Assembly: GCF_900112065.1 (NCBI RefSeq) | Contig: NZ_FOKE01000003.1 | Location: 446,957 to 510,956 of the forward strand | Length of the DNA stretch: 64,000 nt | Origin: Cohnella sp. OV330 | GTDB lineage: Bacteria > Bacillota > Bacilli > Paenibacillales > Paenibacillaceae | Direction: 5' to 3' | Part shown: positions 1-64,000 of the stretch, one piece after another | Layout of the letters: each line of letters opens with the position of its first letter | Numbering within the stretch: the first letter of the stretch is position 1 | Notes under the pieces: model-generated | Database searches by the model: none | Told to the model about the DNA's origin: nothing | What the model saw: only the letters and a program-made list of their open reading frames with translations | Made by a program: the position numbers and the translations under genes

Positions 1-80
1 CGCCTCAGTTACACGGTTTTTCCGGCCAACTTGCCACTCTCGTTCCGTCAACCGTCTAAGTTACACGGTTTTACGCCTAA
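1..80. repeat. Tail of a 52-bp-period tandem array (GTTACACGG module)
   Basis: Two copies of AGTTACACGGTTTT begin at 7 and 59, exactly 52 bp apart. The same module recurs at 63724, 63776 and 63828 at the other end of the window, again at 52-bp spacing. The array probably continues to the left of the window. The sequence between the copies is not well conserved. It is non-coding in all frames that make sense here. Seen directly; function unknown. Confidence 0.75.
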
Positions 81-154
81 TTCTCGAGATATTTGATTCA
101 CTTATCTAATTATTGGTCGCATTAATCATTTAATATTTATTTTAATGCTGCTTA

Positions 155-194
155 TTGCATTATTAATGACTCATATATATAATTATGACACACA
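155..194 (+). promoter_or_regulatory. Probable sigma-A promoter with possible CcpN-like site for the SR1P-ppdK operon
   Basis: TTGCAT (155-160) and TATAAT (178-183) are separated by 17 bp in a very AT-rich leader, a near-consensus vegetative promoter about 60 bp upstream of the first start codon. TATGACACACA (184-194), directly after the -10 box, matches the B. subtilis CcpN consensus as I recall it (TRTGHYATAYW) at 10 of 11 positions. Since a ccpN gene closes this cluster, autoregulation of the module is plausible. The promoter is well supported; the CcpN site is an inference. Confidence 0.6.
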
Positions 195-244
195 ATAAAA
201 TTTAAATGGCGGCATCATTCCGAACCGCCGGGAGGAGAATCAGC

Positions 245-427
245 ATGTCGAACGCCACGAACGCCTTACAGGGAACCGCGCCAGGACTCGAACTCGGTAT
301 GGTCATCTGCAAGCATTGTCAGCAGCTCATGTATACGATTCCGACCAACGGCGTGAAAAAAATATACGGCGTGTGCGGGCAGGAAGACTGCTTGGAGACG
401 GTCGAAGCGAGCGAGGTCGAAGATTAA
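245..427 (+). CDS. SR1P-like small zinc-ribbon-type peptide (60 aa)
   Basis: Small protein with CKHC near residues 23-26 and a later CGQEDC, the paired-cysteine pattern of the SR1P family (GapA-binding peptide encoded by the B. subtilis dual-function RNA SR1). The body around LGMVICKHC and VKKIYGVCG fits that family, with a longer N-terminus than the 39-aa B. subtilis peptide. The start at 245 is chosen because GGAGGAGAA precedes it; an upstream in-frame ATG at 206 has no ribosome binding site. Its TAA overlaps the ATG of ppdK (TAATG), so the two are translationally coupled. If the assignment holds it would bind glyceraldehyde-3-phosphate dehydrogenase. The family call rests on the motif alone, so confidence is moderate. 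Confidence 0.6.
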   Translation: MSNATNALQGTAPGLELGMVICKHCQQLMYTIPTNGVKKIYGVCGQEDCLETVEASEVED

Positions 428-3099
428 TGAGTTTGCAATCCTGGGTTTATTCCTTTGAAGAAGGCAATGCCGGCATGCGGACGCTGCTGGGCGGGAAAGG
501 CGCCAATCTGGCGGAAATGACGCGCGTCGGACTTCCGGTGCCTCCCGGCATCACGATAACGACGGAGGCGTGCCGGGCTTTTTTCCGAGCAGGCAACCGG
601 ATTTCGGGCGAGCTGCAGCTGCAGATGAGGGAAGCCGTCGCGCGGCTGGAGGAGAAGAAAGGGCAGCGGCTCGGCGATTCCGAAGACCCGCTGCTCGTAT
701 CCGTCCGGTCGGGATCGGTCGACTCGATGCCCGGGATGATGGACACGATTCTCAATCTGGGATTGAACGACGAGACCGTGCAGGGACTCGCCGCAGGTAC
801 GGGCAATGCCCGTTTTGCCTACGATTGCTACCGGCGGCTCATCCAGATGTTCGGTCAAGTGGTCCTCGGTATCGAGTCAATCCGCTTCGAGCGTCTGCTG
901 CGTCGGCTGAAGCGGGAGCTTGGCGTCGAGCAGGATCAGGAGGTGTCGGCCGAAGGCTGGATGCAGCTGATCGGGGAGTACAAAGGCTGCGTCAAGGCGT
1001 ATTCGGGCATCGACTTTCCCCAAGACGTGCATGAACAGCTCACGCTCGCGACCGAGGCCGTGTTCAAGTCCTGGCACAATCAGCGTGCGCAGGTCTACCG
1101 CAAGATCAACCGCATTCCCGACGAGCAGGGCACGGCGGTCAACGTTCAGAGCATGGTGTTCGGCAATAAAGGAGACGACTGCGGCACCGGCGTCGTGTTT
1201 ACGCGCAATCCGTCTACCGGCGAGCGGGCGCTGTTCGGCGAGTACCTGACGAACGCGCAGGGCGAGGACGTCGTCGCCGGCGTGCGAACGCCGCAGTCGA
1301 TCGCGACTTTGAAGGACGTCATGCCGCGCGTATACGAGGAACTGTCCGAGCTGTGCGCGCGCCTCGAGCTGCATTACGCGGACATGCAGGACATCGAGTT
1401 CACGGTGGAGCGCGGCGAGCTCTACGTGCTGCAGACGCGCGGCGGCAAGCGCAACGCCCAGGCGGCGCTGCGGATCGCCGTGGACCTCGCGGCCGAAGGC
1501 ATCGTCTCGCGCGACGAAGCGCTGATGCGCATCGAGGTGTCCCATCTGGAACAGCTGCTGCATCGCGGCATCGACGAGACCGCGGCGGAAGAGCCGATCG
1601 CGTCCGGCCTGCCTGCGTCTCCGGGCGCAGCCGTCGGCATGGCCGTCTTCGACGCGGACACGGCCGCGGCGTGGGCGCAGGCGGGCAAGCCCGTCATTCT
1701 CGTGCGGGCCGAGACGACGCCGGAGGATATACACGGCGTGCTCGCCGCCGAGGGCGTGTTGACCAGCCGAGGCGGCATGACCAGCCATGCGGCGGTCGTG
1801 GCGAGAGGCATGGGCAAGCCGTGCGTATGCGGCTGCGAGGAGATCCGAATCGATCCGGCGCTGCGACAGGCGGCGGCAGGCGGGCGGACGATCGCCGAAG
1901 GAGATTGGCTGACGCTTGATGGCACCAGCGGCAGCATATTCGCCGGCCGGATTCCGCTTAAGGAGGCGGCGGTGACCGACGAGCTGCAGCAGGTGCTGCG
2001 CTGGGCGGACGACATCCGTCGGCTGCGCGTCTACGCCAACGCGGATACGCCGGCCGACGCCGGGATCGCGCGCGGCTTCGGCGCGGAGGGCATCGGGCTG
2101 TGCCGGACGGAGCATATGTTTTTTGCGCCGGAACGGCTGACGGTCATGCAGGCGATGATCATGGCGGAGTCGCGCGAGGAGCGGCTGGCTGCGCTGGAGC
2201 TGCTGCTGCCGATGCAGCAGGCCGACTTCGAGGGGCTGTTCCGGGAGATGGACGGATTGCCCGTTACGATTCGGCTGCTCGACCCGCCGCTGCACGAGTT
2301 TTTGCCGCATGCGGGAGAGCTGCAGCAGAAGCTGCAGGCGGCCGGCACGGAGGAGGAGCAAGAACAGCTGCGGCGGATGATACGCAAGGTTCATGCCCTG
2401 CACGAAGCTAATCCGATGCTCGGACAGCGGGGCTGCCGGCTGGGGATCGTTTACCCCGAGATCTACGACATGCAAGCCGAGGCCGTTTTCCGGGCGGCTG
2501 CGGCCTGCATCGGCGGTGGGACCTCCGTGCATCCTGAGATCATGATCCCGCTGGTCGGCGACGCGAGCGAGCTGAGCCTGCTGCGCGAGCGAGTCGACCG
2601 TGCCGCGGATCGCGTGCTCGGCGAGGCGGGCAAGAACGCGTGCGGCTACAAGGTCGGCACCATGATCGAGGTGCCTCGCGCCGCGCTGACGGCCGATCGC
2701 ATCGCGGCCCATGCGGACTTCTTTTCCTTCGGCACGAACGATTTGACGCAGATGACCTACGGCTACAGCAGGGACGACGCGGAGGGCGGCTTCATGTCGC
2801 ATTATTTGGAACAGAAGCTGCTGCCGCACAATCCGTTCCAGGTACTGGACCCGGACGGCGTCGGACAGCTGATCGAATTGGCGGCGACGAAGGGGCGCTC
2901 GCGCAAGCCGGGCCTGAAGACGGGCATTTGCGGCGAGCACGGCGGGGATAAAGATTCGATCGCGTTCTGCCATCGCGCGGGACTCGACTATGTCAGCTGC
3001 TCGCCGTACCGCATTCCGATGGCGCGGATCGCTGCCGCGCAGGCGGCAATCGAGAACGCGGGCGAGGACGCAAAGAGCCGGACCATTCAGGCGATCTAA
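427..3099 (+). CDS. ppdK: Pyruvate, phosphate dikinase (890 aa)
   Basis: Cytoplasmic enzyme interconverting pyruvate + ATP + Pi and PEP + AMP + PPi; in Firmicutes it supports gluconeogenesis or PPi-linked glycolysis. Length is normal for the family. Domains in order: N-terminal nucleotide-binding region (GGKGANLAEM near residue 20), central swivelling phosphohistidine domain with GGMTSHAAVVARGMG and the catalytic His at about residue 454, and C-terminal PEP/pyruvate-binding TIM barrel with GICGEHGGD and the catalytic Cys at about 835. The start at 427 overlaps the stop of the SR1P-like gene; an open frame extends upstream to 316 but lacks family sequence. No PPDK regulatory protein (YqfL/PDRP) gene is seen nearby; instead ccpN lies downstream. 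Very secure call. Confidence 0.97.
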   Translation: MSLQSWVYSFEEGNAGMRTLLGGKGANLAEMTRVGLPVPPGITITTEACRAFFRAGNRISGELQLQMREAVARLEEKKGQRLGDSEDPLLVSVRSGSVDSMPGMMDTILNLGLNDETVQGLAAGTGNARFAYDCYRRLIQMFGQVVLGIESIRFERLLRRLKRELGVEQDQEVSAEGWMQLIGEYKGCVKAYSGIDFPQDVHEQLTLATEAVFKSWHNQRAQVYRKINRIPDEQGTAVNVQSMVFGNKGDDCGTGVVFTRNPSTGERALFGEYLTNAQGEDVVAGVRTPQSIATLKDVMPRVYEELSELCARLELHYADMQDIEFTVERGELYVLQTRGGKRNAQAALRIAVDLAAEGIVSRDEALMRIEVSHLEQLLHRGIDETAAEEPIASGLPASPGAAVGMAVFDADTAAAWAQAGKPVILVRAETTPEDIHGVLAAEGVLTSRGGMTSHAAVVARGMGKPCVCGCEEIRIDPALRQAAAGGRTIAEGDWLTLDGTSGSIFAGRIPLKEAAVTDELQQVLRWADDIRRLRVYANADTPADAGIARGFGAEGIGLCRTEHMFFAPERLTVMQAMIMAESREERLAALELLLPMQQADFEGLFREMDGLPVTIRLLDPPLHEFLPHAGELQQKLQAAGTEEEQEQLRRMIRKVHALHEANPMLGQRGCRLGIVYPEIYDMQAEAVFRAAAACIGGGTSVHPEIMIPLVGDASELSLLRERVDRAADRVLGEAGKNACGYKVGTMIEVPRAALTADRIAAHADFFSFGTNDLTQMTYGYSRDDAEGGFMSHYLEQKLLPHNPFQVLDPDGVGQLIELAATKGRSRKPGLKTGICGEHGGDKDSIAFCHRAGLDYVSCSPYRIPMARIAAAQAAIENAGEDAKSRTIQAI

Positions 3100-3236
3100 A
3101 TAGATATGGAAGAGGGGCAGGCAACCGGGCTGAAAAGGAGAGCCATCGTGATCCGGCGCCGATGCGCGACGGGGATGTGATCGGGACGCGGATCGGTTAC
3201 AATGGGGGAAAAGAGTCGTCCAGCCTGGAGGTTGCC

Positions 3237-3890
3237 ATGCTCGAACTATCAACGCGCCAGCTCGAGATCGTCGACTTGGTTCGCAAGCGCGCGCCGATCA
3301 CCGGCGAGCAGATCGCGGAGGCGCTAGGCGTCACCCGCCCGTCGATCCGCTCGGATCTCGGCTTGCTGGCGATGCTGGGCTACATCGATGCCAAGCCTAA
3401 GGTCGGCTACTTTCCGGCCGCGGCGCCTAGCGATGCGGGAGCGTCCGGACAGGATGCCGTCCTGCGGATGCGCGTGAAGGAAATTATGGGCGTGCCCGTC
3501 GTTCTCCGCGAGACGGCGACCGTCGGCGACGCCGTCGTCTCGCTTTTCCTCGAAAACGTGGGCAGCCTGATCGTCGTCGATGCGACGGGTTCGCTGAGCG
3601 GCATCGTTTCCCGCAAGGATCTGTTGAAGGTCGCCGTCGGCAACGCGCACGCGGATGCCGTCATCTTGGGCATGGTGATGACCCGCTACCCCAACATCGT
3701 CACCGTCGCGCCGGACGATACGGTCCTCGACGCGATGCGCAAGATGATCCAGCACGAGGTGGACGGCCTGCCCGTCGTTCAAGCGCATCCGCACGGCGGG
3801 GCGCCGGCCGCCGAAGTCGTGGGCCGAATCACCAAGACGACCATCCTCAAGCTGATTTACGAGGCTGCGGTATCGAGGGATATTCCCTGA
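3237..3890 (+). CDS. ccpN: CcpN-type transcriptional regulator, HTH plus CBS pair (217 aa)
   Basis: DeoR-like winged HTH (residues about 1-60, LTRQLEIVDL to VGYF style: ITGEQIAEALGVTRPSIRSD) followed by two CBS domains (about 80-205; SRKDLLKVAVG and ITKTTILKL). This is the architecture of B. subtilis CcpN (YqzB), which represses gluconeogenic genes (gapB, pckA) and the sr1 RNA in the presence of sugar, sensing adenine nucleotides through the CBS pair. The ATG at 3237 is preceded by TGGAGG; an in-frame ATG at 3162 has no such site. It lies 137 bp downstream of ppdK in the same direction, so it may regulate the preceding SR1P-ppdK pair. Family secure; local targets inferred. Confidence 0.9.
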   Translation: MLELSTRQLEIVDLVRKRAPITGEQIAEALGVTRPSIRSDLGLLAMLGYIDAKPKVGYFPAAAPSDAGASGQDAVLRMRVKEIMGVPVVLRETATVGDAVVSLFLENVGSLIVVDATGSLSGIVSRKDLLKVAVGNAHADAVILGMVMTRYPNIVTVAPDDTVLDAMRKMIQHEVDGLPVVQAHPHGGAPAAEVVGRITKTTILKLIYEAAVSRDIP

Positions 3891-4048
3891 GGCCATGCTA
3901 TACACCGATCGGCAAGAGCCGGAGGCGGTCCCGACGTCGCGAGCGACGCGGATCGGCCTCTTTCTCTTTGTCGGGACAGCTTTTATGAGAACGGCGCCAA
4001 GGCCGCCGACGATTCCCATCGTACCTTAGAACGGAGAGAAACCGCATC

Positions 4049-4663
4049 ATGCTGCAAGTCGTCATCAACGCCTTTCTCCTCGCGCTCGGGCTCATCCTTC
4101 CGCTGGGCGCTCAAAATGTATTCGTGTTTAACCAGGGGGCTTTGCAGCCCCGGTACGTCCGCGCGCTGCCGATCACGATAACGGCTTCCGTCTGCGACAC
4201 GCTGCTTATCTCGCTCGCCGTATTCGGCGTTTCCGCCGTCGCGCTGGGCATCGCCTGGATCAAGGTTTCGCTGCTTTCCATCGGCGTGTTGTTCTTGCTG
4301 TACATGGGGTGGGTCATCTGGCGGAGCAAGCCGAGCGCCGCGAAGGACGGACAGGCCCGGCGGCTCGGCGCGAGGCGACAGATCGCGCTGACCGCCTCTT
4401 TGTCGCTGCTCAATCCGCACGCGATCATGGACACGGTCGGCGTCATCGGCACGAGCGCGCTGCGCTACGACGGCTTGGACAAGCTCGCTTTTGCCGTTAC
4501 CTGCATCACCGTGTCGTGGCTGTGGTTCCACGGGCTCGCGCTGGCGGGCAGAATCGCGGGCAAGGCCGATCCCTCGGGCCGTTTCCTTGTCGCGCTGAAC
4601 AAAATCTCCGCGCTCATCATGTGGGGGACGGCTATATATCTCGGGCTGTCGCTGTTCGAATAG
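4049..4663 (+). CDS. LysE/ArgO-family amino acid exporter (204 aa)
   Basis: Integral membrane protein of six predicted segments. It shows the family signature ILPLGAQNVFVFNQG near the N-terminus and SLLNPHAIMDTVGVIG in the middle, closely resembling E. coli ArgO and Corynebacterium LysE, which export basic amino acids (Arg, Lys). Length matches the family (about 200 aa). It has its own ribosome binding site (GGAGAG) and stands alone between ccpN and the LacI gene, with no LysG/ArgP-type regulator next to it. Substrate cannot be read from sequence. Confidence 0.9.
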   Translation: MLQVVINAFLLALGLILPLGAQNVFVFNQGALQPRYVRALPITITASVCDTLLISLAVFGVSAVALGIAWIKVSLLSIGVLFLLYMGWVIWRSKPSAAKDGQARRLGARRQIALTASLSLLNPHAIMDTVGVIGTSALRYDGLDKLAFAVTCITVSWLWFHGLALAGRIAGKADPSGRFLVALNKISALIMWGTAIYLGLSLFE

Positions 4664-4724
4664 GCGTTGGCGAGGGACGCGATCCTGACCGAAGGGGATA
4701 TCGTTCAAACGCGAAAAAAGCCGA

Positions 4725-4753
4725 TTGCACATGGTCATAATACGTGTTATATT
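4725..4753 (+). promoter_or_regulatory. Promoter with LacI-type operator in the spacer
   Basis: TTGCAC (4725-4730) and TATATT (4748-4753) with a 17-bp spacer. Inside and overlapping the -10 box is the imperfect palindrome ATAATACGTGTTAT (4737-4750) centred on CG, as usual for LacI-family operators. A close copy stands before the mannosidase gene at 5846-5859, which argues for autoregulation plus control of the mannosidase by the LacI protein encoded at 4771. Confidence 0.65.
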
Positions 4754-4770
4754 CTCGGTGAGGTGCGACT

Positions 4771-5823
4771 ATGACAGGCAAAGGCAAGACGCCGAATACC
4801 GGCAAGCGAACGACGAGCTTCGACGTGGCCAAAGCCGCGGGCGTATCCCGTAGCCTCGTGTCCGCCGTCATCAACGGCACGCCGGGCATCGGCGTCGGTC
4901 CCGAGACAAGAGCAAAGGTGCTAAAGGCGATCAAAGAATTGAATTACCAAGTCGACGCGCAGGCGAGGGCGATGAAAACCGGGCTCAGCCGGTGCGTGGC
5001 CGCGTTCGGCGACATGAAAAACCCGCTCTTCCTTCAGCTGCTCGAGGGCATGCAGAAGGCGTGCGCGGAGCGCGGCTACCACGTGCTCATCAGCGGCCAG
5101 AGCGAAGACGACCAAGACAGGCTCGACATGCTCGACTTGTACCGCCAGCGCAAAATCGACGGTATCGTCACGCTCGACGATACGGACTACGAGAGCGCGA
5201 CGTGGATCGAACGCGTCCGGGAATCCGGCGTCCCTTACGTGTCCGTCGAAGGCTATGCCGGAACGGAGGGCGTCGCTTCCGTGCTCGCCGACTACCGCGA
5301 CAGCATTCGCGAGGCGCTGGACTATATGGGCGGTACGGCGGATCGTTATCCCGTGTACCTCGAAGCCTACGAAGACCGGCCCGAACGGAATTGGGCGGAG
5401 CGGGACCGCAATGCCGCGTACGAAGCCTGGTGCGGCGCGAGGGGCTGGACGCCCGTCGTCCATCGCTTTCACGTGCATGACGAGGCGTGGCCCGGCCGGT
5501 TCTTGGAGACGGCCGCAGCAGGCAGGGGACTGCCGCCGATCCTGATCAATTGGTCGGTGGGCGCCGTGCCGCTGTACAGGGCGGCATGGAGGCGAGGCAT
5601 TCGCATCGGGGACGAGCTCGTCGTGATGGCCGGGGACAACACCCGCAGGAGCAACGCGTACATGAGTCCGTCTCTTGCGTCCGTGGAGATTCCCTATGCC
5701 AAAATGGGAGAAGAGGCGGTTCGCTTGCTGCTGGAGCCGTTGCAGGACGAGCGCGCTTCGAAGCGCTGGCTGCGTGCGTCGATCAGGCCGGGAGACAGTG
5801 CCCCTAAGGGAGCAGGCGGGTAA
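4771..5823 (+). CDS. LacI-family transcriptional regulator (350 aa)
   Basis: N-terminal LacI HTH (about residues 15-65: TSFDVAKAAGVSRSLVSAVINGT, hinge region ending QARAMKTG) and a periplasmic-binding-protein-like effector domain. The recognition helix carries SRSLVS instead of the more common SxxTVSR, a variant. A GAGGTG site precedes the ATG. It is followed after 61 bp by the GH38 mannosidase. Matching palindromes before both genes suggest it represses both and is released by a mannoside or mannose derivative. Family secure; ligand inferred from the neighbour. Confidence 0.93.
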   Translation: MTGKGKTPNTGKRTTSFDVAKAAGVSRSLVSAVINGTPGIGVGPETRAKVLKAIKELNYQVDAQARAMKTGLSRCVAAFGDMKNPLFLQLLEGMQKACAERGYHVLISGQSEDDQDRLDMLDLYRQRKIDGIVTLDDTDYESATWIERVRESGVPYVSVEGYAGTEGVASVLADYRDSIREALDYMGGTADRYPVYLEAYEDRPERNWAERDRNAAYEAWCGARGWTPVVHRFHVHDEAWPGRFLETAAAGRGLPPILINWSVGAVPLYRAAWRRGIRIGDELVVMAGDNTRRSNAYMSPSLASVEIPYAKMGEEAVRLLLEPLQDERASKRWLRASIRPGDSAPKGAGG

Positions 5824-5845
5824 AGGCGCCGCTTTTTAAGCGTTT

Positions 5846-5859
5846 ATAACACGTGTCAT
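5846..5859. promoter_or_regulatory. LacI-type operator before the mannosidase
   Basis: ATAACACGTGTCAT is a 14-bp imperfect palindrome centred on CG, 6 of 7 half-site positions matching. It matches, in the better half-site, the operator at 4737-4750 (ATAACAC in both when read on the appropriate strand). It sits 26 bp upstream of the GH38 start codon, just before the GGAGGAGG ribosome binding site, in position to block initiation. Inferred target of the LacI protein at 4771. Confidence 0.6.
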
Positions 5860-5884
5860 AATCATTTGGAGGAGGTCTTCATTC

Positions 5885-8800
5885 ATGTTTTGGATCGTGG
5901 AGAAGCTTCAGAAAAGAATCGAGGAATTGGCCGCTTACCGCTACCGCCATGCGCTGGCGCTGGACGAATGGGAAATGCAGGAGGACGAGGCGGGCGCGAA
6001 CGGCGTGCATCGTCCGCCCGAGATCGCGGGCGAGCTTCGGATGCGCAAGGGAGACCGCTGGGTCGGATACGACCGGTACGTCTGGCTGCGGCGCACGGTT
6101 CGCGTGCCCGAAGAGTGGCAGGGCCGGGAGGTCGTCGGTTTGTTCGACTTCGGCCTGACCGGATCGGGCAATAACTCTGCTTTCGAGTCGCTGCTGTATT
6201 TGAACGGCCGTCCTTTTCAAGGCGTCGACACGAACCATCAAGAGGTCTTTCTTCCGGCGGAGCTCGCGGGCAGCGAGATCGAGCTCGTCTTCCGGCTGTG
6301 GTCGGGACTCGAAGGCGGCGGAGGTCCGCGCGACCTGGAGCATCAGTTCAAGCGCGCAGAGCTTGCCGTGCTGGACGCGGCCGCCGACGACCTGTACTTC
6401 ACGGGGCGAGCCGCGCTTGAGACGGCCAAGATTCTGGAGGAATCCAACACGTCCAAGCACGACCTGCTGACGGCTGCGGACAGGGCGTTTCTGCTCGTCG
6501 ATTGGTCGCGGCCGGGCTCGGACGACTTTTATGCCTCGGTCGGTCTGGCTGCGGAGGCGCTTCGCACGGCTGTATCCGAGCTGGACAAGAACCATCCGGT
6601 AACCGTCCGCGCCATCGGGCACACCCACATCGACGTCGCTTGGTTATGGCAGCTCAAGCATACGCGGGAAAAGTCGGCGCGGTCGTTTTCGACCGTCCTC
6701 CGCCTCATGGAGAAATATCCGGAGTACGTCTTCCTCCAGACGCAGCCCCAGCTATACGCCTACATAAAAAAGGACTATCCCGAGATCTACGAGCAGATTC
6801 GCGAGCGGGTCAAGGAGGGGCGCTGGGAAGCCGGCGGCGCCATGTGGCTCGAGGCGGACTGCAACCTAACGAGCGGCGAATCGCTCGTGCGGCAGATTTT
6901 GCACGGCACGCGGTTTTTCCGCGACGAATTCGGCGTAGAATGCGACTACCTCTGGCTGCCCGACGTGTTCGGCTACAGCTGGGCGCTGCCTCAGATTTTG
7001 CGCAAGTCCGGCATCAAGACGTTCATGACGACCAAGATCAGCTGGAGCCAGTACAACCGGATGCCGCACGACACGTTCAAGTGGCGGGGCATCGACGGCT
7101 CGGAGGTGCTGACCCACTTCATCACCACGCCCGAATTGGCGGATCCGAACGTCTGGTGGTACACGTACAACGGCCAGATCGAGCCGTTCACCGTCAAGGG
7201 GATCTGGGACACGTACCGAGACAAGGATATCAACCGCGAGCTGCTGCTGTCTTACGGCTACGGGGACGGGGGCGGCGGCGTGAACCGGCATATGCTGGAG
7301 ATGCGGCGGAGGCTTGACGAGATGCCCGGCTTGCCCAAGATCGTGCCGGGACGAGCCGGAGACTTTTTCCGCAAGCTGCACGAAACGGTAGACGCCACGG
7401 ACCGGTACGTCCACACGTGGGACGGGGAGCTGTATCTCGAGTACCACCGGGGCACGTACACGAGCCAAGCCTACAATAAAAGGATGAACCGCAAGCTCGA
7501 GCTGATGTACCGCGAAGCGGAATGGCTTCACTCGTTAAGCGCGGTCGTGGGCGGCGGCGATTGGACTGCGTATCCCAAGGAGCAGCTGCACGAGGGCTGG
7601 ACGACGATCCTGCGAAATCAGTTCCACGATATCATCCCGGGCTCGTCGATCGGCGCTGTCTATGAGGATGCGCGGTCGGAGTATGCCGAAGCGGAGCGCT
7701 TAGGCAAGGAAGCGATTCAGGCTGCGGCCGAGCGGTTGGCCGGGCAGGCGGACGATCCTGTCGTCAGCGTGTACAACGGTGCCGCGTTCGATCGGACCGA
7801 ACTCGTCGGCATCCCGCTGTCCGAGGGCATAGGCACGAAGGGAGCATGGCTGTCCGACGACGGCCGGCCGCTCCGTGCGGAATACAACGGCAGCGAGTGG
7901 CTCGTGCTGGCGGAGAACGTGCCGGCGACGGGCGCGGCGACGCTGCGGTTCGATCCGTCCGCCGAGCCGCTCGCGGCGGCCAAGGCGTTCGAATGGGAGG
8001 GCGGCGTGCTTCGGACGCCTCATTATGAGCTGGCGTTCGACGGGGCCGGCCGCCTGGTCCGACTGTACGACCGCGGCCTGTCGCGCGAGGTGCTGCCTCG
8101 GGGGGCTCGCGCCAACGAGCTGCAGGTGTTCGAGGACAAGCCGAAAATGTTCGAGGCGTGGGACATCGACTTGTTCTATCAGGAAAAGCAGCGGGAAGTG
8201 ACGGATCTGCGCAAGTTGGATCTCGTCGAATGCGGCGCGCTGAGCGCCGTACTGCGGTTCGAGTGGGCGTACGGCGATTCCGTCATCGAGCAGCGGCTAA
8301 CCGTCTACGCGCACGACCGGCGGATCGACTTCGCCACGCGGGCGAACTGGCGGGAGCGCCAGCAGCTGCTGAAGGTCGCGTTCCCGGTCGAGGTTCGCGC
8401 CACGGAGGCGACCTACGACATCCAATTCGGCAACGTGAAGCGTCCGACGCATTGGAACACGAGCTGGGACCACGCCCGGTTCGAAACCGTCGGCCATCAG
8501 TGGGTCGATCTGTCCGAGCGCGGCTACGGGGTCAGCCTGCTCAACGACTGCAAGTACGGCCACGACATTAAAGACAACGTCATCCGCCTGTCGCTCATCA
8601 AATCCGCGATCGATCCCGATCCGAATGCCGACCAGGGAGAACATCTGTTTACGTATTCGCTTTACCCGCACGCGGGGGATTGGGCTGCCGGCGGAACGGC
8701 GACAGCGGCATGGGCGCTCAACAATCCGCTGCTGACGATTCCGGGCGCGAGCGCGTTCGCGGGCAAGTCGCTGCTGCGCGCGGACGGGGAGCATATCGCC

Positions 8801-9031
8801 TTCGACGCGATCAAAAAAGCGGAGGACGAGGACGCGCTGATCGTCCGGCTGCACGAATACGCGGGCGGGCGCGGCGTCGCGACGCTGACGTTGGGCTGCA
8901 AGATCGCTTCGTGGCAGGAGTGCGACCTGCTGGAGCGTCCGATCGGCGAGCGTCATGACGGCGCCGAACCGCTGCAGTTTGCGCTGGCGCCATACGAGAT
9001 CAAGACGTTTATGATTCGGCTTTGCGATTGA
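5885..9031 (+). CDS. GH38 alpha-mannosidase (1048 aa)
   Basis: Retaining, metal-dependent alpha-mannosidase. The catalytic domain carries the metal-binding motif GHTHIDVAWLW (His246, Asp250) and the nucleophile motif WLPDVFGYSWALP (Asp360), followed by the middle helical domain with LRNQFHDIIPGSSI (about 575-590) and a large C-terminal beta domain. About 235 residues precede the catalytic domain, as in the long bacterial and vacuolar-type enzymes of about 1040 aa. No signal peptide is visible, so it should act in the cytoplasm on imported mannosides. GGAGGAGG lies 9 bp before the ATG. Controlled, by inference, by the adjacent LacI protein. No mannoside transporter is adjacent. Confidence 0.96.
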   Translation: MFWIVEKLQKRIEELAAYRYRHALALDEWEMQEDEAGANGVHRPPEIAGELRMRKGDRWVGYDRYVWLRRTVRVPEEWQGREVVGLFDFGLTGSGNNSAFESLLYLNGRPFQGVDTNHQEVFLPAELAGSEIELVFRLWSGLEGGGGPRDLEHQFKRAELAVLDAAADDLYFTGRAALETAKILEESNTSKHDLLTAADRAFLLVDWSRPGSDDFYASVGLAAEALRTAVSELDKNHPVTVRAIGHTHIDVAWLWQLKHTREKSARSFSTVLRLMEKYPEYVFLQTQPQLYAYIKKDYPEIYEQIRERVKEGRWEAGGAMWLEADCNLTSGESLVRQILHGTRFFRDEFGVECDYLWLPDVFGYSWALPQILRKSGIKTFMTTKISWSQYNRMPHDTFKWRGIDGSEVLTHFITTPELADPNVWWYTYNGQIEPFTVKGIWDTYRDKDINRELLLSYGYGDGGGGVNRHMLEMRRRLDEMPGLPKIVPGRAGDFFRKLHETVDATDRYVHTWDGELYLEYHRGTYTSQAYNKRMNRKLELMYREAEWLHSLSAVVGGGDWTAYPKEQLHEGWTTILRNQFHDIIPGSSIGAVYEDARSEYAEAERLGKEAIQAAAERLAGQADDPVVSVYNGAAFDRTELVGIPLSEGIGTKGAWLSDDGRPLRAEYNGSEWLVLAENVPATGAATLRFDPSAEPLAAAKAFEWEGGVLRTPHYELAFDGAGRLVRLYDRGLSREVLPRGARANELQVFEDKPKMFEAWDIDLFYQEKQREVTDLRKLDLVECGALSAVLRFEWAYGDSVIEQRLTVYAHDRRIDFATRANWRERQQLLKVAFPVEVRATEATYDIQFGNVKRPTHWNTSWDHARFETVGHQWVDLSERGYGVSLLNDCKYGHDIKDNVIRLSLIKSAIDPDPNADQGEHLFTYSLYPHAGDWAAGGTATAAWALNNPLLTIPGASAFAGKSLLRADGEHIAFDAIKKAEDEDALIVRLHEYAGGRGVATLTLGCKIASWQECDLLERPIGERHDGAEPLQFALAPYEIKTFMIRLCD

Positions 9032-9052
9032 CGATTCGCGAATAGCAGCGCC

Positions 9053-9090
9053 AAAGGCTCCCTTGCAGCAACGCGAGGGGCCTTTTCTTT
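9053..9090 (+). terminator. Rho-independent terminator after GH38
   Basis: AAAGGCTCCCT pairs with AGGGGCCTTT around a loop of about 13 nt and is followed by a T-rich stretch (TTTTCTTT). It lies 22 bp past the mannosidase stop codon, in front of the convergent Rieske gene. Confidence 0.7.
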
Positions 9091-9114
9091 GCTTCGTCCC
9101 GCGCTGACGGCCGA

Positions 9115-9462
9115 TCAGGGAACGTCGCCCTTATCCGCGCCGCCTTCGATGCCGATATAGACGCTCCCTCCGTCGACGCGGACGGGATGCGTCCGCAGAT
9201 TCACGCAGGCGGGCGCCCGCTTGGCCTGTCCGGTCGGGATGTCGAAGCGCCCGTTGTGCTTGGGGCACTCGATCGTCCGTCCCGTCACTAGACCATCCGC
9301 CAGATGGAAGCGGCCGTGCGTGCAGTGGCCGTCCGTCGCATAATAGGCGTCGTCCTCCGTCCGGTAGACGGCATAGGTCGCGTCGTCGTAGTCGAACCGG
9401 ATGACGTCCTCGCGGTCGATATCCGAAGTTGCGCAAGCTTTAACCCATCGAACGGATGCCAT
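9115..9462 (-). CDS. Rieske [2Fe-2S] ferredoxin, MocE-like (115 aa)
   Basis: Small soluble Rieske protein with CTHGRFHL (Cys47, His49) and CPKHNGRFD (Cys66, His69), the complete CxH...CxxH cluster ligands of oxygenase-type ferredoxins. Start at 9462 is set by GGAGGAG upstream; longer readings of this frame run into the desaturase gene. Its first 23 bases overlap the end of the desaturase gene, implying translational coupling. Such ferredoxins deliver electrons to membrane di-iron or ring-hydroxylating oxygenases. The pair resembles rhizobial MocE and MocD (rhizopine catabolism), but the substrate here is unknown. No reductase gene is adjacent. Confidence 0.92.
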   Translation of the reverse strand: MASVRWVKACATSDIDREDVIRFDYDDATYAVYRTEDDAYYATDGHCTHGRFHLADGLVTGRTIECPKHNGRFDIPTGQAKRAPACVNLRTHPVRVDGGSVYIGIEGGADKGDVP

Positions 9463-10525
9463 CGTTCGTCTCCTCCTTTCGTCGCGCAGCCGTTTCCGCG
9501 AACGCGCGGATGCGGGGAACGATATAGTCCGGGTCCCGCCGGATTCGCCGCAGCGCGGCGACCGTCTCGCGCACCGCGGCGAAAAAGCTCGGCGCGGGGA
9601 CGGGACAATCGTGCTTGATCTCCTCATGCAGCGCGGGCAGATTGTAGTAGGGGACCATCGGGTACATGTGGTGCTCTACATGATAGTTCATGTTCGTGTA
9701 CAAAAACCGGATGACGGGATTCGCGTAGAAGGTGCGGCTGCAGAGCCGATGGTCGAGCGTATCTTCGTACAAGCCCAGATGCTGGGTCCAGATGAGCAGG
9801 GCGTTCAGGTAGACGCCGTAGAAAGCGGGCAGGCCGACGAACATCAGCGGCGCGATTGTTCCTCGGGCGATGCAATACGCGGTCAGCGCGGCGTATACAG
9901 CGATCATCGCCTGCGCTTCGATAAAAAGTTTGCGATGCTCGGAAGCAGGTATGAGCTCGCGCTCCTCCGGCGTCATCCGTCCGATCGCGTGCAGGAACAG
10001 GCCGTTGAACGTCGGCAGGACATTGTCCCGGAGCAGCTGGCGCAGCAGCCGCCTCCAGCGCGCGGGACGCGGCTCGTTGATCTCCGGATCGCTGCCCACG
10101 ATGATCGTGTCCGAGTGGTGACGGACGTGCGACCAGCGGAACCCCGTAGCCTGATACAGGATCAGGCACGAGCATATCTGATAAATCGCTTCGTTTAGCC
10201 AAGCCGTGCGAAACGGCGTCCCGTGGCAGAACTCGTGCCACTTGGAAGTGGCCGAGGTCGTGTAGACGCCGCCGTACACGGCGAACGCCAGAACGTACCA
10301 CCAGGTCCCCCAGGACAGCCAGGCGATCCAGCCGGTCGCGCCCAGCGCCCACAACCACAGCAGCGTATCGCGCGCAGCCGGTCCGTTCCTGCGCCGCATG
10401 AGCGCCTTCAGCCGGTCGCGACGGACGGGCGTTTGATACCACTCGGCCGATACCAGGCCCTTGGCGATCGCTTTGTCTCTTTCCGGTCCGAGAATGCTGT
10501 AATCTCTAAGTGTCGCTTGCTCCAT
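9440..10525 (-). CDS. Membrane di-iron fatty-acid-desaturase-family oxygenase, MocD-like (361 aa)
   Basis: Membrane protein with the three histidine boxes of the di-iron desaturase/hydroxylase family: HEFCH (97-101), HVRHH (133-137) and HVEHH near residue 295, with hydrophobic segments between. It inserts a double bond or hydroxyl group using O2 and electrons from a ferredoxin, here presumably the overlapping Rieske protein. The gene order desaturase then Rieske ferredoxin is that of MocD/MocE-like pairs. It is divergent from an AraC regulator at 10655, and the 129-bp gap must hold both promoters. Whether it acts on fatty acids or a small hydrophobic compound cannot be told. Confidence 0.9.
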   Translation of the reverse strand: MEQATLRDYSILGPERDKAIAKGLVSAEWYQTPVRRDRLKALMRRRNGPAARDTLLWLWALGATGWIAWLSWGTWWYVLAFAVYGGVYTTSATSKWHEFCHGTPFRTAWLNEAIYQICSCLILYQATGFRWSHVRHHSDTIIVGSDPEINEPRPARWRRLLRQLLRDNVLPTFNGLFLHAIGRMTPEERELIPASEHRKLFIEAQAMIAVYAALTAYCIARGTIAPLMFVGLPAFYGVYLNALLIWTQHLGLYEDTLDHRLCSRTFYANPVIRFLYTNMNYHVEHHMYPMVPYYNLPALHEEIKHDCPVPAPSFFAAVRETVAALRRIRRDPDYIVPRIRAFAETAARRKEETNDGIRSMG

Positions 10526-10654
10526 CGCGCTTCGTTCCCTTCTCGCCGTCGTCGTTTATGCCTTGAGTGTAAGAGATTTAAAAAAGATTGACTTCCCGAA
10601 TCCCGTTGAATAGGATCAGAAACATCGGGAGGATGCGAAACGGAGGAATCCGGC

Positions 10655-11560
10655 ATGTCCATACATCTCACGGACCCGCACAGGTGGGTGCTGCGCCCGG
10701 AACGGGAAGACGGCATGGAAGCGGCCGATTCGCCGGCGCCGGCCGAGCTCGTCCAACTGGGTCGCCAGCGTTATTCGGAGGCCTATCCGATCGGGCCTCA
10801 TCGCCACGACGGCGCCTACGAATTCGTGTATGTAGAGCGCGGCGCCGTCACTTGGGAGGTCGGCGGATCGACGTATTCGACGATGGCGGGTCAATGGTTC
10901 ATTACGCATCCCGGCGAGCTGCACAGCGCGCGGTTCGACCATATGGAGCCGAGCCGGATCTGGTGGTTGATCCTGGCGGCGCCGGACGAACGGCCGGGCT
11001 GGCTGCGGCTGTCGGAGGAGGAGCGAAGCTGGGTGAGCGGCCGGCTCGGCGGACTGCCCCGGGTATTTCCGGACGCGGGACGGGCGCGCGAGCAATTGGC
11101 GGAGCTCAAGTCCGCGCTGGAGGCCCGGGGCGCGGAAGGCGCGCTTGGCGCGAGGCATTGGCTGCTCGATATCGTCCTCGGCTTTTTTCGCGCGCCGGCA
11201 GCCCCTGCCGATTCGGCGTTGCTCGAGGCGATCAGGCGGTCCGTCGCGGACGCGGCTGCGCGGCCGGAGCAGCGCGTGACGGTGGCGGAGCTTGCGAATG
11301 CCGTGCATTTAAGCGAGTCGCACTATTTCAAGCTCTTCCGCGCGCTGTTCGGGTTGTCGCCGGCCGTCTATCTGGATCGGGCGAGGATGGAGCGCGCGTG
11401 CGAGCTGCTGCGGGCGGGCCGTTCCGTCACCGACACGGCCTTCGAGCTCGGCTACAAGACGAGCCAGCACTTCGCCACTTCGTTCAAGAAGACGATCGGA
11501 CGATCGCCGCAGCAGTGGAGAGCCGATGACGAAAGGGGGCGCGGGCACGGGGGCGAATAA
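10655..11560 (+). CDS. AraC-family regulator with N-terminal cupin (301 aa)
   Basis: N-terminal cupin-like sensor domain (about 35-130; RHDGAYEFVYVERG, HPGELHSARF) and C-terminal double HTH of the AraC family (about 195-290; VTVAELANAVHLSESHYFKL, DTAFELGYKTSQHFATSFKK). CGGAGGAA precedes the ATG. The gene is divergent from the desaturase/Rieske pair, the usual position for its activator. Effector unknown. Confidence 0.92.
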   Translation: MSIHLTDPHRWVLRPEREDGMEAADSPAPAELVQLGRQRYSEAYPIGPHRHDGAYEFVYVERGAVTWEVGGSTYSTMAGQWFITHPGELHSARFDHMEPSRIWWLILAAPDERPGWLRLSEEERSWVSGRLGGLPRVFPDAGRAREQLAELKSALEARGAEGALGARHWLLDIVLGFFRAPAAPADSALLEAIRRSVADAAARPEQRVTVAELANAVHLSESHYFKLFRALFGLSPAVYLDRARMERACELLRAGRSVTDTAFELGYKTSQHFATSFKKTIGRSPQQWRADDERGRGHGGE

Positions 11561-11960
11561 TCGCCGGATGCGGAAGGGCAATGCGTGCGCGCCATGGGAT
11601 AAGGGAGGCGATTGGCATATGATCCGGGAGGGCATGCTGGAGGAAGGGCTCATCGCCTTCACTACATGAGAGTAATGTTTATAAATGATAGCGATTCTAT
11701 TAATAAATGATACTTTTATGGTACATGTTTGATAGTGAAATGGGATAACCAGTAAGCTCAGAACGTTGAACTTACTGGTTTTTTCATGAAATCGTTTATC
11801 GAAAGTTCGATCATCACGTTGCAGGACAAGGTATTGCAAAAAATCTGCAGATAGCTTCCCTAATCCAGTTGTTTTACAACATCTCCATCGTTTTTGCTCT
11901 GTGTTATAGTAATGACACCTACCGCAGCGTAGGCCCATTATTGAGGAGGTCGATGATGGC
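11561..11960. other. 400-bp AT-rich intergenic stretch without a gene
   Basis: Base composition changes visibly from GC-rich to AT-rich at about 11640. The stretch holds one terminator (11747-11785) and a small inverted repeat GTTGT-TTT-ACAAC (11868-11880) that could be an operator for the downstream secreted-protein gene. No credible coding sequence was found; a minus-strand open frame across it has no recognisable protein features. A possible junction of transferred DNA. Confidence 0.5.
11747..11785 (+). terminator. Strong Rho-independent terminator
   Basis: AACCAGTAAG and CTTACTGGTT form a perfect 10-bp stem with a 14-nt loop, followed by TTTT. It lies 187 bp after the AraC gene and isolates it from the secreted-protein operon. 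Confidence 0.85.
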
Positions 11961-13280
11961 ATGGCTGAGAGAATGAAAACGGCTCGTAAGATCATGTTGA
12001 CTGTACTCTGTTTATTAAGTTTGGTGTCTGCCGTCTCTGTCGCATCTGCGGAAAGCATATCAACCATCGAAAGCAATGCTTCCTATCATGCCAAAAGAAC
12101 TTTTGGCAGCGGGTTGTATGACAGTACGGCGAATAAGACCTTCGTGACGTATAGCGGTCCCCAGATGGACGTTTATGTAAAGGCTTACAACCATTCGACG
12201 AATAGCTGGGAATCGGCTATCAAAGTGTATGATTGGAATGACTCTTCCACGTATGCTTATCATGACTATCCAACGATGGTGCTGCTGCCGGACGGGAAGC
12301 TGGGCATATTCATCAACGATCACGCCACGGCCGCCTATTTGATTAAGGCCCCGAATGTGCATTCTTTATCCGGGACATGGGTGCGAACGCTGATTAGCAG
12401 CGATAAAAATGCTTATCCAATGCCAGTCATCTCCGGTTCCACCGTATATTACTTCTACTCAAAAAATGACGATCAATCCTTCCCCTATCGAAGCTATAAA
12501 TATATCAAGTCGACGGATAGCGGTGTGACATGGTCATCCCCGCTTGCGATCATCGACACCCAAAAAACGAATGGCCAGTTTGACGAAGTCTATGCTTACG
12601 GCGTCGCAGAGAAAAATGGAAAGATCTATATTACATGGTCGATGTCAGGCGGAAGCGGCGGACACGATCATTCTTCAAAAAATTTATATCTTGCTTACTT
12701 GAATACAGCCGACGGAGCGATGTACAACGTTGCCGGAACGACGGCAGGCAATGTGGTCAACACCTCGGATCTCGCGGGCTGTCTCATCACGGAGGCCGAA
12801 CCGCTCACGACGAGCAACGTCTATAACGATCGCCATCCCATTTCGAATTCGGCCCCTTCGGTTGCCGGCGACGGGACGGTCGTAGTGGGATTCGGGCAAC
12901 AGAATACCGATGGTTCCGGCACCAAGACGATCAAGCTCGCCTCCTTCCTGAACGGGGTATGGTCATTTAAAACGGTAGATACGGCCGCTTCCGGCTTTAT
13001 GGACCTGGTCAAGAGCGGATCCGGCGCGCAGCAGTTCGATATTCTGTTTAGCTCGTCAACAGCGACTGTGCTGACCAGCAAGCAAACGACAGATCTTGGG
13101 GGCAATTGGACGAATTTATATACCTTTAACGTTCCGTTCTCCTCCAATGCAGACACGATGGTATACGCCAACTTTATCGAGAACAGACAGACGGTTCGCG
13201 TTGTCGGAGGAACGATTAATACGAGCGAACGACAGACGGATTATACAGGAAAATGGAACATATTCGGAGTTCTTCAATAA
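11961..13280 (+). CDS. Secreted BNR_4-type beta-propeller protein (439 aa)
   Basis: Signal peptide (MKTARK, then a hydrophobic run, cleavage likely after SVASA near residue 30) and a mature part with the BNR_4 pattern YAYHDYPTMVLLPDGKLGIF followed by NDHATAAYLIKAPN, typical of seven-bladed propellers related to sialidase-like folds and to some polysaccharide lyases. The later STDSGVTWSSP is a classic Asp-box repeat. GAGGAGGT lies 10 bp before the ATG at 11961; two nearer ATGs are out of frame. The gene is less GC-rich than its neighbours. Only 18 bp separate it from a sulfatase, so it likely binds or cleaves the same sulfated glycan outside the cell. Catalytic role unproven. Confidence 0.75.
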   Translation: MAERMKTARKIMLTVLCLLSLVSAVSVASAESISTIESNASYHAKRTFGSGLYDSTANKTFVTYSGPQMDVYVKAYNHSTNSWESAIKVYDWNDSSTYAYHDYPTMVLLPDGKLGIFINDHATAAYLIKAPNVHSLSGTWVRTLISSDKNAYPMPVISGSTVYYFYSKNDDQSFPYRSYKYIKSTDSGVTWSSPLAIIDTQKTNGQFDEVYAYGVAEKNGKIYITWSMSGGSGGHDHSSKNLYLAYLNTADGAMYNVAGTTAGNVVNTSDLAGCLITEAEPLTTSNVYNDRHPISNSAPSVAGDGTVVVGFGQQNTDGSGTKTIKLASFLNGVWSFKTVDTAASGFMDLVKSGSGAQQFDILFSSSTATVLTSKQTTDLGGNWTNLYTFNVPFSSNADTMVYANFIENRQTVRVVGGTINTSERQTDYTGKWNIFGVLQ

Positions 13281-13298
13281 ACCATAGGGAGTTGGACA

Positions 13299-14756
13299 GT
13301 GAACCGGCCAAATATTTTGTTACTAATGACGGATCAACAGCGTTGGGATTCGCTTGGTTGTTACGGCAATTCCCTCATCGAGACGGCGAATCTGGATTGG
13401 TTGGCGTCCGAAGGTACCGTGATGACGCGCGCATACACGCCAAGCCCTTCGTGCATTCCAGCCAGGGCAAGCCTCCTGACGGGGATGGATCCCTGGCATA
13501 CCGGGGTGCTGGGAATGGGACGCGGTCAAGGGCCGATGGGCACCGGCTTCAGCCACACGCTGCCAGGCGAGCTGGCCAAGGCGGGCTACCATACGCAGGG
13601 GATCGGGAAAATGCACTTTTTTCCGCAACGTTCGTTAAACGGTTTCCATCATACGCTGCTGGACGAATCGGGCAGAGTGGAGGATCCCGGATTTTTGTCG
13701 GATTACAGAGCTTGGTTCGAGCGCAATAAGACAGGCGATTACGGCTTCACCGATCATGGCATCGGTTGGAACTCCTGGATGGCAAGGCCCTATCACGCGC
13801 CGGAATTTTTACACCCGACCAACTGGACGGTGAATGAGTCGATCGCCTTCTTGAAGAGGCGGGATCCTTCGAAGCCGTTTTTTCTGAAAACGTCCTTCGC
13901 GCGGCCCCACTCTCCCTACGATGCGCCACCCTTTTACTTCGAGATGTACCTCGGTCGCAGCTTGCCTGAACCTGTCGTCGGCCAATGGGCCGAAAAGCAT
14001 GACCGCCCGGAGGAGGCCTGCAAGCCGGACGCATGGAGAGGCGTACGCAACACAGAGGAAATAAAGCGCGCGCGCGCCGGATACTACGGTTCGATCCATC
14101 ATATCGATCATCAGATCGGACGCTTGTTCCAGTATATGATTCAAGAAGGGCTGATGGACAATACGATGATCGTATTTCTGTCCGATCATGGGGATATGCT
14201 GGGAGATCACAATCTGTGGCGCAAAACCTATGCATATGAAGGAGTTGCCCGAATTCCGTTTATCGTTCGTCTGCCTGGATCCTTCGGCATGTCGGCCAAA
14301 CGGATCGACGTTCCGGTCGCGATCTGCGATGTCATGCCGACGTTGTTGGAGGCCGCGGGCGTTCCGATCCCGGCATCCGTAGACGGGGTCAGCCTGCTGC
14401 CGGCGCTCAGTGGCGAGGCGGTAGGTTGGCGCGATTATATTCACGGGGAGCATAGCGCTTGCTATGCGGAAGAGCAAGAGATGCAGTATGTGACCGACGG
14501 CAAGATGAAGTATATTTGGTTTCCAAGAATCGGTTCGGAGCAGCTATTCGATCTGACGGAGGATCCGATGGAGTGCAACGACATCGCCGGCAAGAGAGAA
14601 TATGCGCAACAGCTCAAGCATTGGAGAGACAGGCTAATAACGGAGCTTGAGCCTCGCGGCCTCGGACTGACGGACGGAGACCGGCTGGTCTGTCAGGCAG
14701 GCAAGCCGCCAATCATTTCTCCGCATTACGAATTGCGAATGAGTGGAAAGATTTGA
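13299..14756 (+). CDS. Type I (formylglycine) sulfatase (485 aa)
   Basis: Alkaline-phosphatase-fold sulfatase: metal-binding MTDQQRWDSLG at the N-terminus, the activation motif SCIPARASLLTG with Cys52 (CxPxR, Cys to be converted to formylglycine), and FLSDHGDMLGDH near residue 300. The GTG start is preceded by AGGGA. No signal peptide, so the enzyme probably desulfates imported oligosaccharides in the cytoplasm. No maturase (FGE or anSME) is seen in the window, so activation must come from elsewhere. Co-transcribed with the upstream propeller gene and followed by a terminator. Confidence 0.95.
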   Translation: MNRPNILLLMTDQQRWDSLGCYGNSLIETANLDWLASEGTVMTRAYTPSPSCIPARASLLTGMDPWHTGVLGMGRGQGPMGTGFSHTLPGELAKAGYHTQGIGKMHFFPQRSLNGFHHTLLDESGRVEDPGFLSDYRAWFERNKTGDYGFTDHGIGWNSWMARPYHAPEFLHPTNWTVNESIAFLKRRDPSKPFFLKTSFARPHSPYDAPPFYFEMYLGRSLPEPVVGQWAEKHDRPEEACKPDAWRGVRNTEEIKRARAGYYGSIHHIDHQIGRLFQYMIQEGLMDNTMIVFLSDHGDMLGDHNLWRKTYAYEGVARIPFIVRLPGSFGMSAKRIDVPVAICDVMPTLLEAAGVPIPASVDGVSLLPALSGEAVGWRDYIHGEHSACYAEEQEMQYVTDGKMKYIWFPRIGSEQLFDLTEDPMECNDIAGKREYAQQLKHWRDRLITELEPRGLGLTDGDRLVCQAGKPPIISPHYELRMSGKI

Positions 14757-14764
14757 ACGAGTCT

Positions 14765-14803
14765 AAAAGCTGACCCTGCCCACACGGCGGGGCGGCTTTT
14801 TTG
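14765..14803 (+). terminator. Rho-independent terminator after sulfatase
   Basis: AAAAGCTGACCCTG pairs imperfectly with CGGGGCGGCTTTT and is followed by a run of six T residues. It separates the propeller-sulfatase unit from the two-component system. Confidence 0.7.
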
Positions 14804-14914
14804 CGCAAGGGTTAATGACAAGCCCGGAAGAGGTTGTTATGTTAAAAGAAGACGGCCGTTTCGTTAAGCGCATATAAACTTCGATTCTCTCTCTGCAAGG
14901 AGGAGCCCGCATTC

Positions 14915-16708
14915 ATGAAGCAATGGTTGTTCCGGTTATCGTTCAAGCAGCGGATCTGGGTCTCCTTCGCCATCCTCACGGCTGCCGCTGTCGCCGTCAC
15001 GGGCTGGGCCTCCCACGCGATCTCGTCCCGCATCGTGGAGAAGAACGCGCTCCAGCTGCGGCAGGATACGATCAACAAGTCGGCGCAGGTGCTCGACGAG
15101 AAGCTGAAAAAGATCGTTCTGTCCATCTTGTCTCTGAAAATGAGCGACCCGTATCAGGACATGCTCCGGGATACGACGAGCGGCGACGCCAGCCATTACT
15201 ACGCCCGATTGACAGCGCTTCAACCTATGTTGGCCCAGCTAAAGTTTATCGACAACTTCATTCAATCCATTCTGATCACGACCCCTATTGGGGATTTCTA
15301 TCCTACCACCTATAGCAGACTAAGCGAGAACGCATTCCGGGATACCGAGATGTACAGGCAAGCCAAGGCGCTCAACCGGTCGGTGTGGATGCCCGGACAC
15401 GAGGATGCGCTGTTCTACGGAAGGGAGCAGGTGATCTCCCTCGTGGTGGACGGCTCCGGCTCCCAGTACCTGTCCGACGTCTATATTGTCGTCAATATCA
15501 AAGTCCGGGACCTGCAGAATCTGATCGACAGCGAGATCAGCCACTCTAAAGGGTATTACCTGATCGACCGCAACGGCGACGACGTTCTGGGCGACGGTTC
15601 GGCGCTTCCGGGAAACGGCAGGCCGGATTCCTCCTTTTTATCTCTTTTCGAGCAGAAGCGGCAAGGCGACTTCAACTACGAGAACGGCGAAGGGACGTAT
15701 CTCGTGAACTACGCGGGCCTGGACATGGGCGAGGATTGGGTGCTCTATGATATGCAGTCGAAAAAAGTCGTGCTGCAGCAGGTCGAGGCGATCAAGTGGG
15801 CGACGATGGTCGCGATCGGCGGGGCGGTGCTGCTCGTCCTGCTCTTGTCCAACGGCCTCACGAATCTGCTTTTGCGACCGCTGAGAAGACTCCAGCAATT
15901 AATGAAAAGGGTTGAACACAACGACCTGAACGTGAGATACGAGAGCGATTACCGGGATGAGGTATCGCAGGTGGGCATGCGCTTTAATTTAATGCTCGAA
16001 GAGATCAAGAAACTGATCGAACAGGTGAGAAGGGGGGAGGAGGAGAAGCGGCGTACCGAGATTAAGGCGCTGTCCGCGCAGATGGAGCCTCACTTCCTTT
16101 ACAACACGCTCAACACGATCCATTGCAAATCCCTTCTTGGCAATATCGACGACGCGAACGAGATGATTCTGGCTTTGGCTTCGTTATTTCAGTTAAGCCT
16201 TAACCAGGGCAAGGACATTTTGAGTCTCCGGGACGAGTTGACTCATGTAAAGTATTATCTGACGCTGCAGCAGATGTGCTATGAAGATCGCTTCGACTAT
16301 CGCATTGAGGTCGAGGACGAATCTCTCCTCGATTACGCCATTCCGAAGCTCACCTTGCAGCCGTTGGCGGAGAATGCAATTCTCCATGGCTTCAAAGATA
16401 TCGAGGAGGGCGGATTGATCCGTATCGCGATCGCCCGGTTCGAAGGGGAACAAGCGATGCGTGTCGTCGTCGAAGACAACGGGGCGGGTATGGAAGGGGC
16501 CTTCCCGATAAAGACGCCCGGAGGCTTGCACAGCGGGTATGCCCTTCAAAATATCAAAGACCGTCTAAGGTTGTTCAACGGGAAAGAAGCGCAGATACAC
16601 TTCACCAGCAAGCCGGGTTGCGGCTGCCGAGTCGAATTCGACATTGCGCTGCGTAAGGAGGACTCCACGAATGACAGCGACCGATCAGACGATTCCATCG
16701 CCATTTAA
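14915..16708 (+). CDS. YesM-type sensor histidine kinase (597 aa)
   Basis: Two transmembrane segments (about 15-38 and 290-312) flank an extracellular dCache-like sensor; then a HAMP domain, the His_kinase motif SAQMEPHFLYNTLNTI (His393) and a HATPase_c domain (LQPLAENAILHGF, ENGAGM-type NGAGMEG). This is the LytS/YesM class that senses extracellular carbohydrate and works with YesN-type regulators. AAGGAGGAG precedes the ATG. The response regulator overlaps its 3' end by 38 bp. By context it controls the sugar transporter and lyase genes downstream. Confidence 0.95.
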   Translation: MKQWLFRLSFKQRIWVSFAILTAAAVAVTGWASHAISSRIVEKNALQLRQDTINKSAQVLDEKLKKIVLSILSLKMSDPYQDMLRDTTSGDASHYYARLTALQPMLAQLKFIDNFIQSILITTPIGDFYPTTYSRLSENAFRDTEMYRQAKALNRSVWMPGHEDALFYGREQVISLVVDGSGSQYLSDVYIVVNIKVRDLQNLIDSEISHSKGYYLIDRNGDDVLGDGSALPGNGRPDSSFLSLFEQKRQGDFNYENGEGTYLVNYAGLDMGEDWVLYDMQSKKVVLQQVEAIKWATMVAIGGAVLLVLLLSNGLTNLLLRPLRRLQQLMKRVEHNDLNVRYESDYRDEVSQVGMRFNLMLEEIKKLIEQVRRGEEEKRRTEIKALSAQMEPHFLYNTLNTIHCKSLLGNIDDANEMILALASLFQLSLNQGKDILSLRDELTHVKYYLTLQQMCYEDRFDYRIEVEDESLLDYAIPKLTLQPLAENAILHGFKDIEEGGLIRIAIARFEGEQAMRVVVEDNGAGMEGAFPIKTPGGLHSGYALQNIKDRLRLFNGKEAQIHFTSKPGCGCRVEFDIALRKEDSTNDSDRSDDSIAI

Positions 16709-18311
16709 GCTCTGCGTGATCGACGACATTCGGAGCACCGTCGAGGTGATTAAAAGCAAGATTCCTTGGTCGGCTTACGGGATCGAAGTCGTCGGCACGG
16801 CCAAGAACGGACAAGAGGGGCTGGCGCTAATCCGAGAGACGCGGCCCGATATCATCGTCACCGATATCCGCATGCCCAAGATGGACGGACTCGAGATGAC
16901 CAGACAGATCGTCGACACACTCCCACGCTGCAAGATCGTCATCCTTAGCGCCTATGCGGACTTCGAATACGCAAAGCAAGCGATCAAGCTCGGAGCCTTC
17001 GACTTCGTCAAGAAGCCCTTCGCGATCGACGAGCTGACCCGGGTCGTCCTGGACGCGACGAAGGCACTCGAGAAAGAGAGGGAGCTGGACCGGCAGCTGA
17101 GGACCATGGAACGGCAAGTGCAAGAGAGCTTGCCGCTTTTACGCCAGGAATACATGGGACGGTTGCTGCGCCATGCGCTTACCACGGAGGAAGCGGAGCG
17201 ATATTGGACCGAGATGCAGGCGGGTACGGTTCCGGCATCATTCGCCGTCTTGCTCGTTGAGATCGACGACGTCGCTTATTCGTCCGCGCCCACGGCGGAA
17301 GGGGAGCTTGCGAGATTCGCGGTAGGCCATATTCTTGCCGAGACGCTGCGTCAAGCAGGCGGCCTCGTCTGCCGGGACGGGCCGAACGAGTACGCCTGCC
17401 TCATCCCGTGCGGGGAGACGGATACGGCAAGGGGGGTGGCGGAGACTTGTCGCGCAAGCATCGCGGAGCATACCGTCTTCTCGGTCTCGATCGGCATAGG
17501 CAAGCTCGCGCGGAGTCTGGGGGAGCTGCCCGATGCCTACAAGTCGGCCATGGCCGCGCTGGCCTTTCGGAAGCGGGAGGAAGGCAGCCCCGTCTTCGAT
17601 TATGCCTCCGTTCGCCAAGCCGATACGGCGCGAACGCCTGCCGACCGCGACAAGGAGAGGGAGCTGGAGAAGGAGCTGCTCGACGCTCTGCGCGTAGGCG
17701 ACCGGGAGCGGGCTTACCGGGCGCTGGATGCCATCTTCGCCGAGATGAACCGGCTTGCGCCGCTGCCCGACTTGGCCTATGAGCGGAGCCTCTATTACGA
17801 GCTCGCGCTTATCGTGCTTCGTTCTTTGCGTGAATGGGTTCCCCAAGCCATCGTGCAACCGTACGACCGGGCGATCCGTGGACGTAGCGGTCAAGAGCAG
17901 TTCACGGTCCAGAGCTTCCGGCAACTGCTGCGGGATCTATGCGCGGACGGCAGCGCCTGGATCGAGAGAGAGAGGGCAAGCGATTCGGAGAAGGTGATCT
18001 ACCGGGCGATCGAATATATAAGGGCCAACCTGCATCTGGATCTATCTATCGAGCATTGCGCGAGACAGATGAATCTGAGCGGAGGATACTTTGCGAGCTT
18101 GTTCAAGAAATACGTGGGCACGACGTTCAACCAGTTCGTCACCGGAGAGCGGATCGAGAGAGCCAAGCAGCTGCTGATCGATAACTATCAGGTGCAGGAG
18201 ATCGCCGAATCGCTAGGCTACGAACACCGGCGTTACTTCAGCGACGTCTTCAAGCGCGTGACGGGATCGACGCCGTCGGAGTTCAAGGATAACTATCGCA
18301 AGGAGAGATAA
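16671..18311 (+). CDS. YesN-type response regulator with AraC output domain (546 aa)
   Basis: N-terminal receiver (CVIDDIRSTVEVI, phosphoacceptor Asp65 in VTDIRMPKMDG, Lys in VKKPF), a long middle region with a degenerate GGDEF-like flavour (SVSIGIGKLA), and C-terminal AraC double HTH (LSIEHCARQMNLSGGYFASL, EIAESLGYEHRRYFSDVFKR). TAAGGAGG sits 8 bp before the ATG at 16671, making this the start rather than the in-frame ATG at 16644. It pairs with the overlapping YesM-type kinase. Likely activates the 18.4-24.4 kb transport and lyase genes. Confidence 0.95.
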   Translation: MTATDQTIPSPFKLCVIDDIRSTVEVIKSKIPWSAYGIEVVGTAKNGQEGLALIRETRPDIIVTDIRMPKMDGLEMTRQIVDTLPRCKIVILSAYADFEYAKQAIKLGAFDFVKKPFAIDELTRVVLDATKALEKERELDRQLRTMERQVQESLPLLRQEYMGRLLRHALTTEEAERYWTEMQAGTVPASFAVLLVEIDDVAYSSAPTAEGELARFAVGHILAETLRQAGGLVCRDGPNEYACLIPCGETDTARGVAETCRASIAEHTVFSVSIGIGKLARSLGELPDAYKSAMAALAFRKREEGSPVFDYASVRQADTARTPADRDKERELEKELLDALRVGDRERAYRALDAIFAEMNRLAPLPDLAYERSLYYELALIVLRSLREWVPQAIVQPYDRAIRGRSGQEQFTVQSFRQLLRDLCADGSAWIERERASDSEKVIYRAIEYIRANLHLDLSIEHCARQMNLSGGYFASLFKKYVGTTFNQFVTGERIERAKQLLIDNYQVQEIAESLGYEHRRYFSDVFKRVTGSTPSEFKDNYRKER

Positions 18312-18342
18312 AGGGCGGATTTCTGCCCTTTATCTTTGTTTC
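18307..18342 (+). terminator. Terminator overlapping the YesN-type stop codon
   Basis: GATAAAGGGC and GCCCTTTATC form a perfect 10-bp stem with an 8-nt loop, followed by TTTGTTTC. The left arm includes the stop codon of the response-regulator gene. Confidence 0.8.
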
Positions 18343-18428
18343 TCCGCATTACGATCCGCCCGCTCTCCATTTAGAATAGGGTCAAGTACTACGGCATGAA
18401 CACCAATGAACAAGGGGAGAAGCGGTGC

Positions 18429-19805
18429 ATGAAGAAGAGCGCTTTGCTGGCAATGGGATTGGCGTTAGCCTTGGGAGCCACGGCTTGCGGGGGAGACAAC
18501 GAGACTTCGAAGGAATCGGCGGAGAGTTCCGGCGGCGCCAAGACGGGGGAGAAAATCAAAATCTCGTATTGGACGATCGACCGTCACGACGCCGATTACA
18601 TCAAGCAGGTCGTCGATGAGTTCAACGCGACGAACACCGACAACATCGAGGTCGAGTACGTCGTCAAGGCGGACGATTACGCGCAGGCGCTCGACCTGGC
18701 GTTCACGGCCAAGCAGGCGCCCGACGTGTTCCGGGCGAAGGAAGGCACCATTCAAACCTACTACAAAAAAGGTTACATGGCTCCGCTGGACGACTATATG
18801 ACGGAAGAGCAAAAGAAGGAATTCCAGGCGATACCGGACCTGAACCAGTTCGACGGCAAGATCTACAGCTTCCCGAACTACGGCAGCACGATGCGGCTCG
18901 TCTACAATAAGGATCTGTTCGCAAAGGCAGGTATCGCGAACCCTCCGACGACGCTGGCCGAGTTGGTCGAAGACGCGAAGAAGCTGACGGAGGCGGGCAA
19001 AGACATCGGCGCGTACGGCTTCGCTCTTCCCTTTAAGAACGCGGGCAGCGCCTGGAACAGATCCGCGAGGGTGATCGCAGAGCTGAGCGGCTACGGAGGC
19101 TTCGGCTTCGACTTCAAGACTGCGCGTTACGACTTCTCGGGCTTCAAGGAGATCGCCAAGGCATTTAAGCAAATGGTGGACGACGGAAGCACGCTGCCGG
19201 GCATGGAAGCGCTTGATATCGACCCGCTGCGGGCGCAATTCGCGGAAGGCAAGATCGGCATGTACCTGTCCTACTCCTCGGAGCCGGGCGTCTACAAGAC
19301 CCAATTCCCCGCGAAGATCGACTGGGCTGCGGCGCAGGCGCCGACAATCGACGGCACGGTCAAAGGCGCTTCCGGCTTCCTCGGCGGCCAATGGCTCGCC
19401 ATCAACGCCAATTCCGAGCATAAGGACGCGGCGTGGAAGTTCGTGAATTACATGTACGGCAACGAGATCCTTAAGGAATATCAGGAGAAGGGCTACGGCA
19501 TCTCGATGGTCGCCGACATCATCTCCTCGGCCGAGAAGCCGGACATCAACGGCATCGAAGGCTTCATGCCGAGCAAGTACGACGGCGTCTGGCCGGTGCA
19601 GCCGACGGTGACCGTCGAAGGATCCAAGGCCGAAGACGCGTTCTGGAAATACATCCTGGTCGGCGGAGACCTGGACCAGATTGTCGGGGACCTGAACGAT
19701 CGCTACAACAGCGCGCTGGACAAGGCGATCGCCGACGGAGACGTGACGATCGAGCCCGACCCGGACTTCGATTCGACGAAGCTGGCGGGCGCGTTCGCGG
19801 AATAA
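18429..19805 (+). CDS. Sugar ABC transporter substrate-binding lipoprotein (458 aa)
   Basis: Family 1 extracellular solute-binding protein. Signal peptide with lipobox ATAC (Cys about residue 20) and a short Ser/Gly/Glu linker, then the two-lobe binding fold (ISYWTIDRHD, APDVFRAKEGT, YNKDLFAKAGI, QWLAINANSEHKDAAWKFVNYM). The ATG at 18429 has AGGGGAGA upstream; another in-frame ATG at 18396 lacks a good site. It captures an oligosaccharide for the two permeases that follow; the neighbouring lyase suggests unsaturated or uronate oligosaccharides. A hairpin follows the gene, which commonly raises binding-protein expression over permease expression. Confidence 0.93.
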   Translation: MKKSALLAMGLALALGATACGGDNETSKESAESSGGAKTGEKIKISYWTIDRHDADYIKQVVDEFNATNTDNIEVEYVVKADDYAQALDLAFTAKQAPDVFRAKEGTIQTYYKKGYMAPLDDYMTEEQKKEFQAIPDLNQFDGKIYSFPNYGSTMRLVYNKDLFAKAGIANPPTTLAELVEDAKKLTEAGKDIGAYGFALPFKNAGSAWNRSARVIAELSGYGGFGFDFKTARYDFSGFKEIAKAFKQMVDDGSTLPGMEALDIDPLRAQFAEGKIGMYLSYSSEPGVYKTQFPAKIDWAAAQAPTIDGTVKGASGFLGGQWLAINANSEHKDAAWKFVNYMYGNEILKEYQEKGYGISMVADIISSAEKPDINGIEGFMPSKYDGVWPVQPTVTVEGSKAEDAFWKYILVGGDLDQIVGDLNDRYNSALDKAIADGDVTIEPDPDFDSTKLAGAFAE

Positions 19806-19815
19806 TCCATCTCAA

Positions 19816-19857
19816 GCCGGAGCCGGCTGCGCAGTTGCCGCGGGGCTCCGGTTTCTT
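19816..19857 (+). terminator. Intra-operon hairpin / partial terminator
   Basis: CCGGAGCC (19817-19824) and GGCTCCGG (19844-19851) form a perfect 8-bp stem followed by TTTCTTT. Position between a binding-protein gene and its permeases suggests attenuation rather than full termination. Confidence 0.65.
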
Positions 19858-19897
19858 TATACCGCGGCGCATTCATCTTTGAAGGAGGGACCTGCCC

Positions 19898-20797
19898 GTG
19901 CATCAGATTAAAAGAAAACTTCCGGGCTTCTGGTTTACGTTGCCCAGCCTGACGCTAACCGTCGTACTCGGCGTCTATCCCATCCTGTGGGCCATGCGCT
20001 TCATGTTCTTCGATTACCAAGGTTTCGGAGCCGAGAGGTTCGTCGGCTTCGCCAACTTCGACCGTCTGTTCTCCGATCGGGAGTTCGGGACGTCCGTTGC
20101 GAACACCTTCGTGTATGCAGGTGGCAAGCTCGCGCTCACGCTGCCGCTGTCCCTGTTGCTGGCCGTACTTTTGAATCGGGCGTTCCGCGGGCGTAATCTG
20201 CTGCGGGCGATCTATTTTCTTCCTACCATTATCAGTGCCTCGGTCATGTCGATCGTCTTCTTCATCCTGTTCAACTCGTATAACGGCGTCATCAATCAAT
20301 TCCTGCTTAAGCTTGGCGTCATTGACGATAGTATCGCTTGGCTCGGCCCGGACAAGGCGATGCTGACCGCCATCCTGATCGCGGTCTGGGGGGCGGTCGG
20401 CAATTACATGCTGTTGTTCATCGCGGGGCTTCAGGGCATTCCCGCCGACGTGTACGAGAGCGCGTCCTTGGACGGGGCCAATGGCGCGCAGAAGTTCTGG
20501 TTCATCACGATCCCGATGCTAGGACCGGTGCTTCAGATGGTCATGATGCTGGCCATCATCAATTCGCTCAAGGGCTACGAGAGTATTATGGTGCTGACCG
20601 AGGGGGGACCGATCGGCAAGACGGAGGTTATGTTCCTTTACGTGTATAAACTGTTCTTCCCGATCTCCACCTCGGGCAGCTCAGACGTTCAGCAGATCGG
20701 TTACGGGAGCGCGGTCGGCTTCGCCACGGCCGTCATCGTCGGCGTCGTGACCCTGGTTTATTTTGCGGCGTCCAAGAGGTTGAATCGTCTTTATTGA
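19898..20797 (+). CDS. Sugar ABC transporter permease, UgpA/MsmF type (299 aa)
   Basis: CUT1-type inner-membrane permease with six predicted segments and the EAA loop GIPADVYESASLDGANGAQKF contacting a shared ATPase. The GTG start follows GAAGGAGGG. It works with the substrate-binding lipoprotein upstream and the second permease downstream. No ATPase gene is in the cluster, so an MsmK-type ATPase encoded elsewhere is presumably used. Confidence 0.94.
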   Translation: MHQIKRKLPGFWFTLPSLTLTVVLGVYPILWAMRFMFFDYQGFGAERFVGFANFDRLFSDREFGTSVANTFVYAGGKLALTLPLSLLLAVLLNRAFRGRNLLRAIYFLPTIISASVMSIVFFILFNSYNGVINQFLLKLGVIDDSIAWLGPDKAMLTAILIAVWGAVGNYMLLFIAGLQGIPADVYESASLDGANGAQKFWFITIPMLGPVLQMVMMLAIINSLKGYESIMVLTEGGPIGKTEVMFLYVYKLFFPISTSGSSDVQQIGYGSAVGFATAVIVGVVTLVYFAASKRLNRLY

Positions 20798-20855
20798 TCT
20801 ACGGAGCCGTTTTTCGTTGCGCTATCGAGCCAGTCTATCGAACAGGAGGATTACG

Positions 20856-21746
20856 ATGACCGTCAAAGCATATGAACTTAGGCGCCAAGTCGCACGGTCG
20901 ACGAGCAAGCATCGATGGGGGCCGGGACTGGGCAAGCTCGCGTTATGGGCCTTTCTGATCGGGATGGCGGCCGCCCTGCTGTTTCCCATCGTGATTGCTT
21001 TTTTAGGCTCCTTCAAATCCAACGCGGAACTGACCGCCGGAGCGACCTTCCTGCCTTCCGAATGGCACTTTTCCAACTACGGCGAAGTCTGGGAGCAGGC
21101 GCATTTTTCCACTTATACGTGGAACAGTGCGTTCATTTCCGTCTTCTCCACGATCGGAACGCTTTTGATCGCTTCTCTTGCGGCTTACGCGGTCGATCGG
21201 ATGGATTTTCTCGGCAAAAAAACGTACGTTATCCTGCAGTCGGCAACGATGTTCATCTCCATTGGAGCCGTCGTGCTGCGTCCGCAATTCGAACTCATGG
21301 TCAACCTGGGCCTGCATACTTCCTTGTGGTCGGTTATTCTCATTTTGATCAGCGGGCATGCGTCGACCTTTTTTATCCTGCTGAGCTTCATGAAGGGAAT
21401 TCCGAAGGATCTCGACGAATCAGCCATGATCGACGGTTGCTCGAGACTGTGGACTTACTCCCGGATCATTCTTCCTCTGCTGGCTCCGGGACTCGGGGTC
21501 GCCGGGTTGTTCGCCTTCCGCCACGCCTGGAACGAATACATCCTGCCGCTCGTCTTCACGATGAGCCAGCCGAACCTGCAGGTACTGACGGTCGGTCTGG
21601 CCGGTCTCCGGTACGGTATCTCGTCCGCGGCGCAGACGCACTACATGATGGCCGGCGCGTGCTTATCCATACTTCCGCTGCTGCTCGCATACGTCTTGGC
21701 CAACAAATCGTTCATGCAGATGACAGCTGGCTCGGTCAAGGGCTGA
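20856..21746 (+). CDS. Sugar ABC transporter permease, UgpE/MsmG type (296 aa)
   Basis: Second CUT1 permease; six segments and EAA loop GIPKDLDESAMIDGCSRLWT. AGGAGG precedes the ATG at 20856; an open frame extends a few codons further upstream without a site. It ends 28 bp before the heparinase-family lyase gene, so transport and degradation are co-expressed. Confidence 0.94.
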   Translation: MTVKAYELRRQVARSTSKHRWGPGLGKLALWAFLIGMAAALLFPIVIAFLGSFKSNAELTAGATFLPSEWHFSNYGEVWEQAHFSTYTWNSAFISVFSTIGTLLIASLAAYAVDRMDFLGKKTYVILQSATMFISIGAVVLRPQFELMVNLGLHTSLWSVILILISGHASTFFILLSFMKGIPKDLDESAMIDGCSRLWTYSRIILPLLAPGLGVAGLFAFRHAWNEYILPLVFTMSQPNLQVLTVGLAGLRYGISSAAQTHYMMAGACLSILPLLLAYVLANKSFMQMTAGSVKG

Positions 21747-21774
21747 GGAGCGCGGAGAAGCAGGGGAGGCAGCC

Positions 21775-23916
21775 ATGAATCGAGAGCGAATGAATCGAAT
21801 CCTTTTGCAGGCTGCGGATCCTGTTTATACGGCCGCGGTCGAACGGCTTCGGACGGAGGCGGAGACCGCGCTGCGAATCCGTTACGAGATAGGTTCGAGT
21901 GAACGGTGCGACTGGTCGCACTACTATTATTGTCCGAAGGACGGGACGCGGCTGGTCTTCGACTGGGATCGTCCAGGCGAGCACCATTGTTCCTTCTGCG
22001 GCACGGTCTGCCAAGGCGAACCTTACGATGGGGCTTGGAGGAAGCTCGCTCACGAGCGAATCGGCAAGGGCGCCCGTGCCGCTTCGATCTACGGATTTCT
22101 GGCGAACGACGCGGTCGCAGCGGAGTGGGCCAAATCCGTTCTGCTCGCGTATGCCGAGCACTACGAAGGCTGCGAGATTCACGGGGGCATCCCGTACAAC
22201 GGTCCCGGCAAGCTATTCGCGCAGACGCTCGACGAAGCGCATTGGATCATCGATTTGTGCGACGCCTTTCGCTTTGCCGAATCTGCGCTAACGCGGGAAG
22301 AAAATGCGCGGGTTCGCGAAGGGCTTCTGCTACCGTGCGCACGCTTCCTCGCGGCTTATCAGGAGGAGCAGATCCACAATCACGCGGTGCTGATCGCTTC
22401 CGCCCTTTCCATACTGGGTCACTTGCTCGGCGACCCCGGGATTATTCGAAGCGGACTCGAAGGTCCTTACGGGCTTCTCAAACAACTGGAGAGGGGCGTC
22501 CTCGAAGACGGGATGTGGTACGAAGGCAACTTCCACTATCACTTCTACGCGTTCGAATCGCTGCTGCGGTGCGCCATGATGGTCGAAGGGACAGGCTCGC
22601 AGCTAAACGGCCTTCCCGTGCTCGAGCGCATGTTCAACCTGCCGCTCGGCTATGTTCTGCCGGACGGCCGGCTACCGAACGTCAACGACGCCAGCTACGG
22701 GATGACGCTGGCCGACTTAGCCCCCTACTACGAGATCGCCTACGGCTGGTTCGGGCGCGAACGCTACGCCGACGCGCTTCGGCTGGCTTACGGAATGGAC
22801 AGCAGGGGAGTCTTAGGAGCCGGGTTTGCCCCTGCGAAGCGCGATTCGTTCCAGGCGCTGGCTTATGGACACAAGCTGTCCAACGACAGCGACGGTCCCT
22901 CCGATTCTCCGGTTTCGCTTCGTCAAACCGTACGATCGGATGCCTCCTCCCCATACTGCGGGCTGACGAAGCTAGTCAATCGGCAGGGCTGGCATTTGCT
23001 CGTCAAGCATAGCCCGTTCGGCGGCGAACACGACCATATGGATCGGCTCGGGCTATCGTTCTCGGTCGGCTCGTTGCCGCTTTTTGTCGATCCGGGAACG
23101 ACTTCGTACGCGGTGCCTGCCCACTATGGCTGGTTCAAGCACACGTACTCGCACAATACGGTCTCGCTTAACGGATGCGATCAGCCTCCGGCGGACGGAG
23201 AGCGGGTTCAGTACCTGAAGGAGACTTGGGGCTCGTGGGTGGAGAGCCGGGTGGAATGGGCGGATGACGACGACCCGTCTCGTTATCGAATGAAGGGAGC
23301 GATCGTTCTGCCGGCGGAGATGTGCACCTGGGACGAGGACGCGTACCGCGGAGTCCGGATCGGTCGCATCGACATGCTGACGGACGAGGCGTTGCTCGAT
23401 ATCGTGCGGGTGTCGTCCCCTGCAAAGCGAGATGTGGATCTCCTGTACCATATGAGCGGCGAGTTAGAGGAGGAAGGCCCCGAATGGAACGAATGGTACG
23501 GCCGCTTAAGCACGGGATCGTCTGACTGGATCAACGAGGTGCGGCGGCGTCCGGACGAAGCCGAAAACATGCAACGATGGCGGGTGGAGGAGGGGGCGCT
23601 TCTACAAGCCGGCTGGTGTTCCCATCCTTCCGAGGTTCTGCTCGCGCGCACGCCCGACAATCCGCCGAGCAGGCAGCGACGGACGTGGATCCGCCGCGTC
23701 GCCGACGCAAACGGACGCGACGTCATTTTTATCCATGCGTTTGCCTATGAATCGAATGCCTCCTCGGCGGAGCCGAGGGAAGGGGCGTCTCTCTCGCTTT
23801 GCGTCGAGTCCAGGGAGGAGGGACGATTGCACATACGGCTAAGCGCGGGCGGATCTGAGCGGGAATGGGAGTTGGACTGGCAACACGCTCAAGCGTACTT
23901 GAGATTAATAGAATAG
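21775..23916 (+). CDS. Heparinase II/III-family polysaccharide lyase (713 aa)
   Basis: N-terminal alpha/alpha toroid (about 60-360) containing QIHNHAV (Asn202, His203) and MWYEGNFHYHFY (Tyr249, Tyr255), the Asn/His/Tyr pattern of this superfamily, and a C-terminal beta-sandwich (about 400-640) opening with SPFGGEHDHMDRLGLSF, whose histidines usually bind a structural metal. A cysteine-rich stretch near 60-83 (CPKDG, then CSFCG) looks like an extra zinc knuckle. No signal peptide, so it should act on imported oligosaccharides, cleaving uronic acid linkages by beta-elimination. Next to a KdgF-like cupin, which handles the unsaturated monouronate product. Exact PL family and substrate not determined. 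Confidence 0.88.
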   Translation: MNRERMNRILLQAADPVYTAAVERLRTEAETALRIRYEIGSSERCDWSHYYYCPKDGTRLVFDWDRPGEHHCSFCGTVCQGEPYDGAWRKLAHERIGKGARAASIYGFLANDAVAAEWAKSVLLAYAEHYEGCEIHGGIPYNGPGKLFAQTLDEAHWIIDLCDAFRFAESALTREENARVREGLLLPCARFLAAYQEEQIHNHAVLIASALSILGHLLGDPGIIRSGLEGPYGLLKQLERGVLEDGMWYEGNFHYHFYAFESLLRCAMMVEGTGSQLNGLPVLERMFNLPLGYVLPDGRLPNVNDASYGMTLADLAPYYEIAYGWFGRERYADALRLAYGMDSRGVLGAGFAPAKRDSFQALAYGHKLSNDSDGPSDSPVSLRQTVRSDASSPYCGLTKLVNRQGWHLLVKHSPFGGEHDHMDRLGLSFSVGSLPLFVDPGTTSYAVPAHYGWFKHTYSHNTVSLNGCDQPPADGERVQYLKETWGSWVESRVEWADDDDPSRYRMKGAIVLPAEMCTWDEDAYRGVRIGRIDMLTDEALLDIVRVSSPAKRDVDLLYHMSGELEEEGPEWNEWYGRLSTGSSDWINEVRRRPDEAENMQRWRVEEGALLQAGWCSHPSEVLLARTPDNPPSRQRRTWIRRVADANGRDVIFIHAFAYESNASSAEPREGASLSLCVESREEGRLHIRLSAGGSEREWELDWQHAQAYLRLIE

Positions 23917-24031
23917 AATGATAGACGATCCGGGATCTCTGGCTGTAGGGCTCCAAAGTGCAAGAAATCCCGCACATCGGCCGATGGCGGCGATCGTGCA
24001 TTAAAAGGAACCGACGAGAGGAGGACAGAAC

Positions 24032-24355
24032 ATGCCGTACGAGAAGGACGATTGGGAATCGGCGGAGCCCGGCATCAAACGCCGGGTGTTCAAGCCGGGA
24101 AGATCGCTAATGATGATGGAGGTGCATTTCGAAGAGGGCGCCCAAGGTTACGCGCATTCCCATCCGCACGAGCAGTTGACTTATTGCTTAAAGGGAAGCT
24201 TCGAGTTCCGCATCGATGGCGTCAAACATCTGCTCAAGCAAGGCGAGACGCTGGTCATCCCGAGCGGTGCCGTCCATAGGACGACGGCGATCGAAGAAGG
24301 GACGCTGCTCGATACGTTCACGCCGCTTCGAGACGACTTGCTTAAACGAGTTTGA
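24032..24355 (+). CDS. kdgF: KdgF-like cupin, unsaturated uronate processing (107 aa)
   Basis: Single small cupin domain with SHPHEQLTYCLKGSFEFRIDG and a second metal-ligand region IPSGAVHRTT; the N-terminus EPGIKRRVF and LMMMEVHFEEGAQG are close to KdgF proteins. KdgF converts 4,5-unsaturated monouronates, released by pectate, alginate or glycosaminoglycan lyases, to linear ketone forms. GAGAGGAGGA precedes the ATG. It is 115 bp downstream of the lyase, which fits its expected role. This strongly suggests that the locus degrades a uronic-acid polymer. Confidence 0.82.
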   Translation: MPYEKDDWESAEPGIKRRVFKPGRSLMMMEVHFEEGAQGYAHSHPHEQLTYCLKGSFEFRIDGVKHLLKQGETLVIPSGAVHRTTAIEEGTLLDTFTPLRDDLLKRV

Positions 24356-24562
24356 ATCGCCGGAGGAATCGCGGATTGATTGGAATTTGCGCCATACGCC
24401 AGCCCGGCTCGTATGCGAATCTGTCGTGTTTGACCGTCGGACCCGCAATGGCATGCCGCATTGGGCTTCATGAGAACGATTCTGAATGAGATGAAAGAAA
24501 GCATTATCTCAAGCGAATGAAGAGCGTTGTTTATAAACATTACCCACACGTGTGTTCGAAGT

Positions 24563-24600
24563 GAAGCTGTTTCGCGATCCGGCGAACGGCTTCTTTTTTT
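24563..24600 (+). terminator. Rho-independent terminator
   Basis: GAAGCTGTTTCGC pairs with GGCGAACGGCTTC (small bulge) and is followed by seven T residues. It ends the transporter-lyase-KdgF transcript about 210 bp after the last stop. Confidence 0.75.
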
Positions 24601-24662
24601 GCATAACAGCCTTGTGTTCCGGAGCGTCCCCTCATCCATTTTAAATCTTATAGCAGGGATCA

Positions 24663-24998
24663 GAGGCGATCGGCCTCCAGGCGCGTGCATGATGCTTCAT
24701 CGCCTTCCCTACAGGAGGCGATCTGCCTTCGTGCACCCGCATGATGCTCATCGCCTTCACTACAGGAGGCGATCGGCCTCCAGGCGCCCGCATGATGCTC
24801 ATCGCTTTCCCTACAGGAGGCGATCGGCCTCCAGGCGCCCGCATGATGCTCATCGCCTTCACTACAAGAGGCGATCGGCCTCCAGGCGCCCGCATGATGC
24901 TCATCGACTTCACTACAAGAGGCGATCGGCCTCCGTGCGCCCGCATGATGCTCAGCGCCTTCACTACAGGAGGCGATTGGCCTCCGTGCACCCGCATG
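24663..24998. repeat. 51-bp minisatellite, six full copies plus a partial seventh
   Basis: Units start at 24663, 24715, 24766, 24817, 24868, 24919 and 24970; the first is 52 bp through one extra T, the rest are 51. Each begins GAGGCGATCGGCCTCC, which with the preceding G is a perfect GGAGGC/GCCTCC hairpin in most copies, and contains the small palindrome GCATGATGC. Copies differ at a few positions, so the array has aged since duplication. Located between convergent-free transcription units, upstream of the Opp promoters. Confidence 0.92.
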
Positions 24999-25094
24999 CC
25001 TACGTACTTCCGCGTCCGCAATTGCTAGCCTCGGTTCGACCGCCCGCGCATACTTCATTCCGTCTTGTGGGATACCATAATTAGTCAACGTGGT

Positions 25095-25123
25095 TGCCGG
25101 GCACCGGCGCGATCGTTATAATA
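25095..25123 (+). promoter_or_regulatory. Probable sigma-A promoter of the Opp operon
   Basis: TTGCCG (25095-25100), 17-bp spacer, perfect TATAAT (25118-25123). A second TATAAT at 25203-25208 with TTGCAA at 25177-25182 has a poor 20-bp spacer and is a weaker candidate nearer the gene. Confidence 0.6.
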
Positions 25124-25255
25124 AGGAAGTTGTCGGTGTATTCGTCAGCATTCGACAAAAACTTTTGAAATAAATCTTGCAATCCCGAGTAAGCCGATGT
25201 ACTATAATAAAACTGTTACAAAAACAGATACAGAGATACAGTGGAGGGTGAAACT

Positions 25256-26905
25256 ATGCTTAACCGCAACAAAAAACGCTTTAGCGGCATCATCGTACTT
25301 GCGCTGCTGACCATGCTCGCAAGCGCGTGCTCCGGCAACAACAACGCGAACAACGCTTCTCCGAGCGCTTCGGGCACTGCGTCCGCCACCGCTTCGGCTT
25401 CCGGCTCGCAGCCGGCGGCAAGCGGCGAAGCCAAAGACGGCGGCAGCCTGATCCTCGCCGTCGCCGCGGATCCGGTCATTCTCAATCCGAACTACGCTGG
25501 CGACCGCGTCAGCCTGACGATCGACCAGGCGCTCTACGCGCCGCTGTTCCAGGTGAACAACGGCAAGCGGACGTACTATCTCGCAGACAGCCTCGACCTG
25601 TCCGAGGACAAGCTCACGTATACGATGAAGCTGAAGAGCGGCCTGACCTGGCATGACGGCCAGCCGCTGACCGCGGACGACGTTGTGTTCACGATCGACA
25701 AGATCCTCGACGAGTCGCAGAACAGCTTCCTGCGCGGCAATTTCATCATCGGCGGCAAGCCGGTCCAAGCGGTGAAGGTGGACGACACGACCGTGCAGCT
25801 CAAGCTGCCGCAGGTCGCGCCGGGCTTCGAGGCGACGCTGGTCCAGGTGTTCCCGATTCCGAAGCATATCTACGAGAACGAAGCGAACATCGAGAAGAGC
25901 CCGAAGAACCAAGCACCGGTCGGTTCCGGCGCGTTCAAGTTCAAGGAATACAAGACCGGCGAGTATCTGACGCTCGAGCGCTTCGACGGCTACTTCGGCG
26001 GCAAGCCTCATCTCGACTCGATCACGTACCGGATCGCCAAGGATACGAACGCGGCCAACCTGGCGCTGCAGAATGGCGAGATCAACGTCAAGTATCTCGA
26101 TCCGCAGGACGTATCGACGATCCAGGCTTCGGGCAACTTCGAGATCCTGCCTTATAGCGAAGGCCGCCTCGCCTACATGCTGTTCAACCACAACAGCGCT
26201 TCGGGCTTGCTGGCCAAGAAGGAAGTCCGCGAGGCGATCGGCTACGCGCTGAACCGCGAAGAGCTGATCCAGGTCGCCTATGCTTCCGCCGACTATGCCG
26301 ATCCGGCCCACTCGTTCTTGACGCCGGACGTGCTCTACCAGACGAACGACGTACCGACCTATGACAACGACGTCGCCAAGGCGAAGGAACTGCTGCAGAC
26401 GGCGGGCGTGAAGAACGCGAAACTGCGCTTCATCGTATCGAGCGGCAACAAGGTGCAAGAAGCAATCTCGCTGTACGTGCAGCAGAAGCTGAAGGAAGTC
26501 GGCATCACGGTCGAGTTGAACAGCATGGACGCCTCGGCGTTCGGGGCGAAGTTCACCGATCCGAAGGCAACGGACTTCGATCTCGTCGTCGGCGGCTACA
26601 TTATGGGCTTCGATCCGGATGCGTACAGCATGCTGTTCACCTCCGACGGATCGGCCAACTACTCGCACTACAGCAATCCCGAGGTGGACGCCCTGTTCAA
26701 GCAAGGCTCCGGCGAAGGGGATGCGGCCAAGCGCGAAGAGATCTACAAGAACGCCCAGAAGCTCGTCGCGGAGGACGCCGCGATCTACCCGATCGCGTAC
26801 ACCAAGACGATCGTGGCGGTCGACAAGAGATACGGCGGCATCGAAGAAGCCGTGCTTAAGCCGGTCGTCATCTTCGAGGATCCATCCAAGCTGTACGTCA
26901 AATAA
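25256..26905 (+). CDS. Oligopeptide-type ABC substrate-binding lipoprotein (549 aa)
   Basis: Family 5 (OppA/DppA) solute-binding protein. Signal peptide with lipobox ASAC (Cys about residue 24), an Asn/Ser/Ala-rich linker, then the family core (GGSLILAVAADPVILNPNY, YTMKLKSGLTWHDGQPLTADDV, VGSGAFKFKEY). TGGAGGGTG precedes the ATG at 25256; an in-frame GTG at 25241 overlaps that site. Heads an operon with two permeases and two ATPases. Could bind peptides, nickel complexes or oligosaccharides; family members vary. Confidence 0.93.
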   Translation: MLNRNKKRFSGIIVLALLTMLASACSGNNNANNASPSASGTASATASASGSQPAASGEAKDGGSLILAVAADPVILNPNYAGDRVSLTIDQALYAPLFQVNNGKRTYYLADSLDLSEDKLTYTMKLKSGLTWHDGQPLTADDVVFTIDKILDESQNSFLRGNFIIGGKPVQAVKVDDTTVQLKLPQVAPGFEATLVQVFPIPKHIYENEANIEKSPKNQAPVGSGAFKFKEYKTGEYLTLERFDGYFGGKPHLDSITYRIAKDTNAANLALQNGEINVKYLDPQDVSTIQASGNFEILPYSEGRLAYMLFNHNSASGLLAKKEVREAIGYALNREELIQVAYASADYADPAHSFLTPDVLYQTNDVPTYDNDVAKAKELLQTAGVKNAKLRFIVSSGNKVQEAISLYVQQKLKEVGITVELNSMDASAFGAKFTDPKATDFDLVVGGYIMGFDPDAYSMLFTSDGSANYSHYSNPEVDALFKQGSGEGDAAKREEIYKNAQKLVAEDAAIYPIAYTKTIVAVDKRYGGIEEAVLKPVVIFEDPSKLYVK

Positions 26906-26935
26906 GACGCTGTTGAAATACCGGACGCGCAAGAA

Positions 26936-26965
26936 AATAAGCTGGTTCGTCCAGCTTATTTTTTT
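26936..26965 (+). terminator. Intra-operon hairpin with T-run after the binding protein
   Basis: AATAAGCTGG and CCAGCTTATT form a perfect 10-bp stem with a 5-nt loop, followed by TTTTT. It stands between the binding-protein gene and the first permease, a partial terminator likely to set the excess of binding protein. Confidence 0.8.
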
Positions 26966-26993
26966 GTACGTCTAAGGCCTGGGAGCGTACGGA

Positions 26994-27944
26994 ATGAGAC
27001 AACTCTTAATTAGAAGGCTGCTGCAGACGGTCCCGCTGCTGCTGTTCGTGTCGATCGTCTGCTTCGCGATGATCAAGCTCGCGCCGGGCGATCCGGTGCT
27101 GTCGTTCGTCACGCCGAACATGCACCCCGAGGACATCGAGCGCATCCGCCACAACCTCGGACTGGACAAGCCGGCTTACGTCCAGTACTTCCTGTGGATC
27201 AAAGAAGCGGTGACCGGCAATCTGGGCTACTCGCTGGTCAATCATCAGCCGGTCATGGATCAGATTCTGGACCGCCTGCCGGCGACGGCGGGACTCATGG
27301 GCTCCGCGATCGGGCTGGCGGTGCTGCTGGCGATCCCGCTCGGGCTGGCGGCCGGCGCCTACCGGGGCCGCTGGATCGACAAGCTCGTCAACCTGGTCGC
27401 CTACGTCGGCATCTCGGTCCCGCTGTTCTGGCTCGCCATCCTGATGATTTACTTTTTCTCCATCCATCTGCACTGGCTCCCGAGTATGGGCATGCGCACG
27501 ATCGGCGTGAACAGCGCATTCGACGTGCTGAAGCACGGCATCATGCCCTGCGCCGTACTGGCATTCAGCTTCCTCGCGGTCTATGTCCGCTACATTCGCT
27601 CCAGCACGATCGGACAGCTGCGGGAGGATTACGTGCAGATTCAATACGCTTACGGCTCGACCAAGCGCATCGTGCTGTTCAGGCACGTGATGAAGCACGT
27701 CCTGCTGCCGATCATCACGCTGCTCGGCATGTCGATGGGCGAGCTGGTCGCCGGCGCGATCGTGACGGAGACGGTCTTCTCCTGGCCGGGCATCGGCTCG
27801 CTCGGCATGACGGCCGTGAGGGGCATGGACTATCCCGTCATCATGGGGATCACGCTGTTCTCATCCGTCCTGCTCATCCTGGGCAATCTGGCCGCGGACC
27901 TACTGTACGGCATCGCGGACCCGAGAATCAAATCGAAGAGGTGA
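26994..27944 (+). CDS. DppB/OppB-type ABC permease (316 aa)
   Basis: Six-segment permease with the usual N-terminal RRLLQTVPLLLFVSIVCF and the C-terminal motif GAIVTETVFSWPGIGSLG of the dipeptide/oligopeptide family. The ribosome binding site (GGGAG) is weaker than for the neighbours. Four bases separate its stop from the next permease start. Confidence 0.95.
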   Translation: MRQLLIRRLLQTVPLLLFVSIVCFAMIKLAPGDPVLSFVTPNMHPEDIERIRHNLGLDKPAYVQYFLWIKEAVTGNLGYSLVNHQPVMDQILDRLPATAGLMGSAIGLAVLLAIPLGLAAGAYRGRWIDKLVNLVAYVGISVPLFWLAILMIYFFSIHLHWLPSMGMRTIGVNSAFDVLKHGIMPCAVLAFSFLAVYVRYIRSSTIGQLREDYVQIQYAYGSTKRIVLFRHVMKHVLLPIITLLGMSMGELVAGAIVTETVFSWPGIGSLGMTAVRGMDYPVIMGITLFSSVLLILGNLAADLLYGIADPRIKSKR

Positions 27945-27948
27945 CCAC

Positions 27949-28794
27949 ATGAACCGGAGCAAATGGCGCAGCGTCGCGGGCGAGCTGCGGTCGAGCGCGT
28001 TCGGCATCGCCGGCATTATCATCCTTGTCCTGTTCACGATCGCGGCCGCGCTGGCCTTCCTGTCTCCTCACGATCCCAACGCGCTGAACGCGCTCGAACG
28101 GCTGAAGCCGCCGAACGCCGACCACTGGTTCGGGACGGACGACTACGGTCGGGATTACTTCACCAGAGCGCTGTACGGCGGCCGCGTCTCGCTGACGGTC
28201 GGCTTCGCGTCGATGATCCTGGCGACGGGCATCGGCGTCATCGTCGGCGTCGTCAGCGGATACTTCGGCGGATGGATCGACAACCTGCTTATGCGGCTCG
28301 TCGAAGTCATCATGTCGATCCCGTCGTTCCTCATTCTCCTGCTGCTGAGCGTATTCCTGAAGCCGAGCGTCGGCAACATCATTATCATCATCTCGCTCCT
28401 GATGTGGATGAACATCGCGCGGATCGTCAGGGCGGAGACGATGTCGCTCAAGGAACGGGAGTACGTGCTGTACGCGCGCGCGTCCGGGCAGGGCGCCTTC
28501 GGCATCGTCCGAAGACATATTTTCCCCAACCTGATGCCGGTCGTCATCGTCGGCGCGACGAACAACATCGCCTCGGCGATCATGATGGAGTCGTCGCTCA
28601 GCTTCCTGGGCTTCGGCGTCCAGGCGCCGAACGCGACGTGGGGCAGCATGCTGAACAACGCCCAGGGGCTGATCGGGCAGGCGCCTTATCTCGCGGTGTT
28701 TCCGGGCTTGTTCATCCTGCTGACGGTGCTCAGCTTCAACGTGCTGGGCGACATCCTGCGCGTCGGCTTCGAGCCGAAGCTCGTCAAGCGCTAG
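27949..28794 (+). CDS. DppC/OppC-type ABC permease (281 aa)
   Basis: Six-segment permease with the typical extracytoplasmic HWFGTDDYGRDYFTRALYGG and the EAA region YARASGQGAFGIVRRHIFPN; ends with SFNVLGDILR as the family does. AGAGGTG precedes the ATG. It forms the membrane channel with the preceding permease. A 314-bp repeat-bearing gap, unusual inside such operons, follows it. Confidence 0.95.
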   Translation: MNRSKWRSVAGELRSSAFGIAGIIILVLFTIAAALAFLSPHDPNALNALERLKPPNADHWFGTDDYGRDYFTRALYGGRVSLTVGFASMILATGIGVIVGVVSGYFGGWIDNLLMRLVEVIMSIPSFLILLLLSVFLKPSVGNIIIIISLLMWMNIARIVRAETMSLKEREYVLYARASGQGAFGIVRRHIFPNLMPVVIVGATNNIASAIMMESSLSFLGFGVQAPNATWGSMLNNAQGLIGQAPYLAVFPGLFILLTVLSFNVLGDILRVGFEPKLVKR

Positions 28795-29108
28795 GAGGTT
28801 CAGATTCGCGCCACGCTGCCATGACGCAGTTGCTGACAAATGAGCTTTTCGGACACACGATCCGTTATTTTGCCAAAAGGGCGGCTAAGGCGTGGTAAGC
28901 GGACTACAGATCCGTTAAACGTGGAATTGAGCGCGGAATTCGGTATTTTCGGATCAAATAGCGGATCCTGGGTCCGCGGCGGACCGGATTCGGTTGCGGT
29001 TGAGAGGAATAGCGGAAGCTGTGTCCGTTCGATACGGCAGTTGAGGTTTGATATAGCGAGGAAGATCAAAGGCAAGGCACCATCCAATGTAAAAGGAGGG
29101 AACGGGGC
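28795..29108. repeat. 314-bp gap inside the Opp operon with ~51-bp hairpin repeats
   Basis: Four diverged units share a TTCGGA/AGCGGA...TCCG core, at about 28848, 28898, 28960 and 29011 (spacings 50, 62 and 51). The third is a clear hairpin, GCGGA-TCCTGGG-TCCGC. A 90-codon open frame (28840-29112) crosses it but shows no protein-like features and no good start site. The stretch lies between the second permease and the first ATPase gene and must be transcribed if the operon is one unit. Confidence 0.65.
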
Positions 29109-30119
29109 ATGACGGAACGGCTGCTTGAAATGGAGGATCTCCGCGTGTCGTTCTACTCCCGGAGCGGGGAGAACCAAGCGGTGCGGGGCGTGAGCCTGCA
29201 CGTCGACGCGGGAGAGACGGTCGGGATCGTCGGCGAGTCCGGCAGCGGCAAGAGCGTGACGGCGAAGGCGGCCCTGGGCCTGATCGGCCCGCCGGGCCGC
29301 GTCATCGGCGGCGATATCCGCTACCGCGGCGAGAGCCTGCTGGGCTGGTCCGACAGCCGCTGGCGCAAGCTGCGGGGCAACCGGATCGCGATGGTGTTCC
29401 AGGATCCGATGACGGCGCTCAATCCGGTAAAAAAGATCGGCGCGCAAATGACGGAAGTAATCCGCAGGCACCGCGGGCTCGGCAAAGAGGCCGCGAGGCT
29501 GGAGGCGGTCGCCAAGCTGCGCGAGGTCGGCATCGGCGAGCCCGAACGCCGGCTGGAGCAGTACCCGCACGAGTTCAGCGGGGGCATGCGGCAGCGGGTC
29601 ATGATCGCGATGGCGCTCTCCTGCGAGCCGGAGCTGCTCCTCGCCGACGAGCCGACGACGGCGCTCGACGTGACGATCCAGGCGCAGATCCTCGACCTGC
29701 TGAAGGATATCAAGGCGAAGTCGAACATGGGCATCGTGCTGATCACGCACGATCTCGGCGTGGTCGCGCAGGTGTGCACGCGGGTCGTCGTCATGTACGG
29801 GGGCATGGTGATGGAGGAAGGGACGGTCGAGGACATCTTCTATCGCCCCGGTCATCCGTACACGCAGGGGCTGCTGAAGTCGGTGCCCAAGCGCGGAGGA
29901 GGCACGCGCGAGCGGCTCGTACCGATCGAGGGGACGCCGCCGGATCTGCTGGATCCGCCGCCGGGCTGCCCGTTCATCGAGCGCTGCCCGCACGCCTTCG
30001 GCAAATGCGTGGAGCGGCCGCCGTTGTTCGAGCTCGGCGAGGGCCACCGCGCGCTGTGCTGGCTTCACGATGCGGAGCATTCGGCGGCGAGAAGCGGGAG
30101 GAGGGATTCGGATGGATAA
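29109..30119 (+). CDS. OppD/DppD-type ABC ATPase (336 aa)
   Basis: Walker A GESGSGKS, signature FSGGMRQR, Walker B LLADEPTT, and the C-terminal oligopeptide-family extension with cysteines ([14 protein letters not shown]). Energises the permease pair at 26994-28794. AAAGGAGGG precedes the ATG. Overlaps the next ATPase gene by 8 bp. Confidence 0.96.
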
Positions 30120-31014
30120 GGCGGCCAAGACGCTGGTAGACGTCCGGGATCTCAAGAAGCATTTCGTCAAAGAAAAGGATGTCTGGGGCAGAACGACGCA
30201 GGTGTTGAAGGCGGTCGACGGCGTGAGCTTCGGCATTCGCAAAGGCGAGACGTTCGGCCTCGTTGGCGAGTCGGGCAGCGGAAAGTCGACGGTCGGGCGC
30301 TGCCTGCTGCGGCTGTACGACTATACGGAGGGCGAAGTTTTATACGACGGCCAGCCATTGTCCGCGCTCGACGACAAAGCGCTGCGTCCTTTCCGCCGGC
30401 GGATCCAGAGCATTTTCCAGGACCCGTACTCGTCGCTGAACCCGGGCATGAACGTGCTCGAGCTGATCGGCGAGCCGATGGACATTCACGGCGTGCATGC
30501 CGGGAGCGCCCGCAAGGAAGCGGTCGCGGACCTGCTCGTCAAGGTCGGGCTTAAGCCGGAGCATCTAACCCGTTATCCGCATGAATTCAGCGGCGGCCAA
30601 CGGCAGCGGCTGTCGATCGCAAGGGCGCTCTCGGTTCGGCCGGAGTTCGTCGTGTGCGACGAGCCGATCTCCGCGCTCGACGTGTCCGTGCAGGCCCAGG
30701 TCGTGAACATGCTCGAGGACCTGCAGGCCGAATTCGGCCTGACGTACCTGTTTATCGCGCACGACCTGTCGATGGTCCGCCACATCTCCGACCGGATCGG
30801 CGTCATGTACGCGGGTCGCCTCGTCGAGGTTGCGGACAGCGACGAGCTGTACGACAACCCATTGCATCCGTACACGCAGGCGCTGCTGTCGGCGATTCCG
30901 GTGCCGGACCCGCGTGCCGCGGCCAAGCGGATCGCCTGGGACCGCGCGGCGTGGACCGGCGAGGGCGCACCGCTGCGCGAGGTCGGGCCGGGGCATTTCG
31001 CTGCGATTCCGTGA
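30112..31014 (+). CDS. OppF/DppF-type ABC ATPase (300 aa)
   Basis: Walker [17 protein letters not shown] signature, Walker [13 protein letters not shown]. Start at 30112 follows GGGAGGAGGG. Partner of the OppD-type ATPase. Compared with typical OppF the C-terminal cysteine-containing tail is replaced by a short unrelated end ([12 protein letters not shown]), so it may be slightly shortened. Confidence 0.95.
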
Positions 31015-31129
31015 AGGACAGCGCGGCTGCACCGCGAATCGAGCCGCGTAAGCGAGGAAAGCGCAGTTGCGTCATGAATCGAGCCGTGCTATCGGAGCAT
31101 TTATAGTGTCATTAAAGGAGCGGATGAAC

Positions 31130-31588
31130 ATGAGCACGACAAGTCAGGCGAGGCTGTCCCAGTGGGACGCGCTGTTGGTGGAGTCGTTGAGGTCGCTGGG
31201 ATGGTCTAACGAGGAGCTGTTCGCGCGCGTCCGTTCGGGCGAGCTGCCGGTCGACGAGAGTCCGTTTCAGTTCAAGTACGAGGCGCTCTCCGCCTTCGCC
31301 GCGGAGGAGCCCGAGACGTTCGAAGCGGCCGTCACGCAAGGTTACCAGATCAAGTACAACACGGTGCGCGGCATTCACAGCTGGATTCGGGTCGCGCTCG
31401 GCCTTGAGCCGGAGTTGCTGCTGGAGGCGGGAGCCGAGGCTGTCCGCGCTTCGCTGAGTACCGACGAAAAGGCGCGCTTGGCATCCGTACTTTCCTTCGG
31501 CTGGCGCGTTCGCGAGGAAGAGGAAAAGGCGGCGGAGGTTTCGGGCGAAGGACGCAGCGTCTACGTGATCGAACCGATCCAGCGCTGA
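31130..31588 (+). CDS. Uncharacterised soluble protein (152 aa)
   Basis: Not recognised. Acidic, mostly helical, no signal peptide or membrane segment. AAAGGAG is 9 bp before the ATG at 31130; an ATG 6 bp earlier is too close to the site. It lies 115 bp after the OppF-type gene in the same direction and ahead of a terminator, so it may be the last gene of the Opp operon. The middle region (FQFKYEALSAFAAEEP, IKYNTVRGIHSWI) might be a small all-helical domain. Confidence 0.7.
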   Translation: MSTTSQARLSQWDALLVESLRSLGWSNEELFARVRSGELPVDESPFQFKYEALSAFAAEEPETFEAAVTQGYQIKYNTVRGIHSWIRVALGLEPELLLEAGAEAVRASLSTDEKARLASVLSFGWRVREEEEKAAEVSGEGRSVYVIEPIQR

Positions 31589-31679
31589 ACGCAGCGGCAT
31601 GATTGCTGAGTTGAAACTTCGTTGACAGAATATCCAGTCTTGTCCATAATAAGTACAGAAGAAATGAACGCGGGGAAGC

Positions 31680-31728
31680 GCCCCGTCAGAGCCGAACACG
31701 TCACGTGTCGCTTTGACGGGGCTTTTTT
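31680..31728 (+). terminator. Rho-independent terminator
   Basis: GCCCCGTCA and TGACGGGGC form a perfect 9-bp stem; the long loop contains a second palindrome-like segment (CACGTCACGTG). Followed by TTTTTT. Ends the Opp transcript before the Uma2-like gene. Confidence 0.85.
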
Positions 31729-31749
31729 GCTAAAGGGAGGGTGCTTGCC

Positions 31750-32346
31750 ATGGATAAAAAAAAGGAATGGGAAGCGGCGATCAGACAGAAGCGCGTGACG
31801 TACGACATTTACGCGGAGCTGCCGGAGGACGGGCAGCGTTACGAGGTGCTGGACGGGTCGCTCGAGCTGATGTCGGGTCCGTCGCTCGTGCATCAAATGC
31901 TTGGTGCCAAGCTGCATCTAATCACGCAGAGTTGCAGCTCGGAGTACTTTATTTTGCTTGCCCCGCTCGATGTCATCTTAAGCCCGAGAAATGTCGCGCA
32001 GCCGGACGTCATCTTCATTCACCGGGGCAGGACCGACATCATGACGATGCGCGGCATCGAAGGCGCGCCCGATCTCGTCGTGGAGGTGCTGTCGCCCGGT
32101 TCCAGGCACAGGGACAAGGTGCGCAAGCTGGACATCTACGGGAAGCATGGCGTGCAGGAGTATTGGATCCTCGATCCGGTGGCCCGAACGCTCGAGCGTT
32201 ATGAACAAGAGGGCAACCGCCTGACGCTGACCGAGTTGTTCGAGGGAGAAGACCGCGTCGTATCGGACAAGCTGCCGTGCATTTCGTTCGCGCTCAGCGA
32301 ACTGTTCGCGGAGGAGCAGATCGGTCGCTTGCTCGCAGGCGGCTGA
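31750..32346 (+). CDS. Uma2-family (DUF820) putative restriction-like endonuclease (198 aa)
   Basis: Shows the DUF820/Uma2 pattern: LPEDGQRYEVLDGSLELMSGPS, then AQPDVIFI, APDLVVEVLSPGS and YGKHGVQEYWILDP, a PD-(D/E)xK nuclease fold (Asp in QPDVIF, Glu in VVEVLSP). Common as multiple copies in cyanobacteria and Paenibacillus; biological role not established. The ATG at 31750 has AGGGAGG 9 bp upstream. Stands alone. Confidence 0.88.
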   Translation: MDKKKEWEAAIRQKRVTYDIYAELPEDGQRYEVLDGSLELMSGPSLVHQMLGAKLHLITQSCSSEYFILLAPLDVILSPRNVAQPDVIFIHRGRTDIMTMRGIEGAPDLVVEVLSPGSRHRDKVRKLDIYGKHGVQEYWILDPVARTLERYEQEGNRLTLTELFEGEDRVVSDKLPCISFALSELFAEEQIGRLLAGG

Positions 32347-32483
32347 GGCCGAACGATGCGCGCTTCAGCCCGGCAAGGTCAGTCCAGGCATGACGTTTGA
32401 CTTGTTCATTCATGCGCTTATATATTAAGGCGGTAAAGGATTAAAGCCGCTATTTTCATAGCCGCTATCGCCATAGAGGAGAG

Positions 32484-33290
32484 ATGGAACGCGTGAGCAT
32501 TCAATTCAAGTGTTTTCCGGGAGGCCGGCGCAAAGCGGTCACGTTCAGCTTCGACGACGGCAGGACGCACGACCGCAGGCTGGTTGAGGCGATGAACCGC
32601 TATGGTCTCAAAGGAACGTTTCACCTGAACGCAGGCAAGCTGGGGTTGGAGGGCTACGTCGGCGCCGACGAGATCGCCGGCTTATTCGAGGGGCACGAGG
32701 TGTCTGCGCATACGATCAACCATCCGTTTCTCGACCTGCTCCCGACCGACGCGCTGGCCGGCGAGATCTGGGAGGACCGCAAGGCGCTGGAGCGCTTGAC
32801 GGGCTATCCCGTCCGCGGCATGAGCTATCCGTTCGGCACGTACGACGACCGCGTCGTCGCGGCGCTGCCCGCGTTCGGCATCGAATACGCCCGCACGACG
32901 AACAGCCATGGCGGCTATAGGCTGCCGGCCGATTTCCTGCGCTGGCATCCCACCTGCCACCACAAGCAGATGGTCGAGCGCACGGAGGACTTCCTTGGCT
33001 ATCAGGACCGCTTCGGCAGAATGTCGCTGCTCTACATTTGGGGGCACAGCTACGAGTTCGAGTCGGACGACAACTGGCATCTCGTCGACACCGTCGGCGA
33101 GCAGCTGGCCGGCGCGGACGACGTGTGGAAGGCGACCAATGCCGAGATCGTCGCCTACAAGCAGGCGCTCGACCGGCTGCGGTTTTCCGCTGATTGCACG
33201 ATCGTGCACAATCCGTCCGCGCTCGAGGTTTGGATCGCGGCCGACGGAGAGGCCGTTCCGGTCGGGCCGGGCGAGCTGAAGCGTTTGTAA
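32484..33290 (+). CDS. Polysaccharide deacetylase-family protein, NodB/CE4 type (268 aa)
   Basis: NodB-like domain: TFSFDDGRTHD (motif 1, metal-binding Asp), SAHTINHP (motif 2, two His ligands), MSYPFGTYDD (motif 3). No signal peptide, so it is not obviously a wall enzyme. The start is uncertain: AGAGGAG is only about 2 bp before the ATG at 32484 but 11 bp before an in-frame GTG at 32493, which may be the true start. Likely removes acetyl or similar groups from an amino sugar; substrate unknown. Confidence 0.85.
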   Translation: MERVSIQFKCFPGGRRKAVTFSFDDGRTHDRRLVEAMNRYGLKGTFHLNAGKLGLEGYVGADEIAGLFEGHEVSAHTINHPFLDLLPTDALAGEIWEDRKALERLTGYPVRGMSYPFGTYDDRVVAALPAFGIEYARTTNSHGGYRLPADFLRWHPTCHHKQMVERTEDFLGYQDRFGRMSLLYIWGHSYEFESDDNWHLVDTVGEQLAGADDVWKATNAEIVAYKQALDRLRFSADCTIVHNPSALEVWIAADGEAVPVGPGELKRL

Positions 33291-33331
33291 ACATAAGCAC
33301 GCTGGATTCCGCCGCGCGCGTACCTGAAGCA

Positions 33332-33365
33332 GAAAAAGCAGAGACCGCGCGGTCTCTGCTCTTTG
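33332..33365. terminator. Bidirectional terminator between convergent genes
   Basis: AGCAGAGACC-GCGC-GGTCTCTGCT is a perfect 10-bp stem with a 4-nt loop. A run of five A residues lies on its left (T-run for the minus strand, serving the BceB-type gene) and CTTT on the right (weaker, for the deacetylase). Confidence 0.85.
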
Positions 33366-33381
33366 CGCCGCAAGTACCCCG

Positions 33382-35328
33382 TCACGCCGGATTCAGAATC
33401 CGGTCGTTCGAATAGACGCATACCGCATAGTAGACGAAGTATACCGCGACATACGCGCCCATCGACAGCAGGATCGGGATCGTGAAGTTCATGCCGACGA
33501 GTCCGGCGGTGAATACCTTCATGATCACGTAGCCGTGAGCGGTGCCTACGGCGAGCGGCAGGACGAAGACGAACAGCGTCTGCCAGGCGATCGTCCGCCG
33601 CAGCTCCCGGCGGCTGACGCCGAGCTTGCGCAGCACCGCGTACCGCCCGATGTCCGCGTGCGCTTCCGTCATTTGCTTGAAGTAGATCATGCTGCCCGTG
33701 GCCGCGAGGAAGACGAGCCCCAGGAAGCCGACGATGAACAGAAACAATCCCGACTCTTCCTGCGTGCGCTTGTATTCCGCGTAGAACATGTTCAGGCGCG
33801 CATCGTCGCGGCCCGCGGCCAGCGCGCTTAGCCGGTCGGCGGTCGCGCCCGCCTGTTCCTGTCCTTCGACCCTGTAGACCTCGAACACGGTCGGCGCCGC
33901 GGCCTTCGCGAGCTCGGCCCATGTCCCGTCGTCCACGACGGCGAACAAGTCCGGGAACCGCCAGCTCAGCACGCGTCCTTCCAGCAAGGCCACGAAGGGC
34001 AGCGCTCTTTTCCCGTCTCCGATGCGCAGTTCAAGCGATTGCCCGGCGTATTCCGCAAAAGTTTGATCGTCCAGCATCGGCCGGATGGCCGCTGCTTCTC
34101 CTGACGCCAGCCGGACCGTCTCGTGCCTTCCGAGCGCCTTGGCCGCCTCGTTGTAGGCGCTGGCGGACAATATCGAGACAGACTTACCCGGCTCGGCGTA
34201 CGAATAGTAGTGAATCGGAATGTCGCGCAGGTTGGTCAGGCTCGCGTCCAGCTCGACGACGGGAATCGAGAGATGCGAGACGACCGGGTGGTCCCTGTCC
34301 GCGCCGATGATATTCCGGACGGCTTCGTCGAACGCGGGATCGACGGACGCATGCTCGTAGCTGAACGGCCGGCTCTCGGCGGTGCTGCGTTCCGCGAAGT
34401 AATATTGGATGTACACGATGCTGAAAATGCCGAGGGTGATGCCGCTTAGCAGCGCGATCATCGAAAAGGTGCGGACATGGCCGCGCACGCGGAACAAGAG
34501 CTGCGAGACCCCGATCATGGCGGTGCCCCGGTAATAGCGGGATTTATTCCTGCGCCAGGCGGCGAGCAGCGCCGGCACGGCCGCGCGGAACAGCAGCCAG
34601 GTGCCGAGCAGGATGCAGACGAGGGCGATGCCCATATTGAGCGCGAACTGCTCGGTCGTATGAATCTCCCGAAGCGCCGCGATGTAGCCCGCCGCGATTA
34701 ACAGCGCGGCAGCGAGCGCCGCCCACACCGAGACGCGGGGCGCAGGCTCGCCCTTTTTGTCCGCTCTGAACAGCTCGATGAGCGGAAACTTATAGATGAG
34801 CCGGTAGCTGTGGAGCGAGGTCGCCAGTACGATAAGCGCGAACACGGCGATCGTGTTCGCCGCCGCTTCGAGCGAGAGTCCGAAGCCGACGGCCGTCGTC
34901 GCGCCCGTGCCAAGCAGCCGGACCAGGATCATGCCGAACAGCTTGGACAGCAGCGTGCCGAGGCCGATGCCTGCGGCCAGCACGAGGGCGCTCAGGATCA
35001 GATTCTCGTAGAGCAGCATCCGTCCGATCGTCTTGCGCCGTACGCCGAGCAGCGCGTACAGCCCGATTTCCTTTTTGCGGTTGCGCGTGAAAAAGGCGTT
35101 GGAGTAGCCGATGAATACGGCAGCGAACAAGGCCAGCACGACCGACGAGCCCATGAATACCGTGCGCAGGTTTTGAGAAGAAGCCATCCCGGCTTCGATA
35201 TCTTTGTTGTATTGAAGGCTGACGAACGTGAAGTAGATGACGACGCTGATCAGCATCGAGACAAAATAAATGCCGTAATTACGGGCGTTGCCTTTCATGT
35301 TTTTCTTGGCCAGATCCCATGGCGTCAT
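33382..35328 (-). CDS. BceB/VraG-type ABC permease, FtsX fold (648 aa)
   Basis: About ten membrane segments with a large extracytoplasmic region of roughly 200 residues between segments 7 and 8, the hallmark of peptide-antibiotic sensing and detoxifying permeases (BceB, VraG). N-terminus MTPWDLAKKNMKGNARNYGIYF is typical. Start at 35328 follows AAAGGAGAGG; the same frame is open for 142 further codons upstream into the ATPase gene but that part is not protein-like. Works with the ATPase upstream and the BceRS-like pair on the other strand. Confidence 0.94.
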   Translation of the reverse strand: MTPWDLAKKNMKGNARNYGIYFVSMLISVVIYFTFVSLQYNKDIEAGMASSQNLRTVFMGSSVVLALFAAVFIGYSNAFFTRNRKKEIGLYALLGVRRKTIGRMLLYENLILSALVLAAGIGLGTLLSKLFGMILVRLLGTGATTAVGFGLSLEAAANTIAVFALIVLATSLHSYRLIYKFPLIELFRADKKGEPAPRVSVWAALAAALLIAAGYIAALREIHTTEQFALNMGIALVCILLGTWLLFRAAVPALLAAWRRNKSRYYRGTAMIGVSQLLFRVRGHVRTFSMIALLSGITLGIFSIVYIQYYFAERSTAESRPFSYEHASVDPAFDEAVRNIIGADRDHPVVSHLSIPVVELDASLTNLRDIPIHYYSYAEPGKSVSILSASAYNEAAKALGRHETVRLASGEAAAIRPMLDDQTFAEYAGQSLELRIGDGKRALPFVALLEGRVLSWRFPDLFAVVDDGTWAELAKAAAPTVFEVYRVEGQEQAGATADRLSALAAGRDDARLNMFYAEYKRTQEESGLFLFIVGFLGLVFLAATGSMIYFKQMTEAHADIGRYAVLRKLGVSRRELRRTIAWQTLFVFVLPLAVGTAHGYVIMKVFTAGLVGMNFTIPILLSMGAYVAVYFVYYAVCVYSNDRILNPA

Positions 35329-35362
35329 GCCGAGCCTCTCCTTTCCGCGATCGCGCGGAGAA

Positions 35363-36130
35363 TCATCCGCCGACCGGCGCGCCGCCGCCGAGTACCGACA
35401 GCACGTCCATGATTTTTTTGAAAAACAGCGGCCGTGCCGTCTCGCCTCTGCCGACCTCTGTGAAGACGCTGCCGTCCTTGATGAACAGCACGCGGGAGCA
35501 ATAGCTGGCGGCGAACGGATCGTGCGTGACCATGAGGATGGTCGCGCGCTCGCGCATATTGAGCTCCTGCAGGCACTCGAGCAGGTCCGTGGCGGACTTC
35601 GAATCGAGCGCGCCGGTCGGTTCGTCGGCCAGCACGAGGCTAGGCTTCGCGACGATCGCGCGGGAGGCCGCCGTGCGCTGCTTCTGCCCGCCGGAGATCT
35701 GGTACGGGTACTTGTCCAGAATGTCCCGGATGCCGAAGCGCTCGGCGATCTCAAGCGCGCGGCGCTCGAGCTCCGCGAGGTCGGCGCGCGCCAGCGCCAG
35801 CGGCAGGACGATGTTCTCCCGGACCGTCAGCGTATCGAGCAGATTGAAGTCCTGGAAAATGAAGCCCAGCCGGTCCCTGCGAAATGCCGACATCCGAGCC
35901 TCGTCCATATTCAGAATGCTGACGCCGTCCACCTCGATCTCGCCCGAGGTCGGCCTGTCGATCGTCGACAGCAGGTTCAGCAGGGTCGACTTGCCCGAGC
36001 CGGACGGCCCCATGATGCCGACGAACTCGCCTTCCGCGACGGTCAGGTCGATATGCTGCAGCGCGGTGAACAGATTGCCTCTCGCGCCGTATGTCTTTTG
36101 CACGTTTCTCGCTTCCACGATCGTTTTCAT
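35363..36130 (-). CDS. BceA-type ABC ATPase (255 aa)
   Basis: Walker A GPSGSGKS, Q-loop FIFQDFNLLDTLTVRENI (typical of the MacB/LolD/BceA group), ISGGQKQR signature, Walker B LVLADEPTGALD. GGAGGAAT precedes the ATG. 34 bp separate it from the permease gene. Divergent from the response-regulator gene at 36327; the 196-bp gap should hold the regulator's binding site. Confidence 0.95.
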   Translation of the reverse strand: MKTIVEARNVQKTYGARGNLFTALQHIDLTVAEGEFVGIMGPSGSGKSTLLNLLSTIDRPTSGEIEVDGVSILNMDEARMSAFRRDRLGFIFQDFNLLDTLTVRENIVLPLALARADLAELERRALEIAERFGIRDILDKYPYQISGGQKQRTAASRAIVAKPSLVLADEPTGALDSKSATDLLECLQELNMRERATILMVTHDPFAASYCSRVLFIKDGSVFTEVGRGETARPLFFKKIMDVLSVLGGGAPVGG

Positions 36131-36326
36131 CTTCTATTCCTCCATCTCCGCCATTCAAGAGCGTCAGGCCTGCGATATTTATTGTACAGGATCCCTTATG
36201 CGTTCAACCGAACAGCCGGGGCGCCCAACCTAACAATATTGTCACATACGGCGTGTTGCGCGGGGGGCGGCGGGGATGGTATGAATGACTCATGCGAAAA
36301 GGCGAACGGCCTGGGGAGGCAAGCGT

Positions 36327-37004
36327 ATGAGCATGAAAATCATGATCGTCGAGGACGATCCGACGATCCGGGAGCTGATCGCCGAAGCGCTCGGCAAGTG
36401 GGGCTTCGAGACTTGTCTCGCGGAAGACTTCGGCCAAGTGCTGGCGGCATTCGTCCGGGAGTCGCCGCATCTGGTGCTGATGGACATCAACCTGCCTTCG
36501 TTCGACGGCTTCTACTGGTGCGGCCGGATTCGGGAGATGTCTAAGGTCCCCATCCTGTTCCTCTCCTCGCGGGACACGCCGATGGACATGGTCATGTCCA
36601 TGAATATGGGCGGGGACGACTTCGTGCAGAAGCCGTTTCATATGGACGTGCTCGTAGCCAAGATCCAGGCCCTGCTTCGGCGGACGTATACCTATCTCGA
36701 TGCGCCCGCCAGCGTCATCGAGCACGACGGCGTCGTGCTCGACCTTAAGGACGGGACTGTCATGCGGGGCGACAGCCGGGCGGAGCTGACCAAGACCGAA
36801 TTCGCGATCCTGAGCCTCCTCATGCGGAACAAAGGCGCCATCGTCGGCCGCACGAAGATCATGCGCGCGCTTTGGGAGGACGAGAGCTTCGTGGACGAGA
36901 ACACGCTGACCGTCAACATCGGACGGCTGCGTCGGAAGCTGGCGGAGCTGGGCCGTGAGGATTTCATCGCGACTCGCAAAGGACAGGGGTACATCGTGCC
37001 ATGA
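36327..37004 (+). CDS. BceR-type response regulator, OmpR family (225 aa)
   Basis: Receiver domain (IMIVEDDPTIRELI, phosphoacceptor Asp53 in LMDINLPSFDG, Lys in VQKPF) and OmpR winged-helix DNA-binding domain (LTKTEFAILSLLM, LTVNIGRLRRKL, GQGYIV). GGGGAGG precedes the ATG at 36327. Overlaps the kinase gene by 4 bp (ATGA). By family it activates the divergent bceAB-like operon in response to cell-wall peptide antibiotics. Confidence 0.95.
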   Translation: MSMKIMIVEDDPTIRELIAEALGKWGFETCLAEDFGQVLAAFVRESPHLVLMDINLPSFDGFYWCGRIREMSKVPILFLSSRDTPMDMVMSMNMGGDDFVQKPFHMDVLVAKIQALLRRTYTYLDAPASVIEHDGVVLDLKDGTVMRGDSRAELTKTEFAILSLLMRNKGAIVGRTKIMRALWEDESFVDENTLTVNIGRLRRKLAELGREDFIATRKGQGYIVP

Positions 37005-38020
37005 CATTCGCCGATTATGCCAGAGACAAAGCGCCTTTTTTTGCGTTCGCGGCAGGCCTGACGGCATTCGTCGCCTTGATGATGGCGGTCAGCGGCGTCG
37101 ATTCGGGCACCGTCCTGTATACAGCCTCCGCTTGCATCGTTTTTACGATCGTATATGCATGCGCGGGCTACTTGCACCGAAGAGGGTTTTACCGGGAGAT
37201 TGAGCTGAGCATGGACGGCAGGGACGTCAAGGTCGACCATCTGCCGAAGCCGCAGACGCAGGGACAAGCCCGGCTGCTGGCCTTCGTTCGGCGTCGTCAG
37301 GACGAGCACGAGGAACGGCTGAACAGTCTGCGGGCCGAGATTCGCGAGCATCAGGACTTCGTCATGTCCTGGATTCACGAGGTGAAGCTGCCGATCGCCG
37401 CCGTTCGGCTGCTCCTCGAGCGGGAGGAGGCGCTGCCCGAGCCGCTCGCGGACAAGCTGGAGGACGAGATCGCCAAGATCGACAGCTACGTGGAGCAGGC
37501 GTTGTATTTCTCGCGCATCGATTCCTTTTCCAAAGACTACTTTATCGCCGAACTGCCGCTGCAGACGGTCGTCAAGGCCAGCGTGCGAAAATACGCCAAG
37601 CTGTTCATCAACAAACGGATCGCCTTCGAGATTCAGGAGGGGGAGTTCCGTGCGCACAGCGACGGCAAGTGGCTCGCCTTCATCGTCGAGCAGATTATGG
37701 CCAATGCGCTTAAGTATACGCCGGAGCAGGGCCGGATCGCGGCGGGCTGGGACGAGGACGCGGCGGAGAAGCGGCTGTGGATCGAGGACGACGGTATCGG
37801 GATTCCGCCGGAGGAGCTGGGCCGCGTCTTCGACAAGGGCTTCACGGGGACGAACGGCCGCAATCATGCCAAATCTACGGGCCTGGGCCTCTACCTGGCA
37901 CGGCAGATGGCGCACAAGCTCGGGCATCGGCTGTCGGTAAGCTCGGAGCCGGGCGCGGGCACGCGGCTTACGATTCATTTTCCGAAATTCAGATCGTACA
38001 TGGACGTCGGTCCGCGCTGA
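37001..38020 (+). CDS. BceS-type intramembrane-sensing histidine kinase (339 aa)
   Basis: Two membrane segments close together at the N-terminus (about 12-56) with almost no extracellular loop, then the His motif SWIHEVKLPIAAVRLLLE (His126) and HATPase_c (IMANALKYTP, DDGIGIPPEEL, STGLGLYLAR). This class senses the activity of the BceAB-type transporter rather than the drug. Ends 86 bp before the egsA gene. Confidence 0.95.
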   Translation: MTFADYARDKAPFFAFAAGLTAFVALMMAVSGVDSGTVLYTASACIVFTIVYACAGYLHRRGFYREIELSMDGRDVKVDHLPKPQTQGQARLLAFVRRRQDEHEERLNSLRAEIREHQDFVMSWIHEVKLPIAAVRLLLEREEALPEPLADKLEDEIAKIDSYVEQALYFSRIDSFSKDYFIAELPLQTVVKASVRKYAKLFINKRIAFEIQEGEFRAHSDGKWLAFIVEQIMANALKYTPEQGRIAAGWDEDAAEKRLWIEDDGIGIPPEELGRVFDKGFTGTNGRNHAKSTGLGLYLARQMAHKLGHRLSVSSEPGAGTRLTIHFPKFRSYMDVGPR

Positions 38021-38106
38021 GACAAACTTGCCCTTGCACCGGGTCGCGAATAGGCGTTTACTAGGTGGAGGAAGTGCGAGGCATCTAGAGGAGGAGGATC
38101 GACACC

Positions 38107-39315
38107 GTGAACCAACATACCGATATCGTCGCATTCGTCCAGCAAGGGGCGGCGGCGAGAGGCATTCGTCTGTCCAAGGTGGCTTTTCCGGACGAGATCG
38201 TCCTAGCGCCGGGCGCGGCCGCGCGTTTGCCGGTCTACTTGAAGGAAAAGGGCCATCGTCGCGTGCTGCTGGTCGGCGACCCGATCACGATGGCAGCGGC
38301 GAACGGCGAAGGGCTGGCCGAGGCGCTCCGCGGGCTGGGGATCGTCGCCGAGGCGACGCTCGTAAAGCCGAACGCGGCGGACGACGTCGTGGCGGACGAA
38401 GCGTCAATCGTGCAAACGCTGCTGGACATCCAGAAGCACGGAGCGGACGTCGCCGTAGCGGTCGGCGCGGGCACGCTGCACGACATCGCGCGCTATGCCG
38501 CATACGCGTCGGGCCTGCCGTTCGTCTCGATGCCGACGGCGCCGTCGGTCGACGGCTTTACCTCGAAGGGCGCGCCGCTGCTCATTCGCGGCGACAAAAT
38601 CACGGTCCCGGCGATCGGCCCTTCGGCGATTTTCGCGGATACGGATATTCTGGCGCAGGCGCCGGGCGCGATGGTCGCAGCCGGCTTCGGCGATATGCTC
38701 GGCAAGTACACGTCCTTGTTCGACTGGAAAGTCGGACACGAAATCGGCGGCGAGGACTACGATCCGTATGTCGCCGAGCTGACCGCCATGGCGCTGGAAG
38801 AATGCGTCGCGAACGTCGAGGCGATCGGCGGCCTGACGCCGGCGGGCATCGAGACGCTGACGCGCGCGCTGATCGTATCGGGACTCGCGATGCTCATCTT
38901 CGGCCAGTCTCATTCCGCCTCGGGCGCCGAGCATCATCTGTCGCATTATTGGGAAATGGAGCTGCTGCGGACGGGGCGGCGGCAGGTGCTCCACGGGGCT
39001 AAGGTCGGCGCGGCATGCGCCGTTATCGCGGACCATTACCGCATCTGGCTGGGACAAGCATCGGAGCCGCAGGCTTCGGGTCCTGCTGCTGCGCTTGCCC
39101 TGCGGCTTGGCGACAGGCTGCCGGAGATTGCCGGCTGGCTCGGCGAGCTCCCCGATGCGGCGCGCATCCGGGAGCTGCTGCGGATCGCGGGCGGGCCTGC
39201 GTTGCCGGAGGCGCTCGGCATCGGCGACGAGCTGGTCGCGCGTTCGCTGCGCGAAGCGGACGAGATCCGTCCAAGCCGCAAGACGCTGCTGCGTCTCATC
39301 AACGGCAGACCCTGA
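38107..39315 (+). CDS. egsA: sn-Glycerol-1-phosphate dehydrogenase, EgsA/AraM (402 aa)
   Basis: NAD(P)H-dependent reduction of DHAP to sn-glycerol-1-phosphate. Rossmann-like GAGTLHDIARYAA and SMPTAPSVDGFTSKGAP, metal ligands in GFGDMLGKYTSLFDWK (Asp), SGAEHHLSHYWE (His) and VLHGAKVG (His). Length is near B. subtilis AraM (394 aa). GTG start after GGAGGAGGA. In B. subtilis the orthologue lies in the arabinose operon (araABDLMNPQ-abfA); here it lies just before a locus with araB and arabinan-type hydrolases. Followed by a terminator, so not co-transcribed with those genes. Confidence 0.94.
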   Translation: MNQHTDIVAFVQQGAAARGIRLSKVAFPDEIVLAPGAAARLPVYLKEKGHRRVLLVGDPITMAAANGEGLAEALRGLGIVAEATLVKPNAADDVVADEASIVQTLLDIQKHGADVAVAVGAGTLHDIARYAAYASGLPFVSMPTAPSVDGFTSKGAPLLIRGDKITVPAIGPSAIFADTDILAQAPGAMVAAGFGDMLGKYTSLFDWKVGHEIGGEDYDPYVAELTAMALEECVANVEAIGGLTPAGIETLTRALIVSGLAMLIFGQSHSASGAEHHLSHYWEMELLRTGRRQVLHGAKVGAACAVIADHYRIWLGQASEPQASGPAAALALRLGDRLPEIAGWLGELPDAARIRELLRIAGGPALPEALGIGDELVARSLREADEIRPSRKTLLRLINGRP

Positions 39316-39320
39316 AGAAG

Positions 39321-39358
39321 CTGCTCCGCTGCCGCAAGCCGGCGGCGGAGCAGTTTTT
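39321..39358 (+). terminator. Rho-independent terminator after egsA
   Basis: CTGCTCCGC and GCGGAGCAG form a perfect 9-bp stem, extended inside by imperfect pairing, followed by TTTTT. Separates egsA from the convergent AraC-type gene. Confidence 0.85.
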
Positions 39359-39424
39359 GAGTCGCTAAGCCGCAAGAAGTTCCAACCAAGACCACTTTGC
39401 CCCGCGAACCCGCCTGCCAGCCCC

Positions 39425-40321
39425 TCACTCTCCCAGATACGCGCGAATGTACTGCCGGGGCGACACGCCCTCCGCCTGCTTAAACGCCTTGCTGAACGCG
39501 TACACGCTTCCGTACCCGACCTCCTCCGCGATCGAGGTGAGCGAGCGCCGGCCGTAGATCATGAAGCCCTTCGCCTTCTCCATCCGCTGCCGGACCTGGA
39601 ATTGATGCGGCGACAGCCCGAACTTCTCCTTGAACAGGCGGGAAAAGTGGAACACGCTGAGACAGGCCAGCTTGGACAGCTCCTCCAGGCTGACGGTCCG
39701 GTTGTAGTGGTCGACGATGTAGGTGACCGCTTGCTCCAGCGTTTTTTCGTGCAGGCTTAAGTGTGCCTTGTGCTGCGCCTCAAGTCCCGTGAGCAGCAGG
39801 TGCAGGATGTGCAGGACGAGCGATTTTTGCAGCACGATAAACGCTTCGTCTCTCCGGTCGTAAGCGTGGATCAGCTTCATCAGCAGCCGATGGATCTCTC
39901 CGTGTCCGCCGATCCGAATGACGTCGGGCATGCCGAGCACGCTCCCCAGGTGATCGGGGCGAATAAGCCGGGCTTCGGCCTCGGAGCATTCGGCGCGCGT
40001 CTTGAAGTTGACGGGGACGTCCTCGAACGACGCGTCGTCCAGGACGTCGAAGTGAATATGCGGCATCCAGCATTCGCCCGACGAGCCGAGAAATTCGTGC
40101 TCGACGCCGGGCTTCAGCAGCAAAATGTCGCCGGGCGCGAGCGTATGCAGCCGGTCCTCGATGCGGAGCCGCAGCTCGCCTTTTTCCAGATAGAGCAGCT
40201 CGTAGTCGAAAATGATGCGCGGCTTGAGCTGCATGCCGACGGCGCGATGGTTCCAGGCCCGGCGCACGTTGGGAGACATCTGTCTCATCAGCTCGCGCAC
40301 GGCATCGGGTGCAGCGACCAT
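39425..40321 (-). CDS. AraC-family regulator with cupin sensor (298 aa)
   Basis: N-terminal cupin (about 30-110; IIFDYELLYLEKGELRLRIED, PGDILLLKPGVEHEFLG) and C-terminal double HTH (VSLEELSKLACLSVFHFSRL, SIAEEVGYGSVYAFSKAFKQ). Start at 40321 set by GGAGGAGG 6 bp before the ATG; 17 codons further upstream are open without a site. Divergent from the first GH172 gene with a 185-bp gap, so a likely local activator of the arabinan-type locus. Confidence 0.93.
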   Translation of the reverse strand: MVAAPDAVRELMRQMSPNVRRAWNHRAVGMQLKPRIIFDYELLYLEKGELRLRIEDRLHTLAPGDILLLKPGVEHEFLGSSGECWMPHIHFDVLDDASFEDVPVNFKTRAECSEAEARLIRPDHLGSVLGMPDVIRIGGHGEIHRLLMKLIHAYDRRDEAFIVLQKSLVLHILHLLLTGLEAQHKAHLSLHEKTLEQAVTYIVDHYNRTVSLEELSKLACLSVFHFSRLFKEKFGLSPHQFQVRQRMEKAKGFMIYGRRSLTSIAEEVGYGSVYAFSKAFKQAEGVSPRQYIRAYLGE

Positions 40322-40408
40322 GATGTTCCTCCTCCATAAAAGCAAGATTGGATAAATAATCACAATCCGCAATAAGGAACTTCCCTTAACAATTTGCTAA
40401 TATCTTTG

Positions 40409-40446
40409 TTGCAAGCGCTATCACGGATAGCAAGCTTTATTATAAT
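40409..40446 (+). promoter_or_regulatory. Promoter region with cre/LacI-type operator before GH172-1
   Basis: TTGCAAGCGCTATCA (40409-40423) matches the CcpA cre consensus WTGNAANCGNWNNCA at every fixed position and also resembles the palindromes before araB and GH172-2 (core TGCAAnCGnT). It overlaps the -35 region of a perfect TATAAT (40441-40446). Either CcpA-mediated catabolite repression or binding by the LacI protein at 53614 is possible. Confidence 0.65.
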
Positions 40447-40506
40447 CCCGGACGCCGATCCTGGCTACGGCATACGCGATTCGCATGGGAAAAGGAGCTG
40501 GCTGCA

Positions 40507-41589
40507 TTGAACGGTTTTAACGGACTGAACCTGGGCCTCGGCAATCTGGCGAGGCTGTCGGACGCGAAGTCGCGTTCGATAAGCGCCGAGAACTTTACCG
40601 GCGGCAAAGGCCAGGGGGCCATGGCGACCGAAGGGACGGGCGCGAACTGCGCGCGCGAGCTCGGCGTCGGCTGGAAGGTGTCTCCTTCCGTCGAGATCGG
40701 GCCGAACGCCACCTTCGTCATGGGCGAGATCGAAGGGCCGGGGGCCATCCAGCATATATGGATGACGGGCGCGCCGCATCATTGGCGCAACATGATTCTG
40801 CGCGTTTACTGGGACGACGAGGAAGAGCCTTCCGTCGAAGTGCCGATGTGCGACTTTTTCTGCAACGGATGGCAGGAGCGCGCGGACGTCAATTCGCTGC
40901 CGATCGCGGTCAATCCGGCGGGCGGCTTCAACAGCTACTGGCAGATGCCCTTCCGCCGATCCGCGCGCATCACGATGGAAAACCGAAATCCGGATAAGGC
41001 CGTGCTCTATTACCAGATCGACTACACGCTCACCGAGGTGTCGGAAGACGCGGCATACTTCCATGCGCAGTGGCGTCGCAGCAGCCCGGTCGCATACAAG
41101 GACGTGCATACGATCCTGGACGGGGTCCGCGGCAAAGGCCATTACGTCGGCGTCTACCTAGCCTGGCAGGTGAACAATACGGGTTGGTGGGGCGAAGGCG
41201 AGATCAAGTTTTATATGGACGGAGATAAGGAGCACCCGACGATCTGCGGCACGGGGACCGAGGATTACTTCGGCGGCGCCTGGAATTGGGAACAGCCGCA
41301 GGGCACGTATCGGACTTATTCGACCGCCTATCTGGGCATGCATCAGGCCATTAAGCCCGACGGTCTGTATCGCAGCCAACAGTGCTTCGGCATGTACCGC
41401 TGGCATGTGATGGATCCGATCCGCTTCGACAGCGATCTGCGGGTGACGATTCAAGATTTGGGCTGGCGTTCGGGCGGCCGTTACCTACCGCAGCAGAGCG
41501 ACATCGCGTCGACTGCGTTCTGGTACCAGTCCGAGCCGCACGCGCCGCATCCGCCGCTGCCGGATAACGACGCACGCGAGGTCATTTAG
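40507..41589 (+). CDS. GH172 (DUF2961) family glycoside hydrolase, copy 1 (360 aa)
   Basis: Member of the DUF2961 family, now GH172, whose characterised members include exo-alpha-D-arabinofuranosidases acting on mycobacterial D-arabinan and a difructose-dianhydride I enzyme. Diagnostic segments: GPGAIQHIWMT near residue 79, LRVYWDDEEEPSVEVPMCDFF, and the acidic motif GTGTEDYF at 248-255, ending with SDIASTAFWYQSEPH. No signal peptide, so cytoplasmic. TTG start with AAGGAG upstream. Shares a locus with araB, a second GH172 and a GH183-like lipoprotein, favouring an exo-arabinofuranosidase role over fructan chemistry. Activity not established. Confidence 0.88.
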   Translation: MNGFNGLNLGLGNLARLSDAKSRSISAENFTGGKGQGAMATEGTGANCARELGVGWKVSPSVEIGPNATFVMGEIEGPGAIQHIWMTGAPHHWRNMILRVYWDDEEEPSVEVPMCDFFCNGWQERADVNSLPIAVNPAGGFNSYWQMPFRRSARITMENRNPDKAVLYYQIDYTLTEVSEDAAYFHAQWRRSSPVAYKDVHTILDGVRGKGHYVGVYLAWQVNNTGWWGEGEIKFYMDGDKEHPTICGTGTEDYFGGAWNWEQPQGTYRTYSTAYLGMHQAIKPDGLYRSQQCFGMYRWHVMDPIRFDSDLRVTIQDLGWRSGGRYLPQQSDIASTAFWYQSEPHAPHPPLPDNDAREVI

Positions 41590-41657
41590 CGAAGGACGAA
41601 GAGCGAAGGGCGGGCAGCAGACCGGACATCCGTTGTCCGCTTCCGTTCGACAGCTTT

Positions 41658-41673
41658 CTGCAATCGATTGCAG
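41658..41673. promoter_or_regulatory. Palindromic operator before araB
   Basis: CTGCAATCGATTGCAG is a perfect 16-bp palindrome centred on CG, 56 bp before the araB start. A near-identical site stands before GH172-2 and a related one before GH172-1. Typical of LacI-family operators; probable target of the LacI protein at 53614. Confidence 0.7.
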
Positions 41674-41728
41674 CAACGAGCCACGCAAACGCACAAGACA
41701 GACATGAGCCAGAAAGGAGAGGAACCCG

Positions 41729-43399
41729 GTGAAAAAGCAGTATGCGCTCGGCATCGATTACGGCACGGCGTCAGGCCGCGCGCTGCTCGTCGACATCGGC
41801 AGCGGCGAAGAGCTCGCCACCCACGTGACGGAATATCCGCACGGGGTGATCGACCAGACGCTGCCGGGCTCCGGTTTGCGGCTGGAGCCGGATTGGGCGC
41901 TTCAGCATCCGGACGATTATATCGAAGTGCTGCGGCGATCGGTTCCCGCCGTGCTCCGCGCGGCGGGAGCGGATCCGGGTAGCGTCATCGGCGTCGGCAT
42001 CGACTTCACCGCATGCACGATGCTGCCGCTGGACGCCGACGGGACGCCGCTCTGCCTGAGGCCCGAATGGCGGGATCGGCCGCATAGCTGGACGAAGCTG
42101 TGGAAGCACCACGCGGCCCAGGACGAGGCGAACCGCATCAACGAGGCTGCGGCACGGCGCGGCGAAGCGTTCCTCGCCCGCTACGGCGGCAAGACGTCGT
42201 CCGAATGGATGCTGGCGAAGGCGTGGCAAATCCTGAACGAAGCGCCGGACGTGTACGAAGCCGCGGACCTGTTCATGGAGGCGGCGGACTGGGTCGTCAT
42301 GCGGATGACCGGCAGCCTCGTCCGCAACAGCTGCACCGCAGGCTACAAGGCGCTGTGGCACAAGGGCGACGGCTACCCGCCGGCGGACTTTCTCGCTGCG
42401 CTTGATCCGAGACTATCGGACTTCTACGAGACGAAGCTCCGAGGACCGATCGCGCCGCTCGGCGCCAGGGCAGGCGGGCTCTCGGGGGAAATGGCGGAGC
42501 TGACGGGCCTGCGGCCGGGCACGGCCGTCGCCGTAGGCAATATCGACGCGCACGCCATGGTGCCCGCCGTCGGCGTCGTGTCGCCGGGCAAGCTGGTGCT
42601 GGCGATGGGCACCTCGACTTGCCACCTGCTGCTGAGCGAGCGGGAGGCGCCGGCGGAAGGGATCTGCGGCGTCGTGGAGGACGGCATCGTGCCGGGTTAT
42701 TACGGCTACGAAGCGGGCCAATCCGCCGTCGGGGACATCTTCGCTTGGTACGTCGACGAAGCGGTGCCCGGCTACGCGCAGCTTGAGGCCGCGGAGGCAG
42801 GCGTCTCCGTCCACGAGCTGCTGGAAACCAAAGCGGCGGCGTACGAACCGGGCGAGACCGGCCTGCTCGCGCTCGATTGGTGGAACGGCAGCCGGTCGGT
42901 GCTGATGAATGCCGATCTTTCCGGCCTGATCGTCGGCCTGACGCTGCAGACCAAACCCGAGGAGATCTATCGCGCGTTGCTCGAGGCCACGGCCTTCGGC
43001 ACGCGCTGTATCATCGAGGCGCTGGCCGCGGGCGGCGTCGCCATCGACGAGCTCTACGCATGCGGCGGCCTGCCCCGGCGCAACCGGCTGCTCATGCAGA
43101 TCTACGCGGACGCGACGGGGCGCGAGATCCGCATCGCGGACTCGGCCGAGACGGCCGCGCTCGGCGCCGCGATGTTCGGCGCGGTGGCGGCGGGAGCCGA
43201 GCGCGGCGGATACGCGACGATCGCCGATGCCTCGCGGCGCATGGCCCGCGTCCGCGAGGAGACGTTCAAGCCGGATCGCGGTCGAGCGCTCGTCTACGAC
43301 CGGCTGTACGACGAGTATATCCGGCTGCACGATTGGTTCGGCCGCGAAGAAGACATGATGAAGCGGTTAAAAGCGCTCAAGCGGCGCAGTTCCTCGTAA
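41729..43399 (+). CDS. araB: Ribulokinase, AraB type, FGGY family (556 aa)
   Basis: ATP-dependent phosphorylation of ribulose to ribulose-5-phosphate. N-terminal phosphate-binding [15 protein letters not shown], AraB-specific [25 protein letters not shown] and [15 protein letters not shown], central GTSTCHLLL, and C-terminal [17 protein letters not shown]. Length matches B. subtilis AraB. GTG start after AAAGGAGAGG. Known AraB enzymes accept all four 2-ketopentoses, so it could serve D-ribulose from D-arabinose as well as L-ribulose. No isomerase (AraA, FucI) or epimerase (AraD) gene lies in the window, a notable gap. Confidence 0.93.
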
Positions 43400-43422
43400 G
43401 CGACACCCCCTTTTTCCCGATC

Positions 43423-43437
43423 TGCAATCGATTGCCG
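43423..43437. promoter_or_regulatory. Palindromic operator before GH172-2
   Basis: TGCAATCGATTGC is a perfect palindrome (13-bp core as read, centred on CG) identical in its centre to the operator before araB. It sits 83 bp upstream of the second GH172 start, in the 120-bp gap after araB. Confidence 0.65.
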
Positions 43438-43519
43438 AATCGCCGGATTACGCTCATGAACCGGTCCTGTTGCCCGCTTGCACGCATCCGCACTCCCAGA
43501 CACAAAGGAGAACGTTCCC

Positions 43520-44629
43520 ATGGAAATGCAGCAAAGCTTATCGACGCTCAGCCGGTCCAGAATCGGCAAAAGAAAACGCGAATCCAGCTACGATCGCACC
43601 GGAGGCAATAAAGATTATTTCTCGATCCGGCCGGGCGACAACGCGGAGATCTGCACCCTCCAGGGCGCGGGCGCCATCACGCACATCTGGATGACGATGG
43701 CGACCGACGCGCCTGCCGAGGAGGCTTATCTTCCCCGCAAAATCGTGCTGCGCATGTATTGGGACGGCGAAGCCGAGCCCAGCGTGGAGGTGCCGATCGG
43801 CGATTTCTTCGGGATGGGACACGGCATCACCAGAAACTATACGTCGGCGGCGCTCATGATGAGTCCGGAGGACGGCAAGGCGTTCAACTGCTTCTTCCGG
43901 ATGCCGTTCGCGAGCGGCGCCCGGATCGCGGTCGAGAGCGAGGCCGACCATCCGATCAAATTTTACTTCTACGTTGACTATGAGGCTTACGACAGCCTGC
44001 CGGCGGGAGAGCTCCGCTTCCATGCCCAGTGGCGGCGGGAATGCCCGACGGAAGGCATCTCGGAAAATGGCGCGGACAACGCCGAATTCGAATTCGGCGG
44101 CAAAAACACGACGGGCGACGGCAATTACGTCATTTTGGAGGCGGCGGGCAAGGGTCACTACATCGGATGCAACTTCAACGTGCACAATCTTCGCGAGACG
44201 CGGGAATGGAACTGGTACGGAGAAGGCGACGACATGATCTTCATCGACGGCGAGCCTTGGCCGCCTACGCTGCACGGCACGGGCATGGAGGATTACTTTA
44301 ATACCGCGTGGTGTCCGCAGCAAGAGGTGTGCACGCCCTATCACGGCATCATTCTCGGCGGCGGCCCCAATTGGAGCGGCAAAATTTCTACCTATCGCTA
44401 TCACGTCCTCGATCCGGTCATGTTCGATTCCAACATCCGCGTCACGATCGAGCATGGCCACAACAATCACCGCAGCGACGACGTCTCTTCCACCGCTTAC
44501 TGGTACCAGAGCGAGCCGCATCAAGCGTTTCCCGCGCTCCCCGGCGTCGCCGGCCGGCTGCCGCTGCCCGACATCAAGCCGTTCGATCCGGCCTCGCTGG
44601 GCCGCATCTTCGGCCATTCGAATCCGTAA
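43520..44629 (+). CDS. GH172 (DUF2961) family glycoside hydrolase, copy 2 (369 aa)
   Basis: Same family as the gene at 40507 but clearly diverged: starts with RESSYDRTGGNKDYFSI, GAGAITHIWMTM, LRMYWDGEAEPSVEVPIGDFFG, and carries GTGMEDYF at 253-260 where copy 1 has GTGTEDYF. Ends with VSSTAYWYQSEPH. No signal peptide. The ATG at 43520 follows AAAGGAG; a reading frame extends 14 codons upstream without a site. Two paralogues in one locus suggest different linkages or end groups of one polymer. Confidence 0.88.
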   Translation: MEMQQSLSTLSRSRIGKRKRESSYDRTGGNKDYFSIRPGDNAEICTLQGAGAITHIWMTMATDAPAEEAYLPRKIVLRMYWDGEAEPSVEVPIGDFFGMGHGITRNYTSAALMMSPEDGKAFNCFFRMPFASGARIAVESEADHPIKFYFYVDYEAYDSLPAGELRFHAQWRRECPTEGISENGADNAEFEFGGKNTTGDGNYVILEAAGKGHYIGCNFNVHNLRETREWNWYGEGDDMIFIDGEPWPPTLHGTGMEDYFNTAWCPQQEVCTPYHGIILGGGPNWSGKISTYRYHVLDPVMFDSNIRVTIEHGHNNHRSDDVSSTAYWYQSEPHQAFPALPGVAGRLPLPDIKPFDPASLGRIFGHSNP

Positions 44630-44657
44630 TGCCCATGTTGCGAAAGGAGGTGGGGGC

Positions 44658-45782
44658 TTGAAGCCCATCGCGAGCTCGGCTGCCTTGGCCGCCGTTCTTT
44701 TACTGGCGCTGACCGGCTGCGCGAGCGGCTCATCGGAAGATCCGATGCTGACGTCTGCGGGCAAAAGCTTTGTATTGCGCGGCATCTCGGGCGTGTTGCA
44801 AGTATCGCAGATCACGGGGGCGGATTCGCCGAACAAGACCGACCGCTATGCCGTCTACGGCACCGATCTGGGCTCTATGATGAACGACGGCGACCGGACG
44901 TACTTCGTCTTCGGCGACACGTTCGGGGAAAGGTCGGCGGACCAGATCGGCGGCGGCGGAAGCTTCTGGCGATCCAATACGCTCGGATTCACGAAAGACG
45001 ACGATCCGTCGGACGGCATCGCGCTGAACGGCATGATCGCGGAGGAGGACGGCACGGCCAAGGAGCTGCTCCCTTCCAGGAAAATCGACTACGACGAGAT
45101 GACGAAGATTCCGACGCACGGCGTGGCGGCGAACGGCGCGCTCTACCTGTACTACATGTCGGTGAGCCATTGGGGCGACCCGGGCCGGTGGGATGCGGGC
45201 TACGCGAGCTTGGCCAAGTCCGCGGACCAAGGACAGAACTGGACGCTGATGGACGGCGTGAGATGGCCGGGCGACAGCGGCTTTATCCAGGTGAGTCCTT
45301 ATAAGGTGAATTCGGACGGAGGCCAATCGGAAATCTACTTCTGGTGCATCCCGGCCGGACGGTTCGGCGGCGTGAAGCTGATGAAGGTCGCGGAGGCCGA
45401 CATCGAGCGGCAGTGGGCCTACAAGTATTACGCAGGCCTGGATGACATGCAAAAGCCCATCTGGAGCGAGGACATGGCGCAGGCCGCCACCGTCGTGGAC
45501 GATACGGCAGGAGAGCTGTCCGTCGTATGGAACGCCTATCTCGGACGGTGGATCATGACCTATCTGCAGGAAGGGCGCGGCGTCGTCATCCGCGAAGGCT
45601 TGGCGCCATGGGGACCATGGGGCGAAGCGATCGATCTCGTAACGAAAGAAGAGCAGCCCGGTTTGTACGGACCGTACATGAACGACCGCTACGCGGAAGG
45701 CGACGGAAAGACGATCTACTTCTCGCTGTCGCTTTGGGATCCGTACAACGTCTTTTGGTTCAAGGCGACGCTCGAAAAATGA
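44658..45782 (+). CDS. DUF4185/GH183-type lipoprotein, putative endo-D-arabinanase (374 aa)
   Basis: Signal peptide with lipobox LTGC (Cys21), so anchored outside the membrane. The rest follows the DUF4185 pattern: YAVYGTDLGSMM (Asp70), FVFGDTFGE (Asp87), FWRSNTLGFTKDDDPSDG, MTKIPTHGVAANG, LYYMSVSHWGDPGRWDAGYA, SADQGQNW. DUF4185 proteins were recently shown to include endo-alpha-D-arabinanases (GH183) acting on mycobacterial arabinogalactan and lipoarabinomannan. TTG start follows GAAAGGAGGTG; the open frame extends 68 codons upstream but those are out of phase with the preceding gene's protein. Only 28 bp after GH172-2. Function by family and context; not proven. Confidence 0.85.
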   Translation: MKPIASSAALAAVLLLALTGCASGSSEDPMLTSAGKSFVLRGISGVLQVSQITGADSPNKTDRYAVYGTDLGSMMNDGDRTYFVFGDTFGERSADQIGGGGSFWRSNTLGFTKDDDPSDGIALNGMIAEEDGTAKELLPSRKIDYDEMTKIPTHGVAANGALYLYYMSVSHWGDPGRWDAGYASLAKSADQGQNWTLMDGVRWPGDSGFIQVSPYKVNSDGGQSEIYFWCIPAGRFGGVKLMKVAEADIERQWAYKYYAGLDDMQKPIWSEDMAQAATVVDDTAGELSVVWNAYLGRWIMTYLQEGRGVVIREGLAPWGPWGEAIDLVTKEEQPGLYGPYMNDRYAEGDGKTIYFSLSLWDPYNVFWFKATLEK

Positions 45783-45821
45783 AAGCGCAAACAGAGAACG
45801 AAAATAGGGAGGACTTAATTC

Positions 45822-47270
45822 ATGCACGCTAAAAAGGGCAAAAAGCTCCAATCTCTGACGGCGATGTCTTCCGCGCTCCTGACTTTGTCGCTCGCGGTCA
45901 CGGCCTGCGGGGGCTCGAACGGCTCGGGCGAGGCCAGCCCGAGCGCATCGGCCAGTTCCAGCGCTGCCGCAAGTCCGAGCGCGTCCGCATCCGCATCTCC
46001 GTCGGCATCCGCGAGCGCCTCGGAGAGCGCCGCGCCCGCTGAGAAGGTCAAGATCGATTTCTGGACGCAGAAATTCGAGGATACGACCGACGCCTGGTTC
46101 AAGAAGTACGTCGACGCGTACAACAAGTCCCAGAGCAACGTCGAGATCAAGCTCACGATCGTGCCGGGCGACGCCTGGGACCAGAAGATGAAGGCCGCCC
46201 AAGCCGCTGGCAAGGCGCCGGAGATCCGCACGATCAGCTACGGCAACATCGCCAACGCCGCCAAGACGGGACAGATCCTGCCGCTCGACGATCTCATGGC
46301 CCCGGCCGTCTTCGACGACCTGTACGACAACGTCAAGGAATTCGTCAACGTCGGCGGCAAATATTATGCCTATCCGAAGCTCGTCGAGCCTTCGTCCGTC
46401 ATGTTCTACCGCAAGGATCTGTTCGAGGCGGCCGGCCTCGACCCGGAGAAGCCGCCGACGACCTGGGCGGAGCTGCTCGAAGACGCCAAGGCGCTGACGA
46501 AAAAGGGCGTGTTCGGACTCTCGATCGCGCAGAACGCGCCGGACCTGGGCTGGTCGAGCTGGGGGCTGCAGTACAACGCCGCGGGCCATCTTGCGCTGAC
46601 GGACGACTGGTCCAAGGCCGACATCAATAACGACGGTTACAAGGCCCTCTACAAGTTCTATCAGGACGCCTATCAATCCGGCGCCATGCCGAAGCAGCAG
46701 CTCGCGCCCTATGCGGACATCAAGGGCTTCGGCGAGGGCAAGGTCGCGATCCAGATTTGCGGCTCCTGGGCGATCGGCCAGCTTCGCAACTCTTACAAGA
46801 ACCTGATCGACAAAGTCGGCATCGCCCCGATGGCCTCCATCGACGGCGACCAGACGAAGCCGACGGCGACGCTCGGCGGCTGGACGCTCGCCGTCGACGG
46901 CAAGGCGGGCCACCCTCAGCAGGCTGCCGACTTCATCTCGTACCTGCTGGCCGGCGACCCGCAGATCATGATCGACTTCTTCAAGTCGGCGCAGTTCTCC
47001 AAGTTCTCGCCGCGCAAGTCCGTCGACGAGGCGATGAAGACCGATCCGGACGCCTCCAAGGATACGTGGCGCGCGCTGATCGCGGAGAAGATCATCCCGT
47101 ACGCGAAGGCGGAGCCGCTCTATCCGTGGGACGTCGCCCTGGCGGTGTCCACCGGGATCGAATCCGCGATGAAGGGGACCAGCGTCGACAAGGCGATCGC
47201 CAAGGCGGAGAAGGACGTCAACGACTTCATCGCGAAAAACAAGCTCGCCGGCACGAATCCGCGGGCATAA
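45822..47270 (+). CDS. Sugar ABC transporter substrate-binding lipoprotein (482 aa)
   Basis: Family 1 solute-binding protein; signal peptide with lipobox VTAC (Cys about 29), then a low-complexity Ser/Ala/Pro linker of about 45 residues before the binding fold (KIDFWTQKFEDTTDAWF, VMFYRKDLFEAAGLDPEKPPTTWAELLED, ATLGGWTLAVDGKAGHPQQAADFISYL). AGGGAGGA precedes the ATG. Placed directly after the GH183-like lipoprotein, so it should bind the oligosaccharides that enzyme releases. The long flexible linker may let it reach through the wall. Confidence 0.93.
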   Translation: MHAKKGKKLQSLTAMSSALLTLSLAVTACGGSNGSGEASPSASASSSAAASPSASASASPSASASASESAAPAEKVKIDFWTQKFEDTTDAWFKKYVDAYNKSQSNVEIKLTIVPGDAWDQKMKAAQAAGKAPEIRTISYGNIANAAKTGQILPLDDLMAPAVFDDLYDNVKEFVNVGGKYYAYPKLVEPSSVMFYRKDLFEAAGLDPEKPPTTWAELLEDAKALTKKGVFGLSIAQNAPDLGWSSWGLQYNAAGHLALTDDWSKADINNDGYKALYKFYQDAYQSGAMPKQQLAPYADIKGFGEGKVAIQICGSWAIGQLRNSYKNLIDKVGIAPMASIDGDQTKPTATLGGWTLAVDGKAGHPQQAADFISYLLAGDPQIMIDFFKSAQFSKFSPRKSVDEAMKTDPDASKDTWRALIAEKIIPYAKAEPLYPWDVALAVSTGIESAMKGTSVDKAIAKAEKDVNDFIAKNKLAGTNPRA

Positions 47271-47311
47271 AGCGCGAGAGGAACGACTCCTCCGCAAGAC
47301 AGGCACATGCG

Positions 47312-47346
47312 CGAGGACGGCGGACGCCGCGCGTCCGCCGTCCTCG
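47312..47346. promoter_or_regulatory. Perfect 16-bp hairpin between binding-protein and permease genes
   Basis: Arms at 47312-47327 and 47331-47346 are perfect inverse complements (beginning CGAGGACGGCGG) around a 3-nt loop. No T-run follows, so it is not a standard terminator. Its place, 41 bp after the binding-protein stop, fits an mRNA-stabilising or processing hairpin that favours the upstream message. Confidence 0.75.
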
Positions 47347-47379
47347 CGTCCTCATCCCGAGCCATGGCGGTGATCAAGC

Positions 47380-48267
47380 ATGCGAAAGACCCCAACGAAG
47401 CGGGACAACGGCCCTGCCTATCTCCTGCTCGCGCCCATATTGATTTTGCTGACGATCTTCGTCGTCATTCCGTTTTTCTATGCGCTCGTCGTGAGCTTCT
47501 ACGACTGGAGCTTCTATCAGGAATCCGCGTTCGTCGGCGTACGCAACTATTACCTTGTCCTGACGGACGACTTGTTCCTCGAATCGGTCTGGACCGGCCT
47601 CAAGTTCGCGCTGATGGTCGTGCCCGCGATGCTGATCCTGGCCTTCCTGTTCGCGAACGTCGTCAAGAACCTGTCGCCCCGGTTCTCCGGCTTCGTCAAG
47701 ACGTCGATCTACATCCCGACCATCATCTCGGGGATCGTCGCCTCCGTCATCTTCGTCTTCATCTACGACTATACCGCCGGCTTGGCGAACTATATTCTCG
47801 GCTGGTTCGGCATGGAGCCGAAGGCCTGGCTGGCGGAGGTGGGCACCGCGCTGCCGAGCATCGCCGTGCCGGCCGTCTGGCTGGGCTTCGGACTCACCGC
47901 GCTCATCATGCTGTCCGGCCTGCACGACATTCCGGAGAGCTATTACGAGGCGGCGGCGCTCGAAGGGGCCGGCACTTGGGCCAAGATGCGCCATATCACG
48001 ATCCCGCTCATGCGCAACGTCATTCTTTATTTGCTCGTCACCGGCTTTACTGCGCAGATCTCGCAGTTCGAGCTGTCGCTCGTCATGACGAACGGAGGTC
48101 CGCTCAGCGAGACGGTGACGCCCAACCTGTACATCCTGAATCATTTCCGCAACGACGTGATGGTCGGCAATTCGATCGCCGCCTCGCTCCTGCTATTCGT
48201 GGTGCTGGGCAGCATCTCGGCTGTCATTTTCAGAGTGCTCAATTCGGAGAAAGCCGTCGACGGCTGA
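47380..48267 (+). CDS. Sugar ABC transporter permease, UgpA type (295 aa)
   Basis: CUT1 permease, six membrane segments, EAA loop DIPESYYEAAALEGAGTWAKM. Only a weak site (GGTGAT) precedes the ATG, and the strong hairpin lies just upstream, both consistent with lower expression than the binding protein. Partner of the binding protein at 45822 and the permease at 48300. Confidence 0.94.
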   Translation: MRKTPTKRDNGPAYLLLAPILILLTIFVVIPFFYALVVSFYDWSFYQESAFVGVRNYYLVLTDDLFLESVWTGLKFALMVVPAMLILAFLFANVVKNLSPRFSGFVKTSIYIPTIISGIVASVIFVFIYDYTAGLANYILGWFGMEPKAWLAEVGTALPSIAVPAVWLGFGLTALIMLSGLHDIPESYYEAAALEGAGTWAKMRHITIPLMRNVILYLLVTGFTAQISQFELSLVMTNGGPLSETVTPNLYILNHFRNDVMVGNSIAASLLLFVVLGSISAVIFRVLNSEKAVDG

Positions 48268-48299
48268 TCCGCGCTACCGCAGAAAGGAGGATGCCTAGC

Positions 48300-49124
48300 A
48301 TGCATACACTCACTCGCTTGCAAAAGTCGCTGATCGCGACAATCTCGGCGGTCGTGACGCTGGTCGCGCTTTTCCCGCTGCTATGGGTCGTCATCGCGGG
48401 CTTCAAGGAGCGGGCGGAGGTGCTGGCGACGCCGTTCCGCTTTTTCCCGAAGCGCTGGCTCGTGCAAAACTACACGGACATCCTCGGCGACGGGACGTTC
48501 CTGAAGTCGATGGCGGTCACGTTCGGCGGCGCCGTCCTGTTCGCCGTGCTCAGCCTCGCCGTCAACTCGGCGGCCGCTTATGTTTTCGCCAGGCTTGATT
48601 TCCGGTTCAAGCGGTTCCTCTGGGTGTACGTCATCACCACGATGTTCATTCCCGGCATGGCGATCCTGCTCACCTCCTTTATCGTCGTGAACAAGATGGG
48701 CATGCTCGATACGCTATGGGTGCTCGTGCTTCCCGGGGTCGCCTCGGCGGGCCATATGTTTTTTATCCGGCAGTTCTACTTGAACATTCCGCTCGCGCTG
48801 GAGGAGGCGGCCCTGATCGACGGGGCCGGACGGATCAAGATCTTCACGGCCGTCTTTCTGCCGATGTCGTTCCCCGTGTTCGTCATCGTCGGGATCGGGT
48901 CGTACCTGGGTTACTGGAATTCGTTCGTGTGGCCGACGATGACGATCACCAACCCGAACCTGTTCCAGATCATGCAGTACCTGTACACGTTCCGCTCCGA
49001 GCGGGCGACCGAGATGGGGATGCTCATGGCCGGTTCCGCCTTGTCCGCGCTGCCGACGATTATCCTGTTCCTGATCTTCCAGAAGCACATCATCTCGGGC
49101 ATCAAGATATCCGGGTTGAAATAA
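48300..49124 (+). CDS. Sugar ABC transporter permease, UgpE type (274 aa)
   Basis: Second CUT1 permease with EAA loop NIPLALEEAALIDGAGRIKIF and C-terminal LFLIFQKHIISGI. AAAGGAGG lies 9 bp before the ATG at 48300; another ATG at 48291 abuts the site and is unlikely. The frame is open far upstream through the previous gene, but that part is a shadow. No ATPase gene in the operon. Confidence 0.94.
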   Translation: MHTLTRLQKSLIATISAVVTLVALFPLLWVVIAGFKERAEVLATPFRFFPKRWLVQNYTDILGDGTFLKSMAVTFGGAVLFAVLSLAVNSAAAYVFARLDFRFKRFLWVYVITTMFIPGMAILLTSFIVVNKMGMLDTLWVLVLPGVASAGHMFFIRQFYLNIPLALEEAALIDGAGRIKIFTAVFLPMSFPVFVIVGIGSYLGYWNSFVWPTMTITNPNLFQIMQYLYTFRSERATEMGMLMAGSALSALPTIILFLIFQKHIISGIKISGLK

Positions 49125-49148
49125 GCGGGCGCGCGGAGGCGGCTATCG

Positions 49149-51440
49149 ATGATCGTACTGGAAAATGAACGGCTGCGTCTGGAATTGGGGGAGCGCGACG
49201 GCGCGATTCGGGGTCTTCGGGACCTGAGGCGCGGCATCGATTATACGGCGGGAACGAGCGCCGCGCCTGTCGTCGCGTTCCGGGTGGAGACGGACGACGG
49301 CTTCGAAGAAGACTTCGAATCGTTCGAATGGTCGTGGACCGGCGAGACGGAAGGGAATGAGGCCGGGGAAACGCAGGGACAGGCGGGGAAAGAGCGCGGC
49401 GTCGCGCTCGTCTGGCGGACGTCCGGCGGCGTCACGGTGCGCGCGGAGGTCTCGCTGGAGGCGGAAGCGGAGACGCTCCGTTTTCGCTGCTCGGCGGACA
49501 ACGCGTCGCAGGGGCGCCTGCACAGCCTGGAATATCCGGTGTTTCCGGATCTCGTCTCGCTGACGGCGGGCGGAGAGCAGGACTATATCGCGCATCCGTT
49601 CGCGACCGGCGTCCTCGTGCGCAATCCGATGAAGCATTTCTCGGCGAACGGCGCCGGTCTCCGGTACATGCCGTATCCCGAGAGTTTTTCCGGCGCATCG
49701 ATGCAGTTTTTCGCCTATTACGGCGCGGGCAGGGGCGGATTGTACTTTGCGGCGCCAGACGGGAACGGGCATCCCAAGTGGCTGAATTTCTACAAAAACG
49801 GCGGCGGTCTGCTGGAAGCGTCCTTCATCCACGGATGCGAGGATATCGGCGCGGGCAAGGGTATCGCGCCGCCGTACGAAGTGCAGGCCGCCCTCTTGGA
49901 CGGAGAGGGCTGGCACGAAGCGGCGGAGCGCTACAGGCAGTGGGCAGAGCGGCAGTTCTGGTGCGCGAAGGGCAAGCTCGCGGACCGCGCGGACGAGGAC
50001 GGCGCCTGGCTGTTCAGGGACATGGGCGCGGCTACGTTCGGCATCAACGCGGGTGCGGATCGGACGGCTTGGCTGCATGCTTACCACGCGCGCATCGGCA
50101 CGCCGATGTTCCACGTGCTCGGACCGGACTGGACGAACGCGCCCCAGACGTTCGGCAGCGGCGTGCCGGGGGGCATGGCCGATTGGTTCCCGACCCGCTT
50201 CAATCGCGCCAATCTGGACGTCATGAAACAATACGGAGACAAGTACGCGCCCTTCGAGTTCGACTATCTGTACCATTTCGGAGGCGCCGACGGCGAGTTG
50301 GGCCGCGCGGCCGCGCAGGTTTTTCCCGACAACAAGAAGAGCATCGATGCGTACCGTTTTCCTTTTCTGTGCCCCGCCCATCCGTACGCGCACGATTTTC
50401 ACGTGCGGCGGGACGCGGAGCTCGCGCGGACGACCGACGTCGACGCGATCTATTACGATATCTCGGCGAACAACATTCTCAAGGTTTGCATGGACGAAAC
50501 CCATGGTCATCCGGTCGGCGCAGGGCGCGCGATCGAGGAGGCTTATCGCCGCAACTACGCGGACACGAAGGCCGCCATGGACAGCATCGCAGGCCGGTAC
50601 GTCCCGATGGGCACGGAAATGATGAACGAGACGATGCTCGGACGCATCGACTTCTACCAGGCGCGCGCGGGCGGCCAGCCGGCCGCGCCGCTGGAGATCT
50701 ATCCGATGCGCGACCTGCTCAAGAGCGGGGACGCGGAGCTGATCCCCCTGTTTGCCTACGTGTACCACGACTACGGCATCTTGCGCCTTGACGGCTGGGG
50801 CAAGCTCGCGCGGGAGATCGGCGATCTGTTCTATTTTACGGTCGCTCGCACGTATCTATGGGGCGGCCTGTACGAGCTCAACTACGAGTACAGCCCGATG
50901 GAGTCGCTGGACGGCGCGGAGAACGCGCCGGAGGAGCACTATTATACGTTCGAGCCGAGGGGCTATGCCTTCGATGAATCGCGGGCGGATTACGTCGGCG
51001 TCTATGCGCGGCTTCGCGTCGGCGCGGCGAACAAGTACTGGGCGTTCGGTCGGATGCTGCGCCCGCTCGAATTCAAGCCGCCCCGCGTCGCGCTGGACTG
51101 GTTTCACTATAACCACGGCACGGAGTCGCCGGAATACAACGACGCGGGCACGCTGACGGTGGACGCCGTCGTTCATTCGGTCTGGCGGTATAAGGAGGAG
51201 AGCGTCGGGCTGTTCTTCGCCAACGCGAGCGGCGATCCGCAGCGAGTGAGCGCTGGGATCGATCCCGCCGACTATGGGATGTCGCGTATCGAGGCGTCCT
51301 TGCACGGAGCGGAGACCGCGGACGTCCCGCTGCTCGAGCGCGAGCCTGACGGCAGCTTGGCATTCGGGATTCCGGCGCGGGCGCTTCTCCTGATCGAGCT
51401 GTCCGGCCCGATTCATCGCGAAGAAGGCGTGGTACGATGA
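49149..51440 (+). CDS. Large DUF6259-like putative glycoside hydrolase (763 aa)
   Basis: Probably of the DUF6259 group, an uncharacterised family. An N-terminal beta-sandwich of about 250 residues (IVLENERLRLELGERDGAIR, as in GH36/GH101-like enzymes) is followed by a likely TIM barrel: FHVLGPDWTNAP, then AIYYDISANN, where the Asp after two Tyr is placed like a barrel nucleophile, and VPMGTEMMNE with candidate acid/base Glu residues. A C-terminal beta domain ends at GIPARALLLIELSGP. No signal peptide. It starts 24 bp after the permease gene, inside the arabinan-type operon, so it probably attacks an imported oligosaccharide. Family name and mechanism are inference. Confidence 0.7.
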   Translation: MIVLENERLRLELGERDGAIRGLRDLRRGIDYTAGTSAAPVVAFRVETDDGFEEDFESFEWSWTGETEGNEAGETQGQAGKERGVALVWRTSGGVTVRAEVSLEAEAETLRFRCSADNASQGRLHSLEYPVFPDLVSLTAGGEQDYIAHPFATGVLVRNPMKHFSANGAGLRYMPYPESFSGASMQFFAYYGAGRGGLYFAAPDGNGHPKWLNFYKNGGGLLEASFIHGCEDIGAGKGIAPPYEVQAALLDGEGWHEAAERYRQWAERQFWCAKGKLADRADEDGAWLFRDMGAATFGINAGADRTAWLHAYHARIGTPMFHVLGPDWTNAPQTFGSGVPGGMADWFPTRFNRANLDVMKQYGDKYAPFEFDYLYHFGGADGELGRAAAQVFPDNKKSIDAYRFPFLCPAHPYAHDFHVRRDAELARTTDVDAIYYDISANNILKVCMDETHGHPVGAGRAIEEAYRRNYADTKAAMDSIAGRYVPMGTEMMNETMLGRIDFYQARAGGQPAAPLEIYPMRDLLKSGDAELIPLFAYVYHDYGILRLDGWGKLAREIGDLFYFTVARTYLWGGLYELNYEYSPMESLDGAENAPEEHYYTFEPRGYAFDESRADYVGVYARLRVGAANKYWAFGRMLRPLEFKPPRVALDWFHYNHGTESPEYNDAGTLTVDAVVHSVWRYKEESVGLFFANASGDPQRVSAGIDPADYGMSRIEASLHGAETADVPLLEREPDGSLAFGIPARALLLIELSGPIHREEGVVR

Positions 51441-51531
51441 AGGCATTGGTCGGCATAAGGACGTGCCGGGCCGTCGTTTAATCTCGGCTAGCTATATAGT
51501 TGCGCTAAGGCGCAGACAGGAGGCCTGCCGT

Positions 51532-53574
51532 TTGAAGCAGACCGAATTCACTCATTTGTTCGATGGCAGGTTCGTCCGGCAGGTTCTCTGCGATTCGCTC
51601 GGAGCGGCGTCGCCCGAGGTGACTGTCGATTCGCATGAAGGGGAAGCGCTGCATTGCACGATGACCTTCACGCTCGGCGCGCCGACCCTGCAGGACGACT
51701 GGCGCCTGCGCCTCGAGCCGGCGTTCGAGCCGGATTTTCGCTGGGCGCCGCATCTGACGCCGACGGACCGGCATGTCATCGACCAGCATTGCTTCCGTTC
51801 GCCCGCGCTCATCGTCGGGAATCGGCAGCGAACGTTGATCCTGATCCCGGATCTCGATCTGCTCGCAGCGGATGCGCCGGTCAGCTGGTACATGGACCTC
51901 GACGCGCCGCGCAATTCGCTGACGCTCGGCATGAGCCGCAGCCGGCCGGAGGAGCATGTGCTGTTCGTCCGGGAGCCGGGAGCCGCTTATCCCGCGGGGA
52001 CGGTGCGGATCGGCTTTTACCTCATGGCGTTCGAGGATGAGGCGGTCGCGGCGGACCCTTGGCGTCCCGCGCTCGCTTTCCTGTGGCGGCGCTGGGGCGC
52101 GGCCCGCATGCGCGCGGGCGCGCCGGAGACGGCGCCGCTGCAGCGATACGTCGAGCGGACGTACGCCTGGGCGTTCGATTACTGGGCGGACGCCGTCTGG
52201 CAGCAGTTCGAGCTGAACGGCCGGGAGGTGGGCGCGTGCGCGTTCATCGTCGACGCGAGCCAGAGCCCGAACTTCCCCGGGCAGGCCAACGAGCGGGAGC
52301 CTCGCTCGATCTGGAACCAGGCCTGGTTCAGCTCGCTGCGGTCCGCGCAGGGCATGTACCGCCACGCCCGCCGGACCGGGGACGAAGATCTGCTCCGCCG
52401 CGCCCGCCTCGCCAAGGAGCTCGCGCTCTCCGCGCCGCGGCGGGACGGCCTTTTCCCGTCGGTCGTCGCGACGGAGATGGAGCGCGTCATGGCATCGGAC
52501 GGGACCGAGGTGAACCGCTCGCAGAGCTGGGAGGAGGCGTTCTGGGGCAACTCGAACCGCAACCCGCAGCATCCTTGGACGCTAGGCGGCACGATCCGGG
52601 AGGCGCCCTATCATATCCTCGACATGAGCTGGACCGCCTTCCTCATGCTGCGATGGTACCGGGAGCTGGAGCCCGACGAACGGCTGCTCGAATACGCCCG
52701 ATCTTACGCAGAGGCGCTGCTCGCGCTGCAGGATGCCGAAGGATACTTTCCGGCCTGGCTGGACCAAGCGACCCTTCGGCCGCTCCCGGAGCTGGCGCAG
52801 TCCCCGGAAGCGTCGATGTCCGTTACGTTCCTGCTGGCGCTGGAGGAGATCTTGCCCGATGCCGGATACAAGGAAGCCGCGCTGCGGGCGATGGACGCCG
52901 TGCTCGCTGACATCGTGCCGGAGGGCCGGTGGGAGGACTTCGAGACGTACTGGTCCTGCTGTCCGTACGGCGCGGATTCGCTGCAGGGACGGCGGGTGAC
53001 GCGCAACGGCATGTTCAAGCAGTGCAACCTGTCCATGTTCTGGACGGCGGAGGCGCTGCTCGCGAGCTGGCAGGCGACCGGCGAGCGGCGCTATCTCGCG
53101 GGCGGCGAGCGCTGCCTCGACGAGCTGCTGATGACGCAGGCGTCCTGGCAGCCGCCCTATATCTACGTCGAGGCGCTCGGCGGCTTCGGCGTCATGAACG
53201 CGGACGGCGAATGGAACGACGCGCGCCAGAGCCTGTTCGCCGAGCTGATCCTCCGGTACGGCATGGAGCTGGACCGGATCGAATACGTCGAGCGTGGCGT
53301 CGCGGCCCTGCGGGCGTCCTTCGTCATGATGTATGCGCCGGAGAACGCGAGGACGAAGGCGCAGTGGGAGCGGGCCTTTCCTTTTTTCGGAGAGGAAGAC
53401 TTCGGCTTCATGATGGAGAATTACGGGCACGGCGGGCAGACGGGGCCGGACGGCCTGGGGATGGGCGGCTTCACGATCTTCGATTGGGGCAACGGCGCCG
53501 CGGCCGAAGCGTACCTGCGCATCCGGGACAGGTTGGGAGACGAGCTCGAGCGGCGTTACGGGCTCTGCTTTTAA
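51532..53574 (+). CDS. Putative (alpha/alpha)6-barrel glycosidase-like protein of unknown family (680 aa)
   Basis: An N-terminal beta-rich part (about 1-190) precedes a helical part with repeated helix pairs typical of six-hairpin glycosidases: WNQAWFSSLRSAQGMYRHAR, YHILDMSWTAFLMLRWYREL, YAEALLALQDAEGYFPAWLD, CNLSMFWTAEALLASWQATG, and MMENYGHGGQTGPDGLG. Candidate catalytic acids cannot be assigned. TTG start at 51532 with AGGAGG 8 bp upstream is preferred to the GTG at 51463, which has none. No signal peptide. The gene sits between the DUF6259-like gene and the LacI regulator. Known D-arabinan enzymes include GH116, also an (alpha/alpha)6 fold, but I see no clear GH116 motif here. Confidence 0.65.
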   Translation: MKQTEFTHLFDGRFVRQVLCDSLGAASPEVTVDSHEGEALHCTMTFTLGAPTLQDDWRLRLEPAFEPDFRWAPHLTPTDRHVIDQHCFRSPALIVGNRQRTLILIPDLDLLAADAPVSWYMDLDAPRNSLTLGMSRSRPEEHVLFVREPGAAYPAGTVRIGFYLMAFEDEAVAADPWRPALAFLWRRWGAARMRAGAPETAPLQRYVERTYAWAFDYWADAVWQQFELNGREVGACAFIVDASQSPNFPGQANEREPRSIWNQAWFSSLRSAQGMYRHARRTGDEDLLRRARLAKELALSAPRRDGLFPSVVATEMERVMASDGTEVNRSQSWEEAFWGNSNRNPQHPWTLGGTIREAPYHILDMSWTAFLMLRWYRELEPDERLLEYARSYAEALLALQDAEGYFPAWLDQATLRPLPELAQSPEASMSVTFLLALEEILPDAGYKEAALRAMDAVLADIVPEGRWEDFETYWSCCPYGADSLQGRRVTRNGMFKQCNLSMFWTAEALLASWQATGERRYLAGGERCLDELLMTQASWQPPYIYVEALGGFGVMNADGEWNDARQSLFAELILRYGMELDRIEYVERGVAALRASFVMMYAPENARTKAQWERAFPFFGEEDFGFMMENYGHGGQTGPDGLGMGGFTIFDWGNGAAAEAYLRIRDRLGDELERRYGLCF

Positions 53575-53613
53575 CGAGGAACGGGGAAAGAGGAAGGAGG
53601 TCGGAGGAACACG

Positions 53614-54636
53614 GTGGATAAGCATACGATCTATCATATCGCCGATCGGGTCGGCATGTCGCCTTCCACGGTATCGCGCGCCCTGTCCGGCCGAGGCTAC
53701 TGCGGTCCGAAGACGAAGGAGAAGATTCTGGCGGTCGCCAAGGAGCTCGATTATGCCCCGGACAATGCGGCCAAGATGCTCAAGACGGGCCGGACCAACA
53801 AGATCATTTTCGCCGTTCCCGACATCTGCAACCCCTTTTACTTCGACATGATCAACGGCATCAACCAGGTGCTGGAGGCGCACGGTTACCTGATGATCCT
53901 TTTTTACACGAAGCACAGCCTGCAGGACGAGCTCAAGGCGATCCAGAATTTGCGCGAAAAGGTCGCCGACGGCATGATCATGGTATCCTTCAACTTCTGC
54001 GACGACAATATCGGCGCGATCAACGCGACGAACGCGCCCGTCGTGCTCACCAACGCGTACCGTTCTCCGCAGGGCGCCGACCGCTTCGACTTCGTGTACG
54101 TCGACACGTACGAAGGCATCCGGCTGGCGACCGCGCATCTGCTGGACCAAGGCATCGAGCGGATCGCTTATCTGGGCGGAAGCTTGAGCGAACAGACCGG
54201 CTATCAGCGCTTCTGCGGCTATCGCGAAGCGATGCGGGAGGCGGGCGTGCCCCTCGAAGACGCGTTCATCGCGGAGTCGGACTACACGGAGAAAGGCGGG
54301 TACCGGACCGCGCGCGCCTGGTTCCAGGGACCGGATCGGCCGCAGGGCATCGTGGCCGCCAACGACCTCATGGCGATCGGCGTCATGAAGGCGTGCGAGG
54401 AGGCCGGCTTGCGCATTCCCGCGGACGTGACCGTCGTCGGGATGGACAATCTCGACATCGCCTCCAGGGTCTACCCCAAGCTGACGTCCGTGGCGATGCG
54501 GCAGGAGGAGATCGGGAGGCAGACCGCCGAGGTGCTGATGGGGCGCCTGCAAGGGGACCGGTCGCGCCAGCAGGGCGTGCGACTCGCTCCTGCGCTCGTC
54601 GTGCGGGAGTCGAGCCGGCGGGCGGCGGCGGAATAA
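53614..54636 (+). CDS. LacI-family transcriptional regulator (340 aa)
   Basis: LacI HTH at the N-terminus (TIYHIADRVGMSPSTVSRALSGRG, then LKTGRTNKI) and PBP-like effector domain (IFAVPDICNPFYFDMINGI, IVAANDLMAIGVMKACEEAGL, TVVGMDNLDIASRVYPKLTSV). GTG start with GGAGGAACACG upstream. Last gene of the 40.5-54.6 kb operon. The CG-centred palindromes before araB and both GH172 genes (core TGCAAnCGnTTGCA) are its likely operators. Confidence 0.94.
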   Translation: MDKHTIYHIADRVGMSPSTVSRALSGRGYCGPKTKEKILAVAKELDYAPDNAAKMLKTGRTNKIIFAVPDICNPFYFDMINGINQVLEAHGYLMILFYTKHSLQDELKAIQNLREKVADGMIMVSFNFCDDNIGAINATNAPVVLTNAYRSPQGADRFDFVYVDTYEGIRLATAHLLDQGIERIAYLGGSLSEQTGYQRFCGYREAMREAGVPLEDAFIAESDYTEKGGYRTARAWFQGPDRPQGIVAANDLMAIGVMKACEEAGLRIPADVTVVGMDNLDIASRVYPKLTSVAMRQEEIGRQTAEVLMGRLQGDRSRQQGVRLAPALVVRESSRRAAAE

Positions 54637-54662
54637 GGAAGCGGTATCGTCTTATTCAGCAT

Positions 54663-54715
54663 AAAAAAGCGGCACGCCGCCAAGCCGGATCAGATTCCGG
54701 GAGGCGGAGGCCGCT
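54663..54715 (-). terminator. Terminator of the GntR-SDR operon
   Basis: Read on the minus strand, AGCGGC...GCCGCT pairs with inner GC-rich segments and is followed by TTTTTT, 8 bp past the SDR stop codon. The region is between convergent genes and may also slow plus-strand transcription. Confidence 0.7.
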
Positions 54716-54722
54716 CCATATG

Positions 54723-55505
54723 TTACAGCGCCGGGGCCGAACCGCCGTCGATGTTGACCGCGGTGCCGGACACGTAGGAGGCGGCGCCGGATACAAGGAA
54801 CGCGATGACGCGCGCCGCTTCGACGGTATCGCCGATGCGGCCGAGCGGGATATTGTGCTTCGGATCGCGCGCGTATTGCTCCCAAGGGATGTCCGGCGCT
54901 TCGCGCCGCCACCGGGCTTCGAGCTGGTCGCTGCGGATGAGCCCGATGCAGACGGTATTGACGCGAATGCCGTCCGCGGCCAGATCGCGGCTCAGCGCTT
55001 TGGTCAGCGCCAGGCCGGCCGCGCGGCTGACGGAGGTCGGGAGCGAGGATGCGCCGGGCGTCTTGGCGAAGTTGGCCGTGACGTTGACGATGGCGCCCGC
55101 GCCGCTGCGCTTCAAGTACGGCAGCGCCGACTGCGTGAAGCGGATCGCGCCGAACAGCTTCAAGTCCAGGTCGTCGCGCCAGACGGACGGCTCGACCTTT
55201 TCGAACGGCGCCGCGTTCGACGTCCCTGCGTTGTTGACCAAGATGTCGATGCCGCCGAAGCGCTCCGCCGCTTTGACGACGGCGTATTCCACGTCGCTAT
55301 CGCTCGTCACGTCGGCGACGATCGCGAGCGGCTCATGCCCCGTTTTCTCCTTGATGAGCGCTTCGGCCTTCTCCAGCTCGTCCGCTCCGCGGGCGACGAT
55401 GACGACGTTCGCGCCTTCTTCCGCGAGCAGCAGAGCCGTATGTAGCCCGATCCCCTTGCTCCCGCCCGTGACGATCGCGGTCTTGCCTTTCAATCCCAAG
55501 TCCAT
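54723..55505 (-). CDS. SDR-family protein with altered catalytic triad (260 aa)
   Basis: Rossmann fold with TGGSKGIG cofactor motif (13-20), NNAG (91-94) and C-terminal YVSGTAVNIDGG, all standard for classical SDRs. The catalytic YxxxK is replaced by Thr157-Ser-Val-Ser-Arg161, and the usual Ser position is in NVTA (141-144), so no standard Ser-Tyr-Lys triad remains. Related SDRs with PTSVSRAAG appear familiar to me, so this is probably a real subgroup and not an error. Function unknown. Co-directional with and 19 bp downstream of the GntR gene; together they form a two-gene operon. Confidence 0.88.
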   Translation of the reverse strand: MDLGLKGKTAIVTGGSKGIGLHTALLLAEEGANVVIVARGADELEKAEALIKEKTGHEPLAIVADVTSDSDVEYAVVKAAERFGGIDILVNNAGTSNAAPFEKVEPSVWRDDLDLKLFGAIRFTQSALPYLKRSGAGAIVNVTANFAKTPGASSLPTSVSRAAGLALTKALSRDLAADGIRVNTVCIGLIRSDQLEARWRREAPDIPWEQYARDPKHNIPLGRIGDTVEAARVIAFLVSGAASYVSGTAVNIDGGSAPAL

Positions 55506-55524
55506 GCCCGTACCTCCTCGTTAA

Positions 55525-56265
55525 CTATGCTTGCGCCGCAGCGCCGTCCGGCTTCCGGTCGAGCGCCGTCCGCAGCACCTTTTCCACCTTGGATAGATGC
55601 AAGCCGATCCGCTCCGAAGCCAGGGCGGCCTCGCGCGACGCGATCGCGTCGTAGATGCCCCGGTGCTCCTCCAGCAGCCGGGAGGCCTCGGCCTGCTCCT
55701 GATAGAACCACAACTCCCGCGTCCGGCCGATCGTCTCGGACAGCCGCTGCGAGATCGAATCCATGAGCTGGTTCAGCACGGGATTGCCGGAGGCCGCCGC
55801 GATCGCTTGGTGAAACGCGAGGTCGGCGCGCTCCCCGCCTTCCGCATCGTCCTCCTGAAGCGCCCGCGCCATCCGAGCCAAGATCTCGCGCAGTCTCGCC
55901 AAGTCCTCTTCGCTTCGTTTCACCGCCGCCAGCTCGGCCGTTCCGCGTTCGAGTATTTTGCGCACCTCCAAAATCTCCATCACCGCTTCGGCGCCTTGGG
56001 ACAGATCGAAGAGGGAGGGCGGCTCGCCGGGAAGCGACTTCGCCACGTACGTTCCGCCGCCGTGCCGCACGTCCAGCCAGCCCATCGCCTTGAGCGCGCT
56101 GATCGCCTCCCGGATGGTCGAGCGTCCCACGCCGTAGGCCTCGGCGAGCTTTTCGAGCGAAGGCAGCTTCTGCCCGGGCGCCAGCTCCCCGCGTTCCAGC
56201 TGCTGACGAATATGGCGCGAGACGATCTCATGTCCTTTTTGCGTCTCGATCTTGGTCGGTCGCAT
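55525..56265 (-). CDS. GntR/FadR-family transcriptional regulator (246 aa)
   Basis: Winged HTH (about 12-75: LPSLEKLAEAYGVGRSTIREAISALKAMGWLDVRHGGGTYV) and all-helical FCD effector domain (residues about 95-230; ADLAFHQAIAAASGNPVL). AAGGAG precedes the ATG at 56265. FadR-type regulators of this shape often control lactate or glycolate oxidation genes and sugar acid pathways. It is in operon with the SDR and divergent from glcDF, whose promoter carries a perfect TCATCAGATGA palindrome. Regulation of both is plausible. Confidence 0.92.
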   Translation of the reverse strand: MRPTKIETQKGHEIVSRHIRQQLERGELAPGQKLPSLEKLAEAYGVGRSTIREAISALKAMGWLDVRHGGGTYVAKSLPGEPPSLFDLSQGAEAVMEILEVRKILERGTAELAAVKRSEEDLARLREILARMARALQEDDAEGGERADLAFHQAIAAASGNPVLNQLMDSISQRLSETIGRTRELWFYQEQAEASRLLEEHRGIYDAIASREAALASERIGLHLSKVEKVLRTALDRKPDGAAAQA

Positions 56266-56502
56266 GTCCAGCGCTCCTTGCGTGTTCGGTATCGTCGGAC
56301 GGCGTTTGAGGCCGTTGATATGTATTAGCATAAATGATTTATCCCGAAAAGTCTTGGCGCAGGAAACAAAGCGGTTCCGGACGCGGGAACGGCAGGAGGG
56401 ACGGCAGCTTGCGTTGATTGGCTTCGGCCGCGCCGAAGGCTCGGTTCGCCGGAAACGTACGAAAGAAGCCGCGACGAACCGCCGCGACTTCCGCGAAAGC
56501 TT

Positions 56503-56676
56503 TTATTTTTCTTGTTCTTCGGCGGATTTGCGATGCGTGAACGTCTCCTCGACCGAGTCGACCATTTCTTCCACCGCGCCGCTCACCATGTCCGTGGGCG
56601 TGACGTCCTCTTGCCCCTCGGGCGTGGGGGCCGAGGCTTCGGTATAGGATTCGACGTCTCCGTCTTTGCGAATCAT
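56503..56676 (-). CDS. Small acidic protein of unknown function (57 aa)
   Basis: Reads MIRKDGDVESYTEA at the start and ends KSAEEQEK, with about a quarter Asp/Glu, no cysteines and no hydrophobic segment; likely disordered. AAGGAGGG lies 7 bp before the ATG, an excellent site for this organism, and the coding strand has no competing gene. Too short for most gene callers. Function unknown. Confidence 0.7.
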   Translation of the reverse strand: MIRKDGDVESYTEASAPTPEGQEDVTPTDMVSGAVEEMVDSVEETFTHRKSAEEQEK

Positions 56677-56829
56677 AGGAATCCCTCCTTGTTCTTCTTA
56701 GTTAAGATTACCCAGACTCGGCCGGCCATACCCAGATAGCGACAAATAAGCGCTGCTTGATCGGGCGAAAGGATCGTTGCCGTCGAAGCGTAACGAGCTG
56801 GCGCGTGCAGGATTTCGCGGAAAAGGGGA

Positions 56830-56874
56830 TTTACGAATCGGTTCATTGCCGTTACAATAAAAGTCATCAGATGA
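56830..56874 (+). promoter_or_regulatory. glcDF promoter with palindromic operator
   Basis: TTTACG (56830-56835) and TACAAT (56853-56858) with a 17-bp spacer; directly after the -10 box lies TCATCAGATGA (56864-56874), a perfect 11-bp palindrome placed over the expected start site, where a repressor would block initiation. Likely operator of the nearby GntR/FadR protein. Confidence 0.55.
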
Positions 56875-56901
56875 CCTGAACAATTAGGGGTGAAAAGTAA
56901 C

Positions 56902-58317
56902 ATGGCGGAAACGGCGCTTGCGTCCAAACTGCGTGCCATTGTCGGCGAACGTTACTATAGAGAGGATATGGAGGCCCGCGTCGCGCATTCCTACGACGGG
57001 ACGCCGATGCTGCAGGCGCTCCCCGACGGCGTCGTCTACCCGGCTTCGACCGCCGATGTATCGGCTGTCATGAAGGTTCTTGCCGAGCACCGCGTGCCGC
57101 TGGTCAGCAGGGGCTCCGGATCGAACCTGTGCGGGGGCACCGTTCCGCTCGAAGGCGGCATCGTCATGGTCATGCACCGCATGAACCGCATTCTCGAGGT
57201 CGACCTCGAAAATCTGACGGCTATCGTGCAGCCGGGCCTTATTACGGCCGAGTTCATCGCGCATATCGAGTCGCTCGGGCTGTTCTATCCGCCCGATCCG
57301 AGCAGCATGCGCATCTCGACGATCGGCGGCAACATCGCGGAGTGCTCAGGCGGCCTGCGAGGCCTCAAGTACGGCACGACCAAGGACTACGTCATCGGTC
57401 TCGAAGCCGTGCTCGCGAGCGGCGAGATCATCCGCACGGGCGGCAAGCTGATGAAGGACGTGGCCGGCTACGACCTGACCAAGCTGCTGGTCGGCTCGGA
57501 GGGCACGCTCGCCATCATCACCGAAGCGACGCTGAAGCTCGTGCCGCCGCCGCGCGCCAAGAAGACGATGCTCGCCATGTACCGCGACCTGTATGGCGCG
57601 GCGCGCACCGTGTCGCGCATCATCGAGGCGCGGATCATTCCGGCGACGCTCGAGTTCATGGACAATCCGACGATCCGCGTCGTCGACGACTTCGCGAAGC
57701 TCGGGCTGCCGCTCGACATGGAGGCGATCCTCCTCATCGAGCAGGACGGCGATCCCGAAGCGGTGGAGCGTGATATCGCCCTGATCGAAGAGATCTGCAT
57801 CGCGGAGCGCGCGGACCGCGTACAGGTCGCGGCGGACCGCGAGGAGGCGGAGCGTCTGCTGACCGCCCGGCGGAGCGCGTTCACCGCGCTCGCGCGGCTG
57901 CGTCCGACGACGATCCTCGAGGACGCGACCGTGCCGCGTTCGAAGATCGCGGACATGGTGCTGCGCATCAACGAGATCGCGCGCAAGTACAACGTCACGA
58001 TCGCGACGTTCGGCCACGCCGGCGACGGCAATCTGCACCCGACGGCGACGACGGACGCGCGCGACCACGACGAGGTGCACCGCGTCGAGCAGGCGTTCGC
58101 CGAAATTTTCGAGGCGTCCATCGCGCTCGGCGGCACGATCACGGGCGAGCACGGCGTGGGCATCGTCAAGGCGCCTTATCTCGAGTGGAAGGTCGGATCC
58201 GCGGGCCTCGACATGATGAAGGGCATCAAGCAGGCGTTCGATCCGCACAGGCTGCTTAACCCGGGCAAGCTGTTCGCCAAGGAGACGAGAAAAAGGGTGG
58301 TGCTGCAGCATGAGTAG
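56902..58317 (+). CDS. glcD: Glycolate oxidase FAD-linked subunit GlcD (471 aa)
   Basis: FAD-binding type 4 domain (PLVSRGSGSNLCGGTVP, MRISTIGGNIAECSGGLRGLKYG, GSEGTLAIITEATLKL) and C-terminal oxidase domain with TFGHAGDGNLHPT and GTITGEHGVG. Oxidises glycolate (or D-lactate in relatives) to the keto acid, passing electrons to GlcF. Closest named homologue in B. subtilis is YsfC. ATG at 56902 follows AGGGGTG; the frame is open a few codons earlier from a GTG inside that site. Overlaps glcF by 8 bp. No GlcE-type subunit gene is present. Confidence 0.93.
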   Translation: MAETALASKLRAIVGERYYREDMEARVAHSYDGTPMLQALPDGVVYPASTADVSAVMKVLAEHRVPLVSRGSGSNLCGGTVPLEGGIVMVMHRMNRILEVDLENLTAIVQPGLITAEFIAHIESLGLFYPPDPSSMRISTIGGNIAECSGGLRGLKYGTTKDYVIGLEAVLASGEIIRTGGKLMKDVAGYDLTKLLVGSEGTLAIITEATLKLVPPPRAKKTMLAMYRDLYGAARTVSRIIEARIIPATLEFMDNPTIRVVDDFAKLGLPLDMEAILLIEQDGDPEAVERDIALIEEICIAERADRVQVAADREEAERLLTARRSAFTALARLRPTTILEDATVPRSKIADMVLRINEIARKYNVTIATFGHAGDGNLHPTATTDARDHDEVHRVEQAFAEIFEASIALGGTITGEHGVGIVKAPYLEWKVGSAGLDMMKGIKQAFDPHRLLNPGKLFAKETRKRVVLQHE

Positions 58318-59707
58318 TCCAACCTTCGGCAAGCCGGACATCGCGCATGCGAACCCGCTCGCGCGCACGATGCTGAAGAAGCTCGATTACGACCAGCTCA
58401 CCAACTGCATGCGCTGCGGCTTCTGTCTCCCGGCTTGTCCGACCTTCCGCGAGACGGGCGTCGAGCCCGAATCGCCTCGCGGCCGGATCGCGCTCATGAA
58501 GGCGGTCGTCGACGGCGTGATGGAGCCCGACCAGGCGTTCGAGGACCAGATGAACCACTGCCTCGGCTGCCGCGCGTGCGAGCCGGTCTGCCCGGCCGAC
58601 GTCAAGTACGGCCAGCTCATCGAGCAGACGCGGGACGCGATCGAGGACCACGCGCATCACGGCGCGGTCGTGAACGGGACGCGCAAGCTGTTTTTCCGCG
58701 GCGTATTCCCTCATCAAAATCGAATGAAACTGCTGGGCAAGTCGCTCCGGCTGTACCAGAAGTCCGGCTTGCAAAAAATCGCGCGCGGCACGGGCGTCAT
58801 GAAGCTGTTCCCCGCCCACATGCGGGAGATGGAGCAGATCTTGCCGGAGGCGGCTTCCAAGGGCGTCGTCGAGCGGATCGGCGAGCGTTACCCGGCCAAG
58901 GGCGAACGGATCGCGACGGTCGCTTTGTTCAGGGGCTGCATCATGGACGTGCTGTTCGCCGACACCAACGTGAACACGGTGAAGCTGCTGTCCGAAGCGG
59001 GGTTCGACGTCGTGATCCCGAAGACGCAGGGCTGCTGCGGCGCGCTTCACGCGCATAGCGGCGAGATGGACCAGGCGCGCGAGCTGGCCCGCGTCAACGT
59101 CAAAGCGTTCAAAGATGCCGGCGTCGACTATATCGTCAGCAATGCAGGCGGGTGCGGCGCGCTGCTCGTCGAGTACGATCACCTGCTGCACGAAGACGAG
59201 ACCTGGGCGGCGGACGCGGCATGGTTCGCGAAGCGCGTCGTCGATATCAGCACGATCCTGGTGGACAAGGGCCGCGTGCCGGCCTTCGCGGAAGAGGCGG
59301 CTGAAGGCGAGGTCCCGGCGGCAGTCGCGGAGACAGCGGCCTCGGCGACGATCACGTACCAGGATTCCTGTCATCTGCGCAATGTCATGAAAGGCTCTAC
59401 CGCGCCTCGCAAGCTCATGAAGTCGGTGGCCGGGGCGAACTTCTGCGAGATGCGGGAGTCCGATCGCTGCTGCGGTTCGGCTGGCATTTACAACGTTACG
59501 CAGCCGGAGATGGCGGGCCAGATTCTCGAGCATAAAATGGAGCATGCCAACGCGACGGGCGCGCAGTATCTGCTGACCAGCAATCCCGGCTGCCTGCTGC
59601 AAATGAAGCTCGGCATCGACAAGCACGGCCGGGGCGGCGACATGAAGGCGATGCACATCGTGGACTACTTGTACGAGCGGATCGCGCGTCCCGGCGGCGA
59701 GGCGTAA
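58310..59707 (+). CDS. glcF: Glycolate oxidase iron-sulfur subunit GlcF (465 aa)
   Basis: Two [4Fe-4S] motifs, CMRCGFCLPACP (Cys33, 36, 39, 43) and CLGCRACEPVCP near residue 85, then two CCG domains (QGCCGALHAHSG, DRCCGSAGIYN). Membrane-associated electron acceptor for GlcD. YsfD is the B. subtilis counterpart. Its start overlaps the glcD stop, implying translational coupling. Confidence 0.94.
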   Translation: MSSPTFGKPDIAHANPLARTMLKKLDYDQLTNCMRCGFCLPACPTFRETGVEPESPRGRIALMKAVVDGVMEPDQAFEDQMNHCLGCRACEPVCPADVKYGQLIEQTRDAIEDHAHHGAVVNGTRKLFFRGVFPHQNRMKLLGKSLRLYQKSGLQKIARGTGVMKLFPAHMREMEQILPEAASKGVVERIGERYPAKGERIATVALFRGCIMDVLFADTNVNTVKLLSEAGFDVVIPKTQGCCGALHAHSGEMDQARELARVNVKAFKDAGVDYIVSNAGGCGALLVEYDHLLHEDETWAADAAWFAKRVVDISTILVDKGRVPAFAEEAAEGEVPAAVAETAASATITYQDSCHLRNVMKGSTAPRKLMKSVAGANFCEMRESDRCCGSAGIYNVTQPEMAGQILEHKMEHANATGAQYLLTSNPGCLLQMKLGIDKHGRGGDMKAMHIVDYLYERIARPGGEA

Positions 59708-59817
59708 AGAATCGCAGATACAGAAGCGTGCCGTATTTTTGATGAATCAAAGATGTGGCGTGCGTATGGGCGGCCGAACCTATATAATGATAGTTAAACA
59801 GTCTAGGAGGTTCGCCG

Positions 59818-60018
59818 TTGAAGAAGTATAACTTCGTGCGCCCGGTGCTGCTCATCGTGACCGCGCTGCTCGTCAGAAGCATCGTTACCAACGCCTGCTT
59901 GCTGCTGGGCATGGAGGCCGAACCGGCGTCCAGCGTCGGCTTCATGGCCATGATCGTCGCCGCCTTCATTATTTTCTCCCGCATGAACAAGCGCCGCCGC
60001 AAGCCTTCGGACAAGTGA
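59818..60018 (+). CDS. Small membrane protein (66 aa)
   Basis: Two predicted membrane segments (about 8-30 and 40-54) and a strongly basic tail (SRMNKRRRKPSDK), typical positive-inside anchor. TTG start with TAGGAGG 7 bp upstream. Its own TATAAT at 59783-59788 suggests independent transcription. Function unknown. Confidence 0.75.
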   Translation: MKKYNFVRPVLLIVTALLVRSIVTNACLLLGMEAEPASSVGFMAMIVAAFIIFSRMNKRRRKPSDK

Positions 60019-60071
60019 AGGCGATTCGTCCGCAAGCGACTTTTGACTTATAGATAAGCTCGAGCCTCGAG

Positions 60072-60118
60072 AGGCTGTTCCGACATGTCATGGCATGATC
60101 GGGGCAGCCTTTTTTTGG
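60072..60118 (+). terminator. Rho-independent terminator
   Basis: AGGCTG and CAGCCT at the base, with further pairing (TCCGA/TCGG) inside, followed by seven T residues. 53 bp after the small membrane protein gene. Confidence 0.8.
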
Positions 60119-60187
60119 CGGTCGATGCATGTTTGAAACGCTAAAATAGTTTCGTTTTAAAATTAATTGTAGCGTCATGATGTTAAT

Positions 60188-60217
60188 TATGATAAATTAA
60201 TGTTACAAAATAACATT
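60188..60217 (+). promoter_or_regulatory. -10 box and palindromic operator before the aldolase operon
   Basis: TATGAT (60188-60193) followed by AATGTTA-CAAAA-TAACATT (60199-60217), a perfect 7-bp inverted repeat with a 5-nt spacer, in an unusually AT-rich leader. The -35 is unclear. The operator is close to the expected start of transcription and probably binds a local or unlinked repressor. Confidence 0.55.
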
Positions 60218-60240
60218 GTTAATACAGAGGAGATGCGAAA

Positions 60241-61080
60241 ATGTCGCACAAGTACCGCTTGAACCGGATGTTCAGCGCCCAGGGAAAATGCTTTGACGTC
60301 GCGATCGATCACGGCTTTTTCAACGAGCATACGTTTCTGGCGGGCATCGAGGAGATGGACGCCGCCGTCCGCACGATCGTCGAGGCCGGTCCCGACTGCG
60401 TGCAGCTCAGCACCGGACAGGCGCGCCGCCTGCAGTCGCTTCCGGGCAAGAAGCCGGGGCTCGTATTGCGCACGGATGCGGCCAACATTTACGGCAGCGT
60501 CCTGCCTCGTTTCCTGTTCAGCGAGCTGATCGCAGGCGCGATCGAAGAGGCTGTCCGTCTCGATGCCGTCGCCGTGTGCGTCAACCTGCTGATGCTGCCG
60601 GAACAGCCGGAGCTGCACCATCAATGCGTGCGCAACGTGACCGCGCTGAAGGTCGAGTGCGAGCGCTACGGCATGCCGCTCATGGTCGAGCCGCTCGTCA
60701 TGCTGCCGAACGAAGCGAAGGGCGGCTATATGGTCGACGGCGATCTGAAAAAGATTATGCCGCTCGTCCGTCAGGCGGTCGAGCTAGGCGCCGACGTCAT
60801 TAAAGCAGATCCGTGCGACGACGTGTCCGAGTATCACCGGGTCATCGAGATCGCTTCCGGCGTTCCGGTTCTCGTCCGCGGCGGCGGCCGCGCGAGCGAC
60901 GAAGAGATCGTCGCCCGCACCGTGGAGCTCATGAACCAGGGCGCCGCCGGCATCGTCTACGGCCGCAACGTCATCCAGCATCCGAATCCGGCCGGCATGA
61001 CGTCCGCGCTCATGGCGATCGTACATCAGGGCGCGTCCGAGGACGAGGCGCTCGCGATTCTGAAGGGAGGCCGCGCGTAA
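60241..61080 (+). CDS. Class I aldolase of the DeoC/FbaB/LacD group (279 aa)
   Basis: TIM-barrel aldolase: FDVAIDHGFF (phosphate-binding Asp/His), CVQLSTGQ, MPLMVEPLVM, and the Schiff-base Lys in VIKADPCD near residue 188, with VRGGGRASDEE closing the phosphate site. Family members cleave fructose-1,6-bisphosphate, 2-deoxyribose-5-phosphate or tagatose bisphosphate, or make aminodeoxyheptulosonate. Here it heads an operon with a Gfo/Idh dehydrogenase and a PfkB kinase, the logic being oxidation, phosphorylation and aldol cleavage of a sugar or polyol. ATG follows AGAGGAGA. Substrate unknown. Confidence 0.86.
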   Translation: MSHKYRLNRMFSAQGKCFDVAIDHGFFNEHTFLAGIEEMDAAVRTIVEAGPDCVQLSTGQARRLQSLPGKKPGLVLRTDAANIYGSVLPRFLFSELIAGAIEEAVRLDAVAVCVNLLMLPEQPELHHQCVRNVTALKVECERYGMPLMVEPLVMLPNEAKGGYMVDGDLKKIMPLVRQAVELGADVIKADPCDDVSEYHRVIEIASGVPVLVRGGGRASDEEIVARTVELMNQGAAGIVYGRNVIQHPNPAGMTSALMAIVHQGASEDEALAILKGGRA

Positions 61081-62243
61081 TGGCGAAGGACAAACGCATC
61101 ATCCGTTTCGGCGTCATCGGCTGCGGTCTCATGGGGAAGGAGTTCGCCAGCGCCGCCGCGCGGTGGTGCCATCTGACGGACGTGGGCTTCGAGCCGCGCA
61201 TCGTTGCCGTCTGCGACGCCAATCCGGTTGCGACCGAGTGGTTCGTCGACAATGTGCCGAGCGTCGTCCATGCTTACGGCGATTATCGCGAGCTGCTCGC
61301 CAATCCCGACGTAGACGCCGTCTACTGCGCCGTGCCTCATAATCTGCATCAGCAGATTTACGTCGATATCATCCGTTCCGGCAAGCATCTGCTCGGCGAA
61401 AAGCCGTTCGGCATCGATCGCGAAGCCAACGCCGCGGTTACCGAGGCGCTCGCCCGGCATCCCGAGGTTATCGTACGGTGCTCGTCGGAATTTCCTTTTT
61501 ACCCCGGCGCGCAGCAGATCGTAAAATGGGTGAACGAGGGCCGTTTCGGCCGGATCATCGAGGTGGAGGCCGGATTCTGGCATTCGAGCGACCTCGATCC
61601 GAACAAGCCGATCAACTGGAAGCGGCGCATCGCGACGAACGGCGAATACGGCTGCATGGGCGATCTCGGCATGCACGTTCTGCATCTGCCGCTTCGCTTC
61701 GGCTGGAAGCCGAAGAGCGTGCGCGCATTGCTGTCGAAGATCGTGCCGGAGCGTCCGGACGGCAAGGGCGGCATGGTGCCGTGCGAGACGTGGGACAACG
61801 CGATTCTCGCTTGCGACGTCGAGACGGACGGCCAGCGGTTCCCGATGGTGCTGTCCACCAAGCGCATCGCGCCAGGACATGCCAACACTTGGTTTATCCG
61901 CATCCAAGGGACGGATTTCTCGGCCGAGTTCACGACCAAAAATCCGAAGCAGGTCGGCTCGCTTCCTTACGAGCCTGGCGCCGCGCAAGCTTGGCACGTC
62001 GTGGATGCGCCTTACAAATCGGCCTACGGGACGATTACGGGCGGCATTTTCGAATTCGGGTTTTCCGATTCGATCCTGCAAATGTGGGCGGCCTTCTGCG
62101 ACGAGCTGGTCAGCCGCGACGGGATGAGCCAGCCGTTCCGCTGCGCGACGCCCGAGGAGGCGTCCGCCAGCCATCTCGTCTTCACCGCGGCGCTCGAGTC
62201 GGAGCGCACGGGCAACACGATCGCGATCGACTGGGAGGAATAA
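61080..62243 (+). CDS. Gfo/Idh/MocA-family oxidoreductase (387 aa)
   Basis: N-terminal Rossmann GVIGCGLMGKEFASAA and the family motif GEKPFGIDREAN (catalytic Lys), then the alpha/beta C-terminal domain (AGFWHSSDLDPNKP). NAD(P)-dependent oxidation of a sugar or cyclitol. Its ATG shares an A with the stop of the aldolase gene (TAATG), so the two are translationally coupled. Substrate unknown. Confidence 0.93.
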   Translation: MAKDKRIIRFGVIGCGLMGKEFASAAARWCHLTDVGFEPRIVAVCDANPVATEWFVDNVPSVVHAYGDYRELLANPDVDAVYCAVPHNLHQQIYVDIIRSGKHLLGEKPFGIDREANAAVTEALARHPEVIVRCSSEFPFYPGAQQIVKWVNEGRFGRIIEVEAGFWHSSDLDPNKPINWKRRIATNGEYGCMGDLGMHVLHLPLRFGWKPKSVRALLSKIVPERPDGKGGMVPCETWDNAILACDVETDGQRFPMVLSTKRIAPGHANTWFIRIQGTDFSAEFTTKNPKQVGSLPYEPGAAQAWHVVDAPYKSAYGTITGGIFEFGFSDSILQMWAAFCDELVSRDGMSQPFRCATPEEASASHLVFTAALESERTGNTIAIDWEE

Positions 62244-62245
62244 AC

Positions 62246-63445
62246 GTGACCGACCGCGCAGCGGACATCGTCGTCGCCGGACACATCTGCCTGGATATCA
62301 TTCCGGCGCTGCCCTCGCATCCCGAAGGCTTAAGCCAGCTGCTGGCGCCGGGCAAGCTGGTCGAGATCGGGCCGGCCAGTCTGTCGACGGGCGGCGCCGT
62401 AGCGAACACGGGGCTCGCCTTGCGGCGGCTCGGCTTCGGCGCGCGTCTCATGGGCAAGATCGGGGACGACGCCTTCGGGCGCTCGATCAAGGAATGCCTC
62501 GACGCCTACGGCGCCGGCGCGAGCGACGGGATGATCGTATCGGCGGGCGAGAGCAGCTCCTACACGATCGTCATCAGCCCGCCGGGGATCGATCGCCTGT
62601 TCCTTCACGCGACGGGAACTAACGATACGTTCGCCGCTTCCGACGTTTCTTCGGAAGCGCTTGCGGGCACGCGGCTGTTTCACTTCGGCTATCCGCCGCT
62701 CATGCGCGGCATGTACGAGCGGGGCGGCGAGGAGCTCGTTCGGCTGCTTGCGCGCGCGAAGGAGGCGGGGGCGACCGTGTCGCTAGATATGGCCAGGCCC
62801 GACCCGGCCTCCGACGCGGGACGCGCGGATTGGCCGGCGATTCTCGCCCGGGCGCTGCCGCATGTCGACGTTTTCCTGCCGAGCCTGGAGGAGATTCTGT
62901 TCATGCTCCGGCCGGACACGTACCGGGAACTGTCGGCGCGCAGCGGCGGCGAGGAGCTGCTCGGCTTGGCGGACGGTGCGCTGCTGTCTTCGCTCGGCGA
63001 GGAGCTGCTGGCCCTTGGCGTCGCGGTAGCCGGCATCAAGCTGGGCGAGCATGGGCTGTACGTCCGCACGGCGGCGGATGCCGCTCGCCTGCAGGCGATG
63101 GGCGCCTGCGCGCCGGGCGCGGACGCGATCGGCGACTGGCTGGGGCGCGAACTGCTCGCGCCGTGCTTCGCGGTCGACGTCGAGGGCACGACGGGCGCCG
63201 GCGACTGCACGATCGCCGGGCTGCTCGGCGGGCTCGCGAGCGGCTTGACGCTCGAGCGGTCGCTGCTTAGCGCCGTCGGCACGGGCGCGTGCAACGTCGA
63301 GCGTGCCGACGCCGTCAGCGGCATTCCGCGCTGGGAGGATCTCCAGCGCCGCATCCACGCCGGCTGGCAGCAGCGGACGCCGGTTCTGGCGCTTCGGGGC
63401 TGGACGCGGCTCGCGGAGAGCGGGCTCTGGAGCAGTGCGCGCTAG
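62246..63445 (+). CDS. PfkB-family carbohydrate kinase (399 aa)
   Basis: Ribokinase fold: N-terminal ICLDIIPALP, LSTGGAVANTGLALRRLGF and GKIGDDAFG, C-terminal ATP/anion-hole motif VEGTTGAGDCTIAGLLGGL with the catalytic Asp. About 60-80 residues longer than usual because of an insert near 230-310 and a C-terminal extension. GTG start, GGAGGA lying inside the end of the previous gene. Third gene of the aldolase-dehydrogenase-kinase operon; its product may be the substrate for the aldolase. Confidence 0.92.
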   Translation: MTDRAADIVVAGHICLDIIPALPSHPEGLSQLLAPGKLVEIGPASLSTGGAVANTGLALRRLGFGARLMGKIGDDAFGRSIKECLDAYGAGASDGMIVSAGESSSYTIVISPPGIDRLFLHATGTNDTFAASDVSSEALAGTRLFHFGYPPLMRGMYERGGEELVRLLARAKEAGATVSLDMARPDPASDAGRADWPAILARALPHVDVFLPSLEEILFMLRPDTYRELSARSGGEELLGLADGALLSSLGEELLALGVAVAGIKLGEHGLYVRTAADAARLQAMGACAPGADAIGDWLGRELLAPCFAVDVEGTTGAGDCTIAGLLGGLASGLTLERSLLSAVGTGACNVERADAVSGIPRWEDLQRRIHAGWQQRTPVLALRGWTRLAESGLWSSAR

Positions 63446-63980
63446 GTCTGGCGGGAGGCGCGTAGGGGGAGCCAGCTCGGTTGGGAGATAAGGCGCAAAT
63501 GCGCTTATCTGACGGTGGCGGCAGCCTCATCTGGTTGAGATAGGGTGCAAATGCACCTATCCGCGGGAGACGGCAACCTGATCTGGCCGAGATAAGGTGC
63601 AAATGCGTCTATCGGACGGTGGCGGCAGCCTGATCTGGCTGAGATAAGGTGCAAATGCGCTTATCGGCGGGAGCTGGCAGTCTGATCTGGCCGAGATAAG
63701 GTGCAAATGCACCTATTGGCACTGAGTTACACGGTTTTACCGCGCAACTGGCGCTCGCAGCCCGAGGTTTGCCCGGAGTTACGCGATTTTACCGCGCAAC
63801 TGGCACTCGCAGCCCGCGTTTTGCCCGGAGTTACACGGTTTTACCCCGCAACTGCGGTGCCGGCAGCCTCATCTAACCGAGATAAGGTGCAAATGCGCAT
63901 ATTGGCCGGCGCCGGTACCCAAATCGAGTCCTATACGGCATCTCCTATACAGACAAACATTTTAAAGAGGAGCGATACCG
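63446..63980. other. 535-bp intergenic region with a mosaic repeat array
   Basis: Apart from about 40 bp after the kinase stop and about 75 bp before the next gene, the space is filled with two kinds of 52-bp tandem units (see the repeat entry). No gene or clear terminator was found. AAAGAGGAG before 63981 marks the next gene. Confidence 0.75.
63485..63905. repeat. Mosaic array of two 52-bp tandem unit types
   Basis: Type A units start at 63485, 63537, 63589, 63641 and 63693, each exactly 52 bp from the last, with core GAGATAAGGTGCAAATGC and a hairpin of the form GATAAGGYGC-AAAT-GCRCTTATC. Type B units (GAGTTACACGGTTTTACCGC) start at 63724, 63776 and 63828, again 52 bp apart. A further type A core starts at 63879. 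The third B unit carries the type A tail (GCCGGCAGCCTCATCT), so B and A units have recombined. Type B is the module seen at 1-80. Confidence 0.9.
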
Positions 63981-64000
63981 ATGAGCATCAGACGCAGCGA
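63981..64000 (+). CDS. Start of a gene cut by the window edge
   Basis: AAAGAGGAG (63964-63972) lies 8 bp before an ATG that opens MSIRRS. Only six full codons are visible, so no identity can be given. Confidence 0.55.

What the first reader, a model, noticed from the sequence alone, without database searches (positions are those of the whole stretch)
49149..51440. Uncharacterised large enzyme (DUF6259-like) embedded in the arabinan-type operon
A 763-aa protein with N-terminal beta-sandwich, a likely TIM barrel with IYYDISANN and a later GTEMMNE segment, and a C-terminal beta domain. This is the build of retaining glycosidases of the GH36/GH101/GH129 sort, but I know of no assigned activity. 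Its position 24 bp behind the permease predicts an imported oligosaccharide substrate. Possible new GH family.
Basis: inference. Interest (0 to 1): 0.7.

Follow-up and report, generated by a model that had tools for sequence, protein, structure and literature searches.

The report
Unassigned glycosidase for D-arabinan breakdown
A soil-type bacterium carries a so far unassigned sugar-cutting enzyme that travels with the known enzymes that dismantle D-arabinan, the unusual sugar polymer of mycobacterial cell walls, and it probably performs one of the steps inside the cell.

Summary
Window 49149-51440 (+) encodes an intact 763-aa protein, 24 bp after a permease gene, matching Pfam DUF6259. Its operon is very probably for D-arabinan: a GH172 neighbour best matches ExoMA1, the lipoprotein GH183 best matches EndoMA1, and 19 of 35 related loci carry D-arabinose-type catabolic genes. 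Of 35 relatives, 33 have GH172 or GH183 in the locus, against 0 of 9 distant DUF6259 loci. In 197 genomes of the family, all 18 with the gene have full-length GH183; one further genome has GH183 without it. AlphaFold gives a GH129/GH36/GH101-like fold (GH129 Z about 18.5) without sequence membership of those families. D437 is conserved in all DUF6259 proteins examined and pairs with the GH101 nucleophile in a weak profile match; the acid/base is E490 or E494. Best reading: a cytoplasmic retaining glycosidase for imported D-arabinan oligosaccharides, perhaps the exo-beta-D-arabinofuranosidase that GH116 supplies elsewhere. That step is uncertain: four loci also carry an ExoMA2-like GH116, and a second unassigned enzyme (51463-53574) is an equally good candidate. 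No paper in the library searched names DUF6259.

The parts
49149..51440 (+). DUF6259-clade glycosidase, 763 aa, no signal peptide seen by eye, presumed cytoplasmic
   Evidence: ORF; Pfam DUF6259; 35 relatives; AlphaFold model
49135..49139 (+). GGAGG ribosome-binding-site-like sequence 9 nt before the ATG
49149..49898 (+). N-terminal beta-sandwich (about residues 1-250), mutarotase-like supersandwich
   Evidence: DSSP; galactose mutarotase alignments Z 15.2 over residues 1-252
50001..51083 (+). TIM-barrel catalytic domain (about residues 285-645)
   Evidence: boundaries approximate
50457..50459 (+). D437 in IYYDISANN, predicted catalytic nucleophile at the end of barrel strand 4
   Evidence: invariant; D in 27 of 27 rows; paired with the GH101 Asp in a weak mixed-profile match
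50616..50618 (+). E490 in GTEMMNE, favoured acid/base after barrel strand 5
   Evidence: invariant; position after the strand at residue 487; by eye like GH101 VVTNE
50628..50630 (+). E494 in GTEMMNE, alternative acid/base; sequence alignments pair it with the Glu of MIENCG in distant DUF6259
51084..51410 (+). C-terminal beta domain (about residues 646-754)
   Evidence: DSSP
40507..41589 (+). GH172 (DUF2961) a, ExoMA1-like exo-alpha-D-arabinofuranosidase
   Evidence: Pfam; 8ic8 E 3.6e-139
41729..43399 (+). FGGY kinase, ribulokinase (AraB type)
   Evidence: Pfam; NCBIfam ribulokinase above cut-off
43478..44629 (+). GH172 (DUF2961) b, nearest to 4kq7 and D. gadei 8ah3
   Evidence: Pfam
44637..45782 (+). 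DUF4185/GH183 with lipoprotein-type signal (LTGC), EndoMA1-like endo-D-arabinanase; the longest ORF's start at 44454 is probably too early
45822..47270 (+). ABC solute-binding protein (UgpB-like)
47380..48267 (+). ABC permease 1
   Evidence: 295-aa hydrophobic frame; a 294-aa frame of similar start recurs in 24 loci as cluster 3 (not aligned to it)
48291..49124 (+). ABC permease 2 (UgpE-like)
51463..53574 (+). GH88L: second unassigned enzyme, (alpha/alpha)6-type barrel with N-terminal beta-sandwich
   Evidence: Pfam GH88 below cut-off; model and fold
53614..54636 (+). LacI-family regulator

Best explanation
The protein is a cytoplasmic, retaining (double-displacement) exo-glycosidase of the GH36/GH101/GH129 structural group that works on D-arabinan oligosaccharides. 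The extracellular GH183 lipoprotein cuts D-arabinan, the ABC transporter encoded just upstream imports the oligosaccharides, and this enzyme together with two GH172 enzymes reduces them to D-arabinose. D437 is the nucleophile and E490 (or E494) the acid/base. The bond I think most likely is the terminal beta-D-Araf-(1->2) linkage, a 1,2-cis bond, which in Microbacterium is cut by GH116 ExoMA2. Shown here: operon content, co-occurrence, predicted fold, conservation. Inferred: cytoplasmic location, mechanism, catalytic pair, linkage. My confidence is about 0.88 that it is a glycosidase of D-arabinan breakdown, about 0.85 for D437, about 0.4 for the beta-D-Araf linkage.
For: Fold: GH129 NagBb Foldseek E 5.9e-19, Z 18.5 over 537 residues at 3.9 A. 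Nucleophile: D in 27 of 27 DUF6259 rows; mixed DUF6259 profile vs three GH101-type proteins prob 69, E 4.4e-5, pairing D437 with their Asp. Operon: GH172a to ExoMA1 E 3.6e-139, GH183 to EndoMA1 E 1.1e-47. Synteny: GH172 in 32, GH183 in 29, either in 33 of 35 loci; binding protein and permease each in 32; control 0 of 9 distant DUF6259 loci, which had shorter flanks. Permease directly upstream in 27 of 35. Co-occurrence: all 18 gene-positive genomes of 197 have full-length GH183, 19 genomes having it in all (Fisher p 1.4e-24 ignoring relatedness). FucI, ribulokinase or arabinose-5-phosphate isomerase in 19 of 35 loci. 4 of 18 gene-positive genomes have no GH116, and genome G595 (L018) has no GH88L homologue and no GH116 within the fetched locus. 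Families of this structural group cut 1,2-cis bonds (recalled), as beta-D-Araf is.
Against: Four loci (L004, L005, L009, L017) carry both this gene and an ExoMA2-like GH116, and the own genome has an ExoMA2-like GH116 on another contig, so it is no simple replacement. GH88L (51463-53574) is nearly as widespread: all four genomes without GH116 have a GH88L homologue, and genome G413 has GH183, GH172 and GH88L without this gene or GH116. The window's kinase model is named L-ribulokinase; its use for D-ribulose is recalled. I recall no furanoside-active member of this fold group. The profile of the P0001 clade alone did not match GH101. The model is weak near the active site (439-443 and 502-515 under pLDDT 50).
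Confidence: 0.4

Rival explanations
1. GH88L (or GH116 where present) cuts the beta-D-Araf cap, and the DUF6259 enzyme removes a different bond of imported D-arabinan oligosaccharides: a branch point, the arabinan-galactan junction or a non-arabinose cap.
For: GH88L homologues occur in 18 of 19 GH183 genomes, the exception G542 having a GH116 in its cluster, and in 14 of 16 genomes of loci that lacked it within the flanks (partly the same species). G413 has GH88L but neither the DUF6259-clade gene nor GH116. GH116 and DUF6259 coexist in four loci.
Against: GH88L is within the fetched flanks in only 14 of 35 loci. Its fold is a broadly shared (alpha/alpha)6 barrel: Foldseek best E 3.9e-6 to a lyase, second aligner best Z 22.5 to GH76 alpha-mannanase over the barrel only. 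In four genomes only a 42-45% homologue exists, and G595 (L018) has none. I know of no second obligatory D-arabinan linkage that GH172 leaves uncut.
Confidence: 0.35
2. It is an alpha-galactosaminidase or alpha-N-acetylgalactosaminidase that trims amino-sugar substituents from arabinan, like its nearest structural neighbours.
For: Nearest folds are GH129 alpha-N-acetylgalactosaminidase and the A-antigen galactosaminidase of Flavonifractor. Galactosamine on arabinan of some mycobacteria is recalled; one search was seen as a listing only.
Against: No amino-sugar catabolic gene among the ten recurrent gene clusters scanned or the window neighbours; the recurrent SIS protein is KpsF/KdsD-like. Other recurrent clusters were not scanned. 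A rare decoration would hardly explain 18 of 18 co-occurrence with GH183.
Confidence: 0.08
3. The operon targets another furanoside (fructofuranoside or plant L-arabinan) and the enzyme serves that.
For: GH172 also contains difructose dianhydride enzymes; GH172b matches 7v1v at E 2.3e-70. The kinase matches the L-ribulokinase model.
Against: GH172a matches ExoMA1 by 311 bits more than 7v1v; GH183, FucI, the KpsF/KdsD-like isomerase and ExoMA2-like GH116 point to D-arabinose.
Confidence: 0.05
4. Same fold and pathway, but the protein acts mainly as a transglycosidase or has lost hydrolysis.
For: Many retaining glycosidases can transglycosylate (recalled).
Against: D437, E490 and E494 are invariant in 29 of 29 aligned members; no synthase gene was named among the Pfam-scanned neighbours.
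Confidence: 0.05

Closest known systems
GH129 (NagBb 5wzn-5wzr; ZgGH129 3,6-anhydro-D-galactosidase 5opq, 8rzk)
   Same: Full-length fold: Foldseek best E 5.9e-19, TM to NagBb chains 0.64-0.68; Z 17.9-18.7 at 3.9-4.9 A
   Different: 12-14% identity; no GH129 Pfam match; operon shows no galactosamine or carrageenan context
GH101 (EngBF 2zxq; S. pneumoniae GH101 5a55-5a59)
   Same: Same barrel type (Foldseek E 8e-17); Asp of FIYVD pairs with D437 in a mixed profile
   Different: No GH101 Pfam match; Asp-to-Glu spacing 53 (to E490) against 29 in L062 and 32 in 5a58/5a59 titles; whole-model TM only 0.32-0.35 to the query
GH36 alpha-galactosidases and Flavonifractor galactosaminidase (8x1b, 9awt; placed near GH36 from recall)
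   Same: Same domain order; Z 16.8-17.4 for the galactosaminidase, 14.7-15.3 for GH36
   Different: 8-11% identity; no GH36 Pfam match
Distant DUF6259 proteins (Pfam PF19773)
   Same: Same Pfam domain; barrel profiles match at prob 95.6, E 1.2e-8; conserved Asp in 19 of 19 and an H-x-H in most
   Different: 0 of 9 sampled loci have GH172 or GH183; MIENCG-type motif instead of GTEMMNE; no described member found
GH116 ExoMA2 exo-beta-D-arabinofuranosidase (8ic6)
   Same: Possible functional counterpart: intracellular exo-enzyme in a D-arabinan cluster (PMC10509167, discussion section read)
   Different: (alpha/alpha)6 barrel (passage), unrelated fold; coexists with this gene in four loci

Membership tests
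Pfam DUF6259 (PF19773) | Profile match above the curated cut-off (28.7 bits) | tested here: met
   67.6 bits for P0001; all 29 aligned members match at E<=10, best E 3.3e-26
GH129 | Sequence match to Glyco_hydro_129 | tested here: not met
   None for P0001 at E<=1 nor for any of 29 members at E<=10 (HMMER filters drop most weak matches)
GH129 | Domain order and fold | tested here: met
   Z 18.5, 537 residues, 3.9 A to 5wzq
GH129 | Asp nucleophile and Glu acid/base at equivalent positions | tested here: inconclusive
   D437 conserved and at a strand end; no residue-level superposition available
GH101 | Sequence match to Glyco_hydro_101 | tested here: not met
   clade-only hhalign prob 0.1
GH101 | Nucleophile Asp on strand 4 | tested here: inconclusive
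   Mixed DUF6259 profile prob 69, E 4.4e-5 pairs D437 with the GH101 Asp; distant-only prob 18.8; clade-only failed
GH36 | Sequence match to a GH36 Pfam family | tested here: not met
GH116 exo-beta-D-arabinofuranosidase | GH116 profile and (alpha/alpha)6 barrel | tested here: not met
   No GH116 Pfam match; predicted TIM barrel
D-arabinan utilisation system | GH183 + GH172 + transporter + D-arabinose catabolism genes together | tested here: met
   in the window itself the isomerase is missing, a FucI gene lies on another contig
CAZy GH family | A biochemically characterised founding member | not testable with these tools
   CAZy is not held here; no paper naming DUF6259 or PF19773 in the PMC library

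The most novel reading that the evidence does not exclude
A new glycoside hydrolase family: the first furanoside-cleaving branch of the GH36/GH101/GH129 fold group, an exo-beta-D-arabinofuranosidase that Bacillota use in D-arabinan degradation beside or instead of GH116.
Probability: 0.35. Interest if true: 0.68.

Novelty: new variant of a known kind. Interest (0 to 1): 0.55.

Why it matters
D-arabinan is a hallmark polymer of mycobacterial and corynebacterial walls; GH183 endo-enzymes and partner exo-enzymes were reported in 2023 (PMC10115798, PMC10509167). A further enzyme of this pathway in a different fold would widen the toolkit for dissecting arabinogalactan and lipoarabinomannan and show a Bacillota route for feeding on actinobacterial walls. 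It would also give DUF6259, unnamed in the papers searched, a first activity. The prediction is directly testable with synthetic substrates.

Tried and rejected
GH129 family search in 299 Bacillota genomes found none, but no control genome rang either, so it does not show absence. Sequence searches of the PDB with P0001, the alignment and one distant DUF6259 protein gave nothing useful. Profile comparison of the clade alone with three GH101-type proteins failed (barrel-only again); the distant-only profile gave prob 18.8, E 0.0013, and only the mixed one prob 69. For the distant-only profile two rows (L044, L053) were dropped beforehand. Plasmid search: no match. Promoter and terminator scans were near the shuffled expectation. 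GH116 as a strict alternative to the gene was rejected because four loci have both; the picture is further clouded by GH88L, so the linkage stays at 0.4. The amino-sugar hypothesis was lowered for want of amino-sugar genes in the clusters scanned. Reading the permease as one 605-aa protein was rejected: two permease frames overlap there. Among the 50 rows shown by each structure search of P0001, I saw no enzyme named as furanoside-active, which proves nothing. Of the nine control loci, seven have a weakly similar ABC permease (25-33% identity), so nearness to sugar transporters is not special to this clade; nearness to GH172/GH183 is.

Full report
What is there. Window 49149-51440 (+) holds an intact ORF of 763 aa with an ATG, a GGAGG nine bases upstream and a 24-base gap after the stop of the second ABC permease. 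It matches Pfam DUF6259 at residues 241-544, E 1.3e-18. It has no NCBIfam match and no sequence relative in the PDB; the single hit at E 0.81 is an OTU-domain protein and reads as chance. When 29 clade members were scanned one by one, the only other recurrent Pfam match was the GH38 C-terminal beta-domain model in 15 of them, best E 7.6e-6. The protein begins with a beta strand and shows no signal peptide by eye, so it is presumed cytoplasmic.

The operon is for D-arabinan. Pfam names two DUF2961 (GH172) genes, an FGGY kinase, a DUF4185 (GH183) gene, a solute-binding protein and a permease beside it. GH172a matches ExoMA1, an exo-alpha-D-arabinofuranosidase, at E 3.6e-139, 311 bits better than difructose dianhydride synthase. 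GH172b is nearer to 4kq7 and the D. gadei entry 8ah3. The DUF4185 protein matches the endo-alpha-D-arabinanase 8hhv at E 1.1e-47 (I take it to be EndoMA1) and begins with a lipoprotein-type signal ending in LTGC, so it should act outside. The kinase passes the NCBIfam ribulokinase cut-offs; one of these models is named L-ribulokinase, and that such kinases also take D-ribulose is recalled. In relatives, an L-fucose isomerase gene (which also isomerises D-arabinose, recalled; it was the top carbohydrate enzyme of D. gadei on D-arabinan, PMC10115798 section read) is present in 12 loci, all 12 also with the ribulokinase (13 loci). A KpsF/KdsD-like arabinose-5-phosphate isomerase is present in 6 Bacillaceae loci, and a ribokinase in 4. 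At least one of FucI, ribulokinase or that isomerase is in 19 of 35 loci. The window has no FucI gene in the operon; a FucI match lies on another contig of the genome. Two different routes for D-arabinose beside the same hydrolases make D-arabinose the likely product. The layout mirrors the published Microbacterium system: secreted GH183, an ABC transporter, intracellular GH172 and GH116, an isomerase and a kinase (PMC10509167, discussion section read; passages of both papers).

The gene is bound to that system. Among 35 relatives from one scan of named genomes, GH172 lies within the fetched flanks in 32, GH183 in 29, one or the other in 33, and the binding protein and the permease in 32 each. 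The two loci with neither are L023, a second copy in Paenibacillus arenilitoris, and L036, a 5.5-kb fragment. The permease is directly upstream in 27 of 35, by estimated gaps of -29 to +51 bases. As a control, none of 9 loci of distant DUF6259 proteins carries GH172 or GH183, though their stretches are 12-14 kb against mostly 22 kb. In 197 genomes of the same taxonomic family, 18 have the gene and 19 have a full-length DUF4185 (E below 1e-50; nine more have only short matches); the 18 are all among the 19. Fisher's p of 1.4e-24 ignores relatedness and overstates the case.

Fold and active site. AlphaFold (29-sequence alignment A1) gives pTM 0.85 and mean pLDDT 81.7, with stretches under 50 at 67-79, 397-400, 439-443, 502-515 and the C-terminus. 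Foldseek ranks GH129 NagBb first (E 5.9e-19, TM to target 0.64-0.68), then ZgGH129, GH101 and GH36 within about three orders of magnitude in E but with lower TM to the query (0.32-0.43 for GH101 and GH36). The second aligner gives Z 18.7 for ZgGH129 (557 residues, 4.9 A) and 18.5 for NagBb (537 residues, 3.9 A) over the whole model. Alpha-amylase barrels score 14-16, so the lead of GH129 in Z is modest, but only GH129 entries span the whole model at 3.9-4.9 A. D437, E490 and E494 are invariant in the clade. D437 ends strand 434-437, and E490 follows a short strand at 487. The equivalent Asp is present in 27 of 27 rows when 19 distant DUF6259 proteins are added, 18 of which also have a Glu aligned near GTEMMNE, the exception being L053. 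A profile of clade plus distant proteins matches three GH101-type proteins at prob 69, E 4.4e-5, pairing D437 with their conserved Asp in FIYVD; the distant proteins alone give prob 18.8 and the clade alone nothing. The 29-residue spacing between the conserved Asp and Glu of L062 is close to the 32 between D764 and E796, the mutated residues in the titles of 5a58 and 5a59, whose roles as nucleophile and acid/base I recall. Which Glu is the acid/base here is unsettled: the strand position favours E490, while the sequence alignments pair E494 with the Glu of MIENCG in distant members.

Which bond? The published exo-enzymes leave one necessary activity besides exo-alpha (GH172): exo-beta-D-arabinofuranosidase, which is GH116 ExoMA2 in Microbacterium (PMC10509167). 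An ExoMA2-like GH116 lies in only 4 of 35 loci; the one in L004 scores 712 bits to 8ic6 against 98 to the next family member, and the other three are 71-80% identical to it. Four of the 18 gene-positive genomes (G407, G467, G495, G583) have no GH116. A 1,2-cis beta-D-Araf bond suits the stereochemistry of this fold group, as I recall it. That makes the DUF6259 enzyme a candidate. Against this, it coexists with GH116 in four loci, the window's own genome has an ExoMA2-like GH116 on another contig (401 bits), and a second unassigned gene of the operon, GH88L (51463-53574), is an equal candidate. GH88L homologues are in 18 of 19 GH183 genomes, 14 of them at 58% identity or more and four at 42-45% only; all four genomes without GH116 have one. 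They are also in 14 of 16 genomes of loci that lacked it within the flanks; the two without are those of L017, which has GH116 in the locus, and L018, which does not. G413 has GH183, GH172a, GH88L, ribokinase and the arabinose-5-phosphate isomerase on a 35.9-kb contig, but in its whole genome no DUF6259-clade gene and no GH116. GH88L's model is an (alpha/alpha)6 barrel behind a beta-sandwich without a clear family; the best barrel match is GH76 alpha-mannanase, Z 22.5. So the linkage assignment stays near 0.4.

Novelty. No paper in the held PMC library names DUF6259 or PF19773, and searches for GH183, D-arabinofuranosidase and D-arabinan in Paenibacillus listed no report of this gene (listings and abstract beginnings only). 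It is best described as a functionally unassigned branch of a known fold group, attached to a known pathway: a probable new GH family, but not a new kind of system.

Noticed in passing
window 51463-53574 (+): GH88L: a second unassigned enzyme with an (alpha/alpha)6-type barrel, found in 18 of 19 GH183 genomes of the family sample, with WEDFETYWSC and QCN invariant in 14 aligned members. It deserves its own study.
   Followed up: partly
L066 (G413:C55:14000-33900): A D-arabinan-type cluster with GH172, GH183, GH88L, ribokinase and arabinose-5-phosphate isomerase but no DUF6259-clade gene or GH116 in the genome.
   Followed up: partly
L024, L027, L028, L029, L033, L035: Bacillaceae loci carry a KpsF/KdsD-like arabinose-5-phosphate isomerase, in L029 and L033 with a ribokinase, suggesting that D-arabinose is used by 5-phosphorylation rather than by FucI and ribulokinase.
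   Followed up: partly
window 56890-59707 and 60241-61080 (+): glcD-like and glcF-like genes and a DeoC/LacD-type aldolase lie downstream; they might handle two-carbon products of pentose cleavage, but no evidence ties them to the operon.
   Followed up: no
window 51437-51481 (+): An ATG overlapping the DUF6259 stop opens a 14-codon frame beginning MKALV, like the start of the zinc alcohol dehydrogenase seen in 15 of 35 related loci; a relic or chance.
   Followed up: no
L032 (Cohnella rhizosphaerae) 10001-12288: The DUF6259 gene appears split: the tblastn match spans residues 1-752, but the open frame called starts near residue 82, suggesting a frameshift or a sequencing error.
   Followed up: no
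L053 6163-9429 (-), G000:C22: A second DUF6259 protein in the same genome, 1089 aa with a signal-like N-terminus; in the alignment it keeps the Asp but not the Glu.
   Followed up: partly
L064 664-2706 (+), G000:C11: A 680-aa GH101-type protein in the same genome (E 2.6e-17), far smaller than the solved GH101 enzymes.
   Followed up: no
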